Assembly (NCBI RefSeq): GCF_001651855.1
Contig: NZ_LNQC01000049.1
Location: 1-64,000 of the forward strand
Reading direction: 5' to 3'
Length of the DNA: 64,000 nucleotides
Origin: Sinorhizobium americanum
Lineage (GTDB): Bacteria > Pseudomonadota > Alphaproteobacteria > Rhizobiales > Rhizobiaceae
Below, in pieces: positions 1-64,000 of the stretch; the stretch's first letter is position 1; each line of letters starts with the position of its first letter. Position numbers and translations under genes: made by a program. Below the pieces are notes generated by a model, which was given only the letters and a program-made list of their open reading frames with translations, was not told the DNA's origin and made no database searches.

Positions 1-300
1 CTCGGGCGAGACGGAGAAGCGGCCGATCTCCTGGAGCGGCTCATAGCGGACGCGCCGGCGCGGCGGCACCCTCGATACCTCGCCTTGCGTGCGGCAGCCT
101 GCAGTCATTTGGGGCGCACCGAGGAGGCGCAGCGATGTGCCAGTGCCTCCATTGAGTCGGTCGGCAAGTGTTGGAAGGGCGATCCGGCGGCGGGGCCGCG
201 GCAATATGTGGACTGGCTCGTGGATACCTTGTACCTGCGTCGGGACGAGGACGCGGAACGGTTGCGCGAGGGCTTGCGGCGAGCCGGGTTGCCGGCTTGA
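1..300 (+). CDS. C-terminal part of a TPR-repeat protein (cyclase/TPR type), truncated by the window edge
   Basis: Frame 1 is open from the first base to the TGA at 298-300, so the start lies outside the window. The 99 visible residues form alternating amphipathic helices with TPR-like spacing (DLLERLIAD, LRAAACSHLGRTEEA) and end in LREGLRRAGLPA, an ending often seen in rhizobial class III adenylate-cyclase/TPR proteins. No catalytic domain is in the visible part, so the cyclase link is inference. A full-length protein of that architecture lies at 35525-37300. Confidence 0.6.
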   Translation, partial: LGRDGEAADLLERLIADAPARRHPRYLALRAAACSHLGRTEEAQRCASASIESVGKCWKGDPAAGPRQYVDWLVDTLYLRRDEDAERLREGLRRAGLPA

Positions 301-719
301 TGATGGCTTCTTCTGACGGCTCTTCCCAGCAAACAAGTCATTCCGCCAACGATTGCATATGGCAGAGTTTCACCCTGGTGAGACCTACGGGAACGAACAG
401 AGTCGACCCGAAGCGGCCACTGCCAACTAGAGTGGTGAACGGCTGCGGTGAGCCCGAAGCAGTCGTTCGCCCGTGAATCGACGGTCGGCAACGCGCGTTT
501 TTGTCAGGCAGCCTCCGCAAGAAGAATAGCCCGAACGGTGAATGACAGGCTCACTAGAAAGAACGAGTGGCGAATTACTGTATTTCTCGTCTCCGCAGTC
601 CTCCTCAGGGCCTAGTCGAGGTGGTTCAGCGTGACCACACCCGTATCGGCGGCAACCCCGGCAAGTGCGATGGAAGTCGACCAACAAATTGGCGCTCGAG
701 GGTCGATTGACTCTTTCTT
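301..719. other. Intergenic, no gene recognised
   Basis: About 420 bases separate the rightward TPR fragment from the end of the leftward DUF4336 gene. Short open frames on both strands have no recognisable motif, no good ribosome-binding site and partly overlap the DUF4336 gene in other frames. No terminator-quality hairpin was noticed. Confidence 0.5.
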
Positions 720-1469
720 TCAAGACGGCGGCCCGCCAAGTAACCTCCTGATGACATCGTCGCAATCGGAGTCGAAGCACCGACCATGACTGAGCACAAT
801 GCGCTCCGGCCGCCAGGAACGGATTTTCGCGAACGCTGCATTGGCCTTTCGTCGCTGCAATAACAGGGGCAGCCTCATGCCGAAGAATATTTGCCCGCGG
901 GGATGGTACATTCCGCTCAGTTTCGTTGCCGTTCGCCAAGGCTCGGGCATTTTGTCCAACTCGACGTTGATGATCGTGTCCGTCAGGATCAGCGTTCTCG
1001 AGGTTTTGTGGTAGAAGATGAACTCCTTGAAATATCCGCCCGGAAACAGCGTCTGGTCGATGTCTTGCCGCCAATCCTCGGTCGGATTTAAGTCGAGGTC
1101 CCGCGCAAACGTGACATCGTTGCGCCGGGCGCGCGCCCTTTGGCGGACATGCGGCGAAGCCCAGGTGATCGCGTCGGGAAAGACCTTGGACCACTCCCCG
1201 ATATGAGCGTAGTGAAATTGGTTGGGCGAGACGAGATGACGGATTGCGCCCATCCGCTGCAGCTCGCCTGCCAACGCCTCGTCGAACTTGATCGGCGAGT
1301 GCAGGAACAGACTACCGTCCGAAAGGCGCACGATGGTCATCCGGGTCGTGAAAGGCAGCGGTAGCCTGACGCCACCTACGGTCAGATACTCGAATGGTCC
1401 ATCGACTATCCCGATTTCCGGCCCTATCGGCTTGTATACGTTGATCGGCTCGTAGAGAGAGGCGCCCAC
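720..1469 (-). CDS. DUF4336 domain protein (metallo-beta-lactamase-fold-like)
   Basis: A 249-residue protein with no signal peptide. The order TTRMTIVRLSDGSLFLHSP, then HLVSPNQFHYAHIGEW, then LILTDTIINVE, then a late LSHG matches the DUF4336 family. These proteins resemble a degenerate metallo-beta-lactamase fold that lacks the full HxHxDH zinc motif, and their reaction is unknown. Start chosen at the ATG giving MGASLYEPINVYKPI, the usual N-terminus of the family. It stands alone, about 110 bases downstream of the next leftward gene, and nothing in the context suggests a role. Confidence 0.8.
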   Translation of the reverse strand: MGASLYEPINVYKPIGPEIGIVDGPFEYLTVGGVRLPLPFTTRMTIVRLSDGSLFLHSPIKFDEALAGELQRMGAIRHLVSPNQFHYAHIGEWSKVFPDAITWASPHVRQRARARRNDVTFARDLDLNPTEDWRQDIDQTLFPGGYFKEFIFYHKTSRTLILTDTIINVELDKMPEPWRTATKLSGMYHPRGQIFFGMRLPLLLQRRKANAAFAKIRSWRPERIVLSHGRCFDSDCDDVIRRLLGGPPS

Positions 1470-1579
1470 AGATCGTCTCCCAGATAACTTCTTGAACCGA
1501 GTATGTCTGATTGCTTGATGTCTGCAACCGGTCCGAAATTCAGCCGCTGAGCGGGAGCGTTAAGGCAGACAACGCGCCG

Positions 1580-2797
1580 CTATGAGATGGTCTGCAACGC
1601 ACGATCCAAACGGTCTCTGTAAAGTGCCACGGCGGGAACCAGCGCAAATACGCATCCGGTCGCAACGAGAACCGCTGCCAGGGACACTTCTTGGAGACCA
1701 ATCGAGGGTGAGAGTGCCACGCCAGTCTGACTGGCAACAAACAGTCCGGCCAGGTAGGAGCCCGCGAATCCGAGGATGAGGCCAGCAATCGCGCCAGTGG
1801 CGACGATGGTCACGACGTAAAGCCAGATGCAGGCGAACACATAGGCCCTGGGTGCTCCGAGCGCCCTGAGCACGGCGAAACGACGCCTGTGGACGCGCAG
1901 CAGGACAATCACGCAGGCGATCACCGCGGCGATGACGAGAGCCTGGGTGCCAGCGGCGAGCGCCGTCATCATCACGCGGATGTCGCCGAGCACCTGATAG
2001 AGCCCGACCAGCACTTCCGCCGGAAAGAATGCCGTCGATGTCTCGGTTCGGAACAGGTTGCGCAAGCCGTACGCCGCGGCCAGATTTTCCGGCTTCACCA
2101 CCATTGCCGGAACTCCGGTCAGGTAGGCGTCGTCGAACGGCGGGCCGAGGACGGGTCCCGCCTCCGGCGCGTGGCCCGTCGGAAGATTGTGCAGCTTCCA
2201 GATCTGCTCCACCGGAATGATCACGGCGCGATCCCACGGCGATCCCTGCGCCGGAAGTCGACCGACCACTGTAAATCTGCTGGCATGGACCAGGCCGCCT
2301 GTCGTCTCCTCGGGACCGTGGCCATGGCTCGTCTGGAACGTGTCGCCCACCTTCAATGGCGAAGCCTGCCCGACGACCGCCTCTTCCCAGTTCTCAAAGC
2401 CCCGGCCCTCTGCCAGATGTCCGTCCGCCAGATGAAGAACGAGGTCACGAGTCGTCCCGACGACCGGGTCGCCGTTGACGCTGTCGCCGAACGCAAGCGG
2501 CGCGGCGAATGCGACGCGCTTTTCCGCAACGACCTGCCGAACGACCTCCGGCTTCAGCAGTTCGACCGCGCCAGGTCGCAGGAACAGTGACTTCAGGGTC
2601 ACGTCTGTAATGCTTCCGGGAGCCGCGACTATCAGGTCGAACTTGTCGACGGCCCGCGCGCTCGCCTGCTTCAGGGCGCGCTCCTGCGATATGATCGCCA
2701 CACCCAGAGCCGTGGCAATCATGACGAGGATCACGAGCATCAGGTTCAGGCGCCGGTCGGCGCGGAGCGTCGAAAGGACCATCGGCAACGGGTTCAT
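1580..2797 (-). CDS. FtsX-like ABC transporter permease (MacB/LolC class)
   Basis: 405 residues with one N-terminal membrane segment (about 17-40), a large periplasmic domain (about 45-265) and three C-terminal membrane segments (about 280-385), which is the topology of FtsX/MacB-type permeases. These are usually mechanotransmitters moving lipoproteins, peptides or drugs rather than small-molecule channels. VHRRRFAVLRALGAPRAYV is the conserved cytoplasmic coupling segment. Its ATG overlaps the stop of the ATPase gene by 4 bases, so the two are translationally coupled with the exported protein upstream. The substrate is unknown. Confidence 0.85.
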   Translation of the reverse strand: MNPLPMVLSTLRADRRLNLMLVILVMIATALGVAIISQERALKQASARAVDKFDLIVAAPGSITDVTLKSLFLRPGAVELLKPEVVRQVVAEKRVAFAAPLAFGDSVNGDPVVGTTRDLVLHLADGHLAEGRGFENWEEAVVGQASPLKVGDTFQTSHGHGPEETTGGLVHASRFTVVGRLPAQGSPWDRAVIIPVEQIWKLHNLPTGHAPEAGPVLGPPFDDAYLTGVPAMVVKPENLAAAYGLRNLFRTETSTAFFPAEVLVGLYQVLGDIRVMMTALAAGTQALVIAAVIACVIVLLRVHRRRFAVLRALGAPRAYVFACIWLYVVTIVATGAIAGLILGFAGSYLAGLFVASQTGVALSPSIGLQEVSLAAVLVATGCVFALVPAVALYRDRLDRALQTIS

Positions 2798-3465
2798 TGC
2801 GCGCGATCCTTTCTGACTACTCTTCCGTGATCGAGATGGATGGTCGTTGCAGCTCGCGCGGCGAATTCCGGATCGTGGCTGACGGCAATAACCGTCTTGC
2901 CCTTGGCCGCTTCTTCGATCAGCGAATCGATGACGAAGGATCCGTTTTTTGTGTCGAGGCTGGCGGTCGGCTCGTCGGCCAGGATGATCCGCGGATCGAA
3001 CAGCAATGCCCTGGCAATCGCGACCCGCTGCTGCTCACCACGCGACATCCGCGAAACCGTCGTTCGGTCTTCCGGAACGCCGAACCGCTTCATGAGCGAT
3101 CTCGCATCGGCGGCAGGACGGGCCGCCTTGCCGAAGCTTTCAGGCAAGCGAATATTGTCGAGCGGCGACAATTCGCCGATCAGATTGAAGTCCTGGAAGA
3201 TCATGCCGACAGTCTGGCGTCGCCAGGCATCTCGCCGGCTTTCGCGGAAATCGGTCACTGTCTCCCCAAAAACGGTGACGGAACCGCTTGTGAGGGGCGT
3301 GATGCCGGAAATGACGTTCAAGAGCGTGGATTTGCCAGATCCCGATGGCCCCGCCACCACGGTCAATTCCCCAGGTGGAAACGAGAGATCCTCGATGGTG
3401 AGAATGGCGCGTCGGTCATTAGCCGTATCCGGCACTTCGACGTTGATTTTCTTGAGGGAGACCAT
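2794..3465 (-). CDS. ABC transporter ATP-binding protein (LolD/MacB type)
   Basis: 223 residues with a Walker A (GPSGSGKST, about 38-46), Q-loop, signature MSRGEQQRVAIARAL, Walker B ILADEPTASLD and H-loop SHD. The length and short linker are typical of the LolD/FtsE/MacB subclass that pairs with FtsX-like permeases, as here. Start chosen at MVSLKKINVEV because it lies 7 bases after the stop of the upstream exported-protein gene; a longer frame exists but would overlap it. The signature reads MSRGE rather than LSGGE, a tolerated variant in this subclass. Confidence 0.9.
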   Translation of the reverse strand: MVSLKKINVEVPDTANDRRAILTIEDLSFPPGELTVVAGPSGSGKSTLLNVISGITPLTSGSVTVFGETVTDFRESRRDAWRRQTVGMIFQDFNLIGELSPLDNIRLPESFGKAARPAADARSLMKRFGVPEDRTTVSRMSRGEQQRVAIARALLFDPRIILADEPTASLDTKNGSFVIDSLIEEAAKGKTVIAVSHDPEFAARAATTIHLDHGRVVRKDRAQ

Positions 3466-3472
3466 TGGGTGT

Positions 3473-3904
3473 TCAAAGCCGCTCGAAAACAGCATCCGTG
3501 AGGCGGAGGAAGCTGACAAAGCCGGTTTCCGGATCCTTCTCGAAGCCGACCTCCAGCTTGCCCACCACCTTGATCGGGAAATTGAAGGGCGTGGGGTCCA
3601 CGATCGACGAGGTTTTGATGAGAACGATGTCGGTCGGCCAGTCCAGCGTCGAATCGCAGAACGGGCAGACGGCCATCGGCATCTTGGTCAGCACGAAGAA
3701 TGTCGCCTGTGCCTTGAGCGGGGGTGCCATGTATCCGACGATCTCGACCTCGCTGCCTGTAAGCGCCTTGGTCTTGGCGGACGGATCACTGCCCTTCTCA
3801 TAGAGTTCCGCGAAGCTAAGCGTGCTTGCTGCCGCTATGGCAGCGCCCGCAGCGATCGCAACCGCGATGAACATCAAGAAGGCACCCGTGATCAATCGTC
3901 GCAT
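3473..3904 (-). CDS. Exported protein of unknown function, first gene of an ABC operon
   Basis: 143 residues beginning with a classic signal peptide (MRRLITGAFLMFIAVAIAAG, cleavage likely near residue 25). The mature part has EIVGYMAPPLKAQATFFVL, CPFCDS and a PFNFPIKVVGKLEVG segment, an OB-like small-domain pattern resembling the DUF3299-type exported proteins. The CPFC pair could bind metal or form a disulfide. It is followed 7 bases later by an ABC ATPase and then an FtsX-type permease, so it is probably the periplasmic partner of that transporter. No function can be assigned. Confidence 0.75.
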   Translation of the reverse strand: MRRLITGAFLMFIAVAIAAGAAIAAASTLSFAELYEKGSDPSAKTKALTGSEVEIVGYMAPPLKAQATFFVLTKMPMAVCPFCDSTLDWPTDIVLIKTSSIVDPTPFNFPIKVVGKLEVGFEKDPETGFVSFLRLTDAVFERL

Positions 3905-3924
3905 TCGTCACCCATCAAAATGGA

Positions 3925-3949
3925 GCAACCCGGCCGTCGACCGGGTTGC
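3925..3949 (-). terminator. Rho-independent terminator of the alkaline phosphatase gene
   Basis: Perfect 9-bp stem (GCAACCCGG at 3925-3933 with CCGGGTTGC at 3941-3949) and a 7-base loop. Read leftward, the stem is followed by TCCATTTTGATG. It sits 25 bases past the phosphatase stop codon. Confidence 0.7.
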
Positions 3950-3974
3950 CGGAACATCCGTCAACGATGAACCG

Positions 3975-5501
3975 TCAGTCCTGCTGGCCGAGGCCCGAGG
4001 CGTTGGAGAGGACGTGATAGATGTAGTTCTCTTCGACCGTGCCCGAGACCAGATGGGCCTGCGGACCCCAGGCATAGATCACCACGTCGTCACCGGCATG
4101 GGTTTCCGACTCCATCGGCACCAGGGCCGGCTGCAGGAAGTCTGGTGACTTTGTGTCGACCGTCGTCAGGTCGGGACGGACGCCGGCAGGCTGGGCTTCC
4201 GTCTTGCCTTTTTCCAAAGCGGGGAACACCGCACCCGGACCGTTGGCGTAGCCGAGGGTCGTGTAGGGCTTGCCGTCGGCCGCCTTGGCGACCTCGCCGT
4301 CCACATCGACGACGAGACCGAACAGCGGGTTGCCCCGCTTCGGGTAGCCGTTGATCGTCATGGTGTGGCCGTGGTCGGCGGTTGCGACGATCAGCGTGTC
4401 TTCGCGCTTGGTCATTTCCAGCGCCTTCTTGATCGCCTGGTCGAAGGCGATCGCATCTTCGAGCGCGCGGGCGGCATTGCCGGCATGGTGGGCATGGTCG
4501 ATGCGGCCGCCCTCGACCATCAGCACGAAGCCTTTTTCGCCCTGCGAGAGACGCTCGATCGACTTGGCCGTCATCTCTGCGAGCGACGGTTCGCCCTTGG
4601 CATCCTTCGGACGATCCAGCTCGTATTCCATGTGGCTACGGTCGAACAGGCCGAGTAGCTTGGCACCGGAGGAAAGGTCGGCGGCGTCGAAGCCCGCCTT
4701 GTCCGTCACATAGAGATGGCTGTTGCTCTTCGAGGTCCACTCGGCCGTCAGGTCGCGCTTGTCGGTGCGGCTGCCGGTCTTTCCTTCATCCTCGACATCG
4801 GCGGTTTCGGCTGGAACGAAGTTGCTGCGGCCGCCGCCGAGGATGACCTCGAAACCGTCGCCGGCCGTCCAGTTGACGAGCTGGTCGGCAAGATCCTTGC
4901 AGCCCTTGGCGAGATTCTCGCCGACTTCCTTGTCGTTCTCCCAGTCGCGGTCGGGCGTATGGCCGTAGGTCGCAGCCGGCGTTGCATGCGTGATGCGGGC
5001 GGTCGAGACCACGCCCGTCGCCAGGCCCGCCTCTTCGGCGAGTTCGAAGATCGACTTGACTTCCTTGCCCTTCGAGGCCTCGCAATCACCGACGACCGCG
5101 TCCTGGTTCAGGCCGATGATGTCGTTGCGCGTCTTGACGCCCGCCACCATCGCCGTCGCAGTCGGCGCGGAATCCGAGACCTGGCCGTCGTGGCTGTAGG
5201 TCTTCGACATCGCGGTGTAGGGGAAGGTGTCGATCGTCAGGACGTTGGACTCGCCGTCAACGCCGCGCTTCTGCCCTTCGAGGATGCGGGCGGCCGTGAC
5301 AGTTGCCACGCTCATGCCGTCCCCGACGAAAATGATGATGTTCTTCGCCTTGCCAGAGATCGGCTGGACCGCGAGTTTTGCCTCGAGCGCGGCCTTGGCC
5401 GCGGTGAAATAGCTGTCGCTGGCCTGCGGGAGATCGGCGGCGCTCACATGCGCGGCCATCAGCGCGGCGCAGCATACGCCGGAAAAAAGTGTCCTGATCA
5501 T
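3975..5501 (-). CDS. phoA: Alkaline phosphatase (PhoA family)
   Basis: 508 residues. A signal peptide (MIRTLFSGVCCAALMAAHVSA) sends it to the periplasm, where family members release phosphate from phosphomonoesters. Visible hallmarks are VGDGMS (first metal Asp), DSAPTATAMVAG carrying the nucleophilic Ser, MVEGGRIDHAHHAGNAA and ATADHGHTM with metal-binding Asp/His residues. Start set at the ATG at 5501, 3 bases inside a possible TTG, with GAGGGG upstream. A Pho box lies about 75 bases upstream and a terminator follows, so it is a single-gene PhoB-regulated unit. It is longer than E. coli PhoA but within the range of alphaproteobacterial relatives. Confidence 0.93.
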   Translation of the reverse strand: MIRTLFSGVCCAALMAAHVSAADLPQASDSYFTAAKAALEAKLAVQPISGKAKNIIIFVGDGMSVATVTAARILEGQKRGVDGESNVLTIDTFPYTAMSKTYSHDGQVSDSAPTATAMVAGVKTRNDIIGLNQDAVVGDCEASKGKEVKSIFELAEEAGLATGVVSTARITHATPAATYGHTPDRDWENDKEVGENLAKGCKDLADQLVNWTAGDGFEVILGGGRSNFVPAETADVEDEGKTGSRTDKRDLTAEWTSKSNSHLYVTDKAGFDAADLSSGAKLLGLFDRSHMEYELDRPKDAKGEPSLAEMTAKSIERLSQGEKGFVLMVEGGRIDHAHHAGNAARALEDAIAFDQAIKKALEMTKREDTLIVATADHGHTMTINGYPKRGNPLFGLVVDVDGEVAKAADGKPYTTLGYANGPGAVFPALEKGKTEAQPAGVRPDLTTVDTKSPDFLQPALVPMESETHAGDDVVIYAWGPQAHLVSGTVEENYIYHVLSNASGLGQQD

Positions 5502-5574
5502 CAATGAAACCCCTCGAAGAACGTGGAAGGCATGGCACCGGAAGTGCCGCGCGGAGGGACCCTATTGGGGGTTC

Positions 5575-5592
5575 ATTTCAGTTATGTGACAC
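5575..5592 (-). promoter_or_regulatory. Pho box upstream of phoA
   Basis: Read on the minus strand: GTGTCAC-ATAA-CTGAAAT, two 7-base half sites 11 bases apart, matching the PhoB consensus CTGTCAT-N4-CTGTCAY with mismatches mostly in the second repeat. It lies upstream of phoA and immediately beside the stop codon of the PCuAC gene (5593). Confidence 0.7.
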
Positions 5593-6084
5593 TTAGTCGT
5601 GAGAGTGCCCCGCGTGGGAGTGCTCGCGCGCATCAGCAGGCTCGACCTCGGAATGGACGGTCAACTCACCACCCGGTTCGAAGCTCAGGACCATCTCGAT
5701 CCCGTCTCCGACCGCAAGCTCTTGCGACAGCCCGTCCAGCTTTATTGCAAGTCCGCCTGGATCAAGCTGGACCTCTCCGACGGGGACGTCGATGGCACCG
5801 ACAGCGGCTGTCGTGAGCTCGGTCCCTTCCATCACGATGCCGACGAGCTCGGCGCGCTCGGCCACGTCAGTCCTGACGCGGGTCAGCCTGACGGGGCCGC
5901 CGGCATTCTCGATATCCATGAAGACCAAGGTCGAACCACCGGCATCGGCCGCCCTCGCCCACGGGTGCACCACCCGGATGTCTCCCATTGCAGCGACGTG
6001 ACTCTCGTGATCCTCCGCCATCGCGTTCGAAGCATAGAACATGACGGCGCAAATCATCGATCCAAGTAGTTGTCTAACTCGCAT
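5593..6084 (-). CDS. PCuAC-type periplasmic copper chaperone (DUF461)
   Basis: 163 residues with an N-terminal signal peptide (MRVRQLLGSMICAVMFYA, cleavage near NAMA). The mature domain has the PCuAC pattern VVHPWARAADAGGSTLVFMDIENAG with a later methionine-bearing strand, and a histidine-rich end (HSHAGHSHD) likely to bind copper. Family members deliver Cu(I) to cytochrome oxidase or other periplasmic cuproproteins. Start chosen at MRVRQLL because the signal peptide begins there. It ends right at the phoA Pho box, and a Pho-box-like repeat lies upstream. Confidence 0.85.
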   Translation of the reverse strand: MRVRQLLGSMICAVMFYASNAMAEDHESHVAAMGDIRVVHPWARAADAGGSTLVFMDIENAGGPVRLTRVRTDVAERAELVGIVMEGTELTTAAVGAIDVPVGEVQLDPGGLAIKLDGLSQELAVGDGIEMVLSFEPGGELTVHSEVEPADAREHSHAGHSHD

Positions 6085-6123
6085 CCGTCCCTGCCTTGTT
6101 TGTCCATGAGATAGCAACGGGCC

Positions 6124-6141
6124 TTATCACTTGTGTGACAG
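6124..6141 (-). promoter_or_regulatory. Pho-box-like repeat upstream of the PCuAC gene
   Basis: On the minus strand CTGTCAC-ACAA-GTGATAA. The first half site is perfect, the second is poor, and the 11-base spacing is right. About 40 bases upstream of the chosen start. It could be chance. Confidence 0.35.
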
Positions 6142-6189
6142 CCAGGCATTTGCTGTGATTTCCCGCAGATCAGCCGTCGCGAGAACGGC

Positions 6190-6516
6190 TTAATTCCATC
6201 TTCCGGACGCCAGCCACAGCACCGCGCAGGCGGCGACAATTGGCGCTGCAAATTTGAGCCAGGCGTGGAGAGGGGGAAGCAGCCGACCTTGCCGAGCGCC
6301 GTCGGCGCTGGCCGCATACAGGGCAAATGCGCACCATCCGCCGAGGAAAGTAACGGCACCTGCTTGCGCACCGACATAGCGATCGCCGAAGAACCAAGTG
6401 CCCAAAGTAATCGCTGCCAGAAGAACGATCAGGCCGACGGCACAGACTGCGATCTCAGCCCGATCATCTGTCTGCTTCGGGCGTTCTTGTCGGCTTCGTC
6501 TCACAATCCGGTTCAT
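6190..6516 (-). CDS. Small membrane protein of unknown function
   Basis: 108 residues with three predicted membrane segments (about 23-45, 52-70, 86-104) after a basic, hydrophilic start (MNRIVRRSRQERPKQ). No family recognised. The layout recalls small accessory membrane proteins such as ATP synthase subunit I, but there is no specific motif. It starts 65 bases after arsH and has the same direction, so it could be the last gene of the ars operon; that is inference from spacing only. Confidence 0.6.
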   Translation of the reverse strand: MNRIVRRSRQERPKQTDDRAEIAVCAVGLIVLLAAITLGTWFFGDRYVGAQAGAVTFLGGWCAFALYAASADGARQGRLLPPLHAWLKFAAPIVAACAVLWLASGRWN

Positions 6517-6581
6517 CGTTCCGTTCCGAATGCTTCCTCTGGTGAACGCTCTCAAGAATGCCCCAGTGCGCAGCACCGCTA

Positions 6582-7352
6582 TCAAGCGGTTCCGCTCTGC
6601 GCAACGCCCTTCTGCGGCGCGGCCGCGATGGAGGACAGGTCCTCGTCAGGGTTGACGGGCGTTCTGGCTTCCTTGCGCTCCGAATAGCGGTCGACCAACC
6701 GGGCGGAGTGCGGCCGCAGGAGGATGGTGAAGCGAACGAGTTCCTCCATCACGTCGACGATGCGGTCATAGTAGCTCGACGGCTTCATCCGCCCATCCGC
6801 ATCGAATTCCTGGAATGCCTTGGCGACGCTCGACTGGTTGGGAATCGTGAACATCCGCATCCAGCGACCGAGTATCCGAAGCGTATTGACCGCGTTGAAG
6901 CTTTGCGAGCCGCCGGACACCTGCATGACGGCCAGCGTACGGCCCTGGGTCGGACGGATGCCGCCCATGTTCAGGGGCAGATGGTCGATCTGCGCCTTCA
7001 TGATTCCGGTGATCTGACCGTGCCGCTCCGGCGAGCACCACACCATGCCCTCGGACCAAATCGCGTGCTCGCGCAGCTCCTTCACCGCCGGGTGGTTATC
7101 CCCCTTGACCTGGTCAGGCAGCGGCAGGTCGGAAGGATCGAAGATGCGGGTCTCCGCGCCGAAGTATTCCAGGAGACGCGCGGCCTCTTCGACGGCTAGT
7201 CGCGAGAAGGAGCGTTCGCGCAGCGAACCATAGAGGAGCAGAATGCGCGGCTTGTGGTCGTTCGGCCCGAGGCCATCCGCCGGGTTACGGTGCATGTAGG
7301 CGGGATCGAGCGCCGGAAGGTGGTCGAAATCGGTAAGGGGGCGTAGTCTCAT
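6582..7352 (-). CDS. arsH: ArsH, NADPH-dependent FMN oxidoreductase of organoarsenical resistance
   Basis: 256 residues. The flavodoxin-like core shows the FMN phosphate loop [13 protein letters not shown], the block [19 protein letters not shown], and [16 protein letters not shown], which are diagnostic for ArsH. Family members oxidise trivalent methylated or aromatic arsenicals to less toxic pentavalent forms in the cytosol. Start placed at [19 protein letters not shown] with GGGA upstream; an in-frame ATG 12 bases earlier is possible. It follows the glutaredoxin-type arsC by about 30 bases and closes the recognised part of the operon. Confidence 0.95.
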
Positions 7353-7383
7353 TTCAATTCCCATGCGTAAGAAGCGCGGCGGT

Positions 7384-7815
7384 TCAGACGAGCCGGCGGC
7401 CATTCTCGTCGAGAACCGCTTCCCCATCTTCCTTGACGAAGGGTCCCATGAACGCGTCGGCCGGCAGGATGTCGAGGACAGCCTCGGACGGCCGGGCCAG
7501 CCGCGTGCCGATCGGCGTGACCACAAACGGCCGGTTGATCAGGATCGGATGATCGAGCATCGCTGTCAGGAGTTGGTCGTCGGAGAGTGCCGGATCCTCG
7601 AGCCCGAGCTCCGCATAGGGTGTTCCGTTCTCCCGGACCGCTTCGCGGACGGTCAGGCCGGCACCGCGGATCATCGCGGCGAGCTCCTCCCGGCCCGGCG
7701 GCGTACTGAGATAGTCGATCACCGTCGGTTCGATGCCTGCGTGGCGAATGAGCGCCAGCGTGTTGCGCGATGTCCCACATGACGGATTGTGGTAGATGAC
7801 AACGTCCATGATCAT
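7384..7815 (-). CDS. arsC: Arsenate reductase, glutaredoxin-dependent type
   Basis: 143 residues of the E. coli plasmid R773 ArsC type, with the catalytic motif [12 protein letters not shown] at the N-terminus and the Arg-bearing core [17 protein letters not shown] near residues 94-110. The family reduces arsenate to arsenite with glutathione and glutaredoxin. Its ATG overlaps the aqpS stop as ATGA, so it is coupled to the channel gene. A second, unrelated arsenate reductase of the LMW phosphatase type lies two genes upstream in the same operon. Confidence 0.94.
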
Positions 7816-8510
7816 TCGGTCCCCTTGACCTTAATTGGTGAAGTTGAGGTGTTTTGCTCGGCAAGCAACCACCCGGCGATAGCCGTGGCCACGAGCGCGC
7901 CGAGAACTTCGGCGGCGACAAAGGCCGGAACGTCCGTCGGTCGGATGCCCGAAAAAGTGTTCGAAAAGGCGCGGGCGACAGCGACAGCGGGGTTGGCAAA
8001 GGACGTCGAGGCAGTGAACCAGTAGGCCGCGGTGATGTAGAGGCCGACCAGCGACGGGATGGCGTCGGCGCGCAAGCGCAGTCCCGCCAGGATCGTAAAC
8101 ACGAGGCCGAAGGTGGCGACCGTCTCTGCGATCCACTGGCCCTGCCCTGTCCGCAGTGTTTCCGAAACCTGGAAGATCGGCAGGTCGAACATCGCATGGG
8201 CAACAAACGTTCCTGCGAGGCCGCCGGCAAACTGCGCGAGGACGTAGAGCGCCGCTGCGGATGGCTCGATCTCGCGCCTCGCCGCGAACACCATTGTTAC
8301 CGCCGGATTGAAGTGCGCTCCGGAGATCGGCCCAAGAATGCTGATCAAGACAACCAGGATCGCGCCCGTTGGAATCGTGTTTCCGAGAAGGGAGACCGCG
8401 ACGTCATCGGAGAGGCGGTCGGCCATTATCCCGGAGCCGACGACGGTGGCGACCAAAATAGCAGTGCCGAGCGCTTCCGCGCCGAGGCAGCGTTTGAGGT
8501 CGAAGGTCAT
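7812..8510 (-). CDS. aqpS: Aquaglyceroporin AqpS, arsenite exit channel
   Basis: 232 residues with six membrane segments and the two half-helix signatures of major intrinsic proteins: SGAHFNPAVT and TSFANPAVAVAR. In Sinorhizobium meliloti the arsenic operon carries AqpS instead of an ArsB/ACR3 pump, and arsenite made by ArsC leaves down its gradient through the channel. No arsB or acr3 was seen in this operon either. The gene lies 4 bases after the LMW-type arsC and overlaps the next arsC by 4 bases. Confidence 0.95.
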   Translation of the reverse strand: MTFDLKRCLGAEALGTAILVATVVGSGIMADRLSDDVAVSLLGNTIPTGAILVVLISILGPISGAHFNPAVTMVFAARREIEPSAAALYVLAQFAGGLAGTFVAHAMFDLPIFQVSETLRTGQGQWIAETVATFGLVFTILAGLRLRADAIPSLVGLYITAAYWFTASTSFANPAVAVARAFSNTFSGIRPTDVPAFVAAEVLGALVATAIAGWLLAEQNTSTSPIKVKGTE

Positions 8511-8513
8511 GCT

Positions 8514-9044
8514 TCAGCTCGCCTGCGGCCTTGCGGCGGCAGTGGAGCCTTCCATCCGGCCGATCTCGTGGAGGCTTGAGGTCAGGCTCATCCGCTCGAG
8601 GCTCTCGACAGGCAGAGCTGCAAAGGCTGCAATGCGAAGCTTCATGTAACGGAGCGTCGTTGCGAAGGCGACACGCTTTTCGGCGTCCGTCCCCTCGACT
8701 GCTGCCGGATCCTCGACGCCCCAATGCGCCGTCATCGGCTGGCCGGGCCATACCGGGCAGGCCTCGCCCGCCGCGTTGTCGCAGACGGTGAAGACGAAAT
8801 CGAGATCAGGAGCGCCGGGCCGCGCGAACTCGTCCCAGTTCTTGGAGCGAAGTCCGTCGATCGGATAATTGTGGCCCGCGAGCGTCTCGAGCGCAAAGGG
8901 GTTGACCTCGCCTCTTGGCTGACTGCCGGCTGAAAAGGCGTTGAACTTGCTCCCCCCGTCCTTTCTAAGGACGCTCTCGGCAATGATCGAACGGGCGGAG
9001 TTTCCCGTGCAGAGAAACATCACGTTGAACGTCGTCTTGGTCAT
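8514..9044 (-). CDS. arsC: Arsenate reductase, LMW protein-tyrosine-phosphatase type
   Basis: 176 residues starting MTKTTFNVMFLCTGNSARS, where CTGNSARS is the phosphatase P-loop used by thioredoxin/glutaredoxin-linked ArsC enzymes. DLDFVFTVCDNAAGEACPVWPG supplies the later cysteines expected for the disulfide relay. Start chosen because its ATG overlaps the arsR stop by 4 bases and the P-loop is at the usual position near residue 12. The C-terminal tail (about 150-176) is an extra helix beyond the core fold. It corresponds in family and position to the arsC of the S. meliloti ars operon. Confidence 0.93.
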   Translation of the reverse strand: MTKTTFNVMFLCTGNSARSIIAESVLRKDGGSKFNAFSAGSQPRGEVNPFALETLAGHNYPIDGLRSKNWDEFARPGAPDLDFVFTVCDNAAGEACPVWPGQPMTAHWGVEDPAAVEGTDAEKRVAFATTLRYMKLRIAAFAALPVESLERMSLTSSLHEIGRMEGSTAAARPQAS

Positions 9045-9394
9045 GGGGCTACCTTTTCGCTTGAACGGCAGGGGTTGAGCGCTTCGACCAGCGGCGCGCA
9101 AAGATCGGCGTTTCCGCCGCAACAATCCTGGACGAGGAAGAGGGTCAGATCGCGCAAACGCGAAACATCCGCGCGGTAGACGATAAGTCGGCTGCGGCGT
9201 TCGGAAGAAACCAGACCCGCCCGAGCGAGGATGTTCAGATGCGTCGACATCGTATTGTGGGGCACGGCCAAGGCGCGGGCGATGTCGCCTGCCGGCAATC
9301 CATCGGGCTCATGCCGGACAAGCAGGCGGAAGGTTTCAAGGCGTGTCGACTGGGCGAGTGCCGCAAGCGCGAGAATTGCGTTTACTTGTTCCAT
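9041..9394 (-). CDS. arsR: ArsR-family arsenite-responsive repressor
   Basis: 117 residues. A winged helix (about 8-80) contains PHNTMSTHLNILARAGLV as recognition region. The metalloid site is in the C-terminal helix: Cys91, Cys92 and Cys99 (DCCGGNADLC), the arrangement seen in Acidithiobacillus-type ArsR rather than the alpha-3 site of R773 ArsR. Expected to repress its own operon arsR-arsC-aqpS-arsC-arsH and release DNA on binding As(III). A promoter with an overlapping imperfect palindrome lies immediately upstream. Confidence 0.94.
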   Translation of the reverse strand: MEQVNAILALAALAQSTRLETFRLLVRHEPDGLPAGDIARALAVPHNTMSTHLNILARAGLVSSERRSRLIVYRADVSRLRDLTLFLVQDCCGGNADLCAPLVEALNPCRSSEKVAP

Positions 9395-9397
9395 ATG

Positions 9398-9428
9398 TCG
9401 AGAATACCCGAAATGTGGACAGCGTCAA
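9398..9428 (-). promoter_or_regulatory. ars operon promoter with putative ArsR operator
   Basis: On the minus strand, TTGACG (9423-9428) and TATTCT (9401-9406) form a sigma-70 promoter with a 16-base spacer. The imperfect palindrome TCGAGAATACCCGA (9398-9411) covers the -10, where a repressor would block polymerase. It lies just upstream of the arsR start at 9394, so the transcript leader would be very short. Confidence 0.55.
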
Positions 9429-9529
9429 CCGTCGGTGCTACACATTGAACGAAGAGGTGGAGCAACTCCGCCGAAGGCTTTTCGAGGAGACGGGAAGCAT
9501 CGCCCGCAAGAGGCACGCGGGAGGAGCCA

Positions 9530-10444
9530 ATGAAGGGAATCGAGGACATTCCCGACTGTCGGCCCGGCGGACACGCCAGGCTTGGCAGACGATGCTTCAT
9601 TGGAGGCGCGCTGTCGCTTTTATCGATGCCAGCACTCGCAGCCGCCGCCGCGAACTCCTTGGAAAAACCAGTACTGCGCTTCGGTCTGACGCCGGTCTTT
9701 CTCTCCAATGACCTCGAGGTTCTCGACGAACTGAAGAATTATCTCGCTAACGCGACGGGGCATGAGGTCCAGCTTGTCACACAGAGGACCTACCAGGAAG
9801 TGACCGCCCTGCTCGTGGCGGGGAACCTGGAGGCCGCGTGGATCTGCGGCTATCCCTACCGGAAATTCCAGGACGAACTGGTGCTCGTCGCGACGCCATC
9901 GTGGCGCGGACAGCCGCTCTATCAGTCCTATCTCATCGTGGGAGCGGACCGGGGGGCAAGCTCGCTCGACGATTGCAGGGGCGACATCCACGCCTTCTCG
10001 GATCCCGATTCCAATTCTGGCTACCTGGTCACGAAAGCCTACCTCGCACAGCGTCACCTGAGCGAGGATACGTTCTTCCGGAAGACGTTCTTCACCTACG
10101 GGCACCGCAACGTGATCCGCGCCGTCGCCGCGGGCCTTGCGAATTCCGGCAGCGTCGACGGCTACGTGTGGGAGGTGATGAAGAGCATCGAGCCGGACCT
10201 CGTCTCCCGGACAAAGGTACTGGTCAAATCGGATTGGTACGGTTTTCCGCCGATCGCCGCGCCCGCAAGGCTCAAGGGCACGGCCGCCTTCGAAAGACTT
10301 CGATCGGCCTTCCTCGGGATGGTGTCCGATCCGGTCGGACGGTCGCTCCTTGGTCGCCTGCAGCTTGACGGATTCGTCGATGCGCCGCCTTCGACCTTCG
10401 ATGGCATCGCCGCCAACATCGAACTCGTCAGGAGGCTGGGGTGA
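9530..10444 (+). CDS. aioX: AioX, periplasmic arsenite-binding sensor protein
   Basis: 304 residues of the PhnD/phosphonate-binding type of solute-binding protein. The N-terminus has twin arginines before a hydrophobic stretch (GRRCFIGGALSLLSM), suggesting Tat export. Core motifs are FGLTPVFLSNDLEVLDEL and DPDSNSGYLVTKAYL. A cysteine at position 106 in WICGYPYRKF sits in the cleft region; a cysteine in AioX has been implicated in As(III) binding in related agrobacteria. AioX presents arsenite to AioS. ATG preceded by GGGAGGAG. The stop overlaps aioS by 4 bases. Confidence 0.93.
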   Translation: MKGIEDIPDCRPGGHARLGRRCFIGGALSLLSMPALAAAAANSLEKPVLRFGLTPVFLSNDLEVLDELKNYLANATGHEVQLVTQRTYQEVTALLVAGNLEAAWICGYPYRKFQDELVLVATPSWRGQPLYQSYLIVGADRGASSLDDCRGDIHAFSDPDSNSGYLVTKAYLAQRHLSEDTFFRKTFFTYGHRNVIRAVAAGLANSGSVDGYVWEVMKSIEPDLVSRTKVLVKSDWYGFPPIAAPARLKGTAAFERLRSAFLGMVSDPVGRSLLGRLQLDGFVDAPPSTFDGIAANIELVRRLG

Positions 10445-11907
10445 AGCTCGTCGACGAATTCCGGCGGATACCCCTCACGATCCGCGTGCCCGCGATGGTC
10501 GCAGCGCTGATGATCGTCGTCAGCGCCATAATCTCGGAACGCGTGCTAAGCAGGCTCTACGAAACCCAGCAGCAGCACATGGCGGCCGTCGTGGGCACCT
10601 ACCTCGACGGGCTTTCGAATGCGCTCATTCCTCCGGTGCTACGCGGCGACATCTGGGAGACCTACGATATCCTTGACCGGACACCGTCTACCTACGGCGT
10701 GCTCGTCCCTCTCGAGACGATCGTCACCGGGCGCGACGGCCGGGTCCTCGCATCGAGCCACCCGAAGTCGGTAGCCCCGCTCGCGGAATTGCCCGCCGAA
10801 TACGCTGACCGCGCTCCGCCGAGCGACGGCATGCAGATCGACTGGGAGAAGCGGACAGGTTTCGGCAGGCGTGACCTCCTCTACCAAGGCAGGCCGGTCG
10901 GCGCGATCCACGCCTCCTTCGACATATCCCACCTGATTGCCGAACGGCGCGAGGTCCTGAACACCCTGCTCGCCACGAACGCCGCGCTCGCCATCGCATT
11001 CGCGACTGTCGGCTACCTGCTGGCGCGTCGAATGGTCCGGCCCGTGAAGACCTTGGCCGACCACATGAGATCGGGGGCGAGCGCCACTCCCCGGCCGATC
11101 GCGCTCGAGGAATTCCCGCGGCGGGAAGGCGAGTTCGCCGAGCTGTTTCACGGGTTTAACGCGCTGGTCGAGGCCGAGCGGGAACGCAGCGCCCTCACGC
11201 TGAAACTCGCGGAGGAGGAGAAGCTCGCCAGCCTCGGGCGTCTCGCTTCCAGCATGGCGCACGAGATAAACAATCCCCTCGGCGGCCTGTTCAACTGCAT
11301 CGACACCCTCAAGCGTCACGGAGCCGACGAGTCAGTCAGGGAGACCAGCCTGTCGCTTCTCGAGCGCGGCCTGACCGGTATCCGGGACGTGGTGCGCGCG
11401 GCTCTTGCGACATATCGCGCGGACCGGTCCGGGCGGCCGCTGACCGTCCAGGACCTCGACGACGTGAGGCTGCTCATCGGGCCGGAGATCGCGCGAAGAC
11501 AGCAGACGCTGAACTGGGAGCGATGTCCAGACACGCCGTCGCTCGCGGTGCTTTCCGGCGTCGCGGTCCGACAGGCACTTCTCAACCTAGTGCTGAATGC
11601 CAGTACGGCGGCCGGCGACGGCGGCAAGATCTCTGTTCAGTCCCGCTTCGATGCCGAAGCATGCACATTGGTGCTCGCAGTCGGCGACAGCGGCCCTGGC
11701 TTGAGCAGTGATGCTCTCGAAGTGCTCGTGGCACCGGACCCTGCACCCGCAAGCCGCCGCGCCAATGGGCTGGGGCTATGGATGGTCAGGAAGATGGTCG
11801 ACGAGACCGGTGGTCGGATAAGAGTTGGAGAGAGCGACAGCGCCGGCGCACTCGTCGAACTCCATCTGCCGCTGCGAGACCCCTTGGAGGTGAACCATGC
11901 AGCATAA
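10441..11907 (+). CDS. aioS: AioS, membrane sensor histidine kinase for arsenite
   Basis: 488 residues. Two membrane segments (about 15-35 and 177-197) enclose a periplasmic domain of about 140 residues suited to meet AioX. A HAMP region follows (about 196-245), then the H-box SMAHEINNPLGG with His274 and an ATPase domain with N-box NLVLNASTAA, DSGPGLS and GLGLWMV. AioS phosphorylates AioR when arsenite-bound AioX is present. GTG start overlapping aioX, and 11 bases of overlap with aioR, show a tightly coupled operon. Confidence 0.94.
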   Translation: MKLVDEFRRIPLTIRVPAMVAALMIVVSAIISERVLSRLYETQQQHMAAVVGTYLDGLSNALIPPVLRGDIWETYDILDRTPSTYGVLVPLETIVTGRDGRVLASSHPKSVAPLAELPAEYADRAPPSDGMQIDWEKRTGFGRRDLLYQGRPVGAIHASFDISHLIAERREVLNTLLATNAALAIAFATVGYLLARRMVRPVKTLADHMRSGASATPRPIALEEFPRREGEFAELFHGFNALVEAERERSALTLKLAEEEKLASLGRLASSMAHEINNPLGGLFNCIDTLKRHGADESVRETSLSLLERGLTGIRDVVRAALATYRADRSGRPLTVQDLDDVRLLIGPEIARRQQTLNWERCPDTPSLAVLSGVAVRQALLNLVLNASTAAGDGGKISVQSRFDAEACTLVLAVGDSGPGLSSDALEVLVAPDPAPASRRANGLGLWMVRKMVDETGGRIRVGESDSAGALVELHLPLRDPLEVNHAA

Positions 11908-13225
11908 CGCAGGACGCATCGGGCTTCTGGAAGACGATCCCATCATGGGCGAATCGCTTGTGCAGCGCCTTTCGCTCGAGGGACACAAGGTGCAGTGGTG
12001 GACACGCGGCGAGCAGGCGCTTCGAGAGCTGTCCGCCCACGTCGGCGATTTCGATCTGGTGATATGCGACATCCGCCTCCCGGACATGAACGGGGAAGAC
12101 GTCTTCCGGCAGAGTTGCTGCGAAAGTTCGACACCGTTCCTGTTCATGTCGGGCTACGGCGACATCGACCAGGCCGTGCGGCTGATGCGCAGCGGCGCCG
12201 TGGACTTCATCACCAAGCCTTTCGAAATGGCCACGCTGCTCGACAGGATAGCATCAAGCCTTCGGTCGAGCCCCAGGGACTCGCTTGAGGGCGAGCTTGG
12301 GATCTCAGCTTCCATGCGGCACGTGGAGATGGTCCTCCGGAGATATGCCGCGCACACGCTGCCAGTCCTCATTCAAGGCGAAACCGGGACGGGAAAGGAA
12401 ATCTGCGCGCGCTTTCTCCATCAGGTATCCGGCCGGGCCAGTTCTCCATTCATGGCGGTCAACTGCGCTGCGATTCCGGGCGAGTTGCTGGAAAGCGAGC
12501 TGTTCGGCCACGAAAGGGGAGCGTTCACCGGGGCGAACCAGCTTCATCGCGGTTATGCCGAACGAGCAGGCGACGGCATCCTCTTCCTCGACGAAATCGG
12601 TGACATGCCGATTCCGTTGCAGACGAAGCTGTTGCGGCTCATCGAGGACGGACATTTCCACCGCCTGGGGAGCGAAAAGCCGATCCCGTTCAAGGCACGC
12701 ATCGTCTGCGCCACCCACCAGAACGTCGAAAGCGAGCCTGGCCGCTTCCGCCAGGACCTGTACTTCCGCTTGTCTGCCCTGCCGGTTGCGATCCTACCCC
12801 TCCGGGAGCGACCCGAGGACATTCTGTGGCTGGCGCAGCGGTTCCTGGACGAGATCACCGAGGCGCGCGACACACCGGTGCGCGGTATCAGTGCGCTCGC
12901 CGAAGATGTGATGCTCGAGCATCAATGGCCGGGCAACGCGCGCGAGCTCCGCAACCGTCTGGAACGCGCGGCGGCGCTGTCCGAGAACACGTTGCTGATG
13001 CCGATAGACCTCTTTCCAGACAAACGAGCCGGACACGTCGCCGGCTCCGTCGCTACCCTGTCGGAGGCGCGCGACGCCGCCGAGCGCAGGCAGATCCTCA
13101 GGGTTCTCAGCATGACCAACGGGCAGATATCCGAGGCCGCGCGTTACCTCGGCGTGTCGAGAACGACGCTGTGGGAGAAGATGACTCGGTTCGGGATCGA
13201 AGGTGGAGCACGTTCGGAAAACTGA
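11897..13225 (+). CDS. aioR: AioR, sigma-54-dependent response regulator of arsenite oxidation
   Basis: 442 residues in NtrC order. The receiver has acidic D13/D14, phosphoacceptor Asp58 (VICDIRLPD) and Lys107. The AAA+ domain has Walker A GETGTGKE (about 161-168), the sigma-54 contact loop GAFTGA (208-213) and FLDEIGDMP. A Fis-type helix-turn-helix ends the protein (ISEAARYLGVSRTTLWEKM). It should activate the -24/-12 promoter found in front of aioB. Candidate binding palindromes lie at and just after its stop codon. Confidence 0.95.
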   Translation: MQHNAGRIGLLEDDPIMGESLVQRLSLEGHKVQWWTRGEQALRELSAHVGDFDLVICDIRLPDMNGEDVFRQSCCESSTPFLFMSGYGDIDQAVRLMRSGAVDFITKPFEMATLLDRIASSLRSSPRDSLEGELGISASMRHVEMVLRRYAAHTLPVLIQGETGTGKEICARFLHQVSGRASSPFMAVNCAAIPGELLESELFGHERGAFTGANQLHRGYAERAGDGILFLDEIGDMPIPLQTKLLRLIEDGHFHRLGSEKPIPFKARIVCATHQNVESEPGRFRQDLYFRLSALPVAILPLRERPEDILWLAQRFLDEITEARDTPVRGISALAEDVMLEHQWPGNARELRNRLERAAALSENTLLMPIDLFPDKRAGHVAGSVATLSEARDAAERRQILRVLSMTNGQISEAARYLGVSRTTLWEKMTRFGIEGGARSEN

Positions 13226-13262
13226 ACATCCGGCACGTCGGCTGTTCGCATTTTCCGACAGC
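13212..13262 (+). promoter_or_regulatory. Two inverted repeats upstream of aioB, putative AioR enhancer sites
   Basis: Site 1: GTTCG-N6-TGAAC at 13212-13227, overlapping the aioR stop. Site 2: GCTGTTCG-N7-CGACAGC at 13241-13262. They lie about 60-110 bases upstream of the -24 element, the usual enhancer range for sigma-54 activators. That AioR binds them is inference. Confidence 0.45.
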
Positions 13263-13322
13263 TTTTAACGCCTTTATCTCGCAAAGGACCGTTCTCCCCC
13301 GGAAATCCGGCATTCTCCTAAA

Positions 13323-13338
13323 TGGCATGACGTTTGCT
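13323..13338 (+). promoter_or_regulatory. Sigma-54 (-24/-12) promoter of aioBA
   Basis: TGGCATGACGTTTGCT matches TGGCACG-N4-TTGCW, with GG at 13324-13325 and GC at 13336-13337 exactly 12 bases apart. Predicted start of transcription is near 13348. aioB begins at 13377 after a strong AGGGAGG site. Confidence 0.85.
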
Positions 13339-13376
13339 GACCTGTGGACGAGGACATCCAACGTAGGGAGGCTTGA

Positions 13377-13901
13377 ATGTCACGCTGTCGAAACATGGTC
13401 GATCTGGGCCGCCGCCAGTTCCTGCGCGGCAGTGCGTTGATGGCCGCCAGTGCCACGGTTGCCGCGGCCGGAGCCGCGCCTCAGGCGAAGGCCGCGACGC
13501 CCGCGGCCAGGGTCGAGTACCCTTCAAACCGTCTCGCCAATGTCTCCGAACTCAAGTTGAACGAGCCCTTGGAGGTCACCTATCCGGACCCGGACGCGCC
13601 GGGAGTCCTTCTCAAGCTCGGCATACGCGTCGAAGGCGGGGCCGGGCCCGACGGCGACATCGTCGGTTTCTCGACGATCTGTCCGCACAAGGGCTACCCC
13701 CTCAGCTATTCGGCCGACAGCAAGACCTTCAACTGTCCCGGACACTATTCCGTGTTCGATCCTGAGAAAGGAGGCCAGCAGGTCTGGGGCCAGGCCACGC
13801 AGAACCTGCCGCAGTACGCGCTTCGCATCGCGGAGAACGGCGACATCTTCGCCGAGGGCGTGGATGAACTGATCTACGGCCGCCTGTCGAACGTGCTTTG
13901 A
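13377..13901 (+). CDS. aioB: Arsenite oxidase small subunit, Rieske 2Fe-2S protein
   Basis: 174 residues. A Tat signal (LGRRQFLRG followed by a hydrophobic, Ala-rich stretch, cleavage near residue 40) exports the folded AioBA complex. Rieske ligands are CPH near residue 102 and CPGH about 20 residues later. These are the only cysteines in the mature part, so the disulfide normally bracing a Rieske cluster is absent. It passes electrons from AioA to a cytochrome. ATG has AGGGAGG 6 bases upstream and follows the sigma-54 promoter; 12 bases separate it from aioA. Confidence 0.95.
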   Translation: MSRCRNMVDLGRRQFLRGSALMAASATVAAAGAAPQAKAATPAARVEYPSNRLANVSELKLNEPLEVTYPDPDAPGVLLKLGIRVEGGAGPDGDIVGFSTICPHKGYPLSYSADSKTFNCPGHYSVFDPEKGGQQVWGQATQNLPQYALRIAENGDIFAEGVDELIYGRLSNVL

Positions 13902-13913
13902 GGGAGAAAGACG

Positions 13914-16538
13914 ATGGCCTACAAACGCAACATCGACCGTCTGCCGATCATCCCCGCGGACGCAAAGCAGCACAACGTCACATGCCATTTCTGCATCGTC
14001 GGCTGCGGCTATCACGCCTATACCTGGCCCGTGAACAAGCAGGGCGGCACGGAGCCGGATAAGAACATCTTCGGCGTCGACCTCTCGAAGCAGCAGCAAG
14101 CAGAAACCGTCGCCTGGTACTCGCCCTCGATGTACAACATCGTCAAGCAGGACGGCCAGGACGTACATATCGTCATCAAGCCGGATCGCGAATGCAGCGT
14201 GAACTCCGGATTGGGCTCGGTCCGCGGCGCTCGCATGGCGGAAATGAGCTACTCGGAGGCGCGCAACACCCAGCAGCAGCGACTGACCGACCCGCTGGTC
14301 TGGCGCTACGGCCAGATGCAGCCGACGAGCTGGGAAGACGCGCTCGATCTCGTCGCACGCGTGACCGCAGCCGTCATCAAGGAGAAGGGAGAGGATGCGC
14401 TCTACGTCTCGGCCTACGACCACGGCGGCGCTGGCGGCGGATACGAGAACACCTGGGGCACGGGCAAACTCTACTTCGAGGCGATGAAGGTCAAGAACAT
14501 CCGCATCCACAATCGCCCCGCCTACAACTCCGAGGTCCACGCCACCCGCGACATGGGGGTTGGCGAGCTCAACAACTGCTACGAGGATGCCGAGCTTGCC
14601 GACACGATCTTCTGCGTCGGGGCCAATCCGCTCGAGACCCAGACCAACTACTTCCTGAACCACTGGGTTCCGAACATGCGCGGCACGACAGCCGACAAGA
14701 AGAACGAGCAATTGCCGGGCGAAGAACATCCTCCCGTCAGGATCGTCTTCGTCGACCCGCGGCGAACCGTCAGTGTCAACGCATGCGAGGCCGAGGCTGG
14801 CGCGGACAACGTGTTGCACCTCGCGATCAACTCGGGCACCGACCTCGCCCTCTTCAACGCGATCTTCACGCACATCGTCGAGAAGGGCTGGACCGACAAG
14901 GAGTTTATCAAGGCAAGCACTGCAGGATTCGACGAGGCCGTCAAAGGCAACAAAACGACCCTCGAGGAAGCTTCCGAGATCTGCGGAGTGCCGGCTGCAG
15001 ACATCGAAAAGGCGGCGCAGTGGATCGCCGAGCCGAAGGCCGACGGCAAGCGCCGCCGGACGATGCTGCCCTACGAGAAAGGACTGATCTGGGGCAACGA
15101 CAACTACCGCACCAACGCAGCGCTGGTGAACATAGCGCTCGCCACCGGAAACATCGGACGGCCTGGCGGCGGCTGCGTGCGCCTCGGCGGCCATCAGGAA
15201 GGCTACTCCCGCCCGTCCGACGCCCACGTCGGCAAGCCAGCAGCCTATGTCGACCAGTTGCTGATCGGCGGACAGGGCGGCGTGCACCACATCTGGGGGT
15301 GCGACCACTACAAGACGACCCTGAACGCCCACGAGTTCAAGAAGGTCTACAAGAAGCGGACCGACATCGTGAAGGACGCGATGAGCGCCGCGCCCTACGG
15401 CGACCGGGACGCGATGGTGAAGGCGATCGTCGAGGCGATCAACCAGGGCGGATTGTTTGCCGTGAACGTGGACATCATTCCCACCAAGATTGGCCAGGCC
15501 TGTCACGTCGTGCTTCCCGCCGCGACCTCCGGCGAGATGAACCTGACGTCGATGAATGGGGAACGTCGGATGCGCCTCACCGAGCGCTACATGGACCCGC
15601 CCGGCCAGGCGATGCCGGACTGCCTGATCGCGGCAAGGCTCGCCAACAACATGGAGCGCGTGCTGCGCGACATGGGCGATGCGGCCTATGCCGACAAGTT
15701 CAAGGGCTTCGACTGGAAGTCCGAGGAAGACGCCTTCATGGACGGGTATCACCAGCACGAGAAGGGCGGAGAGTACGTCACATACGCTCGGCTTCGCGCG
15801 ATGGGCAACAACGGCTTCCAGGAACCTGCCGTTGGCATCGAGGGCGGTCCCGTCGCCGAGGGCAGTTCGCGCGGCGAGACCACGACCGGCGCGCAGCCGG
15901 GAATGATCGTCCAGGGCCCGGCCGTCGAAGGCGCGCGCGGCAAGGAACCGGTTCAGCAGGCTGACCCGAACGCCGCGGCCGCTCCAGTGCCTGACGCCGG
16001 CACGCAACGCATTATCGGCACCCGGCGGCTCTACGCCGACGGAAAGTTCAACACCCCTGATGGAATGGCCAAGTTCATGGTGTCTGAATGGCGCGGCCTG
16101 CAGGCTCCGGGCAAGCAGGAGCAAAAGGACAAGTACAAGTACCTGATCAACAACGGCCGGACCAACCATGTCTGGCAGTCGGCCTACCTCGACCAAGAGA
16201 ACGACTTCGTGATGGACCGCTGGCCCTATCCGTTCATCCAGATGAACCCTCAGGACATGACCGAAGCGGGCCTGAAAGAAGGTGATCTCGTCGAGGTCTT
16301 CAACGACAGCGGCGCGACCCAGGCGATGGTCTATCCTACGCCGACGGCGAGACGCGGCGAGACCTTCATGATGTTCGGCTACCCGACAGGCGTGCAGGGC
16401 AATGTCGTGAATGCGGGCACGAACGAGCTGATCCTGCCTAACTACAAGCAGACTTGGGCCGACATTCGCAAGATCGCGGACGCACCGCGAAACGTCGCCC
16501 ATCTCACCTTCAAGTCGCAGGAATACAAACCATCTTGA
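13914..16538 (+). CDS. aioA: Arsenite oxidase large subunit, molybdopterin enzyme
   Basis: 874 residues of the DMSO reductase superfamily. The N-terminal CHFCIVGC (C-x2-C-x3-C, with no fourth cysteine) is the 3Fe-4S site that defines AioA. Downstream blocks (NNCYEDAELADTIFCVGANP, DNYRTNAALVNIALATGNIG) bind the bis-MGD cofactor. It oxidises arsenite to arsenate in the periplasm together with AioB and has no signal of its own. It is slightly longer than well-studied AioA proteins because of a low-complexity Ala/Pro stretch around residues 680-700 (NAAAAPVPDAG). No cytochrome c or moeA gene follows directly. Confidence 0.96.
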   Translation: MAYKRNIDRLPIIPADAKQHNVTCHFCIVGCGYHAYTWPVNKQGGTEPDKNIFGVDLSKQQQAETVAWYSPSMYNIVKQDGQDVHIVIKPDRECSVNSGLGSVRGARMAEMSYSEARNTQQQRLTDPLVWRYGQMQPTSWEDALDLVARVTAAVIKEKGEDALYVSAYDHGGAGGGYENTWGTGKLYFEAMKVKNIRIHNRPAYNSEVHATRDMGVGELNNCYEDAELADTIFCVGANPLETQTNYFLNHWVPNMRGTTADKKNEQLPGEEHPPVRIVFVDPRRTVSVNACEAEAGADNVLHLAINSGTDLALFNAIFTHIVEKGWTDKEFIKASTAGFDEAVKGNKTTLEEASEICGVPAADIEKAAQWIAEPKADGKRRRTMLPYEKGLIWGNDNYRTNAALVNIALATGNIGRPGGGCVRLGGHQEGYSRPSDAHVGKPAAYVDQLLIGGQGGVHHIWGCDHYKTTLNAHEFKKVYKKRTDIVKDAMSAAPYGDRDAMVKAIVEAINQGGLFAVNVDIIPTKIGQACHVVLPAATSGEMNLTSMNGERRMRLTERYMDPPGQAMPDCLIAARLANNMERVLRDMGDAAYADKFKGFDWKSEEDAFMDGYHQHEKGGEYVTYARLRAMGNNGFQEPAVGIEGGPVAEGSSRGETTTGAQPGMIVQGPAVEGARGKEPVQQADPNAAAAPVPDAGTQRIIGTRRLYADGKFNTPDGMAKFMVSEWRGLQAPGKQEQKDKYKYLINNGRTNHVWQSAYLDQENDFVMDRWPYPFIQMNPQDMTEAGLKEGDLVEVFNDSGATQAMVYPTPTARRGETFMMFGYPTGVQGNVVNAGTNELILPNYKQTWADIRKIADAPRNVAHLTFKSQEYKPS

Positions 16539-16546
16539 ATCACCGC

Positions 16547-16569
16547 GGGAGGGCGGCCGTCGCCCTCCC
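16547..16569 (+). terminator. Hairpin terminator after aioA
   Basis: GGGAGGGCG (16547-16555) pairs perfectly with CGCCCTCCC (16561-16569) around a 5-base loop, 8 bases after the aioA stop. The following sequence is only moderately T-rich (ATTTCC). Confidence 0.65.
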
Positions 16570-16690
16570 ATTTCCACTTGAATGCTTTTTCCCGCACTTC
16601 CGGGGCTGACTGAGGGATGCCGACTCTGTTGCATGCGACTTCAGGAAAAGCGCTGACGGCTCGTTCTCGACGCCCCGCGAGATGCTCCTA

Positions 16691-16755
16691 TTTCCATGGG
16701 AATCGAAATACTGATTGACATGGGAACATCGGCTTCGTTATGAATATTTCCATGA
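16691..16755 (+). promoter_or_regulatory. Promoter and repeated operator-like sites of the second arsR
   Basis: TTGACA (16715-16720) and TATGAA (16739-16744) form a promoter with an 18-base spacer. The near-palindrome TTTCCATGGGAA (16691-16702) recurs as half sites CATGGGAA (16719-16726) and TTTCCATG (16747-16754), flanking and overlapping the promoter as expected for an ArsR operator. The -10 overlaps the ATG at 16740, so translation may begin at the ATG at 16752. Confidence 0.5.
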
Positions 16756-17072
16756 AACTCGAATTAGCCGCATCTCAACTGGAATCCTTGGGCAATCCAA
16801 CGCGACTGCGCCTATATCGGGCGCTGGTGCGGGCGGGCGTCGATGGCCTTCCGGTCGGAGGCCTTCAGCAGAAACTCAACATTCCGGCGAGCACGCTTTC
16901 GCACCATTGTCGCAAGCTGATCGACGCCGGACTTGTGACGCAGGAACGAAACGGGACGACGCTGATCTGCCGTGCCAACTACAAGGCGATGTCGTCGCTC
17001 ATCGGCTATCTTGCCGACGAGTGCTGCGCCGATGGGGCATGCGAGGAACGCAGGGAGACGGCCGAGGCCTGA
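16740..17072 (+). CDS. arsR: Second ArsR-family repressor
   Basis: 110 residues from the first ATG, 106 from the internal ATG at 16752; neither has a clear ribosome-binding site. The winged helix contains PASTLSHHCRKLIDAGLV. The C-terminal helix carries DECCADGACEER, a three-cysteine As(III) site like that of the other ArsR at 9041-9394, but overall sequence differs. It is followed by a flavoprotein and MFS exporter and probably controls them. The short leader and the promoter position raise the possibility of leaderless translation from 16752. Confidence 0.92.
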   Translation: MNISMKLELAASQLESLGNPTRLRLYRALVRAGVDGLPVGGLQQKLNIPASTLSHHCRKLIDAGLVTQERNGTTLICRANYKAMSSLIGYLADECCADGACEERRETAEA

Positions 17073-17126
17073 TCCTTTTTTTGACTAGTAATTTCGATAA
17101 AACCAGAAGTATGGAAGGACTTGAAC

Positions 17127-18536
17127 ATGTACCACTACTCCGAGCTTCCGGTCGCAGTGATCGGCGCGGGGCCGGTCGGACTCGCCGCGGCCGCCCACCT
17201 CCTCCAACGCGGGCTGCAGCCGGTCGTATTCGAGCGCGGAAATGGGCCCGGCTCCTCGCTGGTCGATTGGGGCCATGTTCGCGTGTTTTCTCCCTGGCGG
17301 TACGTCTTCGACAAGGCCGCCCTGGAACTCCTTGAAGAGAGCGGCTGGAGCCAGCCCGATCCGGACGCCCTTCCGACCGGATCGGAGATCGTGCAGCAGT
17401 ATCTGATCCCGCTCGCCCGTCTGGTGGCGCGGTACACCAAGTACGGCACGACCGTTCATTCGATCGCCCGTCTCGGGCTCGACAAGGTCTCCAACGAAGA
17501 TCGCGACCGCGCCCCGTTCGTGGTTCGCTACCGGGACGAAGCAGGAGCGGAAAGGCGTCTCACGGCGCGGGCGGTGCTGGACGCCTCCGGAACTTGGCTC
17601 CGGCCCAATCCTATCGGTGTCGATGGGCTTCCGGTACCAGGCGAATCCTTGGCGGGTGACCGGATAAGCTACGGCATCCCGGACGTGCTGGGGCGCGAGC
17701 GCGAGCGCTACGCCGGGAATGACGTGCTGGTGATCGGAAGCGGTCACTCGGCCATAAATACAGTGTTGTCACTGCTCGACCTTCAGAGGGAGCATCCGAA
17801 AACGTCGGTCACCTGGGCGCTGAGACGCAACAAGATCGACAAGCTGCTTGGTGGAGGCCTGAACGACCAACTGCCCGCCCGTGGCGCGCTCGGCCTGGCG
17901 GCCAAGAACGCCATTGAAAGCGGCCGCCTGAAGCTGTTGGCACCATTCTCCGTCGAATCCATCGCTCCCAGGGGAGAAACCCTCGAGGTCAAAGCATTGG
18001 TGGGCGGCCGACCCGAGTCGCTCAATGTGAACCGTGTCGTCGTCGCGACAGGATTCCGCCCGGATCTGGAGATGTTGAGCGAATTACGCATCGATCTGGA
18101 CGTCGCCGTCGAGTCGCCGCGCCGGCTCGCCCCGATGATCGATCCGAACTTGCATTCCTGCGGTACCGTGCCTCCGCATGGCGTCGAAGAGCTTGGCCAT
18201 CCCGAACGCGACTTCTTCATCGTCGGTTCGAAGTCGTATGGCCGCGCGCCGACGTTCCTCATGGCAACGGGCTACGAGCAGGTGCGCTCCGTAGTCGCCG
18301 AGCTGGCGGGCGATCATGTCGCTGCGCGCCAGGTCGAGCTCGTGCTTCCTGAAACCGGGGTGTGCAGCGTGACACTGCCCGGTCTCTCGGGCGCGCCAAC
18401 GGGAGGCTGCTGCGGTGGCCCTGCTCCGGTCGAGGTCGACGCTTGCTGTGTCGCTGACGCGGGGGCCAAGTCAGAAGGCAAATCTGGTTGCGGTTGCGGC
18501 GCTAGCCAGAAATCAGAAGCGGAAACTGCCGCATGA
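17127..18536 (+). CDS. FAD/NAD(P)-dependent oxidoreductase with cysteine-rich tail, arsenic-associated
   Basis: 469 residues. An N-terminal FAD dinucleotide fold (AVIGAGPVGLAAAAHLLQRG), an internal NADPH fold (VLVIGSGHSAINTV, about 200-213) and VVVATGFRPDLEML give the layout of flavin monooxygenases and thioredoxin-reductase-like enzymes. The last 50 residues contain GGCCGG, DACC and GCGCG, seven cysteines that look like a metalloid-binding tail. It sits between an arsR and a coupled MFS gene, so oxidation or reduction of an arsenical before export is likely, but the substrate is unknown. Start at the ATG at 17127; a TTG lies 6 bases upstream. Confidence 0.85.
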   Translation: MYHYSELPVAVIGAGPVGLAAAAHLLQRGLQPVVFERGNGPGSSLVDWGHVRVFSPWRYVFDKAALELLEESGWSQPDPDALPTGSEIVQQYLIPLARLVARYTKYGTTVHSIARLGLDKVSNEDRDRAPFVVRYRDEAGAERRLTARAVLDASGTWLRPNPIGVDGLPVPGESLAGDRISYGIPDVLGRERERYAGNDVLVIGSGHSAINTVLSLLDLQREHPKTSVTWALRRNKIDKLLGGGLNDQLPARGALGLAAKNAIESGRLKLLAPFSVESIAPRGETLEVKALVGGRPESLNVNRVVVATGFRPDLEMLSELRIDLDVAVESPRRLAPMIDPNLHSCGTVPPHGVEELGHPERDFFIVGSKSYGRAPTFLMATGYEQVRSVVAELAGDHVAARQVELVLPETGVCSVTLPGLSGAPTGGCCGGPAPVEVDACCVADAGAKSEGKSGCGCGASQKSEAETAA

Positions 18537-19753
18537 TTGAACCGAACGCGCCCGCACGAGTGATCTGGGCGCTCGGCGTGACCCAGATCATCGGCTACGG
18601 CACTCTGTATTATTCCTTCAGCATTCTCGCGCCAGGAATGGCGCGGGATTTCTCCATACCGCTGGATTGGCTGTTCGGCCTTTTGTCGTTGTCACTGCTG
18701 TTCGGTGGCATCATCGCTCCGAAGGCAGGAGCCTGGGCCGACCGCTTCGGTGCGGGCAGGCTCATGGTTCCGGGTTCCCTCGGTGCCGGGCTTGCCATGA
18801 CGGCGGCCGCATGTTCGCCGAATGCGATCGCGTTCGGCATCTCATTGGTGCTGATGGAGGTGGCATCAGCCTTCGTGCTCTACGGCGCGGCCTTCGCAGC
18901 AATCGTGCAGATCGGCGGACGCGGCGCCCAGCGCAGCATCACCCATCTGACGCTGATCGCAGGATTCGCTTCGACATTGTTCTGGCCCCTGACGGGGATC
19001 CTGAGCGATCAAGTCGACTGGCGAACCATCTACCTTGTCTTCGCCGCGCTGAACATCCTGGTCTGCATGCCAATTCATCTCTGGGTCGGGCGACTGCCGC
19101 GTCAGCCTGAAGCTCCGTCATGTGCTGACCAGGAGCCTCTCGCGCCCAGTGCAACTCTGCACCCACCACGAAATGGCCTGTTCATTGTGATGCTCGCTGC
19201 ATTTGCAATCGAGGGTTTGGTCCTGGCGTCCATCCTCACACACATGGTGCCGATGGTGAGTGCCCTGGGATTGGGTACTGCAGGGTTAGTGACTTCGAGT
19301 CTGTTCGGGCCGTCCCAAGTGGCAAGTCGCCTGCTGAACATGCTGTTCGGAGGGCGATTGTCCCAGACGTCTTTGGCCATCACTTCCGCCGGGTTGCTGA
19401 CGATGGGCCTGGGCGTGCTGTTCATGACCAGTCCTTGGCTGCCCGGCGTTGTCGTCTTCGCCATCCTTTTCGGCCTGGGCTCCGGTCTCGCCAGCATTGT
19501 GGGAGGCACGCTGCCGCTCGAACTGTTTGGGCGGCCAGGCTATGCGGCTCGGCTCGGTTGGGTGAGCTCTGCTCGACAATTCTCTTCCGCCCTCGCACCG
19601 TTCGCGTTCGCGTTCATCATGCAGGCACGGGGAATCAGCGAGGCAATCTTGATCGGGATCGCAACGGGTGGCGCGGCCATTGCCTTGTTTTCGCAGGTAG
19701 CTTTCCTCCACAGAAGGCCGTCGTCGTCCCCCACTGCAGTTCCAAGCAGCTAG
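18533..19753 (+). CDS. MFS transporter, probable arsenical exporter
   Basis: 406 residues with 12 predicted membrane segments and the MFS loop motif around GAWADRFGAGRLMVPG. Its ATG overlaps the flavoprotein stop (ATGA), so the two proteins are made together and probably act on one substrate. MFS exporters in arsenic islands include ArsJ and ArsK. ArsJ travels with a GAPDH gene that is absent here, and ArsK cannot be confirmed by eye, so no symbol is given. It ends 11 bases from the convergent phoB-like gene. Confidence 0.85.
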   Translation: MIEPNAPARVIWALGVTQIIGYGTLYYSFSILAPGMARDFSIPLDWLFGLLSLSLLFGGIIAPKAGAWADRFGAGRLMVPGSLGAGLAMTAAACSPNAIAFGISLVLMEVASAFVLYGAAFAAIVQIGGRGAQRSITHLTLIAGFASTLFWPLTGILSDQVDWRTIYLVFAALNILVCMPIHLWVGRLPRQPEAPSCADQEPLAPSATLHPPRNGLFIVMLAAFAIEGLVLASILTHMVPMVSALGLGTAGLVTSSLFGPSQVASRLLNMLFGGRLSQTSLAITSAGLLTMGLGVLFMTSPWLPGVVVFAILFGLGSGLASIVGGTLPLELFGRPGYAARLGWVSSARQFSSALAPFAFAFIMQARGISEAILIGIATGGAAIALFSQVAFLHRRPSSSPTAVPSS

Positions 19754-19764
19754 TATGATGCCAC

Positions 19765-20451
19765 CTAGTAGTCGCTGAGCGCGTAGCCCGCGCCCCGAAC
19801 GGTCCGGATTACTGTATCCGCCTTGCCCAGACTGATGCCTTTCCTCAGTCGGCCGATGTGGACATCGACAGCGCGTTCGTCGACGGTCGTATCATCGCCC
19901 CAGAGGGAAGCCTTGAGCTCGGAGCGCGAATAAACCCTTCCGGGCGAACTCATCAGGAATTCGAGCAGCTTGAACTCCGTCGGACCGAGCTTCACTTCGC
20001 GCTTCTGCCGATGGACTCTGCGCGCCGCCCGGTCCAGCGTGAGGTCGCCCACCTTGATCATGTGGTCGAGCAATGCGGGGTTTGAGCGTCGAAGTAGGTT
20101 CTTGACGCGTACGATGAACTCCATGATCGAGAACGGCTTTACCAGGCAGTCATCTGCTCCAGCCGAGAGACCGGCGATGCGTTCGTCCTCGCCCGCCGCA
20201 TCCACCAAGAGCACGATCGGCAAGTTGAAGGTTGCAGAACGCGTCCGGAGGCGTCGGCAAAGATCGATGCCGGTAACTCCAGGCAGAGACCACTCAAGCA
20301 CAAGGGTATCGGGGGCGCTTGCTTCTATCCGGGCCTCCGCTTCGTCTCCGCGCGTGAGTCCGTCGACCGTGAATCCCTCCTTGCGGAGATTATGCTCGAG
20401 CGTCAAACGCAGTGGCTCGTCATCCTCGACGACAAGAATTCGCGCTCCCAT
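19765..20451 (-). CDS. PhoB-like response regulator with Asp-to-Glu at the phosphorylation site
   Basis: 228 residues, clearly a paralogue of the adjacent PhoB, with a receiver and an OmpR-type winged helix (VKLGPTEFKLLEFL, IRTVRGAGYALSDY). The receiver is altered. Position 53 is Glu (VLEWSLPG), where PhoB has the phosphoacceptor Asp. Position 83 is Val instead of the conserved Thr, and Lys105 is kept. Glu can mimic phospho-Asp, so it may be constitutively active or work without PhoR. The DNA recognition helix resembles that of PhoB, suggesting Pho-box binding. Last gene of the pst-pho operon, 15 bases after phoB. Confidence 0.88.
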   Translation of the reverse strand: MGARILVVEDDEPLRLTLEHNLRKEGFTVDGLTRGDEAEARIEASAPDTLVLEWSLPGVTGIDLCRRLRTRSATFNLPIVLLVDAAGEDERIAGLSAGADDCLVKPFSIMEFIVRVKNLLRRSNPALLDHMIKVGDLTLDRAARRVHRQKREVKLGPTEFKLLEFLMSSPGRVYSRSELKASLWGDDTTVDERAVDVHIGRLRKGISLGKADTVIRTVRGAGYALSDY

Positions 20452-20466
20452 GCAGTCTTCACTCCC

Positions 20467-21153
20467 TTACTGAGTCTCCAGCGAATACCCCGCCCCGCGC
20501 ACAGTCCGGATCACATCCGGCATATTGGAGAAATTCAACGCCTTCCGCAGCCGCCCGACATGAACGTCGACCGTGCGCTCGTCCACGTAGATGTCGTGCC
20601 CCCACACGCCATCCAGGAGTTGCGCCCGCGAAAAGACCCGTCCAGGAGACACCATGAAAAACTCCAGCAGACGGAATTCCGTCGGTCCGAGCCGGACCTC
20701 TCGACTTCGACGATGGACGCGATGCGTTTCGCGGTCGAGTTCGATGTCGCCTGATTTCAGGACCGTGGAGAGGACCTCCGGCTTGGCACGCCGCAGCATC
20801 GCCTTGACGCGGGCCATCAGTTCGGGTGTCGAGAAAGGCTTGACGACGTAGTCGTCAGCGCCCGTCGAGAGCCCCCGGACCCGCTCGCTTTCCTCGCCTC
20901 GCGCCGTCAGCATGATGATCGGCAACCGCTCTGTCTCGGCCTTCTGGCGCAACCGTCTGCATAGCTCGATGCCGGACACTCCCGGCAGCATCCAGTCGAG
21001 GATCAGGAGGTCTGGAAGGCGCTCCTGCAGGCGGACTTCCGCCTCGTCGCCGCGAAGGATGGTGTCGACCTCGAAACCTTCGGCTTCGAGGTTGTAGCGA
21101 AGAAGGATGCTCAGTGCCTCCTCGTCCTCAACAACAGCTATCCTGGGTAGCAT
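20467..21153 (-). CDS. phoB: Phosphate regulon response regulator PhoB
   Basis: 228 residues with an intact receiver (E10/E11 region, phosphoacceptor Asp53 in ILDWMLPG, Thr83, Lys105) and an OmpR/PhoB winged helix (FSRAQLLDGVWG, VDVHVGRLRKAL). Activated by PhoR under phosphate limitation, it binds Pho boxes such as those upstream of pstS and phoA in this window. Work in arsenite-oxidising agrobacteria ties an aio-linked PhoB to expression of arsenite oxidase. It follows phoU by 48 bases. phoR is not in the window. Confidence 0.95.
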   Translation of the reverse strand: MLPRIAVVEDEEALSILLRYNLEAEGFEVDTILRGDEAEVRLQERLPDLLILDWMLPGVSGIELCRRLRQKAETERLPIIMLTARGEESERVRGLSTGADDYVVKPFSTPELMARVKAMLRRAKPEVLSTVLKSGDIELDRETHRVHRRSREVRLGPTEFRLLEFFMVSPGRVFSRAQLLDGVWGHDIYVDERTVDVHVGRLRKALNFSNMPDVIRTVRGAGYSLETQ

Positions 21154-21201
21154 TCAGCCAAAACTCCGTTGTGATTTGATCCTGTTGCCAGTTCGCAGGC
21201 G

Positions 21202-21912
21202 CTACTCTCCCGCGCCTACGGACGGGGTCGTGTCGTCCTTTGGACGCTCGCCTTCGGGCTGAGAACCGGTCGCCATATAATAGATCGTTTCGGCGATGTT
21301 GGTCGCATGGTCGCCGATCCGCTCGATGTTCTTGGCGCAGAAGAGCAGGTGCGTGCACGTCGTGATGTTGCGCGGATCTTCCATCATGTAGGTGAGCAGT
21401 TCGCGGAACAGCGAGGTGTAGATCGCGTCGATCTCCTCATCGCGCTCTCGGATGCTGTTCGCCTTCTCCGGCGACCGCGATGCGTAGACGTCGAGCACTT
21501 CCTTGAGCTGGACCGCAGCGAGCTCTGCCAGATGCTCGAGGCCACGCGCGAGCTTGCGCGGAACGCCAGAGCCCGCGACCGCGATGACGCGCTTGGCGGT
21601 GTTCTTACCCAGGTCGCCGACACGCTCCAGGTCGGCCGCGATCCGGATCGATCCCATGATCTCGCGAAGATCCGAAGCGACCGGCTGACGCTTGGCGATG
21701 GTGACGATCGCCTTCTCGCCGATTTGGCGCTCGGCATCGTCGAGGATCGTGTCGTCCGAAATCACCTTCTGGGCAAGCGCCAGGTCGGAGTTCACCAGAG
21801 CCCGGACGGAGTCCGCCACCATCTGCTCGGCGAGACCGCCCATCTCCGAAATCCGGCGGGTCAGATATTTCAACTCTTCATCGAAGGCGGTCGTAATGTG
21901 TGTGTGAGACAT
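21202..21912 (-). CDS. phoU: PhoU, phosphate signalling adaptor
   Basis: 236 residues of two three-helix PhoU repeats. The metal-binding-like motifs RIAADLERVGDLGKN and AKNIERIGDHATNIAE occur at matching places in the two halves. PhoU links the Pst transporter to the PhoR kinase and damps the Pho response when phosphate is plentiful. Start at MSHTHITTAFDEEL, the common rhizobial N-terminus, 43 bases after the pstB stop. Length and sequence are ordinary. Confidence 0.96.
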   Translation of the reverse strand: MSHTHITTAFDEELKYLTRRISEMGGLAEQMVADSVRALVNSDLALAQKVISDDTILDDAERQIGEKAIVTIAKRQPVASDLREIMGSIRIAADLERVGDLGKNTAKRVIAVAGSGVPRKLARGLEHLAELAAVQLKEVLDVYASRSPEKANSIRERDEEIDAIYTSLFRELLTYMMEDPRNITTCTHLLFCAKNIERIGDHATNIAETIYYMATGSQPEGERPKDDTTPSVGAGE

Positions 21913-21955
21913 CTTCTGTTCCTCGATAGGCGCGCTCTTCACAGGGTCTGGCCGA

Positions 21956-22771
21956 TCAGCCGAAGCGGCCCATGATGTAATCCTGGGTGCGCTGGTCGTC
22001 CGGATTGGTGAACATCTTGTCCGTCTCATTCTCCTCGACGAGGTTGCCGAGATGGAACATGGCGGTGCGCTGCGAGACGCGGGCCGCCTGCTGCATCGAA
22101 TGGGTCACGATGACGATGGTGAAATTCGAGCGCAGCTCGTGGATGAGTTCCTCTACCTTGGCCGTTGCGATCGGATCGAGCGCCGAGCAGGGCTCGTCCA
22201 TCAGGATCACTTCCGGACTGACGGCGACGGCGCGGGCGATGCACAGGCGCTGCTGCTGGCCCCCGGAAAGACCCGTTCCCGGCTCCTGCAGGCGGTCCTT
22301 CACCTCGTTCCACAGACCCGCCTTCTGCAGGCTGTTCTCAACGATCTCGTCCATGTCAGCCTTGTGGCGTGCAAGCCCATGGATACGCGGGCCGTATGCG
22401 ATGTTCTCATAAATGGACTTCGGGAACGGATTGGGCTTCTGGAACACCATGCCGACGCGGGCGCGCAGTTCCACCACGTCGACGGTCGGATCGTAGATGT
22501 CATCCGTATCGAGCGTGATCTTGCCGACGACGCGGCAGCCCTCGATCGTGTCGTTCATGCGGTTCAGCGTGCGCAGGAAGGTCGACTTGCCGCAGCCCGA
22601 CGGGCCGATCAGGGCCGTGACCGTGTTCTTGCGGACGTTGAGGTTCACGTCGAAGAGAGCACGCTTCTCGCCGTAGTAGACAGAGACGTCCTTTCCGACC
22701 ATTTTGAAGTTTACGGTGCTCATCTTCTTATCCAGTGCCTTTTCCACTGCTGCTTCGGACATAATGTTCAT
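21956..22771 (-). CDS. pstB: PstB, phosphate ABC transporter ATPase
   Basis: 271 residues with Walker [11 protein letters not shown]-loop [14 protein letters not shown] (the PstB signature variant), signature [14 protein letters not shown] and Walker [13 protein letters not shown]. It powers uptake of phosphate (and by mistake arsenate) through PstA/PstC. The start used is the first Met ([11 protein letters not shown]); M17 (MSTVNFKM) would also give a full domain. The gene is 12 bases after pstA. Confidence 0.97.
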
Positions 22772-22783
22772 CTCGGTTTCTCC

Positions 22784-24082
22784 CTACCAGCGGCGCTCGA
22801 AGCGCTGTCTGAGAAATATCGCGATCCCGTTCATCAGCACGAGAAATGCTAATAGAACCAAGATTGCAGCGGAGGTACGGGACACGAAGCCACGCTCCGG
22901 GCTATCCGCCCAGATGTAAATCTGTGTCGGCAGTGCGGTGGACGCCGCGAAGACACCCTCGGGCGGGCTGGTGATGAAGGCGTTCATGCCAATCAGCAGC
23001 AGCGGCGCGGTTTCACCGAGCGCTCTCGCCAGCGAGATGATCGCTCCGGTCATGACCGTCGGCATCGCGAGCGGCAGGATGTGATGGAAGATCATCTCGT
23101 GCTTCGACGCGCCGACGCCCAACGCCGCTTCGCGAATGGAGGATGGTACCGACTTCAACGAGACGCGTGTAACGATGATCAGAGTCGGCAGCGTCATCAA
23201 TGCCAACACCAAACCGCCAACGAGAGGCGCGGAACGCGGCAGGCCCATCCAGCCGAGGAATACTGCGAGACCGAGCAGACCGAACACCACGGACGGAACG
23301 GCAGCCAGGTTGTTGATGTTGACTTCGATGAGGTCGGTGATCCTGTTCTTCGGTGCGAATTCCTCGAGGTAAATTGCTGCAGCAATACCGATCGGGAAAC
23401 TGATGAGGAAACAAACCAGCAGCGACCAGAACGAGCCGGAGATTGCGCCCGCCAGACCGGCGAGTTCAGGGAAGCGGCTGTCGGCGTTGAAGAACAGGCC
23501 CCAGTTGAACGGCGTCGAGATCACGCCGTTAGCGACGAGCTGATCGTAGATCCCGATCTGCTTGTCGTTGATGCGGCGCTGGTTCTCTGGGACGTCGCGG
23601 CTGATGCCGGCCTTGGCCAACTGGTCGACCGGATCGGCCATCGGTATCGCGAAGCTGCTCTTGCCGGTCAGCTTGCTGGGGTCGGCGACGACCGCATCAC
23701 GGACCAGGAACGGCGCCGACGAGGTGAACATCTCGAAGAACTTGCGCTCTTCGCTTCTCTTCATGTCGGGCACCAGGCCGCGCAGGGCGCCGCGGACGAT
23801 ACCGCGCCAATCCGCTTCACCGATGTTTGCCGGATCCACCTTTGCCGTCGACAGAACGATCTCGACGGTAGCGACGGTCTGCGTAAAGGCCTTGTAGCCG
23901 GTGAAGCTCAGCGAACCCACCAGGATGGCAAGGAAGCCCAAGGCAAACGTGATCGCGATGATGCCGTAGATCTGCAGACGTCTGTCTGCCGCATACCGGG
24001 CTTTGCGTCTCGCCTTCATCTCATCGGAGTGCCAGTTCACTCCGGCGGGGCTGACAGTGTCAGTAATGGCTGCGCTGGACAT
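22784..24082 (-). CDS. pstA: PstA, phosphate ABC transporter permease
   Basis: 432 residues, longer than E. coli PstA because of a periplasmic N-terminal domain typical of alphaproteobacterial PstA. One membrane segment at about 36-58, then the permease core with five segments from about 210, including the EAA coupling loop (REAALGVGASKHEMIFHHI). Its ATG overlaps the pstC stop by one base (TGATG). Works with PstC as the membrane channel. Confidence 0.95.
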   Translation of the reverse strand: MSSAAITDTVSPAGVNWHSDEMKARRKARYAADRRLQIYGIIAITFALGFLAILVGSLSFTGYKAFTQTVATVEIVLSTAKVDPANIGEADWRGIVRGALRGLVPDMKRSEERKFFEMFTSSAPFLVRDAVVADPSKLTGKSSFAIPMADPVDQLAKAGISRDVPENQRRINDKQIGIYDQLVANGVISTPFNWGLFFNADSRFPELAGLAGAISGSFWSLLVCFLISFPIGIAAAIYLEEFAPKNRITDLIEVNINNLAAVPSVVFGLLGLAVFLGWMGLPRSAPLVGGLVLALMTLPTLIIVTRVSLKSVPSSIREAALGVGASKHEMIFHHILPLAMPTVMTGAIISLARALGETAPLLLIGMNAFITSPPEGVFAASTALPTQIYIWADSPERGFVSRTSAAILVLLAFLVLMNGIAIFLRQRFERRW

Positions 24083-25452
24083 CAGTATTTCTCCCGGTAC
24101 TTCCGCACGGTGCGCAGAGCGATGAGGTTCAGGATCAACGTCACGATGAAGAGGATGAGGCCGAGCGCGAAGGCTGCCAGTGTTTTCGGGTTGTCGAACT
24201 CGGAGTCGCCGATGAGCAGCGTGACGATCTGCACGGTTACCGTGGTCACCGCGTCGAACGGATTGACAGTCATCTTGGCGATAAGGCCTGCGGCCATGAC
24301 GACGATCATCGTTTCACCGACGGCGCGGCTGAGCGCCAGCAATACGCCGCCAACGATGCCGGGCAGAGCTGCCGGAAGCAGTACCTTGCGGATCGTCTCG
24401 CCCTTCGTCGCGCCAAGAGCGAAGGACCCTTCCCGCATTGCCCTCGGCACGGCCGCCAGAGCGTCGTCAGAAAGCGAGGAGATGAACGGGATGATCATCA
24501 CACCCATCACCGCGCCGGCGGCAAGAGCGCTGTTCGGAGAGGATTCGATACCCAGGCTGAGGCCGAGGTTACGCACGGCAGGCGCGACGGTAAGAACGGC
24601 GAAGAAGCCGTAAACGACCGTCGGGACGCCGGCGAGAATCTCGAGCAGCGGCTTGATCACCGCGCGGAACCGCTTGTCGGCATATTCGGTAAGATAGATC
24701 GCGGAAAGGATGCCGGTAGGGACGGCGACGATCATCGAGATCAGCGATATGACGAACGTGCCGAAAAGAACCGGAATGACGCCGAATGCTCCCTGCCCCG
24801 CCACTTGGTCGGCGCGGATGGCGATCTGCGGCTCCCAGCGCAATCCGAACAGAAACTCGGTGACCGGCACCTTCGTGAAGAACTGGAATGCCTCGAAGAC
24901 GAGCGAGGCGATGATGCCGAGCGTCGTGACGATGGCAACGAAGGACGAGAACATCATGAAATAGGTGACGGACCGCTCGACGCTGTGACGGGCACGATAG
25001 CGGTTATCGATGACGCGGTATCCGAAGAACGCGCCGACCGCCATCGTGGCGGCCACCACCGCGACCATCGCGGCGGTCGAAATCTGCTGCAGGGACTTCA
25101 GATGCACGACGGCGGCCTGGATTTCGGGCGTCGGCTCTTTGAATATGTTTCCAGCCGCGACCTGCCGGACCTCGCTCATGATGAGCGAGCGGGCCGTCGC
25201 GTCGAGGCTTTCCGAACCGGGAAAGCTGGCGATGACGAGTTGATTGATTACGCTGTTCTGCCCGACGAGCCACAACAGCAGGAAGATGAAGGCCGGCACG
25301 CCGGTCCAGATCGCCGCATTCAGGCCGTGATAGATCGGTCGAGAGTGCGTCTTTTCAGAAGCTCCGTTCTGCGTGGCGCGAGCGCGCGCAGAACCGACAA
25401 AAGTCATAACTAGCGCTGCAAGCGCCAAAGCTGCCAGCAAATATCCGGACAT
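24082..25452 (-). CDS. pstC: PstC, phosphate ABC transporter permease
   Basis: 456 residues. The N-terminal half has extra membrane segments (about 3-20, 40-58, 110-130, 155-180) before the permease core, again the longer alphaproteobacterial form. The EAA loop is REGSFALGATKGETIRKVLLP. Start at MSGYLLAALALA; a longer frame would extend into the pstS-pstC hairpin. Paired with PstA. Confidence 0.94.
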   Translation of the reverse strand: MSGYLLAALALAALVMTFVGSARARATQNGASEKTHSRPIYHGLNAAIWTGVPAFIFLLLWLVGQNSVINQLVIASFPGSESLDATARSLIMSEVRQVAAGNIFKEPTPEIQAAVVHLKSLQQISTAAMVAVVAATMAVGAFFGYRVIDNRYRARHSVERSVTYFMMFSSFVAIVTTLGIIASLVFEAFQFFTKVPVTEFLFGLRWEPQIAIRADQVAGQGAFGVIPVLFGTFVISLISMIVAVPTGILSAIYLTEYADKRFRAVIKPLLEILAGVPTVVYGFFAVLTVAPAVRNLGLSLGIESSPNSALAAGAVMGVMIIPFISSLSDDALAAVPRAMREGSFALGATKGETIRKVLLPAALPGIVGGVLLALSRAVGETMIVVMAAGLIAKMTVNPFDAVTTVTVQIVTLLIGDSEFDNPKTLAAFALGLILFIVTLILNLIALRTVRKYREKY

Positions 25453-25473
25453 GTGGCCCCCAGAAACAAAGGT

Positions 25474-25505
25474 GGGGCTGCCTACCACAAGCGGCAGCCA
25501 GCCCC
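25474..25505 (-). terminator. Intercistronic hairpin between pstS and pstC
   Basis: GGCTGCC and GGCAGCC arms, with alternative pairing of flanking GGGGCTG and CAGCCCC, form a strong stem in the 64-base gap. There is no U-run, so it more likely stabilises the pstS message or attenuates read-through than terminates fully. That would give excess binding protein over membrane parts. Confidence 0.5.
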
Positions 25506-25516
25506 AATGTCTGAAG

Positions 25517-26554
25517 TTACGAACCGAGCTTCTTGGCTTCGGAAACAGCCTTCTGGACTTCCGAGCGCTTAGCGTCGTCGAGCGGCGTCAGGCCGCGTTC
25601 GGCGAGGTAGCCATCGGGGCCGAGAGCGCCGTCAGAGACGAACTCTTCGAGGAATTCCTTCATGCCCGGAATAACGTCGCGGTGAGCGTTCTTGATGTAG
25701 ATGAACAGCGGACGAGCGACCGGATAGGAACCGTCGGCGATCGTGTCGAAGGTCACTTCAACGCCGTTGATCTTGACGTCCTTCAGCTTGTCGGAGTTTT
25801 CGTAGAGGAACGAATAGCCGAAGATACCCACCGAGTTCGGGTCGGATTCGAGGCGCTGTACGATCAGATTGTCGTTCTCGCCGGCTTCAACGAACGGGCC
25901 GTCCTGGCGCATGCGCGAGCAGACTTCCGTCCACTTCTTCTCGTCGGCCTTCTTCAGGTCGGCCATGCCCGGCAGGCCCTTGCAGCCGTCGTGCATGACG
26001 AGTTCGACGAAGGCGTCACGCGTGCCGGAGGTCGGCGGCGGGCCGAAGGCGACGATGTCCGTTGCCGGAAGCGACGGGTCGATGTCCGACCACTTCTTGT
26101 TCGGGTTGGCGACGAAGCCGCCCTTGCCATCCGGGAGTTCGGCGGCGAGAGCCTTGAAGATCTGCTCTTCGGTCAGGTCCCAGTCTTTTTCGTTGCCGCG
26201 AGATACGGCGATCGAGAGGCCGTCATAGCCGATCATCGCTTCGGTGATGTCGGTAACGCCGTTGTCGGCGCAGAGCTTCACCTCGGATTCCTTGATGGCG
26301 CGCGAAGCGCCGGTGACGTCGGCGAAGTCTTCGCCAACACCGCCGCAGAATGCTTTGAAGCCGCCGCCGGTACCTGTGGATTCAACGACCGGAGCAGTCT
26401 TGCCGGACTTGTTGGCGAACTCTTCAGCAACAGCCTGCGAATAGGGGAATACCGTCGAGGAGCCGACGACCTTGACCTGATCGCGAGCAACAGCGACGCC
26501 AGCGGTGCTCAGCATGATTGCGACGAGCGCACAGCTTCCTAGATACTTCTTCAT
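25517..26554 (-). CDS. pstS: PstS, periplasmic phosphate-binding protein
   Basis: 345 residues with a clear signal peptide (MKKYLGSCALVAIMLSTAGV, cleavage after AVA near residue 23). VVGSSTVFPYSQAVAEEF and STGTGGGFKAFCGG are phosphate-site loops of PstS. First gene of pstSCAB-phoU-phoB-phoB-like, preceded by a good Pho box. In an arsenic setting its phosphate/arsenate selectivity matters for how much arsenate enters, but that cannot be read by eye. Confidence 0.96.
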   Translation of the reverse strand: MKKYLGSCALVAIMLSTAGVAVARDQVKVVGSSTVFPYSQAVAEEFANKSGKTAPVVESTGTGGGFKAFCGGVGEDFADVTGASRAIKESEVKLCADNGVTDITEAMIGYDGLSIAVSRGNEKDWDLTEEQIFKALAAELPDGKGGFVANPNKKWSDIDPSLPATDIVAFGPPPTSGTRDAFVELVMHDGCKGLPGMADLKKADEKKWTEVCSRMRQDGPFVEAGENDNLIVQRLESDPNSVGIFGYSFLYENSDKLKDVKINGVEVTFDTIADGSYPVARPLFIYIKNAHRDVIPGMKEFLEEFVSDGALGPDGYLAERGLTPLDDAKRSEVQKAVSEAKKLGS

Positions 26555-26615
26555 GGATTGTCTCCCTGGAATTCGGATTGACGCATCGGCGTCGGCATCC
26601 CTTTAGCCCCCGCAC

Positions 26616-26644
26616 ATAACAGTTTTGTGACAGTTTTGTTTCAG
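26616..26644 (-). promoter_or_regulatory. Pho box of the pst-pho operon
   Basis: On the minus strand there are three 7-base repeats at 11-base spacing: CTGAAAC (26638-26644), CTGTCAC (26627-26633) and CTGTTAT (26616-26622), with AAAA linkers. It lies 62 bases upstream of the pstS start. This is the best Pho box in the window. Confidence 0.85.
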
Positions 26645-26780
26645 CCTGGAGAACTATCAAAATCGAGGGTTTTCGTTCGCACAGGCGTTGCCGAGAACCC
26701 GGCCGCTGATCAGAAACCTCCTGCGACTGCTTCGGGCGGCGAACCTGCCATCCGGGACCAGCGTATTGGACTTCCGCTGT

Positions 26781-26866
26781 CCACCCGACTGAGACGATCG
26801 GAAGCGGACAAAATGCCAGCCCAGTCCGGGATGTCGACTCCTCTCCCTCGCCTTGAAAGGACACGA
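26781..26866 (+). repeat. Dispersed direct repeat, copy 1
   Basis: This stretch (beginning CCACCCGACTGAGACG) is clearly related to 30850-30932, same orientation, with scattered substitutions and one 3-base length difference; the shared core includes ATGTCGACTCCT and CCCTCGCC. No gene is convincing in the surrounding 26645-26994, which otherwise holds only the leader of the toxin-antitoxin operon. Confidence 0.7.
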
Positions 26867-26994
26867 ACTGCAGACGAGGAAAACAAAGGCCGTGCTGAGC
26901 GTGTCCTGAAGAGCTTCGGCAATTTCGTCTGTTTCGTTTATTGCGCCTATTGCGAATATAGGGTAGAAATGGATTTCAATGGAGGGTTATCAAA

Positions 26995-27453
26995 ATGACA
27001 GTTCCAGCAGCGGCTCAGGAACTGGGCGGGCGCTTGCCGTCGGCCTCCGAGAAAGCTGCCGCAAACCATCTGCGGAAGATCCTGGCGGCACACGCTACCG
27101 GCGATGCAAAATTGCGCCTACTCGATGATGAGACGCAGCAGCCAACGGAGATTACCCTCACCCCAGCGCTGTCCAGTTTACTAATGGAGCTGTTGCGTCA
27201 CATCGGAAAAGGTGACGCGGTGACGCTCGTTCCCGTCAGCAAGATGCTGACGACACAGCAAGCGGCGGACATTCTCAATGTATCGCGGCCATTCCTGATT
27301 TCCCTCCTCGATAGGGGCGAGATCGAGTACTCCCTTGTTGGTCGACATCGAAGGATTCAGGCGGATCTCCTTTTCAAATACAAGAAGGAGCGCGACGAGA
27401 AGCGGAGTAAGGCCCTTGCAGATCTTGCCGAGTTGGACGCGGAGTATCTGTAG
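26995..27453 (+). CDS. Helix-turn-helix antitoxin of an HTH/PIN toxin-antitoxin pair
   Basis: 152 residues. The C-terminal half has an excisionase-type helix-turn-helix (MLTTQQAADILNVSRPFLIS, about 82-101, then GRHRRI as the wing). The N-terminal half is helical and ends in a charged tail (KKERDEKRSKALADLAELD) that could wrap the toxin. The toxin gene starts 2 bases after the stop. This pairing of an MerR/Xis-like DNA-binding antitoxin with a PIN toxin recurs in proteobacteria. It probably represses its own promoter. Confidence 0.8.
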   Translation: MTVPAAAQELGGRLPSASEKAAANHLRKILAAHATGDAKLRLLDDETQQPTEITLTPALSSLLMELLRHIGKGDAVTLVPVSKMLTTQQAADILNVSRPFLISLLDRGEIEYSLVGRHRRIQADLLFKYKKERDEKRSKALADLAELDAEYL

Positions 27454-27455
27454 GC

Positions 27456-28046
27456 TTGTTCGCTAATCGCTTCACTGCCTTCGTAGACGCATGCACACTA
27501 ACAAGTGCACTAAAGCGAAATCTGCTGCTGACCCTTGCGGAAGCGGAGTTTTTCCGCCTCCGCTGGTCCGCGATCATTCTTGATGAGACTCAGAAGGCGA
27601 TCGAGAAGATCCTGGCCGATAAGGACGTCGCCGATGCTGCCGTACGGGCGTCGCGAGCAAGAGCAAGCATGGAGGCCGCATTCGAGGAAGCGATGGTCTT
27701 TGATTTTGATCAGTTCCTCTCCGCTTGCGAAGGTCTCCCCGACAAGAACGACGCGCATGTCGTTGCAGCCGCTCTGAAAACGCAGGCCGCTGTAATCGTG
27801 ACCGATAATCTGAGAGACTTCCCCGAGGAATTGCTTCGCCCGCTGAACCTCGAAGCAAGGTCGGCGGATGCTTTCATCGCTGATACAATCGCCTTGGATA
27901 CCGGCAGAGCGGTAGCGGCGATCAGGCGCATGAGAGAGCGCTTCAGAAAGCCGGAAAAAACCGCCCATGTCCTGCTGTTAGATATGGAGGCGAACGGCCT
28001 GACAGAAACCGTGGACGTCCTAAAGCCACACATCCTCTCGCTTTAG
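27456..28046 (+). CDS. PIN-domain ribonuclease toxin
   Basis: 196 residues with the PIN acidic residues in order: Asp11 (FVDACTL), Asp43/Glu44 (ILDETQ), Asp99 (LPDKNDAHVV) and Asp117 (VTDNLRDFP). These would hold Mg for RNA cleavage, as in VapC-type toxins. The N-terminus requires a TTG start (TTGTTCGCTAAT), coupled to the antitoxin stop 2 bases upstream. It is longer than VapC (about 130 residues), with a C-terminal helical extension after about residue 140. RNA target unknown. Confidence 0.82.
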   Translation: MFANRFTAFVDACTLTSALKRNLLLTLAEAEFFRLRWSAIILDETQKAIEKILADKDVADAAVRASRARASMEAAFEEAMVFDFDQFLSACEGLPDKNDAHVVAAALKTQAAVIVTDNLRDFPEELLRPLNLEARSADAFIADTIALDTGRAVAAIRRMRERFRKPEKTAHVLLLDMEANGLTETVDVLKPHILSL

Positions 28047-28508
28047 GTTCAAGGAGGAGTCCTGTGCCCTCCCCTGCGCGGCGGGGTGCAACTCCATAGT
28101 CGTGTTCGCGTTAATACATTATGGGCGATCGCTGACGATGCTGTTTCCGCACAATGGGTTAAGGGCGGCGGCTGGAATATGAGCATACTTGTGCCGTGGG
28201 TCATGCGTTTTACAATAGACACAGCTACATTAGTTACACCTTAATAGACGCTTGACGCCTCGTAAGTGTGGGAGCAATGTAAACCGCCGTAGGGGTGACT
28301 CCAGATACGGAAGTATTGCGAACGAACCGATCTGCAGTAAAGCAGGACGGAGTCCTGCTGCGTTCAGCTCATATGTCGAATCGGAAACGTATTGTTCTAG
28401 TTGTCGCCGATTGTGATTTTAATTCCGTGTGCGCGCTGGCTCGGCCGCGACCACCGCATCAATATTTAAGAATATTTGGAGTGCCTCGGGACCAGGGGAG
28501 GAAACGCC
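28047..28508. other. Intergenic, no gene recognised
   Basis: About 460 bases of lower GC between the PIN toxin and the VCBS remnant. No frame with a start, a ribosome-binding site and a recognisable motif was found. A strong AGGAGG near 28053 follows the toxin stop but leads to no gene. Confidence 0.5.
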
Positions 28509-29009
28509 ATGCCCAATCGCAGGCCTACGATCGTCACCAAATCCACCTCGAAAAGCGGCAGTTTTTCGGAGCGCTCCGGGCTCGAGGGCAGCAATTTGTC
28601 AGATACAGCGTCTGGGGTCATCGTATTTGCTGACCAGGACAAGAATGACACCCACACTGTAAGTTCCTCGTTCGGCACGGCCACGGTTTCAGGCGGGATG
28701 GCCGTCTCACCTTCCACCATCGCTCAAGCCGACGAGATCGCAGCCGCCGACTTCGCCCTTAACGACGTAGCCTGCCTTTTTGAGGAAGCCTTTGACGGGC
28801 AGATAAAGCGATGTTTCCAAATGCCTGCAGGTTTAAGTGAAGAATCGGTCCATAACTACATCGATCCGCTCGTAAGGGACACCCATCATCGGGGCCGAAG
28901 CGCGTACACGGTTTGGGTTGTTGAGGCAGCTGCCAACGCAGCCTGCGGCGATCGGCCACCACTTTGCCGCCGACATTGGTACGATACTCTTGAACCGAAT
29001 CGAACGTAG
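28509..29009 (+). pseudogene. Remnant of a VCBS-repeat secreted protein
   Basis: 166 residues from an ATG with GGGGAGGA upstream. Residues about 32-62 (LSDTASGVIVFADQDKNDTH, then TVSSSFG) match the VCBS bacterial-adhesin/RTX repeat, which normally occurs many times in proteins of thousands of residues. Only one copy is present and the rest has no recognisable fold. The most likely reading is the 5' end of a large secreted adhesin or RTX-type protein cut short by rearrangement. A small intact secreted protein is a less likely alternative. Confidence 0.55.
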
Positions 29010-29146
29010 ACCCCGCGAACAACATTGCCCGAGGATGTACTTGCCTTTCAGGGCTCGACCTGGAGCTGAGCGGCCGGATTAAATAGGCGGCTCCACTAAT
29101 TAACGAAACTGGCATTTCATTTAATAAGTCGACATGCTAATTAAAG

Positions 29147-30346
29147 GTGGCACACTTAGCTGAACTGGAACGTGCCTTGAGAAACGACGTCGCTAGTGAC
29201 AAACGCCTTGGTCGTTTTGTGGAGACTGCGGTTGGCGGCGAACGCGTGAAGGCTTTTGTACCCCCACCTCTCCCCCCTACTCCCCCGATCGAAATCACTG
29301 GCCTATTAACGCACCTCAGTGCGGCTGAACGCGCCCTGGGACGACTTGATGGCGTTTCCATCCTACTGCCGAACAAGGAACTGTTCCTTTACATGTACGT
29401 GCGCAAGGAGGCGGTCCTGTCGTCCCAAATCGAGGGCACGCAGTCAACACTGTCCGATCTCCTTCGCTTCGAGACCGAAGCAATCAGCGGTGAGCCTGTC
29501 GACGACATCCGCGAGGTCTCGAACTACGTCGACACCATGATGTTCGGCCTAGAGCGAATGCGGCAGTTGCCCCTGTCACTGCGCCTCGTGCGGGAAATGC
29601 ACCAGCGGTTGCTGGATAGCGGTCGCGGCGGCACAAAGAGCCCCGGCGAATTCCGCACCTCACAGAACTGGATCGGCGGCACGCGGCCGGGAAACGCGAT
29701 GTTCGTACCTCCTCCGCCAAATGAGGTCATGACCTGCCTCGGTGACTGGGAAAGATTCATTCATGAGGACACGCCGGGCATTCCGCCGCTGATCAAAGCG
29801 GGCCTCATCCATGTCCAGTTTGAGACCATTCATCCTTTCTTGGATGGCAATGGTCGCCTCGGCCGACTTCTGACCACTCTCTTCCTTTGCGCGACAGGCG
29901 TGCTTCGACAACCTCTGCTCTACATCAGCCTTTATTTCAAATCGCGCCGGGCCGATTACTACCGGCTTCTGCAGGAAGTCCGAGAATATGGAACGTGGGA
30001 AACCTGGCTTGAGTTTTTTCTGGAGGGCGTGGCCGAGACAGCGGATCAAGCTTTTGAGACCGCCAACCGTATTGCACGTCTCTTCGACGACGACCGGGAA
30101 CGCATCGTGAGGGAATCGGAGCGCACAGGATCGGTCCTCCAGATCCACGAAGTCATGCGCACGAGCCCCTATCTGACTGCAGCCTCCGCGGCGAAACGAA
30201 GCGGTCTCACGGTGCCGACCGTGAACGCAGCGCTCGACCAACTCCAGAAACTTGGCATCGTCGAAGAAGCCACCGGGCGGCGCCGTGGCCGGGTGTTCGT
30301 CTATCGCGCATATATGGACATTCTCAGCGACGGCGCGGGCAGCTAA
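29147..30346 (+). CDS. Fic-domain protein (probable AMPylase) with inhibitory helix and winged helix
   Basis: 399 residues from a GTG. N-terminal domain with the autoinhibitory motif SSQIEG (92-97), fitting S/T-x3-E-G/N of class II Fic proteins. The catalytic loop HPFLDGNGRLGR begins at His229. A C-terminal winged helix (about 335-395, TAASAAKRSGLTVPTVNAAL) suggests DNA binding or autoregulation. Fic enzymes transfer AMP to a hydroxyl on a target protein, here unknown. It is close to a toxin-antitoxin pair but has its own spacing, so it is a separate unit. Confidence 0.9.
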   Translation: MAHLAELERALRNDVASDKRLGRFVETAVGGERVKAFVPPPLPPTPPIEITGLLTHLSAAERALGRLDGVSILLPNKELFLYMYVRKEAVLSSQIEGTQSTLSDLLRFETEAISGEPVDDIREVSNYVDTMMFGLERMRQLPLSLRLVREMHQRLLDSGRGGTKSPGEFRTSQNWIGGTRPGNAMFVPPPPNEVMTCLGDWERFIHEDTPGIPPLIKAGLIHVQFETIHPFLDGNGRLGRLLTTLFLCATGVLRQPLLYISLYFKSRRADYYRLLQEVREYGTWETWLEFFLEGVAETADQAFETANRIARLFDDDRERIVRESERTGSVLQIHEVMRTSPYLTAASAAKRSGLTVPTVNAALDQLQKLGIVEEATGRRRGRVFVYRAYMDILSDGAGS

Positions 30347-30501
30347 CGTTGCGTGTACAGCTGGTTGGTTCCAGGTGATACATTATGCGATCATTTTGGC
30401 CCAGAACGGGAACATCCGAACATCCTCCCAACAAGCCGAGCACAAGGCGCGTGAACTGCTCCCCCTCGACGCAAGGTGACATGCTCTCTGAGCGCGCTAA
30501 T

Positions 30502-30750
30502 TTAAAGAGTTGATGGAAACCATGTTGTAACGAAGAAGGAGAGTGCAATCGCCCACGTTGCGGTCAGAACCTTTGCCTCTCGTTTTCTGTGGGTGAAGAA
30601 ATAGCTGAGATATCGCCCATGCTTGTCCATAAGAGGCAAGTCTTTCAACACAATGCACCCGATCAGGACGATAAAGAGAGATGCAGATCCAAGTGCACTC
30701 ATTCCAAACACACTCGTAAGGGAGCCATTTGGACCGACCATTTCTTGCAT
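30502..30750 (-). CDS. Possible small membrane protein
   Basis: 82 residues from MQEMVGPNGS, with two predicted membrane segments (about 15-36 and 62-80) separated by a basic loop (THRKREAK). No family recognised and the start is uncertain; MVGPNG 9 bases later is equally possible. It stands alone, converging on the Fic gene. Coding status is plausible from the two clean hydrophobic stretches, but not secure. Confidence 0.4.
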   Translation of the reverse strand: MQEMVGPNGSLTSVFGMSALGSASLFIVLIGCIVLKDLPLMDKHGRYLSYFFTHRKREAKVLTATWAIALSFFVTTWFPSTL

Positions 30751-30849
30751 CTCCGATGCTCTCCGCTGTTCAAGTCCAGCGCAGTTGCCTTGGACCGCGC
30801 CGTTCGAGCATATCACTGTTTCAGCATCAGGTGGCTTGACGACCGCTCA

Positions 30850-30932
30850 CCATCCGACTGAGACGGTCAGAAACCGGCAACACGCCCCAGTCCCGAATGT
30901 CGACTCCTGTCCCTCGCCACGAGCGAAAACGA
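30850..30932 (+). repeat. Dispersed direct repeat, copy 2
   Basis: Related to copy 1 at 26781-26866, same orientation (begins CCATCCGACTGAGACG; shares ATGTCGACTCCT and CCCTCGCC). The two copies are 4 kb apart and bracket the toxin-antitoxin, VCBS and Fic genes. The reverse strand of both copies encodes a similar short peptide (GVDIPDW versus GVDIRDW, then SDRLSR), which suggests a mobile intergenic repeat or a decayed small gene. Confidence 0.7.
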
Positions 30933-31021
30933 ACCCAAGACCCCAGGATTTGCAGGCCGTCTCGCCACAAACTGGTAAGCGTGGCGTTATGGCCGCCTAC
31001 CGGCGACCGGCCTAGAGTGGG

Positions 31022-31053
31022 ATAGTGTCCACCAAGTGCTAAGTGGACACTAT
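31022..31053. repeat. Perfect 11-bp inverted repeat upstream of the IS66-type tnpA relic
   Basis: ATAGTGTCCAC (31022-31032) and GTGGACACTAT (31043-31053) with a 10-base loop, 12 bases before the tnpA reading frame. It could be an operator, a hairpin in the leader, or a terminal inverted repeat of an inserted element. Confidence 0.6.
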
Positions 31054-31064
31054 GGCGGTATCTA

Positions 31065-31411
31065 ATGTCGGGAATAAGCGAAGCGGCGAAGCGCGGTCGA
31101 CGAAACTGGTCACTGGAAGACAAATGGCGAATTGTTGAAGAAGCACAGTTTCCCGGCAATTCGGTCGCGGAGGTGGCGCGCCGGCGCGGGGTCAACAGCA
31201 ACTTGCTTTTCCGATGGATGCGGGCAGCCGAGGCTGGACAACTCGGTCACCGGCCGGCTTCCCTTGTGCTTCTGCCGAAACTCACCTGGACTTCATTCCG
31301 ATCGGCGTATTTGGACGAGGCGATGACGAAGGGCCTGCCATGACAATACAGCCAATTAATGAGAGTTCCCACGGGACTTCACGTTTTGAAATGAACGGTC
31401 ACTCAAAATGA
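31065..31411 (+). pseudogene. IS66-family tnpA (orfA) relic, frameshifted
   Basis: The first frame gives RRNWSLEDKWRIVEEAQFPG, then SVAEVARRRGVNSNLLFRWM, the helix-turn-helix of IS66 OrfA. Family similarity then continues in a different frame (DFIPIGVFGRGDDEGPAM) from about 31290, so a frameshift has split the gene. The partner genes tnpB and tnpC of IS66 elements are absent, so the element is a dead fragment. GTG or ATG starts are possible near 31065. Confidence 0.75.
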
Positions 31412-31499
31412 CTTCCTATTACGGGTCAGCGCGGTCATGTAACTGTTGAAGCTCGTCTGAGCCATCGCTCGACGACCAACGGACCAAAGAGCTGATTGC

Positions 31500-32879
31500 A
31501 TGGAAAACCCGGTCTCATTGACCCGCATCGTCGAAAACAGCGTCTTTCGGAAAGGTGACGTTTTCGTCCTCTTTGGCGAACTCTTCGGTCGCGGGTACGC
31601 GACTGGCTTGGTTGACGAAGCTCGGCGGGCTGGAATGGAGATTGTCGGAATCACGGTCGGGCGGCGCGACGAGAACAACGCACTGCGGCCTCTAAACGCC
31701 GAGGAACTTTCTGCCGCCGAAGGCCGATTGGGCGGCAGGATTATCAACATACCGATCATGGCTGGCTTCGATCTCGACGCTCCGGCAGGCGGCCCTACTC
31801 CGACTGATCTTCTCGCGACGATGACGCTGGAGAGCTGGCAGCATGACAGGCTCGACTGGGACTACCTTGAGCAATGCCGGGAGATCGCCACCTCTCGGTT
31901 CACGAATTCGCTTTCGAAGGTCATGGCCGTCCTCGACGGAATGATTGCCGACGGCCGCAATGTTTTCTTCGCCCATACAATGGCCGGAGGCATCCCGAAA
32001 GCGAAGGTATTCCTGGTCGTTGCCAATCGAATCTACAAGGGTCGTGGTCCCCGCCACATGTCGTCGCAAGCCCTGCTCGACAGCGATATGGGCAAGCTCA
32101 TCCTGCAGAATTTCGACGAAGTCTCCGCAAACACCTTTCGACATCTTATCGACTTCAGCAAGGCGATCCGGGAGCGCGTAGAGGCATCGGGCGGTCAGGT
32201 CCGCTATACGGCCTACGGTTATCATGGAACAGCAATCCTGATAGACGGCAGCTATCGTTGGCAGACCTACACCAACTACACGCAAGGTTACGCCAAGATG
32301 CGGCTCGAATGCATCGCGGAGGATGCCTGGGCAGCGGGCGTCAAGGCGACCGTCTATAACTGTCCCGAAATACGGACCAATTCTTCCGACGTATTCACCG
32401 GTATCGAGCTTCCCCTGATACCGCTGCTACTCGCCTTGAAGAAGGAGAATGGAGGCCAATGGGCAGAGGAGCAGTGGCGGGCCTGCCAGCAGCTTCTGGC
32501 AGACGGCTTCACGATGAAGGATGTGTTCCAAAAGATTACCGATATGCAAGCCGACGAGGTCATGCATCCGTTCTACGACTTCTCGGCGTGGCCGATGGCC
32601 AACAGCCAAGCACAGTCCGATCTGACCATCGGCACGTCCAACGAGATCACACAGATGCATCGGGACAGCAAGTTGATGATGAGCGACCTCCTGAGTGCTC
32701 TCGTGGTGGAGGCGACGGGGCAGCTCATTTTTGGCGCGTCTTCAGATCCAGCCGGTCCTGTCCGGTGGCTCAACCACGATATCGTGGCGCGCCGACTTAA
32801 CGCTTCCCACCTGCAAAAGGAGTCTCCCGCGCCGTTGATCGCGCAAGAGGCGAAAGACTCTCACCTTGAGGTGGCCTGA
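31500..32879 (+). CDS. Conserved protein, possible FabMG-type enoyl-ACP reductase family
   Basis: 459 residues, no signal peptide or membrane segment. The N-terminus has a Rossmann-like unit (VFVLFGELFGRGYATGLVDE, then AGMEIVGITVGRR), resembling NAD(P) folds of short-chain reductases. From memory, rhizobial proteins of this type are labelled enoyl-ACP reductase FabMG family; I could not verify this. It lies 1.2 kb before an acyl-carrier-like gene, which would fit, but the two are not an operon. The second half, rich in aromatic residues (YRWQTYTNYTQGY), is not recognised. Confidence 0.7.
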   Translation: MENPVSLTRIVENSVFRKGDVFVLFGELFGRGYATGLVDEARRAGMEIVGITVGRRDENNALRPLNAEELSAAEGRLGGRIINIPIMAGFDLDAPAGGPTPTDLLATMTLESWQHDRLDWDYLEQCREIATSRFTNSLSKVMAVLDGMIADGRNVFFAHTMAGGIPKAKVFLVVANRIYKGRGPRHMSSQALLDSDMGKLILQNFDEVSANTFRHLIDFSKAIRERVEASGGQVRYTAYGYHGTAILIDGSYRWQTYTNYTQGYAKMRLECIAEDAWAAGVKATVYNCPEIRTNSSDVFTGIELPLIPLLLALKKENGGQWAEEQWRACQQLLADGFTMKDVFQKITDMQADEVMHPFYDFSAWPMANSQAQSDLTIGTSNEITQMHRDSKLMMSDLLSALVVEATGQLIFGASSDPAGPVRWLNHDIVARRLNASHLQKESPAPLIAQEAKDSHLEVA

Positions 32880-33267
32880 GGAATCTTCGAACGCATCCAA
32901 ACAGACGAGTTTCGATGGCTCGCCTTTGAAGGAATGGAATGGACGGCGGCGGGAGAAGGGGCTTTCAACGACAGCAGGCGCCACCGCGTGGATCCGAATG
33001 TTGTTAAGGAGAGCATGACCGATCGCGATGGACGCCGGTTTGCGGTCGAATAGGGCGTTGGAAACGGCATTCAAACGTTGGCATGCAGATTGGTATGTAG
33101 CTAGCCCCCTTCGACCATTGTCACAAAGACTGGAGACATTCTAGCAGCCAAGCCTTTTATAGGCTTCTGTCTGGTGCGCTATCTCAAGGAGGAAAGGTTG
33201 CATGCGAGCGCAGCGATGAATAAGCTCCGCCGGCGGCACGTAAGCCGCTTCGTTGACGAGGATAAAG
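32880..33267. other. Intergenic region and probable cspA leader
   Basis: About 390 bases with no recognisable gene. The last 200 bases are likely promoter and a long 5' leader of the cold-shock gene, since csp genes commonly have structured leaders. No specific cold-box motif was identified. Confidence 0.45.
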
Positions 33268-33471
33268 ATGGCGACTGGTACCGTTAAGTTTTTCAACCAG
33301 GACAAGGGTTTTGGCTTCATCACGCCCGACAATGGCGGGGCAGATGTATTCGTCCATGTGTCGGCGGTGCAGGGCTCGCAGCCACTTCGAGACGGACAGA
33401 AGGTCAGCTACGAACTCGGTCAAGACCGCAAGACCGGGAAGTCGAAAGCGGAAAATGTCAGATCAGCTTGA
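33268..33471 (+). CDS. Cold-shock protein, CspA family
   Basis: 67 residues, a single cold-shock domain. RNP1 is KGFGFITP and RNP2 is VFVHVSAV, preceded by the invariant GTVKFFN. Binds single-stranded RNA or DNA as a chaperone or antiterminator. Start at ATGGCGACTGG with GAGGA upstream. One of many rhizobial Csp paralogues; nothing unusual except its location among degraded genes. Confidence 0.93.
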
Positions 33472-33802
33472 TCTGGGCCTCTTCTCGCCCGAAGATGGCG
33501 GTCAGCAAGCGTCGCCCGTTTCTGGCGGCATCGGCGCCTTCGGCGCAAGTGCATGACGATCCAAGGACGCTCGAAGATGAGCATGACCAGCGCTCTCGGA
33601 ACAAGCGCAAGGGATTTCGGCACGTATCCAGGACACCATTGTAAGGAGAGATATGAGGCCGACGGGTTGTTTCGCTCGTCAGGCCAGTCCCTCAACGACG
33701 GGCGAGACTGTCTTCGATGGCCGCCATCCTGACGCGATAGGGTTCATTAGTTGCGCCTGCTATACTTCGACGGAACGCTTTACGCTCGAAGAGGACAAAC
33801 TC

Positions 33803-33988
33803 ATGTGGCTCAAATTGCACGACAACAATGGATCTATCTTCATCAACATGGACAATGTTACGCACTTCCAGCGGGTGGAAGGGCAGCGGCGAACGACCCT
33901 AACCTTCGTCACCAACAGCGGGAGCTGTGTGACGCACCAGGTTCAAGAGTCACCCGACGAGATCATGGAAATGCTGTGGGAAGAGTGA
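33803..33988 (+). CDS. Small conserved-looking protein, FlbD-like fold
   Basis: 61 residues: MWLKLHDNNGSIFINMDNV, then a beta-rich middle (RTTLTFVTNSG) and a final ESPDEIMEMLWEE. The order of a short N-terminal strand with NG, then N-x-D, then TLTF, then ESPDEI resembles FlbD-type small proteins, but flagellar genes are absent here and similarity is weak. An upstream in-frame start exists, but the predicted structure begins at this ATG. Confidence 0.6.
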   Translation: MWLKLHDNNGSIFINMDNVTHFQRVEGQRRTTLTFVTNSGSCVTHQVQESPDEIMEMLWEE

Positions 33989-34111
33989 CACAGGCCCGCA
34001 CTTCACGGCAGGGAGGGAGACCGATGAGTTGGTAGAAACGCGAGGGAGTCCTAGACGCGGGAAATTTCAGGATTACCTTCGAGTGACGCCTCACACCAAG
34101 AGAGGGCACCG

Positions 34112-34321
34112 ATGGGAAACTCCAGAGCCGCAGTTGCTGGCCGCGTAAGGGAAATCATCATCGAGCAGTTGGGCGTAGATGCTGCCATGGCTGTGGATGA
34201 TGCGTCCATCGTCGACGATCTCTGCGCTGACGCTCTCGAACTCGCTCAGATCGTGATGATGATCGAGGACGAGTTTGATGTCGAAATTCAACGGTTGGAA
34301 CTGCAATCGACTTCGTTGTAG
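34112..34321 (+). CDS. Acyl-carrier-protein-like protein lacking the phosphopantetheine serine
   Basis: 69 residues with the ACP helix pattern: an N-terminal helix (RVREIIIEQLGV), the DDLCADALELAQIVMMIED block and EFDVEI. In ACPs the block reads D-S-L and the serine carries 4'-phosphopantetheine; here residue 41 is Ala (ADALEL). The last helix is short compared with a normal ACP of about 78 residues. It cannot carry acyl chains in the usual way and may be a regulatory decoy or a decayed copy. GAGGGCACCG precedes the ATG. Confidence 0.78.
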   Translation: MGNSRAAVAGRVREIIIEQLGVDAAMAVDDASIVDDLCADALELAQIVMMIEDEFDVEIQRLELQSTSL

Positions 34322-34940
34322 CGTCGACTGCTAAGACCTAGCGCGCGAGACGCTGGCGCTTGTCTTCTAGACAACAAAAAAGGCCGGGGCGAACCGCACC
34401 GACCTTCCTCATCATCGCTTACCAAACCCGTGCCAGTACATCCGTGGTCAAAGGTCTAAAGCGATGCGGCAACTGCGAGCGGCGAGTCATCAGCGCTCAT
34501 AGCAATGCCGATGCACGGGTGTATAGGGGCCGATTGTGTTCAAAACAAGTTCGGTGGCCGCAACCTGAATTCCGCGCGCATTCTCCCACCACCTTTCAAA
34601 GCGCTGGCCCGGCGAATATTCCCTCAAGCGAGGTCCGCGACAGCACAAGCCGCGCTCGTGCTCGGCGAAGAACAGAGCCTCGATCATGCCATTAGGAAAT
34701 TCGAGAGGACCATGGCCGATGCTGCCTCTGAGGAAGCACACGACACCGTCGGCGCGGCGGAGCTCTCGAAATCGGTCTCGGAAGGTCGATAAAGGGATGC
34801 GCCGGCTTTCCAGCAGGCGGTCGTCCGCCGCCGCCTTTCCGCTGATAGCCTGGCGCGACCCTTATCGCAACCAACGTGATCGCTTCTTGCTTGTCCCTCG
34901 TTCGTAATTGTTGACGCTGCGCAACAATCAGCCGGCATGA
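34322..34940. other. Intergenic, no confident gene
   Basis: About 620 bases. An 83-residue minus-strand frame at 34490-34741 (with FFAEHERG, QRFERWWENARGIQVAA) has a protein-like composition but no recognised family, and other frames are shorter. It is probably degraded sequence next to the GcrA-like pseudogene. Confidence 0.4.
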
Positions 34941-35392
34941 TCACCTCTGCTTCTTGGTGCGGTAGCTCGATAAGGATCTGGATTGATGGTGTTGGCAGTA
35001 TTTCCCGGCAGCCTTGGCCGCGCAGAAAAGGTAAGGGCCGCCGTTGTTGAGGGGCCACTTGCATTCGCCGGGAAGCAAATCCACTAAATGCTTGGCATAT
35101 GGCAAACGCTTCGCATCGTAACTGGAGACCGGGATTGGCTCTGCCTCGTGCGGCGTGTACAGCTTACGCGTTTCAACCTTCCTTCGAGGGCATACGGCCT
35201 TTTCGGGCCTCGCACTCCTAGATCGTTGTTTCTCCGGGAAAACGCGCGATTTCGAAATGCGATCCCGACGATCACGTTTCGGTTGACATGGAAGCGCTTT
35301 GCGAACGGCTGACGCTGATGCGGGCTACGAAGAGGTCCGCGCTCGGCTATGACGGCAGCTATGACGCCGTTGAACGAGAAAGAAGTGTACAA
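34941..35392 (-). pseudogene. GcrA-family cell-cycle-regulator-like pseudogene
   Basis: Two frames together resemble GcrA. The upstream part (frame ending at 35084) has AKRFHVNRNVIVGIAFRNR, like the GcrA helix-turn-helix. The downstream part, in another frame ending with TGA at 34941, has LLPGECKWPLNNGGPYLFC and KAAGKYCQHH, the cysteine-bearing GcrA C-terminal motif. The frame changes between about 35160 and 35250, so the gene is disrupted. Essential cell-cycle GcrA must be elsewhere; this is an accessory paralogue relic. Confidence 0.55.
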
Positions 35393-35524
35393 GTCGATCC
35401 CTTCGGGTGCGACATCAGCGCATTTGCTCTGGATTTTTCGTTCCTATCCTGATTCGCGCGGTTCCAGAGCGCTTTCGCATTTGCTTATCAGGCGATACTG
35501 TATTTTCCTCGCGGAGGGGCAAGC

Positions 35525-37300
35525 GTGGAACGTCGCCTTACCACTATAATGGCTGCCGATTTGGTCGGCTATTCTCGTCTCATGGCGGCGGACGAGGAAG
35601 GCACCATTTCGCGGCTGCGCAATGCGCGAACCTACGTGATTGACCCGGCGATTTTGGAAGGCGGTGGCCGCATCGTCAAAACCATGGGCGACGGGCTCCT
35701 AGTCGATTTCCCATCGCCAGTGTTGGCGGTACGAGCGGCTCTTCTGATGCAGCGCAACTTAATCTCGCGCGAGTCTCCTCAAAGGGAAGACCGACGTCTG
35801 CGTTTCCGGATCGGCATTCATCTGGGAGACGTGGTGATCGATGGGGAGGACATCCTGGGCGACTGCGTCAACGTCACTGCGCGTTTGGAAACCATCGCAC
35901 CCATCGGAGGCATCTGCATATCTCGTGCAATCTACGATCATGTGGAAGGCAAGATAGAGGCTGGGATGACGTGGCTCGGACCACAGTCCGTTAAGAACAT
36001 CCCCGAACCAATTGACGTGTGGCAGGTCGAAGTGGAGGGCACGGCGCCTAGCCCGGTTCGGCTCTCTGGGCAGGAACGTGCTTCAATCGCGGTTCTCCCA
36101 TTCCAGAATTTTTCTGCTACGCCCGATCAGGACTTCTTTGTCGACGGACTGGTCGAAGACGTCATCACGGAACTAAGTCGCTTTCGATGGTTGTTCGTAA
36201 TCGCTCGCAACTCGACTTTCGCCTACAAGGGAACAGCCAAGGACGTACGCAAGATCGCCCGGGAACTTGGTGTACGCTATGTCGTGGAAGGGTCGGTTCG
36301 GCGTTCCGGTGATCGGTTGAGGATCACTGTACAGCTAATCGACGCGCTGTCCGGAGCACACATCTGGGCCGAGCGGTGGGATCGTCCGATCGCCGATTTT
36401 TTTGATGTGCAGGACGAGATAACGCGCCGGATTATCGCGGGCATCGAACCAGAACTGGGAGCGCACGAACGGGGCCTCGCCCTCGCTAAATCGACGGACA
36501 ACCTTACTGCTTGGGAACTTTGTCACCGCGGCTTTGCTGAATTGCTTTCCTTCGAAGCAGGTTCTCAAGCCACTGCCGAGAAGTTCCTTCGACAAGCGCT
36601 CGAACACGATCCGAATTTCGCACTTCCCTACGCCTATTTAGCTCGTCAGCGATACGCACTCGTGCTGTGGGGGCGTGCCGCAGACGTGCCTGTCGCTGTC
36701 AAGGAAGGACTATCGTTCGCCACGAAGGCATTAGAAATCGACAGGCGGAGCGATATCGCGTACGCGATGATGTCGCTCCTTCTTACGGTGGACGGGCGAG
36801 CGGCTGAGGCCATGCCTGTCGTGGAACAGGGCCTTGCATTAAATCCCAACTACGCGTTTCTTCACTTCGCACATGGAATGGCAGCCGTGCGGCTCAGGGA
36901 AGCCGATACTACGATTAGAGCCGCACAAAGTGCCATCGATCTCAGTCCTCACGATCCGTCTATGTTTGCGTTTAAGACACTACTCGGCATTGGCTTGATG
37001 TTGAGAGGCGAGCCCGATGACCTCTCAACCGCCCGGATGCATCTAAGGGAAGGCGCGTCCTTCGAACGCACAACCCATTATCCGTTCATTGGGCTAGCGT
37101 TGCTCGCCCTCAGAGCGGGCAATACCGAGGAAGTGGGGACCTGGATCTCTGCTGCTTTGAAGAAGTTTCCAAACCTGAATGCGGAATACGTCCGAGAGGC
37201 GGCCCACCCATTCTATGAAGGCAGTCCTTATTGCGACTACCTCGACAGGTTGATCGAGCAGGGACTCCCCCCGGGAGAGAAGCATCTGATCGAAGAATAA
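35525..37300 (+). CDS. Class III adenylate/guanylate cyclase with TolB-like and TPR domains
   Basis: 591 residues from a GTG. The cyclase domain (about 1-170) has metal Asp12 (AADLVGYSR), KTMGDGLLVDF and GDVVIDGEDILGDCVNVTAR. A TolB-N-like domain (SIAVLPFQNFS, then FVIARNSTFAYKG, about 185-300) is followed by TPR helices (about 330-560). Rhizobia have dozens of such proteins, whose signals are mostly unknown. No membrane segment, so it is cytosolic. The visible cyclase residues look intact. The fragment at 1-300 is a relative. Confidence 0.88.
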   Translation: MERRLTTIMAADLVGYSRLMAADEEGTISRLRNARTYVIDPAILEGGGRIVKTMGDGLLVDFPSPVLAVRAALLMQRNLISRESPQREDRRLRFRIGIHLGDVVIDGEDILGDCVNVTARLETIAPIGGICISRAIYDHVEGKIEAGMTWLGPQSVKNIPEPIDVWQVEVEGTAPSPVRLSGQERASIAVLPFQNFSATPDQDFFVDGLVEDVITELSRFRWLFVIARNSTFAYKGTAKDVRKIARELGVRYVVEGSVRRSGDRLRITVQLIDALSGAHIWAERWDRPIADFFDVQDEITRRIIAGIEPELGAHERGLALAKSTDNLTAWELCHRGFAELLSFEAGSQATAEKFLRQALEHDPNFALPYAYLARQRYALVLWGRAADVPVAVKEGLSFATKALEIDRRSDIAYAMMSLLLTVDGRAAEAMPVVEQGLALNPNYAFLHFAHGMAAVRLREADTTIRAAQSAIDLSPHDPSMFAFKTLLGIGLMLRGEPDDLSTARMHLREGASFERTTHYPFIGLALLALRAGNTEEVGTWISAALKKFPNLNAEYVREAAHPFYEGSPYCDYLDRLIEQGLPPGEKHLIEE

Positions 37301-37554
37301 TCGCGTCACTTAGAAGACACCAGCCGGCCTCCATGCCGTGTTTAGGCAGAAATTCCACTGATAATCCCTGTACAAGTTTCCCGATCCTTCGGCATGCCAA
37401 TGACCACCGCTCTTCTCGACTGGCTGACACTTTCTGCGAAATCGTCGAAACGGAAAACGAATCCTGGCGCTTCAAGAATCGCTCGAAGGCTGAAGGCGGA
37501 TTACCCCATCACCCGCACTTGGCCCGCCCCCTGCAAACCCCGGCCGGTGCCGGG

Positions 37555-37857
37555 CAGGCATGTGCTGATCCGAAATGCGCACAGGCGGGACCCAAAAAAG
37601 AAGCGCAAGGGATAAGTGGCTGTTCACAAAAAGGGATGAGCCGGTCTTCTGCATCGCCGGGATCTGGCGCGAAAGTCGGCCAAGCTTTCACAATGCTGAC
37701 GATGGAGCCGGGACCGGATCTTGCGCCTTACCACGATCGGCAGATCGTCATCCTGGACCGCAGCGCCTGGACGGACTGGCTCAATCCGACGGCCTCTGTG
37801 AAGTCCCTGATCAAGCCACTTCCGGCAGGCACGCTCGGGGTTGAGCAGGTCGGCTAA
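37555..37857 (+). pseudogene. SRAP (SOS-response-associated peptidase, YedK/HMCES) C-terminal pseudogene
   Basis: Pieces of one SRAP protein appear in three frames: RRDPKKKRKG ending at about 37615, then DKWLFTKRDEPVFCIAGIWR, then GQAFTMLTMEPGPDLAPYHD with RQIVILDRSAWTDWLNP ending at 37857. The N-terminal half with catalytic Cys2 is missing. SRAP proteins shield abasic sites in single-stranded DNA; this copy is dead. The preceding 37301-37554 holds no recognisable gene. Confidence 0.7.
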
Positions 37858-38032
37858 AACCCCTCAGCTCAATCATGTGCCATTGCCCAACCGACGGAAG
37901 TGGCAAGTACGAGCAGGTTACCATCAGGTACGGCCAAAATGCCACGATTGCTCCACCGGCAAGTTCTTCGAAGACGGATGTCTCCGCGCCTATAACAGTT
38001 TTCCAACCTCCGAGCCTCTTCCTCTACTGCCT

Positions 38033-39124
38033 CTAAAACGGCAAGGTGATGTCTTCACCGATCTCGACGGCTCCTGTTCTAAGACAGACTCCAAGATGTT
38101 TCCTGTCGTCGTCCGACAGCATGGCCGCTCCTGTTCTGATACCTGTCCTCCACGCGTCACCGCGTTCCCAGGCTTCGTTGTACGCGATCGCCAGGTCGGA
38201 GCTTCGACGGGTTTGCAGCAGAGCTTCGAACAGTATCCCAGCCTGCCGAACGTCCTTGTCCCTCTTGAGCGCACTTGGTCCGTCATTGTGGCGACGCGAG
38301 GCCACGATCAGCTTATGAACCGCGTACCGAGACGGATCAGGAACTGTCACGGGGATTCCGCTCTTGTGCAGCACGACCGTTCGGACGGGATCGCCCATCA
38401 AGAAATCGAGAAATCGAAGCGGATCCGCGCTCGCGCCCCCGAACGCCGGCATTTTTACGGGCTGGTCCATGTGGTCATCGGAGCCCCGGTTCGACGTCAG
38501 GAATTCAACCTTGTAGCCATCCTTGTTTTGGAAGCTCGAGGTGGCGGCTTGTCCGGATCGATGCGGGACAGGGCGGAAGGTCGGATCGACCGACTGCAGC
38601 AACTCAAGGATTGGCGGCATGCTGTCGTTGACTTCGTGGCTGATAGCGAAATCTTGTGCAATGTCCGCGTCGCCTGTCATGATCGAATGACCGGGGAGGC
38701 GCACTGACAGGATCCCGGCGTAGGTCTGAAATGCGACCGTGCCGATCAGCATGCCCCGGAGCCGGAATAGTCCCCCGGATGCCAGGGCCTCGATAACGTC
38801 CCCTGACAGTCTATCCGGCGCGACCATTCCGCCTTCGCGGGTGAGGGTGGATACCATTCGACGCCGTGCCCGAAGATCGTCCTTTTGCGCTTTGAACTCC
38901 TCGACACGCTTCGCGATTTCGGGATCGCTCGCAGGACCGACGTAGCGCCGTGTCCGACCGCCTTCACCGTCAGGCTGGTCGAAATACCAATACCGTCGCT
39001 GCTTCACCGTGACAGGCGTGAAGCGGCCGTCCGACGGAAAGTCCGCGGACCATGCCGCGTCGAGCGACCGCTGCCCCAGCTCCGCCAGCATCGTCTGATA
39101 CATGAGATCGATTGGCTTCAGCAT
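38033..39124 (-). CDS. GSU2403-family nucleotidyltransferase-fold protein
   Basis: 363 residues. An N-terminal helical region (about 1-110) precedes a nucleotidyltransferase-like core with GTVAFQTYAG and TGDADIAQDF (the paired acidic residues), followed by the RFLDFLMGDP and HKLIVASRR segments. This matches the GSU2403-type family, whose members often sit in defence or plasmid islands and whose reaction is unknown. It stands alone with about 280 bases to the next gene. Toxin or DNA-maintenance roles are speculative. Confidence 0.75.
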   Translation of the reverse strand: MLKPIDLMYQTMLAELGQRSLDAAWSADFPSDGRFTPVTVKQRRYWYFDQPDGEGGRTRRYVGPASDPEIAKRVEEFKAQKDDLRARRRMVSTLTREGGMVAPDRLSGDVIEALASGGLFRLRGMLIGTVAFQTYAGILSVRLPGHSIMTGDADIAQDFAISHEVNDSMPPILELLQSVDPTFRPVPHRSGQAATSSFQNKDGYKVEFLTSNRGSDDHMDQPVKMPAFGGASADPLRFLDFLMGDPVRTVVLHKSGIPVTVPDPSRYAVHKLIVASRRHNDGPSALKRDKDVRQAGILFEALLQTRRSSDLAIAYNEAWERGDAWRTGIRTGAAMLSDDDRKHLGVCLRTGAVEIGEDITLPF

Positions 39125-39401
39125 GGCGGAATCCTGCAGTTATACCTTTTTTGCGAAAAGGTATAACAAAGCCGGAAACAGGGCAAGGCAGGATGCGGAA
39201 CTGGATCGAGCTCAACAGACGATGAGTGCCAGAACTAAGCCCTGGCCCGGCTAGCCGGGTGATCAGAAGCGGTTATCCCAGTTGACACGGCAGCGATATC
39301 ATCCCGACCCCCGCTCAACAGGCATCACTCAATCATATCAACATGTTTTCACAGGCTCGACCCCAAGCGGACGGCGGCGGAGCGAGAACCCTCCTGGTCT
39401 T

Positions 39402-40433
39402 CTAGGCGAATGCGGACATCGCTGTTAATCGCTCGCGAAAAGAACCGACCGGTCCTCCGTCTCGTCTCCGGCCCGTCCGGGTTTCTTGGGGCGTGCAGCC
39501 CGTGAAAGCCTTGTAAACCTTGGCGAAGTGGGATTGGCTGACGAAGCCCGACGCTATCGCGACATCAATGACGGGAATCGCGGAATTCTCAAGCAGGGCG
39601 TGTGCCCGCTCGATCCGCAGTTGGCGGTAGAATGCACGTGGCTGCATACCAAGATGCTGCTGGAACAACCGCTCGAGACGGCGGCGCGACATGCCAGACG
39701 ACGCGGCAAGCGCGTCCATCGTCAGGGGTTCGGAAACTGTTTTCTCCATGAGTTTTACGGCCGCAAGAAGCGGGGAGCATACTCTTTCAAGGCGCATATG
39801 CAGGGCCATCACTTGGCGGTCTGCTCGGCTTCGCGCCCTTCCTTGCAACGCGACATCGTTGATCGAGTCTACCAGCTCCTGGCCGAAGTCCTGCTTGATG
39901 ATTTCCAACACCAAATCAAACGCTGCGGCCTCCCCGGCACAGGTATGGACGAGGCCGTCGATTTCGTAAAAGGCCCGGGAAAAGACGACTTCCGGGAAGT
40001 TCTCGACGCTGGGCGCGAACACACTCCAGTGAACCGCACAACGACGGCCGTCGAGCAGGCCATGCTCCGCTAGAATCAGCGCCCCTCGACCAACGCCGGC
40101 CACGGAGACGCCCCGCGACATGGCCTCCCTCACCCATGAAACCAAACGAGCTGGAAACACGTCGTCCTTGTCGCCGGGCAGCAATGCCAGAAAGCGGTCC
40201 TGATCGAGCGCCTTGGTATTCCGTGCGCATTCGAGGTCACATTCCGCGGCCAGGCTGATGCCACAGCTCGATTGAACGGGTTCACTGTGGTGACTGACGA
40301 TATTCCAGGAATAGGCCTCGTATCCAAGGACATCATTCGCGATCCGGAGAGGAGCGGTCAACGAAGTGAAGCCCAATAGCGAGAAACCATCCGTGAGGAA
40401 GATGCTGAAATGCCGCCGCAAGATCGAGAGCAT
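39402..40433 (-). CDS. GlxA/GbdR-type AraC regulator of the onium-compound locus
   Basis: 343 residues. The N-terminal DJ-1/PfpI-like domain starts at FSIFLTDGFSLLGFTSLTAP. The C-terminal AraC pair of helix-turn-helices contains LAASSGMSRRRLERLFQQHL and GFVSQSHFAKVYKAFTGCTP. This subclass includes GbdR, CdhR and SouR, which control glycine betaine, carnitine and sarcosine catabolism in Pseudomonas. It follows the aldehyde dehydrogenase gene of the 40-53 kb locus and is likely its activator. Start at MLSILRRHF, since the domain begins there. Confidence 0.88.
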   Translation of the reverse strand: MLSILRRHFSIFLTDGFSLLGFTSLTAPLRIANDVLGYEAYSWNIVSHHSEPVQSSCGISLAAECDLECARNTKALDQDRFLALLPGDKDDVFPARLVSWVREAMSRGVSVAGVGRGALILAEHGLLDGRRCAVHWSVFAPSVENFPEVVFSRAFYEIDGLVHTCAGEAAAFDLVLEIIKQDFGQELVDSINDVALQGRARSRADRQVMALHMRLERVCSPLLAAVKLMEKTVSEPLTMDALAASSGMSRRRLERLFQQHLGMQPRAFYRQLRIERAHALLENSAIPVIDVAIASGFVSQSHFAKVYKAFTGCTPQETRTGRRRDGGPVGSFRERLTAMSAFA

Positions 40434-40484
40434 TTGCGAGACCTCCAGTTTCAGTAGAACAGGCAATTTTGGAAGCCAAAGCCT

Positions 40485-40590
40485 AAAGCGCGTCGCATTC
40501 AAACGACCTCATGCGACGCGCTTTACGTCTTTGTTTTCATGCATGTCGTTGTCCCAAAACCGCTGCACACTTTTGGGCGACATGCATTAA
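40485..40590. repeat. Compound palindromic intergenic repeat
   Basis: Two adjacent inverted repeats. AAAGCGCGTCGCAT (40485-40498) pairs with ATGCGACGCGCTTT (40511-40524). Then TGCATGTCG plus TCCCAAAA pairs with TTTTGGG plus CGACATGCA (about 40539-40588). The first arm is related to the palindrome at 60291-60327. This is typical of highly repeated rhizobial intergenic elements, and it may also end the aldehyde dehydrogenase transcript. Confidence 0.8.
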
Positions 40591-40604
40591 GCAGCAGCGT
40601 CCGT

Positions 40605-42079
40605 TCACTTGATGTACCAGCCCCACCGTTCTTCGCTGACGAAGCGGGTGATCTGCTTGGTCTCGAGATAGTTCTCGAGACCCCAGCGGCCGAGTTCACG
40701 CCCGATCCCGGACTGTTTGTATCCGCCCCATGGCGCTTCCGTGAATGTCGGCTGCGAGCAGTTGATCCAGACGATGCCGGCGCGCAGCGCCGCGGCGACC
40801 CGATCCGCGCGTGCGTCGTCCTTGGACATCACTGCGGCCGCGAGACCGAACTTGCTGTCGTTTGCCAATGCGATGGCTTCGTCTTCGGTCGCGAATGACC
40901 GCAGGCAGACGACCGGGCCGAAGATCTCCTCCTTCCAGGCGTCGCTCTCCGGCGGGACGTCGACCAGCACCGTCGGTTCGACGTAGAAGCCCCTGTTGAA
41001 TCCCGCGGGCCTGCCGCCGCCGACCGCTACGCGAGCGCCGTCGGAGCGAGCCTTGTCGATGGCGGCGAGGACCTGGTCCATCTGGCGTCGAGACACCAAA
41101 GGTCCGAGCAGTACGCCCGGCTCCTGGCCGTCGCCAATCTTGATCTTTCTCGTCTCCTCGACGAGGCGTTTGAGGAACGGTTCGTAGATGTCTTGCTGGA
41201 CCAACACGCGGGACGTCGCCGAGCACACCTCGCCCTGGTTCCAGAATATGCCGAACATCACCCACTCGACGGCGGCGTCGATATCGGAATCGTCGAACAC
41301 GAGGAACGGCGACTTGCCGCCTAGTTCCAGGCTCACGCGCTTGATGTCGCGGGCGGCCGCCTGCATGATCTTGGAGCCGACTGCACCGGAGCCGGTGAAG
41401 GCAAGCTTGTCGACATCGGAATGGTCGACCAGCGCCTGTCCGGCAACCGGTCCGGCTCCGGTGACGATATTGAGTACGCCCGGAGGCAAGTCGGCCGCCT
41501 CAGCGATCACCCCGAGTTCCATCGCCGTCATCGACGTCAGCTCTGCGGGCTTGAGGACCATGGTGCATCCGGCCGCGAGCGCCGGCGCGACCTTCCACGC
41601 GCCATGAGCAATGGGTAGTTCCACGGGATAATGGCTCCGACCACGCCTACTGGCTCCTTGACCGCCTTCGAGGTGAAACGGTCGTCGGCCAGCGTGATTC
41701 GCTCTTCCGGGTTCCGATCGAGTTCCTCGGCAAGGTCGGCATAGAAATCGAAACAACCCGCCGCGTCGCCGATGTCCCATTCCGCTTCGGGGATCGGCTT
41801 GCCGTTGTCGATAGTCTCCATTTGGGCAAGTTCCGAAAGCCTGTTGCGAATGCCCGTTGCGATCGCACGAAGATACCGGGCGCGTTCACCTCCCGACATC
41901 TTCGGCCAGGGGCCATGATCAAACGCCCGACGTGCCGCAAGCACCGCGAGGTCCACATCTTCGGCGGTGCCGGATGGCCCGTGATGAACAATCTCTTCGG
42001 TTGCGGGATTCAAGATCGGGAATGTGCCGCCCTTGACGGGCTTGACCCAGCAACCATCGATAAAGAGTTCGTTTCGCAT
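40605..42079 (-). pseudogene. Betaine-aldehyde-dehydrogenase-like gene with a one-base frameshift
   Basis: Two overlapping frames together give a complete NAD-dependent aldehyde dehydrogenase of about 491 residues. The N-terminal part begins MRNELFIDGCWVKP and runs to IIPWNYPLLMA. Continuation AWKVAPALAAGCTMVLKPAE lies in the next frame. A deletion of one base within GCGCG near 41598-41602 explains the shift. Active-site Glu (SLELGGKSP) and Cys (NQGEVCSATSR) are intact and the end is WGWYIK, as in betaine aldehyde dehydrogenases. It is either a real inactivation or a sequencing error, since the rest shows no decay. ATG preceded by GAAGGA. Confidence 0.85.
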
Positions 42080-42164
42080 TGGCATTCCTTCTATATGGCG
42101 CATCGTTGTTTGGCCGACGCGGAGGGTTCTCGCTTGGTTGAGGGCATTGCTGACGGTCGAACGT

Positions 42165-42776
42165 TCAGCTCGTCGAGGGCTTGGGAACGATCGGAAGAAG
42201 CCAGAGGGCGAGCATCGGTGCCTCTCCCGAGCGCATGCCATGGACTATGCCCGGCGGGCTATGGAAGACGCCGCCGATGCCCGGGTCGAACCATTCGGCT
42301 TCGTCCTGCCGGAACTCTCCGTTCGAGAGAGCGAGGTAGACCTCCTCGGGCGGATGCGAATGGTCGGGATAGCGGACGTTCGGCCGCATGATCGTCAGAC
42401 CGACCCAGACGTCGTGGCGATCCTCCGCACCTCCGGGTCCGATGATCATCCCGGTCGCGTGCCCGTCCATGAAATTGTCCGACGCGTTCGGCCCGCCCTC
42501 TCTTCGCCTCCATCCAAGGTGCGACAGGAGGGGCCGCAGGGTTTTCGCAAGATCGCCAAGCCGCTCGTCCTTGCCTTCGAGTTCCTCGAGCAAGGGGTCG
42601 ACCAAGGCGCAGACGGGAAACATTTCGCGCCGAGATGCGGACAGAGGGCGGCCGGAAGATATCGAGCCGAAGACCTTCGCCAGAGCGGACTTAGTGGCCC
42701 CATCCACCGTTGCGGACGAAAGGGCCGAGCGAGCTGCCTCGACGAAGGCGCTGACAAGCGGCGAACGGTCATGCAT
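42165..42776 (-). CDS. Cupin of the DMSP-lyase family (DddL/DddQ-like)
   Basis: 203 residues. A helical N-terminus (about 1-95) precedes a cupin with YPDHSHPPEEVYLALSNGEF giving the H-x-H-x3-E metal motif (His139, His141, Glu145) plus Tyr147, and a later His179 (PPGIVHGM). This is the pattern of dimethylsulfoniopropionate lyases, which split DMSP into dimethyl sulfide and acrylate. Neighbours are onium-compound genes, so the substrate may be DMSP or another betaine-like compound. Start set at the ATG at 42776, with AGGAGG upstream and an 8-base overlap with the SDR gene. Confidence 0.78.
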   Translation of the reverse strand: MHDRSPLVSAFVEAARSALSSATVDGATKSALAKVFGSISSGRPLSASRREMFPVCALVDPLLEELEGKDERLGDLAKTLRPLLSHLGWRRREGGPNASDNFMDGHATGMIIGPGGAEDRHDVWVGLTIMRPNVRYPDHSHPPEEVYLALSNGEFRQDEAEWFDPGIGGVFHSPPGIVHGMRSGEAPMLALWLLPIVPKPSTS

Positions 42777-43635
42777 GTTCCTGACCTCCTGCATCGTCGC
42801 CAGCGCCGGATTGCTCTCTGAAGTCGGTAATGCGTGTCACTGACTCCCATGCGTCGATCTCTTCGATGACGCGCTCAAGCTTGGCACGTGCCCGAGCCAG
42901 GGCATCGCTACCGAGCAGCAGGTGCAGAGGCGGGTCATCGCTGTCGGCCAGAGCGATGATCGCCATCGCGGCGAGTTCGGGATCGCCAACCTGATGTCCG
43001 TCCGCCGTTTCGAATGCCGCCGCACTGCGGCCGATGGTCTCCGAATAGGCGGCATCCGCAGCCCCGCTTCGCTGGATGGACCTGGGGGAGAGGAAATCGG
43101 TCCGAAATGCTCCGGGAGCGACGGCCGTCACCTTGACGCCGAGCGGGGCGACCTCCAGGGCCAACCCCATCGAAAGACCTTCGAGCGCGGATTTCGCGGC
43201 TGTGTAGATGGCCGTCCCGGTCGTGGGCGCGCGCCCTGCGATCGAAGTAATGTTGATGATGTGTCCGGAGCCTTGTTTGCGGAGATGCGGCAACGCCGTT
43301 TGGATGATACGCAGCGGCGCGAAGAAGTCGACGGCGAAAAGCGCCTGGACCTCCTGGTCGGTGGCGCTCTCCACCGCGCCGAGAAGTCCATGACCGGCGT
43401 TGTTGACGACGACGTCGATCGTGCCGACGAGCTCAAACGCTCTCGTGACACTCGCCTCGGCGGACCCTTGCGCGCCCAGATCGGCCGCGAGGACGTGGAG
43501 CGTGCCGAACTCGTGGTCGAGCGAAAACGACCCGGAACGCGCAGTTCCAACCACGGTATCGCCCCGCGCCAACGCCGCCGTGGCCAACGCCCGGCCGAGG
43601 CCGCGCGATATGCCGGTGATAAACCAGTTCGTCAT
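42769..43635 (-). CDS. Short-chain dehydrogenase/reductase (classical)
   Basis: 288 residues. N-terminal cofactor loop ITGISRGLGRALA, NNAGHG, catalytic Ser in TSIAGR and YTAAK as YxxxK, so the active site is complete. Start at MTNWFITG, preceded by GAGAGGTGGC. It probably oxidises or reduces a hydroxy or keto intermediate of the surrounding catabolic locus; the substrate is unknown. It overlaps the cupin gene and lies 57 bases after the DAO-GcvT gene. Confidence 0.85.
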   Translation of the reverse strand: MTNWFITGISRGLGRALATAALARGDTVVGTARSGSFSLDHEFGTLHVLAADLGAQGSAEASVTRAFELVGTIDVVVNNAGHGLLGAVESATDQEVQALFAVDFFAPLRIIQTALPHLRKQGSGHIINITSIAGRAPTTGTAIYTAAKSALEGLSMGLALEVAPLGVKVTAVAPGAFRTDFLSPRSIQRSGAADAAYSETIGRSAAAFETADGHQVGDPELAAMAIIALADSDDPPLHLLLGSDALARARAKLERVIEEIDAWESVTRITDFREQSGAGDDAGGQEHA

Positions 43636-43692
43636 GCCACCTCTCCTCTCGTGATGTCCGTTCGGGCCGACCGCCTTGAACACAAAGAGAGC

Positions 43693-46140
43693 TTACATCC
43701 TCGTGCGTTCGCCTTTCGGGTCGTACATCGGCTTCAACGAGGCATGAGCCGGGAAGCGTTCACCGGCGATCTCGATCTCGTATTTCGACGCGAGGATGTC
43801 ATCGTCGCTTTCGCCGCGGCAGGGAACATAGCCCATCCCGATCGCGGCCCCCAGATGGTGGCCGTAGTTCCCGGAAGTGATGATGGAGACGATCTTGCCG
43901 TCGCGCACGAGCGCTTCGTTGTGAAACACCAGGGGTTCCGGATCGTGGAGCCTGAACTGAAGCATCCGCCGCTTGAGACCCTCTTCCCGCTTTCTAAGGA
44001 TCGCGTCGCGGCCGGTGAAGTCGACCTTGTCGGTCTTGACCGCGAACCCAAGCCCGGCCTCGAGAACGTGATCCTCGTCCGTGATGTCGTGCCCGAAGTG
44101 CCTGAAAGCCTTTTCGATCCGGCAGGAGTCGAGCGTATGGAGGCCGCACAGTCTAAGGTCGGACGCCGCGCCCGCCTCTTCGAGCGCCTCGAAAACATGC
44201 GCCGCCTGGTCGGACGAGACATAGAGCTCCCATCCCAATTCGCCGACATACGTCACTCGGTGGGCACGGGCGAGCCCCATGCCGATTTCGATCTCCTGCG
44301 CGGTCCCGAACGGAAACGCCTCGTTGGAAAAGTTGTTGGGGCTGACCCGGTTGATCACCTCGCGTGCCTTGGGACCCATCAGGACGAGAACGGATTCCGA
44401 AGCGGTGATATCTGTGATGACGACGAATTCGCCGTCCCGCACGTGCTTGCGCATCCAGGCAAGATCACGCTGCAGCGTCGCGCCCGGAACGACCGCGAAG
44501 AATGCCGTCTCCGAGAGGCGGGTGACGGTGAGATCGCTCTCGATCCCACCTTTCTTGTTGAGCATCTGGGTGTAGACGATCCTGCCAGGCGCGACATCCA
44601 TTTGGTTCGCGCACAGCCGATTGAGAAACGCGCAAGCGTCGCGGCCTTCGACCCTGATCTTTCCGAAAGAGGTCATGTCGAACAGGCCGACGCCGTTTCT
44701 AACGGCGAGGTGTTCCTCCCTCTGGTTCTCGAACCAGTTCTGCCGATTCCAGCTATAGCGGTATTCGCGTTCCTGGCCCGGTTTGGCGAACCAGTTGGCG
44801 CGCTCCCATCCGGCGACTTCGCCGAACACGGCACCACGTGCCTTGAGGTGTTCATGCAGCGGCGAGCGGCGGATGCCGCGCGAGGTCTCGACCTGGCGAT
44901 AGGGGAAATGGTCGGCGTAGAGCAGACCGAGGGTCTCCGTCACCCGCTCCTTGAGGTAAGCGCGGTTCTTCTGGAACGGCTGCGCCCGGCGGATGTCGAC
45001 GTCCCACAGATCGAAGGGCGGCTCGCCGTCATTCATCCATTGCGCTAGCGCGAAGCCCGCGCCGCCGGACGAGACGATGCCGATGGAATTGTAGCCCGCG
45101 GCGATCCAATAGCCTTTCACCTCGGGGGCCTCGCCGAGATAGTAGCGATCGTCGGGGGTGAAGGACTCCGGACCGTTGAAGAACGTGTGAATCCCCGCCG
45201 TTTCCAGCATCGGCATCCGGTTTACGGCCATCGCGAGTATCGGCTCGAAATGGTCGAAGTCCTCGGGGAGCTGGTCGAAACAGAAATCCTCGCGGATCCC
45301 CTCCATGCCCCACGGCTTTGCCCTTGGTTCGAAGGCACCCAGCATCATCTTGCCCGCGTCTTCCTTGTAGTAGGCGCATTCGTCCGGGACGCGCAGAACA
45401 GGGAGGCGGGTGAGGTTTTCGATGGCCTCGGTCACGATGTAGAAGTGCTCGCAGGCATGGAGCGGAAGCGTCACGCCCGATCTCGCGGCCAGATCGCGGC
45501 CCCACATGCCGCCGCAATTGACCACCAAATCGGTTTCGATCGTTCCGGCGTCCTCACCGCTGGCCCATGAAACGCCCGTGACCCTCCCGTCGCGCTTGTG
45601 AACATCGGTGACCTTGACGTTCTCCAGGATTTTCGCGCCAAGCCGCCTTGCCCCCTTTGCGAGTGCCATCGCGATATTCGCCGGGTCGCACTGTCCATCG
45701 AGCGGAAGGTGGACGGCCCCGACGACGTCGGAGATATTGAGATGTGGATACATCTCGTTGACCTCACGAGGAGAGACCTCGTTCACGTCGATGTCGAACG
45801 CCCTCGCGAGAGTCGCCTGCCGATAGATTTCCTGCTTGCGCTCCTCGGTGAGGGCGACGGTAATGGAACCGTTTTGGCGCATGCCGGTTGCGATCCCGGT
45901 CTCGGCTTCGAGCTTCACGTAAAGGTCGGCCGAGTATTTCGCGAGCCGGGTCATGTTCTGCGACGCGCGCAACTGCCCGATCAGGCCAGCGGCATGCCAA
46001 GTCGTGCCGGATGTCAGTTGCTTCCTTTCGAGCAGAACGATGTCGGTCCATCCGAGCTTCGCCAGGTGGTAGGCGACGGAGCATCCGGAAATTCCTCCGC
46101 CGATGACAACAACTCGAGCTTTCGTTGGCAAATTGGGCAT
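43693..46140 (-). CDS. DAO-GcvT fusion: dimethylglycine/sarcosine-dehydrogenase-like demethylase
   Basis: 815 residues. The N-terminal FAD oxidase domain (VVVIGGGISGCSVAYHLAKL, about 10-30) has TTWHAAGL, whose His usually carries covalent FAD. The C-terminal aminomethyltransferase (GcvT) domain, about 430-800, captures the released one-carbon unit on tetrahydrofolate. Such fusions oxidatively demethylate dimethylglycine, sarcosine or related N-methyl compounds. It lies directly downstream of a betaine-type ABC transporter, fitting uptake then demethylation. Start at MPNLPTKARVVVIGG; a longer frame is not needed. Confidence 0.9.
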   Translation of the reverse strand: MPNLPTKARVVVIGGGISGCSVAYHLAKLGWTDIVLLERKQLTSGTTWHAAGLIGQLRASQNMTRLAKYSADLYVKLEAETGIATGMRQNGSITVALTEERKQEIYRQATLARAFDIDVNEVSPREVNEMYPHLNISDVVGAVHLPLDGQCDPANIAMALAKGARRLGAKILENVKVTDVHKRDGRVTGVSWASGEDAGTIETDLVVNCGGMWGRDLAARSGVTLPLHACEHFYIVTEAIENLTRLPVLRVPDECAYYKEDAGKMMLGAFEPRAKPWGMEGIREDFCFDQLPEDFDHFEPILAMAVNRMPMLETAGIHTFFNGPESFTPDDRYYLGEAPEVKGYWIAAGYNSIGIVSSGGAGFALAQWMNDGEPPFDLWDVDIRRAQPFQKNRAYLKERVTETLGLLYADHFPYRQVETSRGIRRSPLHEHLKARGAVFGEVAGWERANWFAKPGQEREYRYSWNRQNWFENQREEHLAVRNGVGLFDMTSFGKIRVEGRDACAFLNRLCANQMDVAPGRIVYTQMLNKKGGIESDLTVTRLSETAFFAVVPGATLQRDLAWMRKHVRDGEFVVITDITASESVLVLMGPKAREVINRVSPNNFSNEAFPFGTAQEIEIGMGLARAHRVTYVGELGWELYVSSDQAAHVFEALEEAGAASDLRLCGLHTLDSCRIEKAFRHFGHDITDEDHVLEAGLGFAVKTDKVDFTGRDAILRKREEGLKRRMLQFRLHDPEPLVFHNEALVRDGKIVSIITSGNYGHHLGAAIGMGYVPCRGESDDDILASKYEIEIAGERFPAHASLKPMYDPKGERTRM

Positions 46141-46281
46141 GCGCGTCTTCTTTCGCAGTTTGGGTCGGCCCTGACAGGCCAACAGGTCGTTAATGAATTT
46201 GCCCGGGCGGCGGGCGCAGTTCCCCAATCCGCTCAGTCGGCGGCGCGGAGAGCCCGATTGCGGTCTTACGTTTGCGGCCCG

Positions 46282-47130
46282 CTATCCCAGTCTTCGGCGA
46301 CGGCTCTGAAGCGCGCCCTTCGAAACCCGGTCCAGGAGGATGGCGACCGCGACGATCGACAGCCCGGCCCGAAGGCCGAGGCCCATCTCCATTCGCGTCA
46401 GCCCCCGCGTGACCTCCGCACCCAGGCCTCCGCCGCCGACGAGGCCGGCCAGGACGACCATGGCGAGGGACAGCAGGATGCACTGGTTCAAGCCTACGAT
46501 GAGCGTCGGCATCGCCGAAGGAATTTCGATCTTGAACAGGATCGACCGTGTCGGTGCGCCGATCGCCTGTCCCATCTCGACCAGGGGCTTGGGCACCTGG
46601 TTGAAAGCCAACGTGGTGAGCCGCAGCATGGGCGGAATGCCGTAGACAATGGTGGCGATGGTCGCGGGGACGCGTCCGAGGCTGAAGACCATGACCGCGG
46701 GGATCAGGTAGACCCAAGGCGGGACGGTCTGCATCACGTCCAGGATGGGCCGAAGCCCCGCTTCAAGTCTTTTATGTCGCGAGGCGAGAACCCCGAGGGG
46801 AAACGCGATCAGGACGGAGACAAAAACCGCGACGACGACGAGAGCGACCGTCTGCATGCACGCCGTCCAGAGACCTGCCAGCAGGCAGAAGCCGAGCGAC
46901 ACCAACACCACCAGCGCAACGCGAACCGTGGTGAAATAGGCGGCGGCCAAGACTGCCACGGTTATCACGACATAGGCGGGCGGGTAGAGCAGCGCCGACT
47001 CGAAGGCGACAAGAACGGACTCGACCGCCTTGGAGACAGCGTCGAAGAACGGATGAAAGTTCGCGTTGAGCCAGTCGACCGCCGGCGCCAGATATGCGCC
47101 CGGGGAAAAAAGCAACAGTTCGAAGTTCAT
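46282..47130 (-). CDS. ABC transporter permease 2, glycine-betaine/proline type
   Basis: 282 residues with about six to seven membrane segments and the EAA loop (EMGQAIGAPTRSILFKIEIP). It belongs to the ProW/OpuAB family and is the second of two adjacent permease genes, overlapping the first by 4 bases, so the channel is probably a heterodimer rather than the usual ProW homodimer. About 140 bases without a gene separate it from the DAO-GcvT gene. Confidence 0.9.
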   Translation of the reverse strand: MNFELLLFSPGAYLAPAVDWLNANFHPFFDAVSKAVESVLVAFESALLYPPAYVVITVAVLAAAYFTTVRVALVVLVSLGFCLLAGLWTACMQTVALVVVAVFVSVLIAFPLGVLASRHKRLEAGLRPILDVMQTVPPWVYLIPAVMVFSLGRVPATIATIVYGIPPMLRLTTLAFNQVPKPLVEMGQAIGAPTRSILFKIEIPSAMPTLIVGLNQCILLSLAMVVLAGLVGGGGLGAEVTRGLTRMEMGLGLRAGLSIVAVAILLDRVSKGALQSRRRRLG

Positions 47131-47975
47131 CTTGCACCTGCCTTGACGCGGCGGGCCGCATTCTGGGTCAGTCGATCCAGGATCATCGTCAGGATGACGA
47201 TCGCGATCGCGGCGTTGATGGATGTGGCGATATCAAGCGTTCGTACCGCTCCGTAGATCGTTTCGCCAAGACCGCCGGAGCCGACGATGCCCGCGATAAC
47301 CACCATGCCGAAGGACATCATCAGACTTTGATTGATGCCCGCCATGACACTCGGGATAGCGAACGGAAGCCTGATCTTCGTGAACATCTGCCCGGGTGTG
47401 AGGCCGCTCGCATGGCCGAGTTCGATGAACTCGTGCGGCGTCATCCGGATGCCGAGCGAGGTCAGGCGGATCGCGGGTGGCATCGCCACGACGACCGTGG
47501 CGATCAATGCCGTTGCCGGGCCATAGCCCAGAAGCGCGATTGCTGGCAGGAGGTAGATGTATGGCGGAAGCGTCTGGATAAGGTCCAGAACGGGTTCGAG
47601 TGCTTTGTTCAGGGTGGCCAGGAATCCCGCCGCGATACCGATTGGAATGGCGACCGCGAGCGCCAGAACTGTGGCGGTGGCCACCAGTGCGAGCGTGCTC
47701 ATGGTTTCAGCCCATAAACCCATGATGGCGCAGAATGCGAGCGCGACGCCCGTCAAGATCGCGGAAACGAGACCCATCAGCCTCCAGGTAAGCAACGCCA
47801 CGATGAGGGTGACGACATAGAACGGCGCGAACTGGAGGAGCCAGAGGATGCCGTCGTAGGTGCCCTCAAGTATTCCCCGCAAAAAGTCGAAAGCCCACTC
47901 GCCGTTGTCGCTGATCCAGGCAAGCCCGTCATCGACCCATATGTCGAAAGTGTCGGTGAGGACTGAGGTGTCCAT
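47127..47975 (-). CDS. ABC transporter permease 1, glycine-betaine/proline type
   Basis: 282 residues, same family as its neighbour, with an N-terminal periplasmic-facing stretch (about 1-35) before the membrane segments and EAA loop IELGHASGLTPGQMFTKIRL. It lies 12 bases after the ATPase gene. Substrates of relatives are glycine betaine, proline betaine, choline or DMSP. Confidence 0.9.
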   Translation of the reverse strand: MDTSVLTDTFDIWVDDGLAWISDNGEWAFDFLRGILEGTYDGILWLLQFAPFYVVTLIVALLTWRLMGLVSAILTGVALAFCAIMGLWAETMSTLALVATATVLALAVAIPIGIAAGFLATLNKALEPVLDLIQTLPPYIYLLPAIALLGYGPATALIATVVVAMPPAIRLTSLGIRMTPHEFIELGHASGLTPGQMFTKIRLPFAIPSVMAGINQSLMMSFGMVVIAGIVGSGGLGETIYGAVRTLDIATSINAAIAIVILTMILDRLTQNAARRVKAGAR

Positions 47976-47987
47976 TGAGCCCTCCTA

Positions 47988-49076
47988 TCAAGCCGCCGCG
48001 CGAGCTTCAGCGGGACTGCCCGCGACGCCGCGAAGCAGACCTCTGGCGGTGACCACGCCGACGACCTTGCCGTCGTGCACGACCGCTACGGCATCGCGAT
48101 CCGATTGCATCGTCAGATCGATAAGCTCTCCGATGTCGGCATCCGGCGTTGTCCTGAGCAGGGCGTCGACATCGCAGTTGGGATGCGCGGCCCTGAACTC
48201 GGCGACTGGCTTCATCACGGAATGCGCCTTCACCAGATGGATTCGCGAAATACCCGCGACGAAGTCGGCGACATAGTCGTCCGCCGGCCTGGTGACGATC
48301 TCCTCGGCGGTACCGACCTGAACGATGACACCGTCCTTCATGATGGCGATCCGATCGCCGATACGGATGGCCTCGTCGAGGTCATGGGTAATGAACACCG
48401 ACGACTTGCCCAACGATTTCGTCAGTTGCCGGAACTCGTCCTGGAGCTGTCGGCGGATAAGCGGATCGAGAGCGCTGAACGGCTCGTCCATCAGGATGAT
48501 CTCTGGGTCAGCGGCGAGCGCCCGGGCGAGCCCGACGCGCTGTTGCATGCCGCCCGACAGTTCGGAAGGGTACCTTGCGGTCCAGTCGGACAAGCCGACC
48601 TTTCCCAGGGCGGCAAGCGCGATCTCGTTGCGTTGCTCCCTGGCGATACCGCGCACTTCAAGCCCGAAAGCAGCATTCTCGAGCACCGTTCTGTACGGCA
48701 AGAGCGCGACGCTCTGGAATACCATGCCGATGGTGTTGGCACGCATCTCGCGCAGTTCCGCAGGTTTCAGGGCCGAGATTTCCCGCCCTTTCACCGTGAT
48801 GGTGCCAAGGCTCGGTTCGATCAGGCGGTTGAAGAGACGGACAAGCGTGGACTTGCCGCTGCCGGACAGGCCCATCACGCAGAAGATTTCCCCTCGGCGT
48901 AACTGCAGGCTGGCGTCCGCGACGCCGACCACACAGTCGAAGTCCTGGAGGACTTGCTTCTTCGACAGGCCACGCTCGGAGACCGCCTTCACCGCTGCGG
49001 GAGCGCGTGCCCCGAATATCTTCCAGACGTTCCGGCAGTCGAGCAGCACGTCGTTGTCATTGATTTTCTTTTCCAT
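47988..49076 (-). CDS. ABC transporter ATPase, glycine-betaine type (ProV/OpuAA family)
   Basis: 362 residues with Walker A GLSGSGKST, signature LSGGMQQRVGLARAL and Walker B ILMDEPFSALDP. A C-terminal CBS-like region (DADIGELIDLTMQSDRDAVA, then HDGKVVGVVTARG) is used by OpuA relatives to sense ionic strength. Start at MEKKINDNDVLLDCRNVWK, the family N-terminus. Transcribed after the binding-protein gene with a hairpin between them. Confidence 0.92.
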   Translation of the reverse strand: MEKKINDNDVLLDCRNVWKIFGARAPAAVKAVSERGLSKKQVLQDFDCVVGVADASLQLRRGEIFCVMGLSGSGKSTLVRLFNRLIEPSLGTITVKGREISALKPAELREMRANTIGMVFQSVALLPYRTVLENAAFGLEVRGIAREQRNEIALAALGKVGLSDWTARYPSELSGGMQQRVGLARALAADPEIILMDEPFSALDPLIRRQLQDEFRQLTKSLGKSSVFITHDLDEAIRIGDRIAIMKDGVIVQVGTAEEIVTRPADDYVADFVAGISRIHLVKAHSVMKPVAEFRAAHPNCDVDALLRTTPDADIGELIDLTMQSDRDAVAVVHDGKVVGVVTARGLLRGVAGSPAEARAAA

Positions 49077-49120
49077 GACATTCCCCAGAGCCAGTCTACG
49101 ACCGGTCATTATTGGCGGAG

Positions 49121-49150
49121 GGCGAGCCGTCGACGCCGCCGCGGCTCGCC
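49121..49150 (-). terminator. Intercistronic hairpin between binding-protein and ATPase genes
   Basis: GGCGAGCCG (49121-49129) pairs with CGGCTCGCC (49142-49150) across a 12-base GC-rich loop. There is no U-run, so message stabilisation or partial attenuation is likelier than termination. Same position as the hairpin after pstS. Confidence 0.5.
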
Positions 49151-49158
49151 TGCTTCGA

Positions 49159-50010
49159 TCATTCTCCCTTGATGTTTTCCCAACGCTTCAGGAGATCCGC
49201 ATGATTGTCGGTCCAGTCCTTGATCGCTTCGTCCATGGTCTTACCGTCGGCGACCGCACCGTTGATGGCGGTTATGTCAGCAAGCGGAACATAGACGCTC
49301 GAGATGATCTCGCGAGCTCGGGGATTTTCCTCGGAAAAGCCCTTGGTCCCGATCCAGTAGTAGGTCTGCGCCGCGGGGAAGATGTTCTTCGAGTCCTTGA
49401 GGAACTTCAGCGGATACTTCTGCATCATCCAGGAAGGTTCCCAGATCGTCACCGCGATCCATTCCTTCCGTTCGACTGCCGATTTCAGGGCGGCCGTCAT
49501 TGCGGCGGTGCTGCCCTCGACGGTCTGAAGCTTGAGATCGTATTCCTTGGAGGCGGTGGCCATGTCGCGCATAAGACCGGAACCCGGCTCGACGCCGATG
49601 ATCTTGTTGCCGAACTTGTCGGCGTTCTCGTTCAACTGCTCCATCGTGTCGATGTTCACGTAGTTCGGAACGGCGACAGCCTGATAGAGGCCATGCGAAA
49701 CCGGCGAGATTTTCTCGAGACGCCGCTTGTTCTTGTCCCAGTAGTCGTAGGTCACGTAGTTCACGTGCGATGTCAGGATTTGAATGTCGCCCTTGCCGAG
49801 CGCTGCGAACGCGATGCCCCATTCGGAGAACGGGACGACCTTGACCGTGTAGCCCTGGTCTTCGAGGACTTTCTTCGTGATACCCGTGATGGGCATCAGA
49901 TCCTCCCAGGACAAGGTTCCCATCGTAATGGTCTTCTCCTCCGCGTGGGCGGACAGGAACGTCATGCCCACCATCGCCGCCGCGACCAGTGCTTTCAACA
50001 ATGCCTTCAT
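49159..50010 (-). CDS. Periplasmic binding protein of a glycine-betaine-type ABC transporter
   Basis: 283 residues, OpuAC/ProX family. Signal peptide MKALLKALVAAAMVGMTFLS with cleavage after AHA (near residue 23). Aromatic residues suited to a cation-pi cage for quaternary ammonium appear in TLSWEDL, VTIWEPSWMMQKYP and TYYWIG. Which onium compound it binds cannot be told by eye. First transporter gene of the locus. Confidence 0.92.
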   Translation of the reverse strand: MKALLKALVAAAMVGMTFLSAHAEEKTITMGTLSWEDLMPITGITKKVLEDQGYTVKVVPFSEWGIAFAALGKGDIQILTSHVNYVTYDYWDKNKRRLEKISPVSHGLYQAVAVPNYVNIDTMEQLNENADKFGNKIIGVEPGSGLMRDMATASKEYDLKLQTVEGSTAAMTAALKSAVERKEWIAVTIWEPSWMMQKYPLKFLKDSKNIFPAAQTYYWIGTKGFSEENPRAREIISSVYVPLADITAINGAVADGKTMDEAIKDWTDNHADLLKRWENIKGE

Positions 50011-50171
50011 TTCACTCACTCCTCCGTATTGTTCCCACTCCATCGGAGACCCGTTACGGGCTCCTCATTGCGCGGCGAGTCATCAAGTCTCGTGGCGTGC
50101 ACGCAATTCCGTCCTCCCGACCTCTCGGTCGAACCGGAGCCCGCGCCCCTCGGCGCTCGCTCTCCGGGCAT

Positions 50172-50885
50172 TCACATGTGTCTCGTCAGTCCGCCATCCA
50201 CACGCAGGTTCTGACCGGTGATGTAGCCCGCGTCCTCGGAAAGCATGAACGCAGCCGTCTTGGCGATCTCGGCGACGGTACCGATCCGGCGAAGCGGGAT
50301 CGGATCGGCCGCCTCGGCTGGATGCGCCATACTGGCGATGTAACCGGGAAGAAGCGCGTTCATGCGGATGTTCCGGGGACCGTACTTGTCCGAGTACATC
50401 TTGGTGTAGGCGGCCACGGCCGCCCGGTAGGCGCACGAGATGGGATAGTTCGCGTCCGGTTCGAAGGTGGCGAGCGTCGTGATGTTGAGGAACGCTCCGC
50501 CTCCCTGGTCGAGCATGAGAGGGGTCACGAGCTTCGCCATCCGTTGGACCGAGAGCAGGATCGAACGGTTACCGTCTTCCCAGACCGCGTCGTCGATCTC
50601 GAGCAGATCGCCCGTCGGCGGATGAGCGGTGTTGTTGACGACAGCGTCGATCCGGCCATAGGCCGAGCGGGCGAGTGCAACCAATGCCTCGAGATCGGCC
50701 AGACTGTCAGTGGAGCCGCGCATCCCCTTGCCGCCAAGTTCGACAGCAAGCGCTTCCGAACTGCCCGAAGGCGACATGAGAACCAGGCGGTAGCCGGCAC
50801 GATGGAGTTCGCGGGCGATGGCCGCTCCCATTTCGCGGCCGCCTCCCGTTATGATCGCGACTGGTTTCGAGGTTTCCAAGTTCAC
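50172..50885 (-). CDS. Atypical short-chain dehydrogenase/reductase
   Basis: 237 residues. Cofactor loop ITGGGREMGAAIA and NNTAHPP are present, and the end (YITGQNLRVDGGLTRHM) is typical. The catalytic region reads YPISCAYRAAVAAYTKM, where the usual Y-x3-K is replaced by a form in which Arg takes the Lys place; a subgroup of SDRs shares this AYRAA pattern. It may use a different catalytic Tyr. Part of the onium-compound locus. Confidence 0.8.
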   Translation of the reverse strand: MNLETSKPVAIITGGGREMGAAIARELHRAGYRLVLMSPSGSSEALAVELGGKGMRGSTDSLADLEALVALARSAYGRIDAVVNNTAHPPTGDLLEIDDAVWEDGNRSILLSVQRMAKLVTPLMLDQGGGAFLNITTLATFEPDANYPISCAYRAAVAAYTKMYSDKYGPRNIRMNALLPGYIASMAHPAEAADPIPLRRIGTVAEIAKTAAFMLSEDAGYITGQNLRVDGGLTRHM

Positions 50886-50924
50886 GAGCGGAGCTCCAGT
50901 TCGAAAGAGTTGGTGTTTGGCGAT

Positions 50925-51809
50925 CTAGCGCGTTGAACCGTCGAGCAAGGGCGCGAGGGCCTCCTGAAGCGCCCTGTCCTGTTCTGCCTTCAGTTTCGCG
51001 AGGGGCTTGCGGACATTGCCCGTTCCGTAGCCGCGGAGCTGGGCTGCCCGCACGACGGACGGCGTGTAATGCGTTCTCCAGATGAAGAGGAGAGAGGGAA
51101 GCATCCGCTTCCAAAGCTCCAGGGCTTCCGCGTATTTGCCAGCGGAAACGAGGTCGTAGAGACGGACCGCCTCGTGAGGCATGTAGTTCGCCCCGCCCCA
51201 GATCACGCCCTTCGTACCCGCCATCAATGCGTAGACCGTGGTCGTGTCGCAGCCGTTCAGAACCGACGCCGATGTCGACAGATACTCCTGATGGACGGTG
51301 AGGTCGCCAGCGCTATCCTTGATCCAGTTGAAATTCCTGAGCGTCGTGAGGCGTTGCAGGAGTTCGACCGAGACCGAAATGCCCGTGTTCTGCGGAATGT
51401 TGTATCCGATGATGTCGATGCCGATCGCGGCATCGATTTCCTTGTAGAAGGCGAACAGGCCGTCGTCGTCGCCCGGACCCTCGAAATAGGGCGGAAGGAT
51501 CATGAGTGCATCAGCGCCGATCGATTCCGCATGCCGGGAGCGTCGGATCACCTCGTCCATATTCAACGCGGACGTCTGGCAGATGACGTTGCAGCGGCTG
51601 CCTATGCGCTTGGCACCTATCTCGTAGAGCTTGTTGCACTCGTCCTCGGTGAGGTAGGGATGCTGTCCGGTGCCGGCACCGAGCACCAGTCCGTGAACCC
51701 CCGCATCAACATACTTGTCGATCAGTTCCTCGAAAATCTGGAAGTTCACCGTCCCGTCGTCGTTGAACGGGGTTTGCATCGCGAGATTGATGCCCTTGAG
51801 ATCAGCCAT
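50925..51809 (-). CDS. Dihydrodipicolinate-synthase-family lyase/hydrolase
   Basis: 294 residues, (beta/alpha)8 barrel of the DapA/NAL family. Schiff-base Lys in WIKDSAGDL and Tyr in IIGYNIPQNTG are present; LVLGAGTGQHPYLTEDE replaces the GTTGE loop of true DapA, so this is a catabolic member such as a keto-acid aldolase or a deaminating dehydratase. Start at MADLKGINLAM; 17 bases separate it from the FAD oxidoreductase gene. Relatives in hydroxyproline catabolism (pyrroline-hydroxycarboxylate deaminase) are one model for its role. Confidence 0.85.
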   Translation of the reverse strand: MADLKGINLAMQTPFNDDGTVNFQIFEELIDKYVDAGVHGLVLGAGTGQHPYLTEDECNKLYEIGAKRIGSRCNVICQTSALNMDEVIRRSRHAESIGADALMILPPYFEGPGDDDGLFAFYKEIDAAIGIDIIGYNIPQNTGISVSVELLQRLTTLRNFNWIKDSAGDLTVHQEYLSTSASVLNGCDTTTVYALMAGTKGVIWGGANYMPHEAVRLYDLVSAGKYAEALELWKRMLPSLLFIWRTHYTPSVVRAAQLRGYGTGNVRKPLAKLKAEQDRALQEALAPLLDGSTR

Positions 51810-51826
51810 TCTTGTAGTCCCTTTCG

Positions 51827-53182
51827 CTAAACTTCCTTGCCAGCCTGTTTGAAGCGCCATCCCGTGACGAACCGGACGCCCGTCGATGTGATGAGCTTCG
51901 GATAGGCGCGTGAAGGCGCGACGCGCCGCTTGAGGATTTCGATGATGGGCGACGATCGGCCCACGGCGAGTTCGGCGACGGATTTGCCGAAGGATGTCCC
52001 TCTCGAAACCCCTGTGCCGTTGCAGAATGCCGCGCCGAAGACGTTGTCCGCGAGTTCGCCGAAGACCATGCCGCCGTTCTGCGCGAGCGTCAGCAGGCCG
52101 CCCCAGCTCGCCACGAATCCCATCGACGAAAGCTCCGGCCATCGGCGGTCGAACGCGACCTGCTGTTGCATCTTCGCGCTTTCGACATCCTTGAACGTGG
52201 TCTTGAAATCGGCCGCGTAGGAGTAGACGTTCCGCAGAATGAGGCGGTTGTCGTTTGTGCGCCGGACAGTCGTGCCGAAGCTGTTGGCCGGGATCAGCCC
52301 GTAGCCTCCACGATCGCCGACCTTGGCCAGCTCCGCGGTCGTCAGCTCGCGGGTCATGCTGGCAAAGGTATAGAGCGGGATCGCGCTGTTCGGATAGAAA
52401 CCAAACTCGGTGAGGTAGCCCGCCGCGCAGATGATGACCTTGCTGGCCGTGATCACGCCCGTCGGCGTCTGGAACGTGTGGAACGGCTTGCCGTAGTCGG
52501 CTCCGGTGATCGCCGTATACTCGTAGACTGTGACGTTCTTCGGCAGAGCGCGCGCGGCGTTCTTCAGATATTTCGCCGGGTGGATCAGGATCGTCCCGGG
52601 GTGGTGCAGCGCCCGGATGTAGTGCCTGCTTCCGGTCAGCGCCTGAATCTCATCCTTTTCGACCCAGCGGTAGCTCTGTCCCATCTTGTCGAGGGCGTGG
52701 GAGAAATTGACGAGGTCGGCCACGCCGTGCTCGGTCGCGGCGCTATGGTATTTGCCCTGCGGGTCCCAGTCGCAATCCACCCCGAGTTCCTCGACGGAGG
52801 AACGCAGGTAGGCGTTGCCGTCCAGGTTGACTTCGAGCTCCTCGCGATTGCCCTTGATGTCTTCCACGAAATCCTGCTTGCGCGGATTGTGCGCTAGGTC
52901 GATCGCGAAACCCATGCAGCGGCCGGACGCGTTGTTGCCAATGCGCCCCGCATCGACCAGAACGACCGTCGCGTCCGGACGAAGCTCGGCGTAGCGGCGG
53001 GCGGCATGCAAACCCATCCATCCCGCGCCTATCACCAGGCACTCGCAGTTCGTCTGACCGCTTTGGGAGAGCAGCGGGAGGTCTGGCCCCGATGTCATAT
53101 ACCAGCCCGACACCGTCGGTTCATCGTGTGGTCGGGGCACGGAAACATGCTCCCGCGGCGCGTTTCGATGTGTCGGAGCCAC
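51827..53182 (-). CDS. FAD-dependent oxidoreductase (DadA/glycine-oxidase-like)
   Basis: 451 residues. The dinucleotide fold (CLVIGAGWMGLHAARRYAEL) begins near residue 46, after an N-terminal stretch with SGWYMTSGPDLPLL that is conserved in this subgroup and supports the longer start. The C-terminal glycine-rich FAD segment is FCNGTGVSRGTSFGK. Relatives oxidise secondary or tertiary amines and D-amino acids. First gene of the leftward locus, divergent from the LysR gene. Confidence 0.87.
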   Translation of the reverse strand: MAPTHRNAPREHVSVPRPHDEPTVSGWYMTSGPDLPLLSQSGQTNCECLVIGAGWMGLHAARRYAELRPDATVVLVDAGRIGNNASGRCMGFAIDLAHNPRKQDFVEDIKGNREELEVNLDGNAYLRSSVEELGVDCDWDPQGKYHSAATEHGVADLVNFSHALDKMGQSYRWVEKDEIQALTGSRHYIRALHHPGTILIHPAKYLKNAARALPKNVTVYEYTAITGADYGKPFHTFQTPTGVITASKVIICAAGYLTEFGFYPNSAIPLYTFASMTRELTTAELAKVGDRGGYGLIPANSFGTTVRRTNDNRLILRNVYSYAADFKTTFKDVESAKMQQQVAFDRRWPELSSMGFVASWGGLLTLAQNGGMVFGELADNVFGAAFCNGTGVSRGTSFGKSVAELAVGRSSPIIEILKRRVAPSRAYPKLITSTGVRFVTGWRFKQAGKEV

Positions 53183-53315
53183 GTTGTTCTCTCTCGGTTC
53201 TGGTAAATTTCGCGGGGCCTCCCGAGCATCCCGCCGTTAAAGTCTGTCGCGAGCTAAACATACAAAAGACACTCTCTGTAGACGGAAAAGATGTCACCTG
53301 ATATGAATCCCATTC

Positions 53316-54221
53316 ATGTCAAAGCTCCGCTCCCTGCTGCCGTCGCCGCATTCCTTGTTCGTCTTCGAAGCAGCTGCCCGAAACCTGAATTTCGCAGCGG
53401 CTTCAAAGGAGTTGAACGTCACACAGCCAAGCGTTTCCCATTCGATAAAGGCTCTGGAGAAGCATTGCGGCACCGCCCTATTCGTAAGGGAGAACAGGGG
53501 CGTGCAGCTCACCGAGGCCGGGCGGGTGCTTTACGACGGCGTGCGGGCGAGCTTTACCAGGATGGAGGACAGCTTCAGGGCGATCTCCCCCGAAGCCACC
53601 CAATACCTGACGCTGGCGGCATCCACGTCAGTGGCCGCACATTGGCTTATGCCCAAGCTCTACCAGCTCCAGCACGACCACCCGAACCTGAAGATCAAGG
53701 TCGTCACCACCGACCGGGACGTGGAGCCTGACTCCGAAATCGACATGACGATCTGGATTCGGGATCGGGGATTTCAGCGGCAAAACACGTGGTTCGTTTG
53801 CGACGAGGTAGTGTTCCCGGTGTGCTCGCCTGCCTACCTTGCCGAACGCCCTCGCATAAGAACCGTCGCGGACCTGCCTGACCACCAGTTGCTCCACTCC
53901 TTCGACGCCCACCGCAAGCGGATCGGCTGGGAGGAATGGTTCGACCTCGTGGGAGCCGGATCGGTGCAAGCACCGCCCAAAATGGTGTTGAACGACTATC
54001 AGCTTGTTATGCAGGGAGCACTCTCGGGTGAGGGTATTGCTCTCGGATGGAATTTTTCAGCTCAGCTGTTGCTTCGGAACAAGCTCCTCGTGAAGCCACT
54101 GGACGTTTCCGTGCGGACGGGAGGAGCGTTTTTCCTGGTCGCCAACCAACGAAGAGCCGAACAGGAGAACCTCGACATTCTTGTTGCGTGGTTGCTCTCG
54201 CAGACTAGGGACCTACGCTGA
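53316..54221 (+). CDS. LysR-family regulator (GcvA-like), divergent from the catabolic locus
   Basis: 301 residues. N-terminal helix-turn-helix FAAASKELNVTQPSVSHSIK, then the effector domain with ADLPDHQLLHSF and GIALGW. The 133-base space to the FAD oxidoreductase gene should hold shared operators, the usual LysR arrangement. A second regulator (GlxA-type) lies at the far end of the locus, so two signals may be needed. Confidence 0.92.
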   Translation: MSKLRSLLPSPHSLFVFEAAARNLNFAAASKELNVTQPSVSHSIKALEKHCGTALFVRENRGVQLTEAGRVLYDGVRASFTRMEDSFRAISPEATQYLTLAASTSVAAHWLMPKLYQLQHDHPNLKIKVVTTDRDVEPDSEIDMTIWIRDRGFQRQNTWFVCDEVVFPVCSPAYLAERPRIRTVADLPDHQLLHSFDAHRKRIGWEEWFDLVGAGSVQAPPKMVLNDYQLVMQGALSGEGIALGWNFSAQLLLRNKLLVKPLDVSVRTGGAFFLVANQRRAEQENLDILVAWLLSQTRDLR

Positions 54222-54821
54222 AACGGCATTCGCCGAGTGGAACGCGGCCCTCGCTTTGACGCTCTCAGGTCTAGTCGTCTTTTACCTGATCGGTTTCTGC
54301 CATAACAGGCTGGTGAAGCTAGGGCTCATCCATTGTGGCTGAGCTTCGTGGTCAGCACACTCGACATTGTGCTGCATTTTGCCTGATCGTCGGCACGAAT
54401 CCTTTGGCGAAGCCGAGATGCCGCAGGCTATGCAACTGCGCGAGGGCTCCTTCACCTCTCTCCTGATCTTCGTTTGCCTCGCCGCGCTGACGCTGTCGCC
54501 GCTCTTTGGCGCTCTGGGTTGGCGTTTCCGCGGCCGTCTCGTGGAGTGTGGCGGTCGCCTGGGTGATCGCGCAGCCGGGGACGCTCACCGCGGCCGACTG
54601 ACGACGACGTCGTGAGGGCGTTGCGCTGCACGCAGTTGATGGGCGCTCCGGTACGGCAATGGTCAGCCCGACAGGGCACACGAGTTCGCTTCGCCACTTC
54701 CGCGACACATGTCGTTACAAACGTCGAGTCGGGCAGACACATCGTCGATACACACAGGCGCTCAAATGGCGGCATTGGCTTCGAAAACGAAGCTCGACCC
54801 AATAGGCGAAAGGACGATGAT
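54222..54821. other. Intergenic, possible degraded membrane-protein fragments
   Basis: 600 bases with no intact gene. Short hydrophobic frames occur (for example ALALTLSGLVVFYLIGF ending with a stop at 54340, and SLLIFVCLAALTLSPLFGAL near 54450-54510), which hint at remains of a membrane protein. Not enough is left to name it. Confidence 0.45.
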
Positions 54822-55223
54822 ATGAAAACGTCTCGGATCATGGCGGCTGCACTGCTGATCGTTGGAAGCGGATTGGCGCTGCATGCGGCCAACGCTCAAC
54901 AAGCGGGCATTCAGCGCACGGATCTCCTGCAGCACGACCTCGGTACGGCTGGCCGCGAGGCAGTCCAGGTGCGGGTCGATTTCGAACAGGAAGCAGTCTC
55001 CATCAAGCACTCTCATCCGGGTGAAGAGATTGCCTATGTCCTCGAAGGCTCGCTGGAATATCAGCTCGAGGGGAGAGCACCGGTCATCCTTCATGCCGGG
55101 GAAGCCTTGTTTATCCCGGCCGGAGTGGCGCACGTGGCGAAGAATGTCGGCAACGGCAAGGCATCGGAGCTTGCGACATACGTTGTCGAGAAAGGCACCC
55201 CGCTGGTCGTTCCGGTCAAGTGA
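54822..55223 (+). CDS. Exported single-domain cupin
   Basis: 133 residues with a signal peptide (MKTSRIMAAALLIVGSGLAL, cleavage after ANA near residue 24). The cupin motifs are KHSHPGEEIAYVLEG (His, His, Glu) and PAGVAHVAKN (His), so a bound metal is likely. It is 45 bases before the epoxide hydrolase gene, in the same direction. Such exported cupins are common beside oxidative-stress genes; the substrate is unknown. Confidence 0.85.
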   Translation: MKTSRIMAAALLIVGSGLALHAANAQQAGIQRTDLLQHDLGTAGREAVQVRVDFEQEAVSIKHSHPGEEIAYVLEGSLEYQLEGRAPVILHAGEALFIPAGVAHVAKNVGNGKASELATYVVEKGTPLVVPVK

Positions 55224-55268
55224 GCGATTGACATGGATACTGAGAACCACCTGGAAGGAAGTGCGAAG

Positions 55269-56588
55269 ATGACCGCACAGCGAGTGTCCGACGCGCCCGT
55301 GTTGTCCCGCCGGGCTCTGCTCCTGAACGGAGCTGCGGCGGCAGCCTTTACGGCTTTGCGCCCTGCAACGGCCCTCGCCCAAGCGGCTGCGTCCGCGATC
55401 TTGGACGCCGATGCCGTTCGCCCCTTCCGTGTGGATGTGCCGGCGGCAGCGCTCGTCGACCTCCGCCAGCGCCTTGCCGCCACACGCTGGCCCGACCCGG
55501 AGACGGTCGACGACCGCTCCCAGGGCGTGCAGCTTGCGAAGCTTCAATCACTCGTCAGCTACTGGGAAACGCACTACGACTGGCTTAAGGCGGAAGCGAA
55601 ACTCAACGCCCTCCCGCAGTTCCTGACGAAGATCGATGGCCTCGACATCCACTTCATCCATGTTCGCTCCCGTCATGCAGATGCATTGCCGCTCATCATG
55701 ACCCACGGCTGGCCCGGGTCGGTCTTCGAACTGCTGAAAGTCATCGGTCCGCTGACTGATCCCACGGCGCATGGAGGGGTCGCGGAGGACGCCTTCCATC
55801 TCGTGCTTCCGTCCATTCCCGGCTTCGGCTTTTCCGAGAAGCCGAAAGCTACAGGCTGGAACCCGGACCGAGTTGCCCAAGCCTGGGACGTTCTCATGAC
55901 ACGGCTTGGATATATGACCTACGTGTCCCAGGGTGGCGACTGGGGTGCGATCATCTCCGATGCCCTGGCTCGCCGGGCTCCCGAAGGTCTGCTTGGCATT
56001 CACGTCAACCGGATCGAGCGCGCAACCACGATCCCGCCAGAAATTGCCAAGGCGTTGAGAAGCGGCGATCCTGCACCGGCCGACCTCACCGCCGAGGAAC
56101 GGGCAGTTTTTGATGAGGCCAGGGAGTTCCTCAGTAAAGGTTTCGGCTATGCGGCGCTCATGGCGACGCGCCCGCAAACCATCGGTTACAGTCTGGCCGA
56201 CTCGCCGGTCGGACTGGCGGCGTGGTTCTATGACAAGCTCGCCGACTGGGTGTTCACCCGTGGCGAACCGGAACGCGCGCTGAGCCGCGACGAGATCCTC
56301 GACAACATCACGCTCTACTGGCTGACGAATACCGGGACCTCAAGCGGCCGGATTTACTGGGAGAACAGCGCCGGCACTGGCAAGTCGGCCCCGATCGCGA
56401 TCCCGGCGGCGGTGACAATCTTCCCCGGAGAAGTTTACAGGCCGCCGAAGAGCTGGGCGGGACGCGCCTACCTCAACCTGATTTACTACAACCGCGCCGA
56501 CAAGGGCGGCCATTTCGCCGCCTGGGAAGAGCCGGACCTGTTCAGCGCCGAGCTGCGGGCGGCTTTCCGGCCGATGCGTCAACTCTAA
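55269..56588 (+). CDS. Tat-exported epoxide hydrolase (EHN family)
   Basis: 439 residues. A twin-arginine-like signal (LSRRALLLNGAAAAAFTAL) is followed by the EHN lid domain (RPFRVDVPAAALVDLRQRLA) and an alpha/beta hydrolase core: oxyanion HGWPGS, nucleophile Asp in GGDWG and His in KGGHFAAWEEP. Microsomal-type epoxide hydrolases open epoxides to diols. Start at 55269 because GGAAGGAAG precedes it and the Tat motif follows; an ATG at 55233 lacks a good site. Confidence 0.88.
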   Translation: MTAQRVSDAPVLSRRALLLNGAAAAAFTALRPATALAQAAASAILDADAVRPFRVDVPAAALVDLRQRLAATRWPDPETVDDRSQGVQLAKLQSLVSYWETHYDWLKAEAKLNALPQFLTKIDGLDIHFIHVRSRHADALPLIMTHGWPGSVFELLKVIGPLTDPTAHGGVAEDAFHLVLPSIPGFGFSEKPKATGWNPDRVAQAWDVLMTRLGYMTYVSQGGDWGAIISDALARRAPEGLLGIHVNRIERATTIPPEIAKALRSGDPAPADLTAEERAVFDEAREFLSKGFGYAALMATRPQTIGYSLADSPVGLAAWFYDKLADWVFTRGEPERALSRDEILDNITLYWLTNTGTSSGRIYWENSAGTGKSAPIAIPAAVTIFPGEVYRPPKSWAGRAYLNLIYYNRADKGGHFAAWEEPDLFSAELRAAFRPMRQL

Positions 56589-56676
56589 TCGGCACGGGCG
56601 CACGAAGCGGTGAATTCCGCTACCACGGCGCTCTCATTTTGATAAGTAATGGCAGTCGAACGGTGGAGATCGCGCC

Positions 56677-57414
56677 ATGGAGCACATCGACCACATCTTG
56701 ATCGTTGATGACGATCGGGAAATCCGGGAGCTTGTGTCGAGCTACCTGAAGAAGAACGGCCTGCGCGTCACCGCCGTCGCCGACGGGCGGCAGATGCGCG
56801 CGTTCCTCGAGGCCAACACGGTCGACCTCATCATCCTCGACCTGATGATGCCAGGCGACGATGGGCTGGTTTTGAGCCGCGAGCTGCGCGTCGGTAGACA
56901 CAAGGCGACACCGATTGTCATGCTGACTGCCCGCTCCGACGAGATGGACCGCATCATCGGTCTCGAAATGGGCGCCGACGACTATCTCGCCAAGCCGTTT
57001 TCGGCACGCGAGTTGCTCGCCCGCATCAAGGCGGTCCTGCGGCGCGCGCGCATGCTGCCTCCCAACCTGCAGATCTCGGAAGCCGGCCAGCTGCTGCGTT
57101 TCGGTCAATGGAAGCTCGACACCACGGCAAGGCACCTGATCGATGCGGACGGCACGGTGATTGCGCTCAGCGGAGCCGAATACCGGCTGCTGCGCGTCTT
57201 CGTCGACCATCCCCAGCGCGTCCTCAACCGAGACCAATTGCTCAATCTGACGCAGGGACGCGACGCCGAACTCTTTGACCGCTCCATCGATCTCCTGGTC
57301 AGCCGGGTTCGCCAGCGCCTCGGCGACGATGCCCGCGAGCCGACCTACATCAAGACGGTCCGCAGCGAAGGCTATGTTTTCTCGATGCCGGTCGAAATCG
57401 TGGAACCGCGCTGA
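56677..57414 (+). CDS. OmpR-family response regulator
   Basis: 245 residues. The receiver has D10-D12 (IVDDDRE), the phosphoacceptor in IILDLMMPGDDG, Thr and Lys (MLTARS, LAKPFS), and the winged helix ends in IKTVRSEGYVFS. Its stop overlaps the kinase start by one base (TGATG). Presumably controls nearby detoxification genes; targets are not shown by the sequence. Confidence 0.93.
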   Translation: MEHIDHILIVDDDREIRELVSSYLKKNGLRVTAVADGRQMRAFLEANTVDLIILDLMMPGDDGLVLSRELRVGRHKATPIVMLTARSDEMDRIIGLEMGADDYLAKPFSARELLARIKAVLRRARMLPPNLQISEAGQLLRFGQWKLDTTARHLIDADGTVIALSGAEYRLLRVFVDHPQRVLNRDQLLNLTQGRDAELFDRSIDLLVSRVRQRLGDDAREPTYIKTVRSEGYVFSMPVEIVEPR

Positions 57415-58733
57415 TGGCGACGGCCGCCCTCAAAGGAATTCGTCTATGGCCGCGCACACTCAGGGCGCGACTGTTCATTATCCTTCTTGCCGGTCTGGCG
57501 ATCGCTCACGCCATGTCATTTGCGGTGCTGTTTTCAGAACGCTATGTCGCCGCCAGGTCGGTGATGTTCAATACGCTCGAAAACGACGTTGCGACCTCGA
57601 TCGCCATCCTCGACCGGCTGCCTGCGGCCGAACGCGCCGCCTGGCTCGATCAACTTGCTCGCGGCTCCTACCGGTTCGTTCTGGGGCCGGGCATTTCCGG
57701 CGATACTGTACTTGAGCCCAACGACGCCGAGGTCGCCGCCAAGATCCAGGCTGCAATAGGCGCGAAATACCCGACCAAGGTCGAATCGATCCCCGGACCG
57801 ACGCGCCATCTTCAGGCGCATCTTCGCTTGAGCGACGGCGAGCCACTGACGATAGACGTCACGCCAAGGGGCGTCATGCCCGTTGCCGACTGGCTGCCTT
57901 ACGTGCTCGTTGCGCAGCTTTCGCTGTTGCTATTGTGCAGCTGGTTCGCGGTGCGACAGGCGATCCGTCCTCTCGCCAATCTGGCGAGAGCCGCCGACAC
58001 GCTGGACCCGAACAGCAGCACGCCGCGCCTCGCCGAGACCGGACCGACGGAAGTGGCCTACGCGGCAACAGCCTTCAATGCGATGCGGGATCGCATCGCG
58101 CAGTATCTGGAGGAGCGCGTGCAGATCCTTGCTGCGATCTCACATGATCTGCAGACGCCGATCACCCGCATGAAGCTGCGCGCCGAAATGGCCGACGGAT
58201 CCGCCGAGCGGGACAAGCTGCTCCAGGACCTTGGCGAAGTCGAGCGCCTCGTCAAGGAAGGGGTCGCCTATGCACGCAGCGCCCACGGCAAGGAGGAGAA
58301 AGCCTCACGCATCGATCTCGCCTCGTTCATCGAGAGCCTTGCCTATGACTATCAGGATACCGGCAAGGCGGTCACGATCGGGGAATTGGCAGGCGGCGCG
58401 ATTGTGACCCGGCCTCACGCCTTGCGGCGGATCCTCACCAACCTGATCGACAATGCGCTCAAGTTCGCCGGCAGTGCGGAAATCGAGGCTCAGCGCCAGG
58501 ACGGCACCGTCTTCATCAAAGTGCTCGATCGCGGTCCCGGCATTCCGGACGACCAGTTGGAAGCAGTCCTGAAACCCTTCTTCCGCCTGGAGCAGTCGCG
58601 TAACCGCGACACCGGGGGCACGGGACTTGGCCTTGCAATCGCCCATCAGCTCGCAACCGCGATTGGTGCCACGCTCACCTTGCGCAACCGCGACGGCGGC
58701 GGTCTGCTGGCCGAAATCAGTCTCCGACAATAG
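57414..58733 (+). CDS. Sensor histidine kinase partner of the OmpR-type regulator
   Basis: 439 residues. Two membrane segments (about 17-40 and 160-180) enclose a periplasmic domain of about 120 residues. HAMP follows, then the H-box AISHDLQTPITRMK, N-box NLIDNALKFA, DRGPGIP and GTGLGLAIA. Fits the EnvZ-like class. A strong terminator follows. Confidence 0.93.
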   Translation: MATAALKGIRLWPRTLRARLFIILLAGLAIAHAMSFAVLFSERYVAARSVMFNTLENDVATSIAILDRLPAAERAAWLDQLARGSYRFVLGPGISGDTVLEPNDAEVAAKIQAAIGAKYPTKVESIPGPTRHLQAHLRLSDGEPLTIDVTPRGVMPVADWLPYVLVAQLSLLLLCSWFAVRQAIRPLANLARAADTLDPNSSTPRLAETGPTEVAYAATAFNAMRDRIAQYLEERVQILAAISHDLQTPITRMKLRAEMADGSAERDKLLQDLGEVERLVKEGVAYARSAHGKEEKASRIDLASFIESLAYDYQDTGKAVTIGELAGGAIVTRPHALRRILTNLIDNALKFAGSAEIEAQRQDGTVFIKVLDRGPGIPDDQLEAVLKPFFRLEQSRNRDTGGTGLGLAIAHQLATAIGATLTLRNRDGGGLLAEISLRQ

Positions 58734-58757
58734 GCCCTCAGCCCCTCGATAATAATA

Positions 58758-58785
58758 CATCAGGGCGGCCCCGGCCGCCCTGATG
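58758..58785. terminator. Bidirectional terminator between the kinase and VOC genes
   Basis: CATCAGGGCGGC (58758-58769) pairs perfectly with GCCGCCCTGATG (58774-58785) around a 4-base loop. It lies between convergent genes; on the minus strand it is followed by TGTATTATTAT. Confidence 0.85.
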
Positions 58786-58810
58786 TGGCATCATTCATGC
58801 AGCAGCCCAT

Positions 58811-59476
58811 TCAGGCGCGCTGCGGCTCGCCCGTCTGCTCCCGCACGATGTATTCGGCGTACCAGTTCGGCCAATCCTCGTCGCGGTGACCGAGCTGCTT
58901 CTCGTATTCGCCGTGGGCGGCCTCGGCGCGGCGGAACGCGCCCGCAAGATCGGTGGCCGAGGCGAATGTCGTGGTGCTCGCGTCGATCCGCCCGGGCAAC
59001 CGCGTGGTGACCTCCTGGAAAAGCCAGCCGTTGCCATCCGGATCGCGGAACGAGGCATAAGAGCGGTAGCTGCGGCGATCGGGATCCGCACCGCCAACCC
59101 TATGCCGCCCAAACAGATAGGGCTCGTCGTTGCCCGCCTGCACGTCGCCGGCATGAAACACTTCGCTGATATCGATGCCGCGGCGACGCAAGTCCTCGCG
59201 GGCGGCCTCTATGTCGGAAACGACGAGGTACAGGCCTTGGGCGGAGCCCGGTCGCGCGTCAGTGACATTTTTTCCGAAGATGACCGAGGCGCCGGATCCC
59301 GGCGGTGTGAACTGGATCACCCGGTAGCCGTCATCCCCGGCAAAATCAGCATCGAGGCGCCAGCCGAGGCTCGCGTAGAATGCTTTGGCGCGCTCGACAT
59401 CCGAGACGGGGACGACGATGACCTCGAGCTTCATGTCGATCGGCTGCGCTGTTTCGCTGTTGATTGCAGTGCTCAT
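58811..59476 (-). CDS. VOC-superfamily (glyoxalase/dioxygenase-like) protein
   Basis: 221 residues. One VOC module begins at MKLEVIVVPVSDVERAKAFY and includes GLYLVVSDIEAAREDL, ending with FRDPDGNGWLFQEV. The C-terminal 60 residues are helical and recall the extension in a subset of rhizobial VOC proteins. Start at MSTAINSETAQ with AAGGAG upstream. Binding or detoxification of a small electrophile is typical, but the substrate is unknown. Confidence 0.85.
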   Translation of the reverse strand: MSTAINSETAQPIDMKLEVIVVPVSDVERAKAFYASLGWRLDADFAGDDGYRVIQFTPPGSGASVIFGKNVTDARPGSAQGLYLVVSDIEAAREDLRRRGIDISEVFHAGDVQAGNDEPYLFGRHRVGGADPDRRSYRSYASFRDPDGNGWLFQEVTTRLPGRIDASTTTFASATDLAGAFRRAEAAHGEYEKQLGHRDEDWPNWYAEYIVREQTGEPQRA

Positions 59477-59574
59477 GATTTTCTCCTTGTGTTTGAGAGG
59501 CGCATCGCGCCGGTGCAAATTGGCGTGCCGCGATCTGAACGCTGCCGTGGGCTGGCGCGAAAATCGCCGGCTCT

Positions 59575-59601
59575 CCCCGACCGAAACGCGTCCGGTCGGG
59601 G
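59575..59601 (-). terminator. Terminator after the ohr gene
   Basis: CCCCGACCG (59575-59583) pairs with CGGTCGGGG (59593-59601), a 9-bp stem and 9-base loop, 14 bases past the stop in the leftward direction. The tail is poor in T. Confidence 0.6.
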
Positions 59602-59615
59602 CATCTCCTTCAGTG

Positions 59616-60032
59616 TCAGACGATGTTGATCGCGACGTCGATATTGCCGCGTGTCGCCTTGGAGTAGGGGCAGGTCTGATGCGCCCGCTCGACCAGCGCC
59701 TCTGCCGTGTCACGGTCGATGCCCGGCAGGCTCACATTGAGCCGGGCCTGCAACGAATAGGAGCCTGCGCCATGGCGAAGATCCACTTCCGCATCGACCG
59801 CCAGATCGGCCGGAAGCGTTACCTTCCGCTCGCTGGCCGCCTTTCCGATTGCTCCGATGAAGCAGGCCGACCAGCCGGCCGCAAAGAGCTGCTCCGGATT
59901 GGTCCCCTGCCCCGAACTGCCGGGTGAGGAAAGCTTGATGTCGAGGCGCCCGTCAGAACTGCGGGATGCGCCTTCACGGCCACCGGTGGTGTGCGTCTTG
60001 CCGGTGTAAAGTACCTTCTCGATCTCGGTCAT
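59616..60032 (-). CDS. Organic hydroperoxide resistance protein (Ohr/OsmC family)
   Basis: 138 residues. The two redox cysteines are in AGWSACFIGAIG and HQTCPYSKATRG, the Ohr arrangement that reduces organic hydroperoxides with lipoylated partners. LYTGKTHTTGGREG is the classic Ohr N-terminus. Start at MTEIEKV with AAGGA upstream. An OhrR repressor gene is not in the window. Confidence 0.93.
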   Translation of the reverse strand: MTEIEKVLYTGKTHTTGGREGASRSSDGRLDIKLSSPGSSGQGTNPEQLFAAGWSACFIGAIGKAASERKVTLPADLAVDAEVDLRHGAGSYSLQARLNVSLPGIDRDTAEALVERAHQTCPYSKATRGNIDVAINIV

Positions 60033-60290
60033 GGTGTCCTTCCTTCGACGGAGTTGATGACGCCGAGCCAATTTGGATTGTCCGACTGTCGAGGCACACA
60101 TGCCGCTCCGCACGTGTATGGAATGTTTCGTCGCCGGGCGGAAAAGTAAGCGAATGCCGGCAGAATGCGGAACGACACACTACGATACGAACGCGCTGTC
60201 AGAGGCGACGCGTAAGAGGGTGGAGCAATTCGCCCCTGTCGCGCGAAGGGTGCGCCACGGTTGAACGCGAGATGCATGAAGACAATACCC

Positions 60291-60327
60291 AAAGCGCGTC
60301 CGCATTCGTTGAATGCGGACGCGCTTT
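60291..60327. repeat. Perfect 17-bp palindrome, rhizobial intergenic repeat
   Basis: AAAGCGCGTCCGCATTC and its exact complement around GTT. It shares the arm AAAGCGCGTC-GCATTC with the element at 40485-40524. It sits between ohr and the next hydrolase in 357 bases that hold no gene. Confidence 0.85.
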
Positions 60328-60389
60328 GGAAGTGTACAGCGATCTCGGAGAGCCCAAAAGGATGCGGCCGGGCTGCGGGGCAAAAGTGA

Positions 60390-61436
60390 TCAGAAATGAT
60401 CGACGTCGATGATGGCCTGCGCAAAGGCTTGAGGCGCTTCCTGCGGCAGGTTGTGACCAATGCCGCCGGTGATCAGCCGATGCTCGTACGTGCCGGAAAA
60501 CTTCTTGGCGTAGGATGCGGGCTCCGGATGCGGTGCACCATTGGCATCGCCCTCCAGGGTGATGGTCGGCACGCCGATCAACGGGAATTGGGCGAGCCTT
60601 TCTTCGAGAGCATCGTATTTTTGCTCGCCGTCTGCCAGGCTGATCCGCCAACGGTAATTGTGGATCGTGATATCGACATGATCCGGGTTCTCGAAAGCGG
60701 CCGCGCTGCGGTTGAAGGTGGCGTCGTCGAATGTCCATTTCGGTGATGCGAGCTGCCAGATAAGCCTCGCGAATTCCGTTCGGTTTCGCTCGTAGCCGGC
60801 GCGCCCGCGGTCTGTGGCAAAGTAGAACTGGTACCACCAGGCATGCTCGGCGCCGGGCGGCAGTGGCATCTTGTTGGCTTCACGGCTTGCTATGAGGTAG
60901 CCGCTCACGGATACAAGGGCCTTGCACCGCTCCGGCCAGAGAGCGGCGATAATGTTGGCTGTGCGCGCGCCCCAATCGCATCCGCCGATGACCGCCCTTT
61001 CGATCCCAAGCGCGTCCATCAAGGCGATGATGTCGGCGGCGATTGCCGCCTGCTGGCCATTGCGAGGCGTCTCCGGCGCAAGAAAGCGCGTCGTCCCATA
61101 GCCGCGCAGATAGGGAATAATCACCCGGTAGCCGGCCTCCGCCAGCAAGGGCGCCACGTCGACATAGGTGTGGATGTCATAGGGCCAGCCGTGCAGAAGG
61201 ATAACCACAGGCGCATCACCAGAGCCGAGTTCGGCGTAGCCGACATCAAGAACGCCCGCAACGATCTGCTTCAGCGAGGCGAAGGATGTGTTCGTCCCTG
61301 CCGTGATCGCCGGAATGCCGGCTTCAGAGGCTGATTTTGCCGCGGCAACGCCGCTGATGCCCAATTGCGCGGCGGCGAGCGTCAACGCCGCCGCTCCCAT
61401 GAAGCGCCGCCTCTGCAGATTGATTTCCCCTGTCAT
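60390..61436 (-). CDS. Tat-exported alpha/beta hydrolase (epoxide-hydrolase-like)
   Basis: 348 residues. A Tat signal (QRRRFMGAAALTLAAAQLG) precedes an alpha/beta hydrolase with HGWPYD oxyanion motif, nucleophile Asp in GGCDWGA and His in GGIGHNLPQEAP. The Asp nucleophile indicates an epoxide hydrolase or haloalkane-dehalogenase relative rather than an esterase. A second exported Asp-nucleophile hydrolase lies at 55269-56588, without close sequence similarity. Confidence 0.88.
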   Translation of the reverse strand: MTGEINLQRRRFMGAAALTLAAAQLGISGVAAAKSASEAGIPAITAGTNTSFASLKQIVAGVLDVGYAELGSGDAPVVILLHGWPYDIHTYVDVAPLLAEAGYRVIIPYLRGYGTTRFLAPETPRNGQQAAIAADIIALMDALGIERAVIGGCDWGARTANIIAALWPERCKALVSVSGYLIASREANKMPLPPGAEHAWWYQFYFATDRGRAGYERNRTEFARLIWQLASPKWTFDDATFNRSAAAFENPDHVDITIHNYRWRISLADGEQKYDALEERLAQFPLIGVPTITLEGDANGAPHPEPASYAKKFSGTYEHRLITGGIGHNLPQEAPQAFAQAIIDVDHF

Positions 61437-61580
61437 AGATCGTCTCCGGACTGTGTGAACTACAGTCTCGGAATGCTGTTTGTATGTATCTCCGTTGTGA
61501 CTTCGCGAGACCGCGATTGAAAGCTCGTGTAGTTCACCCGAGCCAAGATACAGTGGGTTACATTTCCACGGGCGGCTGCA

Positions 61581-62525
61581 CTATGCGGACGCGCTTTCAC
61601 GCGCATTCCGCCGGATCGTTTGCGGTGGCTGCCCAAGCGTGCGAAGAAAGGCGCGGCGCATGCGATCCGGATCGGCGAAACCGACCTCCACCGCGATCAC
61701 GTCCATGGAGTGCCGGCCCTGCTCCATCATCAGCCGCGCCGCCTCGACGCGGAGATTCTCCACTGCCTTGGCGGGAGATTGTCCCGTCTCTGCCCGAAAC
61801 GCCCGGCTGAACTGGCGCGGACTCAGCCCCGCCGCATCCGCCAACTCTTCCACCGACAACACGCCGCGGAGATTCGCCTTGGCGTAGTCAATCGATTTCT
61901 GGACCCGGTCGGACTTCGGCTCGAGCTCGAGCAAGGCCGAAAATTGCGATTGGCCCCCGGCGCGCCGGTGATAGACGACAAGCTTGCGGGCGACGTTGCG
62001 CGCAACGTCCTGGCCATGGTCCTCCTCGATCATCGCAAGCGCAAGATCGATGCTCGCCGTCATTCCTGCCGACGTCCACACGCTTCCGTCAACGATGAAG
62101 ATGCGATCGTCCTCGACCTTGACCGCGGGGAAGCGCTCCTGGAGCTGGCGGGCGAAGGCCCAATGGGTGGTCGCGCGGCGTCCGTCGAGCAGACCAGCTT
62201 CGGCAAGAACGAAGGCGCCGGTGCAGGGCGCGGCCACCCGGCGCGACGTTTCAACCGCGCGGCGCGAAAATGCAATCAGCGCGGGCGTCATTGGCTCGAT
62301 CGTCGTGCCGGCGCCAAACATGACGGTCTCATAAGGCGTTTCGTCGAAGGCTTTCGTGAGGACGCCGAAGCCGGCCGACGACTTTACCTCGCCGCCCGCT
62401 TCCGAGAGCAGCTCTATCTCATATGCCGGCTCCCCCAGCGCGGAGTTCGCCATCTCGAAGGCGGTTACCGCCGCGAAGCCCATGAGCTGGAATCTTGGAA
62501 AGACGACAAAGCCGATCCTATGCAT
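61581..62525 (-). CDS. GlxA-family AraC regulator
   Basis: 314 residues. DJ-1/PfpI-like domain at the N-terminus (RIGFVVFPRFQLMGFAAVTA) with APCTGAFVLAEAGLLDGRRA, then the AraC helix-turn-helix pair (ELADAAGLSPRQFSRAFRAE). Start at MHRIGF; an ATG 9 bases upstream is possible. It lies about 60 bases after the MFS transporter gene in the same direction and may be co-transcribed with it or regulate it. Confidence 0.9.
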   Translation of the reverse strand: MHRIGFVVFPRFQLMGFAAVTAFEMANSALGEPAYEIELLSEAGGEVKSSAGFGVLTKAFDETPYETVMFGAGTTIEPMTPALIAFSRRAVETSRRVAAPCTGAFVLAEAGLLDGRRATTHWAFARQLQERFPAVKVEDDRIFIVDGSVWTSAGMTASIDLALAMIEEDHGQDVARNVARKLVVYHRRAGGQSQFSALLELEPKSDRVQKSIDYAKANLRGVLSVEELADAAGLSPRQFSRAFRAETGQSPAKAVENLRVEAARLMMEQGRHSMDVIAVEVGFADPDRMRRAFLRTLGQPPQTIRRNARESASA

Positions 62526-62587
62526 GGGCAACATCCTTGCTGGAAATATGCGAGGGTACGATATTCCCGCTGGAGACAAACCGCCAC

Positions 62588-64000
62588 TCAGTCTCGAGCG
62601 GCTTCTTCCTGAGAAATCCGGACCGGACGCGACAATGGCGGCGAACGGCCTATAGCCACAACCGCGACAAAGCCGAGCACCAACATGACGGCAATGGCGA
62701 GAAAGCCGTCGCCGAACGCGAGCGCCCAGGCCTGCCGCCGAGCCGCTGACCCAATCTGCACTGCCGCCCGCACCGTGGCGCCGGCGTCGCTCGCAACCCG
62801 GCCCGCAACAGCGCCGGCGAGGCTGTAAATCCGCTCGGCGTCGGCGAGTGCGTCCGAATGAACCTTCTGACGCTCGGTAACGATGCTGGAGAGAACCCCG
62901 ACGCCGAACGTCGTTCCCGCCAGGTTGCTGATATTGAATGTCAGCGACGCTGTCGGAAGGTCCGCGGGCTTCAAACTGCCCGTGCCGACGACCATGGCGG
63001 GCGTCAACAGCACCAATTGACCGGCCGAATAAAGGGCGAGCCCATAGTGGAAAAGGTCCCCCGCGGACGTTCTGGCTTCGCTGCCCATGAGCACGGTGCC
63101 CAACACCAGGAGGACAAGGCCGGTTCCCATCGCGATGCGCAGATCGAATAGATGCAGAAACCGCCACACCAAGGGGAGAGCGAACAATTGCCCAGCCGCG
63201 GCCCAAAGCATGAGTGCGGAGACATCGAGCGGCCGATGACCCTCTACGGTGGCGAGGAATTGCGGCACAAGGTATGAGCTCACGGCGAGGCCGGCGCGGA
63301 GGAGGAAATTCAACCCAATCGGAAGGCCGAACTTCTGTGTGAGGAGGAGCCGCGGTGCCAAAAGCGGCAGAGCGGACGAGCGGGACACGAAAATGAAACC
63401 CGCCCACGCGGCAACGGACAGGGCCGTGCCCCAGACGATCAACTCGCTTGCGAACCAGAAGCGACGCGCTCCCTGGGCGAGAACCAGCATTAGGCTCGCA
63501 AGCGCGAGCGACAACAGGAGGATGGACGTCCAATGGCCCTTGAGCGCCGACCAGTTCAGGGTCTTGTGCGGAACCCAAAGACGGGCGGCAAGAGCCAGAG
63601 CCGCGCCGATCGCTGCCTGAACGGCGAAAAGCGCGCGCCAACCGAAACTGTCCGAGAGATAGCCGGCAATGGCAGCCCCTGCCGTCCCGGAAAAGAGAAG
63701 GGCAAATGCCAGTATCACCACCACATAGGCGAGACGCGGTCCGCCGGCGACCATGAAGACGGCGACGAATGCCGCCGGCCCGAACCCGCCGGCTGCAAAG
63801 CCTTGCAGCGATCGGAGTGCGACCATGGCGCCAAGGTCGCTCGTCAGGGCACCGGCGAGCGCCGCAGCCGCAAACAGGATGGAGCTCGCAACCAGGTAAC
63901 GGCCGATGCTCAAGGCCCCGATCAGCAGGCCTGAGGTGACAATGCCGGCGCAACTTCCCATCGTATAGGCGGTCAGTATCCAGGAGCCCTCGTCGGCACT
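62588..64000 (-). CDS. DHA2-type MFS drug transporter, N-terminus beyond the window
   Basis: The frame is open to the right edge: upstream of an internal Met at 63961 it continues ADEGSWILTAYTMG, the first-helix signature of EmrB/DHA2 proteins, so the true start lies outside. About 470 residues are visible with at least 11 membrane segments. The 14-helix family exports hydrophobic compounds by proton antiport. ALGVGVLSS-like motif C resembles GVGVLSSIVTERQ here. Confidence 0.88.
   Translation of the reverse strand, partial: SADEGSWILTAYTMGSCAGIVTSGLLIGALSIGRYLVASSILFAAAALAGALTSDLGAMVALRSLQGFAAGGFGPAAFVAVFMVAGGPRLAYVVVILAFALLFSGTAGAAIAGYLSDSFGWRALFAVQAAIGAALALAARLWVPHKTLNWSALKGHWTSILLLSLALASLMLVLAQGARRFWFASELIVWGTALSVAAWAGFIFVSRSSALPLLAPRLLLTQKFGLPIGLNFLLRAGLAVSSYLVPQFLATVEGHRPLDVSALMLWAAAGQLFALPLVWRFLHLFDLRIAMGTGLVLLVLGTVLMGSEARTSAGDLFHYGLALYSAGQLVLLTPAMVVGTGSLKPADLPTASLTFNISNLAGTTFGVGVLSSIVTERQKVHSDALADAERIYSLAGAVAGRVASDAGATVRAAVQIGSAARRQAWALAFGDGFLAIAVMLVLGFVAVVAIGRSPPLSRPVRISQEEAARD

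Follow-up and report, generated by a model that had tools for sequence, protein, structure and literature searches.

Which compound is broken down by the enzymes that accompany an OpuA-type transporter in Sinorhizobium americanum is the question raised by the island studied here, which lies in a window of 64,000 nucleotides (the whole stretch of DNA that was analysed). ORF calls and a Pfam/NCBIfam profile search gave twelve minus-strand genes and one divergent LysR gene, listed below with a conserved promoter block.

39402..40502, minus strand: GlxA-type AraC regulator (PF12833 and PF01965)
40605..42079, minus strand: ALDH10/BADH-like aldehyde dehydrogenase with a frame break near 41,600
42165..42794, minus strand: cupin of the PF16867 'DMSP lyase' family (E=3e-51), accessory
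42769..43683, minus strand: classical SDR, SDR1 (PF00106), accessory
43693..46140, minus strand: DAO-FAO_M-GcvT fusion, sarcosine-dehydrogenase-like, proposed N-demethylase giving methylene-tetrahydrofolate
46282..47130, minus strand: ABC permease 2 (TIGR03416 and ProW matches below cut-off)
47127..47975, minus strand: ABC permease 1 (32% identity to permease 2; its orthologues carry the annotation betaine/proline permease)
47988..49109, minus strand: ABC transporter ATPase, proV family (TIGR01186 above cut-off)
49159..50010, minus strand: OpuAC-type substrate-binding protein (PF04069; TIGR03414 below cut-off; alignment to OpuAC)
50172..50885, minus strand: atypical SDR, SDR2 (PF13561/PF00106)
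50925..51809, minus strand: DHDPS-family Schiff-base lyase (PF00701), proposed retro-aldolase
51827..53182, minus strand: FAD amine oxidase/dehydrogenase of the DAO family (PF01266), proposed to oxidise a ring C-N bond
53276..53317, plus strand: conserved promoter block, with CTGTAGACGGAAAAGA at 53276-53291 and the dyad ATGAATCCCATTCAT at 53303-53317
53316..54221, plus strand: LysR-type regulator (PF00126 and PF03466), divergent from the other twelve genes

All the families named in the preliminary description were recovered by Pfam/NCBIfam, permease 1 by its identity to permease 2 and its annotated orthologues. Its statement that the genes run in one direction between two regulators holds for the twelve minus-strand genes but not for the divergent LysR gene. 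The gaps between the island genes range from -26 to +161 nt, which makes operons plausible. The search for the same gene order in other genomes, which it had proposed, found the order in L001, L057 and L097 (compared loci carry L numbers), while the accessory genes vary; this recurrence argues against a chance assembly. The GlxA-type AraC regulator is also present in L001, L057, L097 and L099, and SDR1 in L001, L057 and L099, with only a remnant in L097. The island DNA is ~100% identical to plasmid C of Sinorhizobium americanum CFNEI 73, and the island is a rare, probably accessory gene block in a plant-symbiotic Sinorhizobium. Among the papers that searches of an open-licence library listed, none was recognised as describing this gene set. 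The main alignments hold 7 (A1) and 18 (A2) of the available sequences.

The trans-4-hydroxy-L-proline pathway, as in PMC4113996, consists of 4HypE, a c4Hyp oxidase, a DHDPS-family deaminase and a KGSA dehydrogenase. As in the operons for this compound, a DAO-family oxidase, a DHDPS-family enzyme and an aldehyde dehydrogenase occur together in the window cluster, whose transporter is orthologous to that of rhizobial versions of such operons in other genomes. The window differs in its ALDH10-like ALDH, its extra SarDH-like enzyme and atypical SDR, and in enzymes that are only 25-42% identical and fall outside the hydroxyproline-operon sequence groups. The FAD oxidase is 30-38% identical to oxidases that have DHDPS and ALDH genes as neighbours in L059, L060, L072 and L073, the lyase 25-28% to the hydroxyproline-operon DHDPS (42% to a third group) and the ALDH, in its L057 copy, 38-42% to the copies of the same four operons, against 74-94% among the window-type copies themselves. 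At a threshold of at least 55% identity over 64 loci, the SarDH-like, ALDH10-like and SDR2 genes were found in 0 of 55 hydroxyproline-type loci and 5 of 7 window-type loci; the two window-type loci without them (L013 and L046) are counted also among the 55. Below this threshold, a 47% DAO-GcvT relative lies near the hydroxyproline-type locus L054. A further difference is that the window cluster has no racemase-family gene: neither racemase-like query gave a tblastn match to a 4HypE-type (proline racemase family) gene in the window. Six PF05544 genes are present elsewhere in the genome, and L057, L097 and L069 carry a diverged proline-racemase-like gene. In the L057 copy, Ser and Ala stand in place of the two usual Cys, and the hydroxyproline-operon copy of L060 also lacks the second Cys. 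The genome holds both versions, the island and a full hydroxyproline-type operon, and by sequence comparison the island is a diverged paralogue of such operons.

The pathway for 4-hydroxyproline betaine (Hpb), reportedly described by Zhao in 2013 and Kumar in 2014, both of which PMC4113996 cites, shares with the island betaine-type uptake, N-demethylation, an oxidase, a DHDPS-family enzyme and an aldehyde dehydrogenase. It differs by its enolase-superfamily epimerase and Rieske demethylase, neither of which was found among the window ORFs scanned, whereas an enolase-superfamily fragment and, nearby, a Rieske protein occur in the S. meliloti AK57 version, besides etfBA, folD and purU matches. 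The AK57 record is noisy with many broken frames, and its genes were compared piece by piece. For L069 the analysis gave a Rieske protein and an enolase-superfamily fragment; the Agrobacterium 1D1609 version adds etfBA, folD, purU and a Rieske pair. Identification of the AK57 fragment as the known hydroxyproline-betaine epimerase was unsupported, as its best PDB matches are other MR_MLE proteins.

All parts of the OpuA-type transporter first described (OpuAC, both permeases and the proV ATPase) are present, in what is a putative betaine importer. A search with the binding protein yielded 56 loci, and a hydroxyproline-type DHDPS gene is also present in 51 of them, which makes the hydroxyproline-type betaine, one of the candidates first listed, the best substrate class. 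At one motif position of the binding protein, all 5 window-type sequences read carry Asn (window, L001, L057, L097 and one in L013), and the other 58 carry Asp; L068 has a different, ProX-like binding protein, and in AK57 the motif is unreadable. On alignment to OpuAC, two of its three Trp, which we take to form the betaine cage, are kept and one is replaced. This replacement is one of several points against catabolism of glycine betaine, choline or carnitine, which would agree with an OpuA-type transporter, a BADH-like ALDH and a DMG/sarcosine-type dehydrogenase. Also the cut-offs for choline and ProX/ProW are not reached by the binding protein and permease 2, the window ORFs identified include neither a choline dehydrogenase nor a betaine methyltransferase, the oxidase and lyase would have no role there, and the related loci are of the hydroxyproline type. 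We consider this alternative very unlikely; the neighbourhoods seen gave no support to glycine betaine or to carnitine, whose like was among the first candidates.

The genomes compared show directly the families and the gene order, that the transporter has orthologues in hydroxyproline-type operons, and that oxidase, lyase, ALDH and binding protein have diverged together. From these we infer the substrate, all the reactions and their order. Our tentative reading, which we put somewhat short of an even chance, is that the island serves the catabolism of N-methyl-4-hydroxyproline, or of hydroxyproline betaine after a first demethylation elsewhere, by oxidation, retro-aldol cleavage, aldehyde oxidation and demethylation, steps that apparently depart from the known way of degrading hydroxyproline. 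The transporter would import N-methylated 4-hydroxyproline and the FAD enzyme would oxidise its ring C-N bond, giving an iminium that would open to 2-oxo-4-hydroxy-5-(methylamino)pentanoate. Retro-aldol cleavage of this by the DHDPS-family enzyme would yield pyruvate and methylaminoacetaldehyde, the ALDH10-like enzyme would convert the latter to sarcosine, and the sarcosine-dehydrogenase-like fusion would turn sarcosine into glycine and methylene-tetrahydrofolate. The steps first suggested, namely import, oxidation, cleavage by a lyase and demethylation to tetrahydrofolate, all fit, with demethylation preferred by us as the last of them. Plants make methylated prolines; N-methyl-hydroxyproline is reported from peanut (PMC10780471), and the use of stachydrine helps S. 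meliloti to colonise roots and to nodulate (PMC12239276). Naming the substrate and the products of a specific pathway would add to the hydroxyproline-betaine field.

For the FAD oxidase, the structures closest to its predicted model are glycine and sarcosine oxidases. In the lyase, Lys161 and Tyr133 are invariant in 7 aligned sequences, and the Arg of the Y-N-x-P-x-R motif, which the hydroxyproline-operon enzymes keep, is missing. DapA-type entries are the best matches of its profile among solved proteins, so that aldolase and deaminase are not separated; naming the reaction from solved relatives was rejected for the same reason. In L013 and L046 a window-type oxidase-lyase pair abuts a hydroxyproline-type operon, placing both pairs side by side with no SarDH-like or ALDH10-like gene nearby. 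Such parallel pairs, together with the diverged racemase-like gene of L057, L097 and L069, would suit a pair acting on another hydroxyproline isomer (e.g. cis-4-hydroxy-L-proline or 3-hydroxyproline) or hydroxypipecolate, the demethylase serving its methylated form. But the binding protein has lost its Asp, and this change, like the linked SarDH-like and ALDH10-like genes, suggests that what matters is the nitrogen substituent and not the stereochemistry; we regard this explanation as distinctly unlikely.

The fusion carries DAO, FAO_M, GCV_T and GCV_T_C domains in this order, as expected of the 'DAO-GcvT demethylase' of the preliminary description, a label that may need refining: the protein is nearer to a presumptive sarcosine dehydrogenase than to the DMGDH-like member of a conserved gene pair. 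It is 84% identical to G000:C44:86634-89066 of its own genome, and an 82-84% paralogue is present in 32 of 33 Sinorhizobium genomes; in the stretches seen, a second DAO-GcvT protein is its partner. A solved DMGDH is matched with 577 bits by this second protein of the own genome versus 471, no solved sarcosine dehydrogenase of this type being among the matches; the motif assignment to sarcosine instead of dimethylglycine is presumed by us. In the own genome an MTTB gene adjoins the pair, presumably for glycine betaine/sarcosine demethylation, whereas the window has a single copy in a hydroxyproline-like cluster with no MTTB or second DAO-GcvT gene. In a tree of 15 rows, which leaves out the wrong-strand L089 row and the paired proteins, the window, L001, L057 and L097 copies group at 100/100, and these with the L068, L098 and L101 copies again at 100/100, apart from the genus-wide copies. 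As a point against our reading, the 84% identity to the genus-wide enzyme may mark recruitment for another N-methyl amino acid.

The BADH-like gene was correctly placed in the ALDH family, but it is split over two frames (42241-41537 and 41780-40605). The CFNEI 73 record has the same sequence across the break, while L001, L057, L097 and L099 have an open frame at this position. The PDB entries closest to the intact orthologue (L057:13370-14860) are named aminoaldehyde and chloroplastic betaine aldehyde dehydrogenase, and it keeps the aromatic positions of ALDH10, a label and residue roles that we assume. These positions are Tyr/Trp/Trp in the island ALDH versus Phe/Trp/Phe in the hydroxyproline-operon ALDH, presumably a meaningful difference. 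A 78% ALDH10-like paralogue of the own genome (G000:C49:199786-201273) adjoins genes of the racemase family, a DAO protein and a DHDPS gene that is closer to the hydroxyproline type (39%). Its location means that the ALDH10-like type is no proof of an aminoaldehyde route; also, with the window frame broken, either this paralogue would take over the step or the island is in decay in this strain. The paralogue bears on a second order of steps, in which the fusion would act first and give hydroxyproline, which the FAD enzyme, a DHDPS-family deaminase and the ALDH would then convert to alpha-ketoglutarate by the known route. It is established that DAO-GcvT enzymes remove methyl groups from N-methyl amino acids, the island is paralogous to hydroxyproline-type operons, and an ALDH10-like paralogue in another DHDPS/racemase-family locus agrees with such an order. 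So do the superfamilies, which are those of the known pathway (PMC4113996). Yet the genome already has a full hydroxyproline-type operon, and L013 and L046 hold both oxidase-lyase pairs, so that a diverged second pair for the same task would be superfluous, and the ALDH, so distant from the hydroxyproline-operon copies, is closest to plant aminoaldehyde-type enzymes. We think demethylation as the first step rather unlikely.

The cupin keeps a DddQ-type metal motif, whose residue roles we presume to be the known ones, and is 74-75% identical to the copies in L001 and L099; in L001 it shares one open frame with SDR1. Among the seven island loci compared it is never found together with the racemase-like gene: the window, L001 and L099 have the cupin, L057, L097 and L069 the racemase-like gene, and L068 neither. 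The PF16867 match and the conserved metal residues would suit a DMSP lyase in DMSP catabolism, but the cupin is optional (tblastn did not find it in the island stretches of L057, L097, L068 and L069), and in the Sinorhizobium stretches fetched (19 of 19) its relatives adjoin stcD, a stachydrine gene, which argues against DMSP. That substrate, among the original candidates, we judge extremely improbable. The survey of 33 genomes gave 28 cupin matches, five of which (31-51% identity) were left out of the fetched stretches, and no match in 11 genomes; etfBA is present in many stcD stretches. The stcD locus for stachydrine (proline betaine) catabolism resembles the island in its PF16867 cupin and betaine-type ABC transporter and differs in that the window cluster has no StcD. 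The linkage suggests that some rhizobial 'DMSP lyase' proteins belong to proline-betaine metabolism, and such labels on rhizobial genomes may mislead sulfur-cycle surveys. A wider proposal, rather speculative, is that retro-aldol cleavage of N-methyl-4-hydroxyproline to pyruvate and a sarcosine precursor would be a new opening route for hydroxyproline-type betaines, the cupin acting on the alpha-proton of proline-type betaines as a metal-dependent epimerase or E1cB lyase; if true, the rhizobial cupins linked to stcD would thereby gain a function. The cupin, SDR1 and SDR2 have no step in the proposed pathway. SDR2 has Ser and Arg at the usual catalytic Tyr and Lys positions in all 6 window-type copies aligned.

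The LysR protein, with orthologues 85% identical in L057 and 94% in L001, is, we infer, the regulator of the island, and the promoter block is likely its putative operator. A GTAGACG-NN-AAAGA core lies 5' of the LysR gene in 7 of 7 window-type loci compared (window, L001, L013, L046, L057, L068 and L097, with L069 left out). The dyad overlaps the LysR start codon and is imperfect in L013, L046 and L068; it has one match in the window and 0 in 100 shuffles.

The gene set that the preliminary description had placed between two regulators is borne out by the open reading frames and family assignments across 39402-54221, and the two borders are as follows.

39402-40502, GlxA-type AraC regulator, one border of the island
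53316-54221, divergent LysR gene, the other border

Between them, in order of transcription on the minus strand, lie a DAO-family FAD enzyme, a DHDPS-family enzyme, the atypical SDR (SDR2, 50172-50885), a four-gene OpuA-type transporter, a DAO-GcvT fusion enzyme, the classical SDR (SDR1, 42769-43683), a PF16867 cupin and a BADH-like aldehyde dehydrogenase, with short intergenic gaps. The last of these belongs to the family claimed for it, but a shift of reading frame near 41,600 interrupts the gene. Plasmid C of Sinorhizobium americanum CFNEI 73 (NZ_CP013110.1) matches the entire island at 100.0%, with a length difference of a single base. It is identical at the break, so either the lineage carries a dead gene or an error, or a source, is common to both records. 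The frame is open in all four relatives with the whole gene (L001, L057, L097 and L099). The one-base difference falls in a C run at 45651-45655 inside the DAO-GcvT gene, where the window frame is open. A 78% paralogue of the BADH-like gene is present elsewhere in the genome (G000:C49:199786-201273). It may be noted that the adjoining stretch 26000-38000 has lower G+C (0.55-0.57) and few long ORFs, with a cyclase-domain/TPR protein at 35525-37300, and that outside the island, on the plus strand, a small cupin gene precedes one resembling epoxide hydrolases (54612-56588).

On scanning named genomes with the binding protein (OpuAC-type, 49159-50010), 56 loci were found, chiefly in rhizobia, and 51 of these carry a hydroxyproline-type DHDPS gene in the same stretch, a label given by context and family only since the comparison includes no characterised enzyme. 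The usual companions are a GntR regulator, an aldehyde dehydrogenase, an FAD oxidase and a proline-racemase-family gene. The annotated set is present in Rhizobium etli CIAT 652 and in Rhizobium sp. BT03, where the racemase-family gene is named '4-hydroxyproline epimerase'; Agrobacterium LN-1 has the set without the epimerase within the fetched stretch. The same genes have been reported for the breakdown of trans-4-hydroxyproline (PMC4113996). Sequence comparison makes the window locus a diverged second version of this operon. Its FAD and DHDPS-family enzymes are 30-38% and 25-28% identical, respectively, to the copies in stretches L059, L060, L072 and L073, as against 78-94% and 80-93% to those in L001, L057 (the CCGM7 island) and L068. 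A third type of FAD-DHDPS pair, its lyase 42% identical to that of the window, occurs in R. etli CIAT 652 (L070:11971-14222), where a Zn-alcohol dehydrogenase and a C4-dicarboxylate-type transporter accompany it.

Gene content was compared in 64 loci, namely the 56 binding-protein loci and L057, L059, L060, L061, L068, L069, L074 and L097. A hydroxyproline-type DHDPS gene was found in 55, along with the matching oxidase in 50, the matching aldehyde dehydrogenase in 54 and a racemase-family gene in 47. At the presence threshold of at least 55% identity, the island DAO-GcvT, ALDH10-like and SDR2 genes occur in none of these 55 loci; one hydroxyproline-type locus, L054, has a DAO-GcvT relative at 47%, under the threshold. 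Seven loci have an oxidase or lyase of the window type, and 5 of them have all three genes. The two exceptions, L013 (Mesorhizobium) and L046 (Pseudaminobacter), are also among the 55: they have just the LysR, FAD and DHDPS-family genes, with a binding protein added in L013, immediately ahead of a hydroxyproline-type operon.

The binding proteins divide similarly. Five window-type proteins (window, L001, L057, L097 and, in L013, the one next to the window-type pair) carry the motif S[HQ][VI]NY, and Asp replaces the Asn in the remaining 58 of 63; the L068 protein is a different, ProX-like one and the motif is unreadable in S. meliloti AK57 (L069). On alignment to OpuAC, two cage Trp are kept in all 63, with His, Gln or once Leu at the third position. 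We take these Trp positions to have the cage roles of OpuAC, and the motif to lie near the expected ligand pocket. This pattern would fit a ligand that is cationic and carboxylated, has a further polar group and is unlike hydroxyproline at the nitrogen.

With moderate confidence, the substrate class may be taken as hydroxyproline-like and N-methylated. In the route that we tentatively favour, the FAD enzyme would oxidize N-methyl-4-hydroxyproline and the iminium would open to a 4-hydroxy-2-oxo acid. Such acids are classic substrates of Schiff-base aldolases, and the DHDPS-family enzyme would cleave this one to pyruvate and methylaminoacetaldehyde; the latter is an aminoaldehyde and would suit an enzyme of the ALDH10 type. 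The sarcosine so formed would be the substrate of the fourth enzyme, DAO-GcvT.

In its predicted model (mean pLDDT 75.2), the FAD enzyme is similar to glycine and sarcosine oxidases. The window lyase keeps the Schiff-base Lys and Tyr and is without the Arg that hydroxyproline-type enzymes keep. The intact ALDH orthologue (L057) has named aminoaldehyde and chloroplastic betaine aldehyde dehydrogenases as nearest solved structures, and carries Tyr/Trp/Trp as against Phe/Trp/Phe in the hydroxyproline type. As a marker of the proposed route, however, the ALDH10-like gene is weakened by the 78% paralogue, which has for neighbours racemase-family genes, a DAO protein and a DHDPS gene with 39% identity to the hydroxyproline type. 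In SDR2, all six aligned copies of the window type carry Ser and Arg where Tyr and Lys are usual. An additional LysR-SDR-FAD oxidase set adjoins the CCGM7 island (L057:28049-31006); its SDR shares 49% identity with SDR2 and the same Ser and Arg in place of the catalytic Tyr and Lys.

A relative of the DAO-GcvT enzyme with 82-84% identity is present in 32 of 33 Sinorhizobium genomes, the exception being a 70%-complete genome with 95% and 88% copies. L096, L098, L101 and L102 each have a second DAO-GcvT protein, which pairs with that relative or with one of 88-89% identity. The L096 partner matches the solved DMGDH at 577 bits, compared with 471 for the window enzyme, and an MTTB gene follows the pair. 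We read the pair as DMGDH and sarcosine dehydrogenase, presumably distinguishable by motif, and the window enzyme as resembling the latter. In a tree of 15 proteins, the window, L001, L057 and L097 copies group at 100/100, and again at 100/100 with those of L068, L098 and L101, separate from the genus-wide copies.

Demethylation to hydroxyproline first, followed by the known pathway to alpha-ketoglutarate, is a rival that we consider less likely. The genome already carries a hydroxyproline-type operon (G000:C64). Compared with the trans-4-hydroxyproline pathway, the island oxidase, lyase, ALDH and demethylase each differ in ways that the retro-aldol route could use. The related clusters of Agrobacterium 1D1609 (Rieske pair, fdhA, etfBA, folD, purU) and AK57 (Rieske protein, etfBA, purU, folD fragment) have accessory genes of the kind that would be required for a betaine to lose its first methyl group and for the disposal of one-carbon units; Rieske, fdhA, etfBA, folD and purU genes are all absent from the window cluster. 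The AK57 pSymA record (L069, L081, L082), with many broken frames, holds a larger related island with a Rieske protein, two enolase-superfamily proteins, a racemase-like protein, etfBA, purU and further DHDPS genes.

The island is real, rare and accessory. In an even sample of 394 family genomes, 2 (own included) have a close relative of its DHDPS-family protein (E <= 1e-90); in an even sample of 397 order genomes, the own genome is the only 1. The preliminary description had proposed a search for the same gene order in other genomes; among 33 genomes of the genus searched with the DAO-GcvT enzyme, inspection gave the whole island in G000 (own) and G787, a remnant only in G777 (L099), and a contig, G794:C87, presumably of the same MAG as L001. 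Related clusters lie on plasmids: 4 of 73 plasmid records with E <= 1e-60 exceed 60% identity, namely CFNEI 73, CCGM7, Agrobacterium 1D1609 (alfalfa gall) and S. meliloti AK57 pSymA. The island is plasmid-borne in these four and on a 6.1-Mb contig in G787. No published description of the gene set was recognised in searches of an open-licence library.

Among seven island loci compared by tblastn, none has both the cupin and a diverged racemase-like gene: the cupin is in the window, L001 and L099, the racemase-like gene in L057, L097 and L069, and neither in L068. Cupin and SDR1 share one open frame of 510 codons in L001, where an assembly error is possible as this is a MAG. Searching with the cupin gave hits in 22 of 33 genomes, 5 of the 28 hits being outside the fetched set; stcD is directly adjoined by a PF16867 cupin, 40-49% identical to that of the window, in each of the 19 Sinorhizobium stretches fetched. 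On annotated plasmids of S. meliloti ABS7, R. leguminosarum 248 and Phyllobacterium T1018 a cupin is likewise beside or near an stcD-type gene. Several of the rhizobial PF16867 cupins by stcD (L110, L111, L112, L113-L131) are annotated 'dimethylsulfoniopropionate lyase'.
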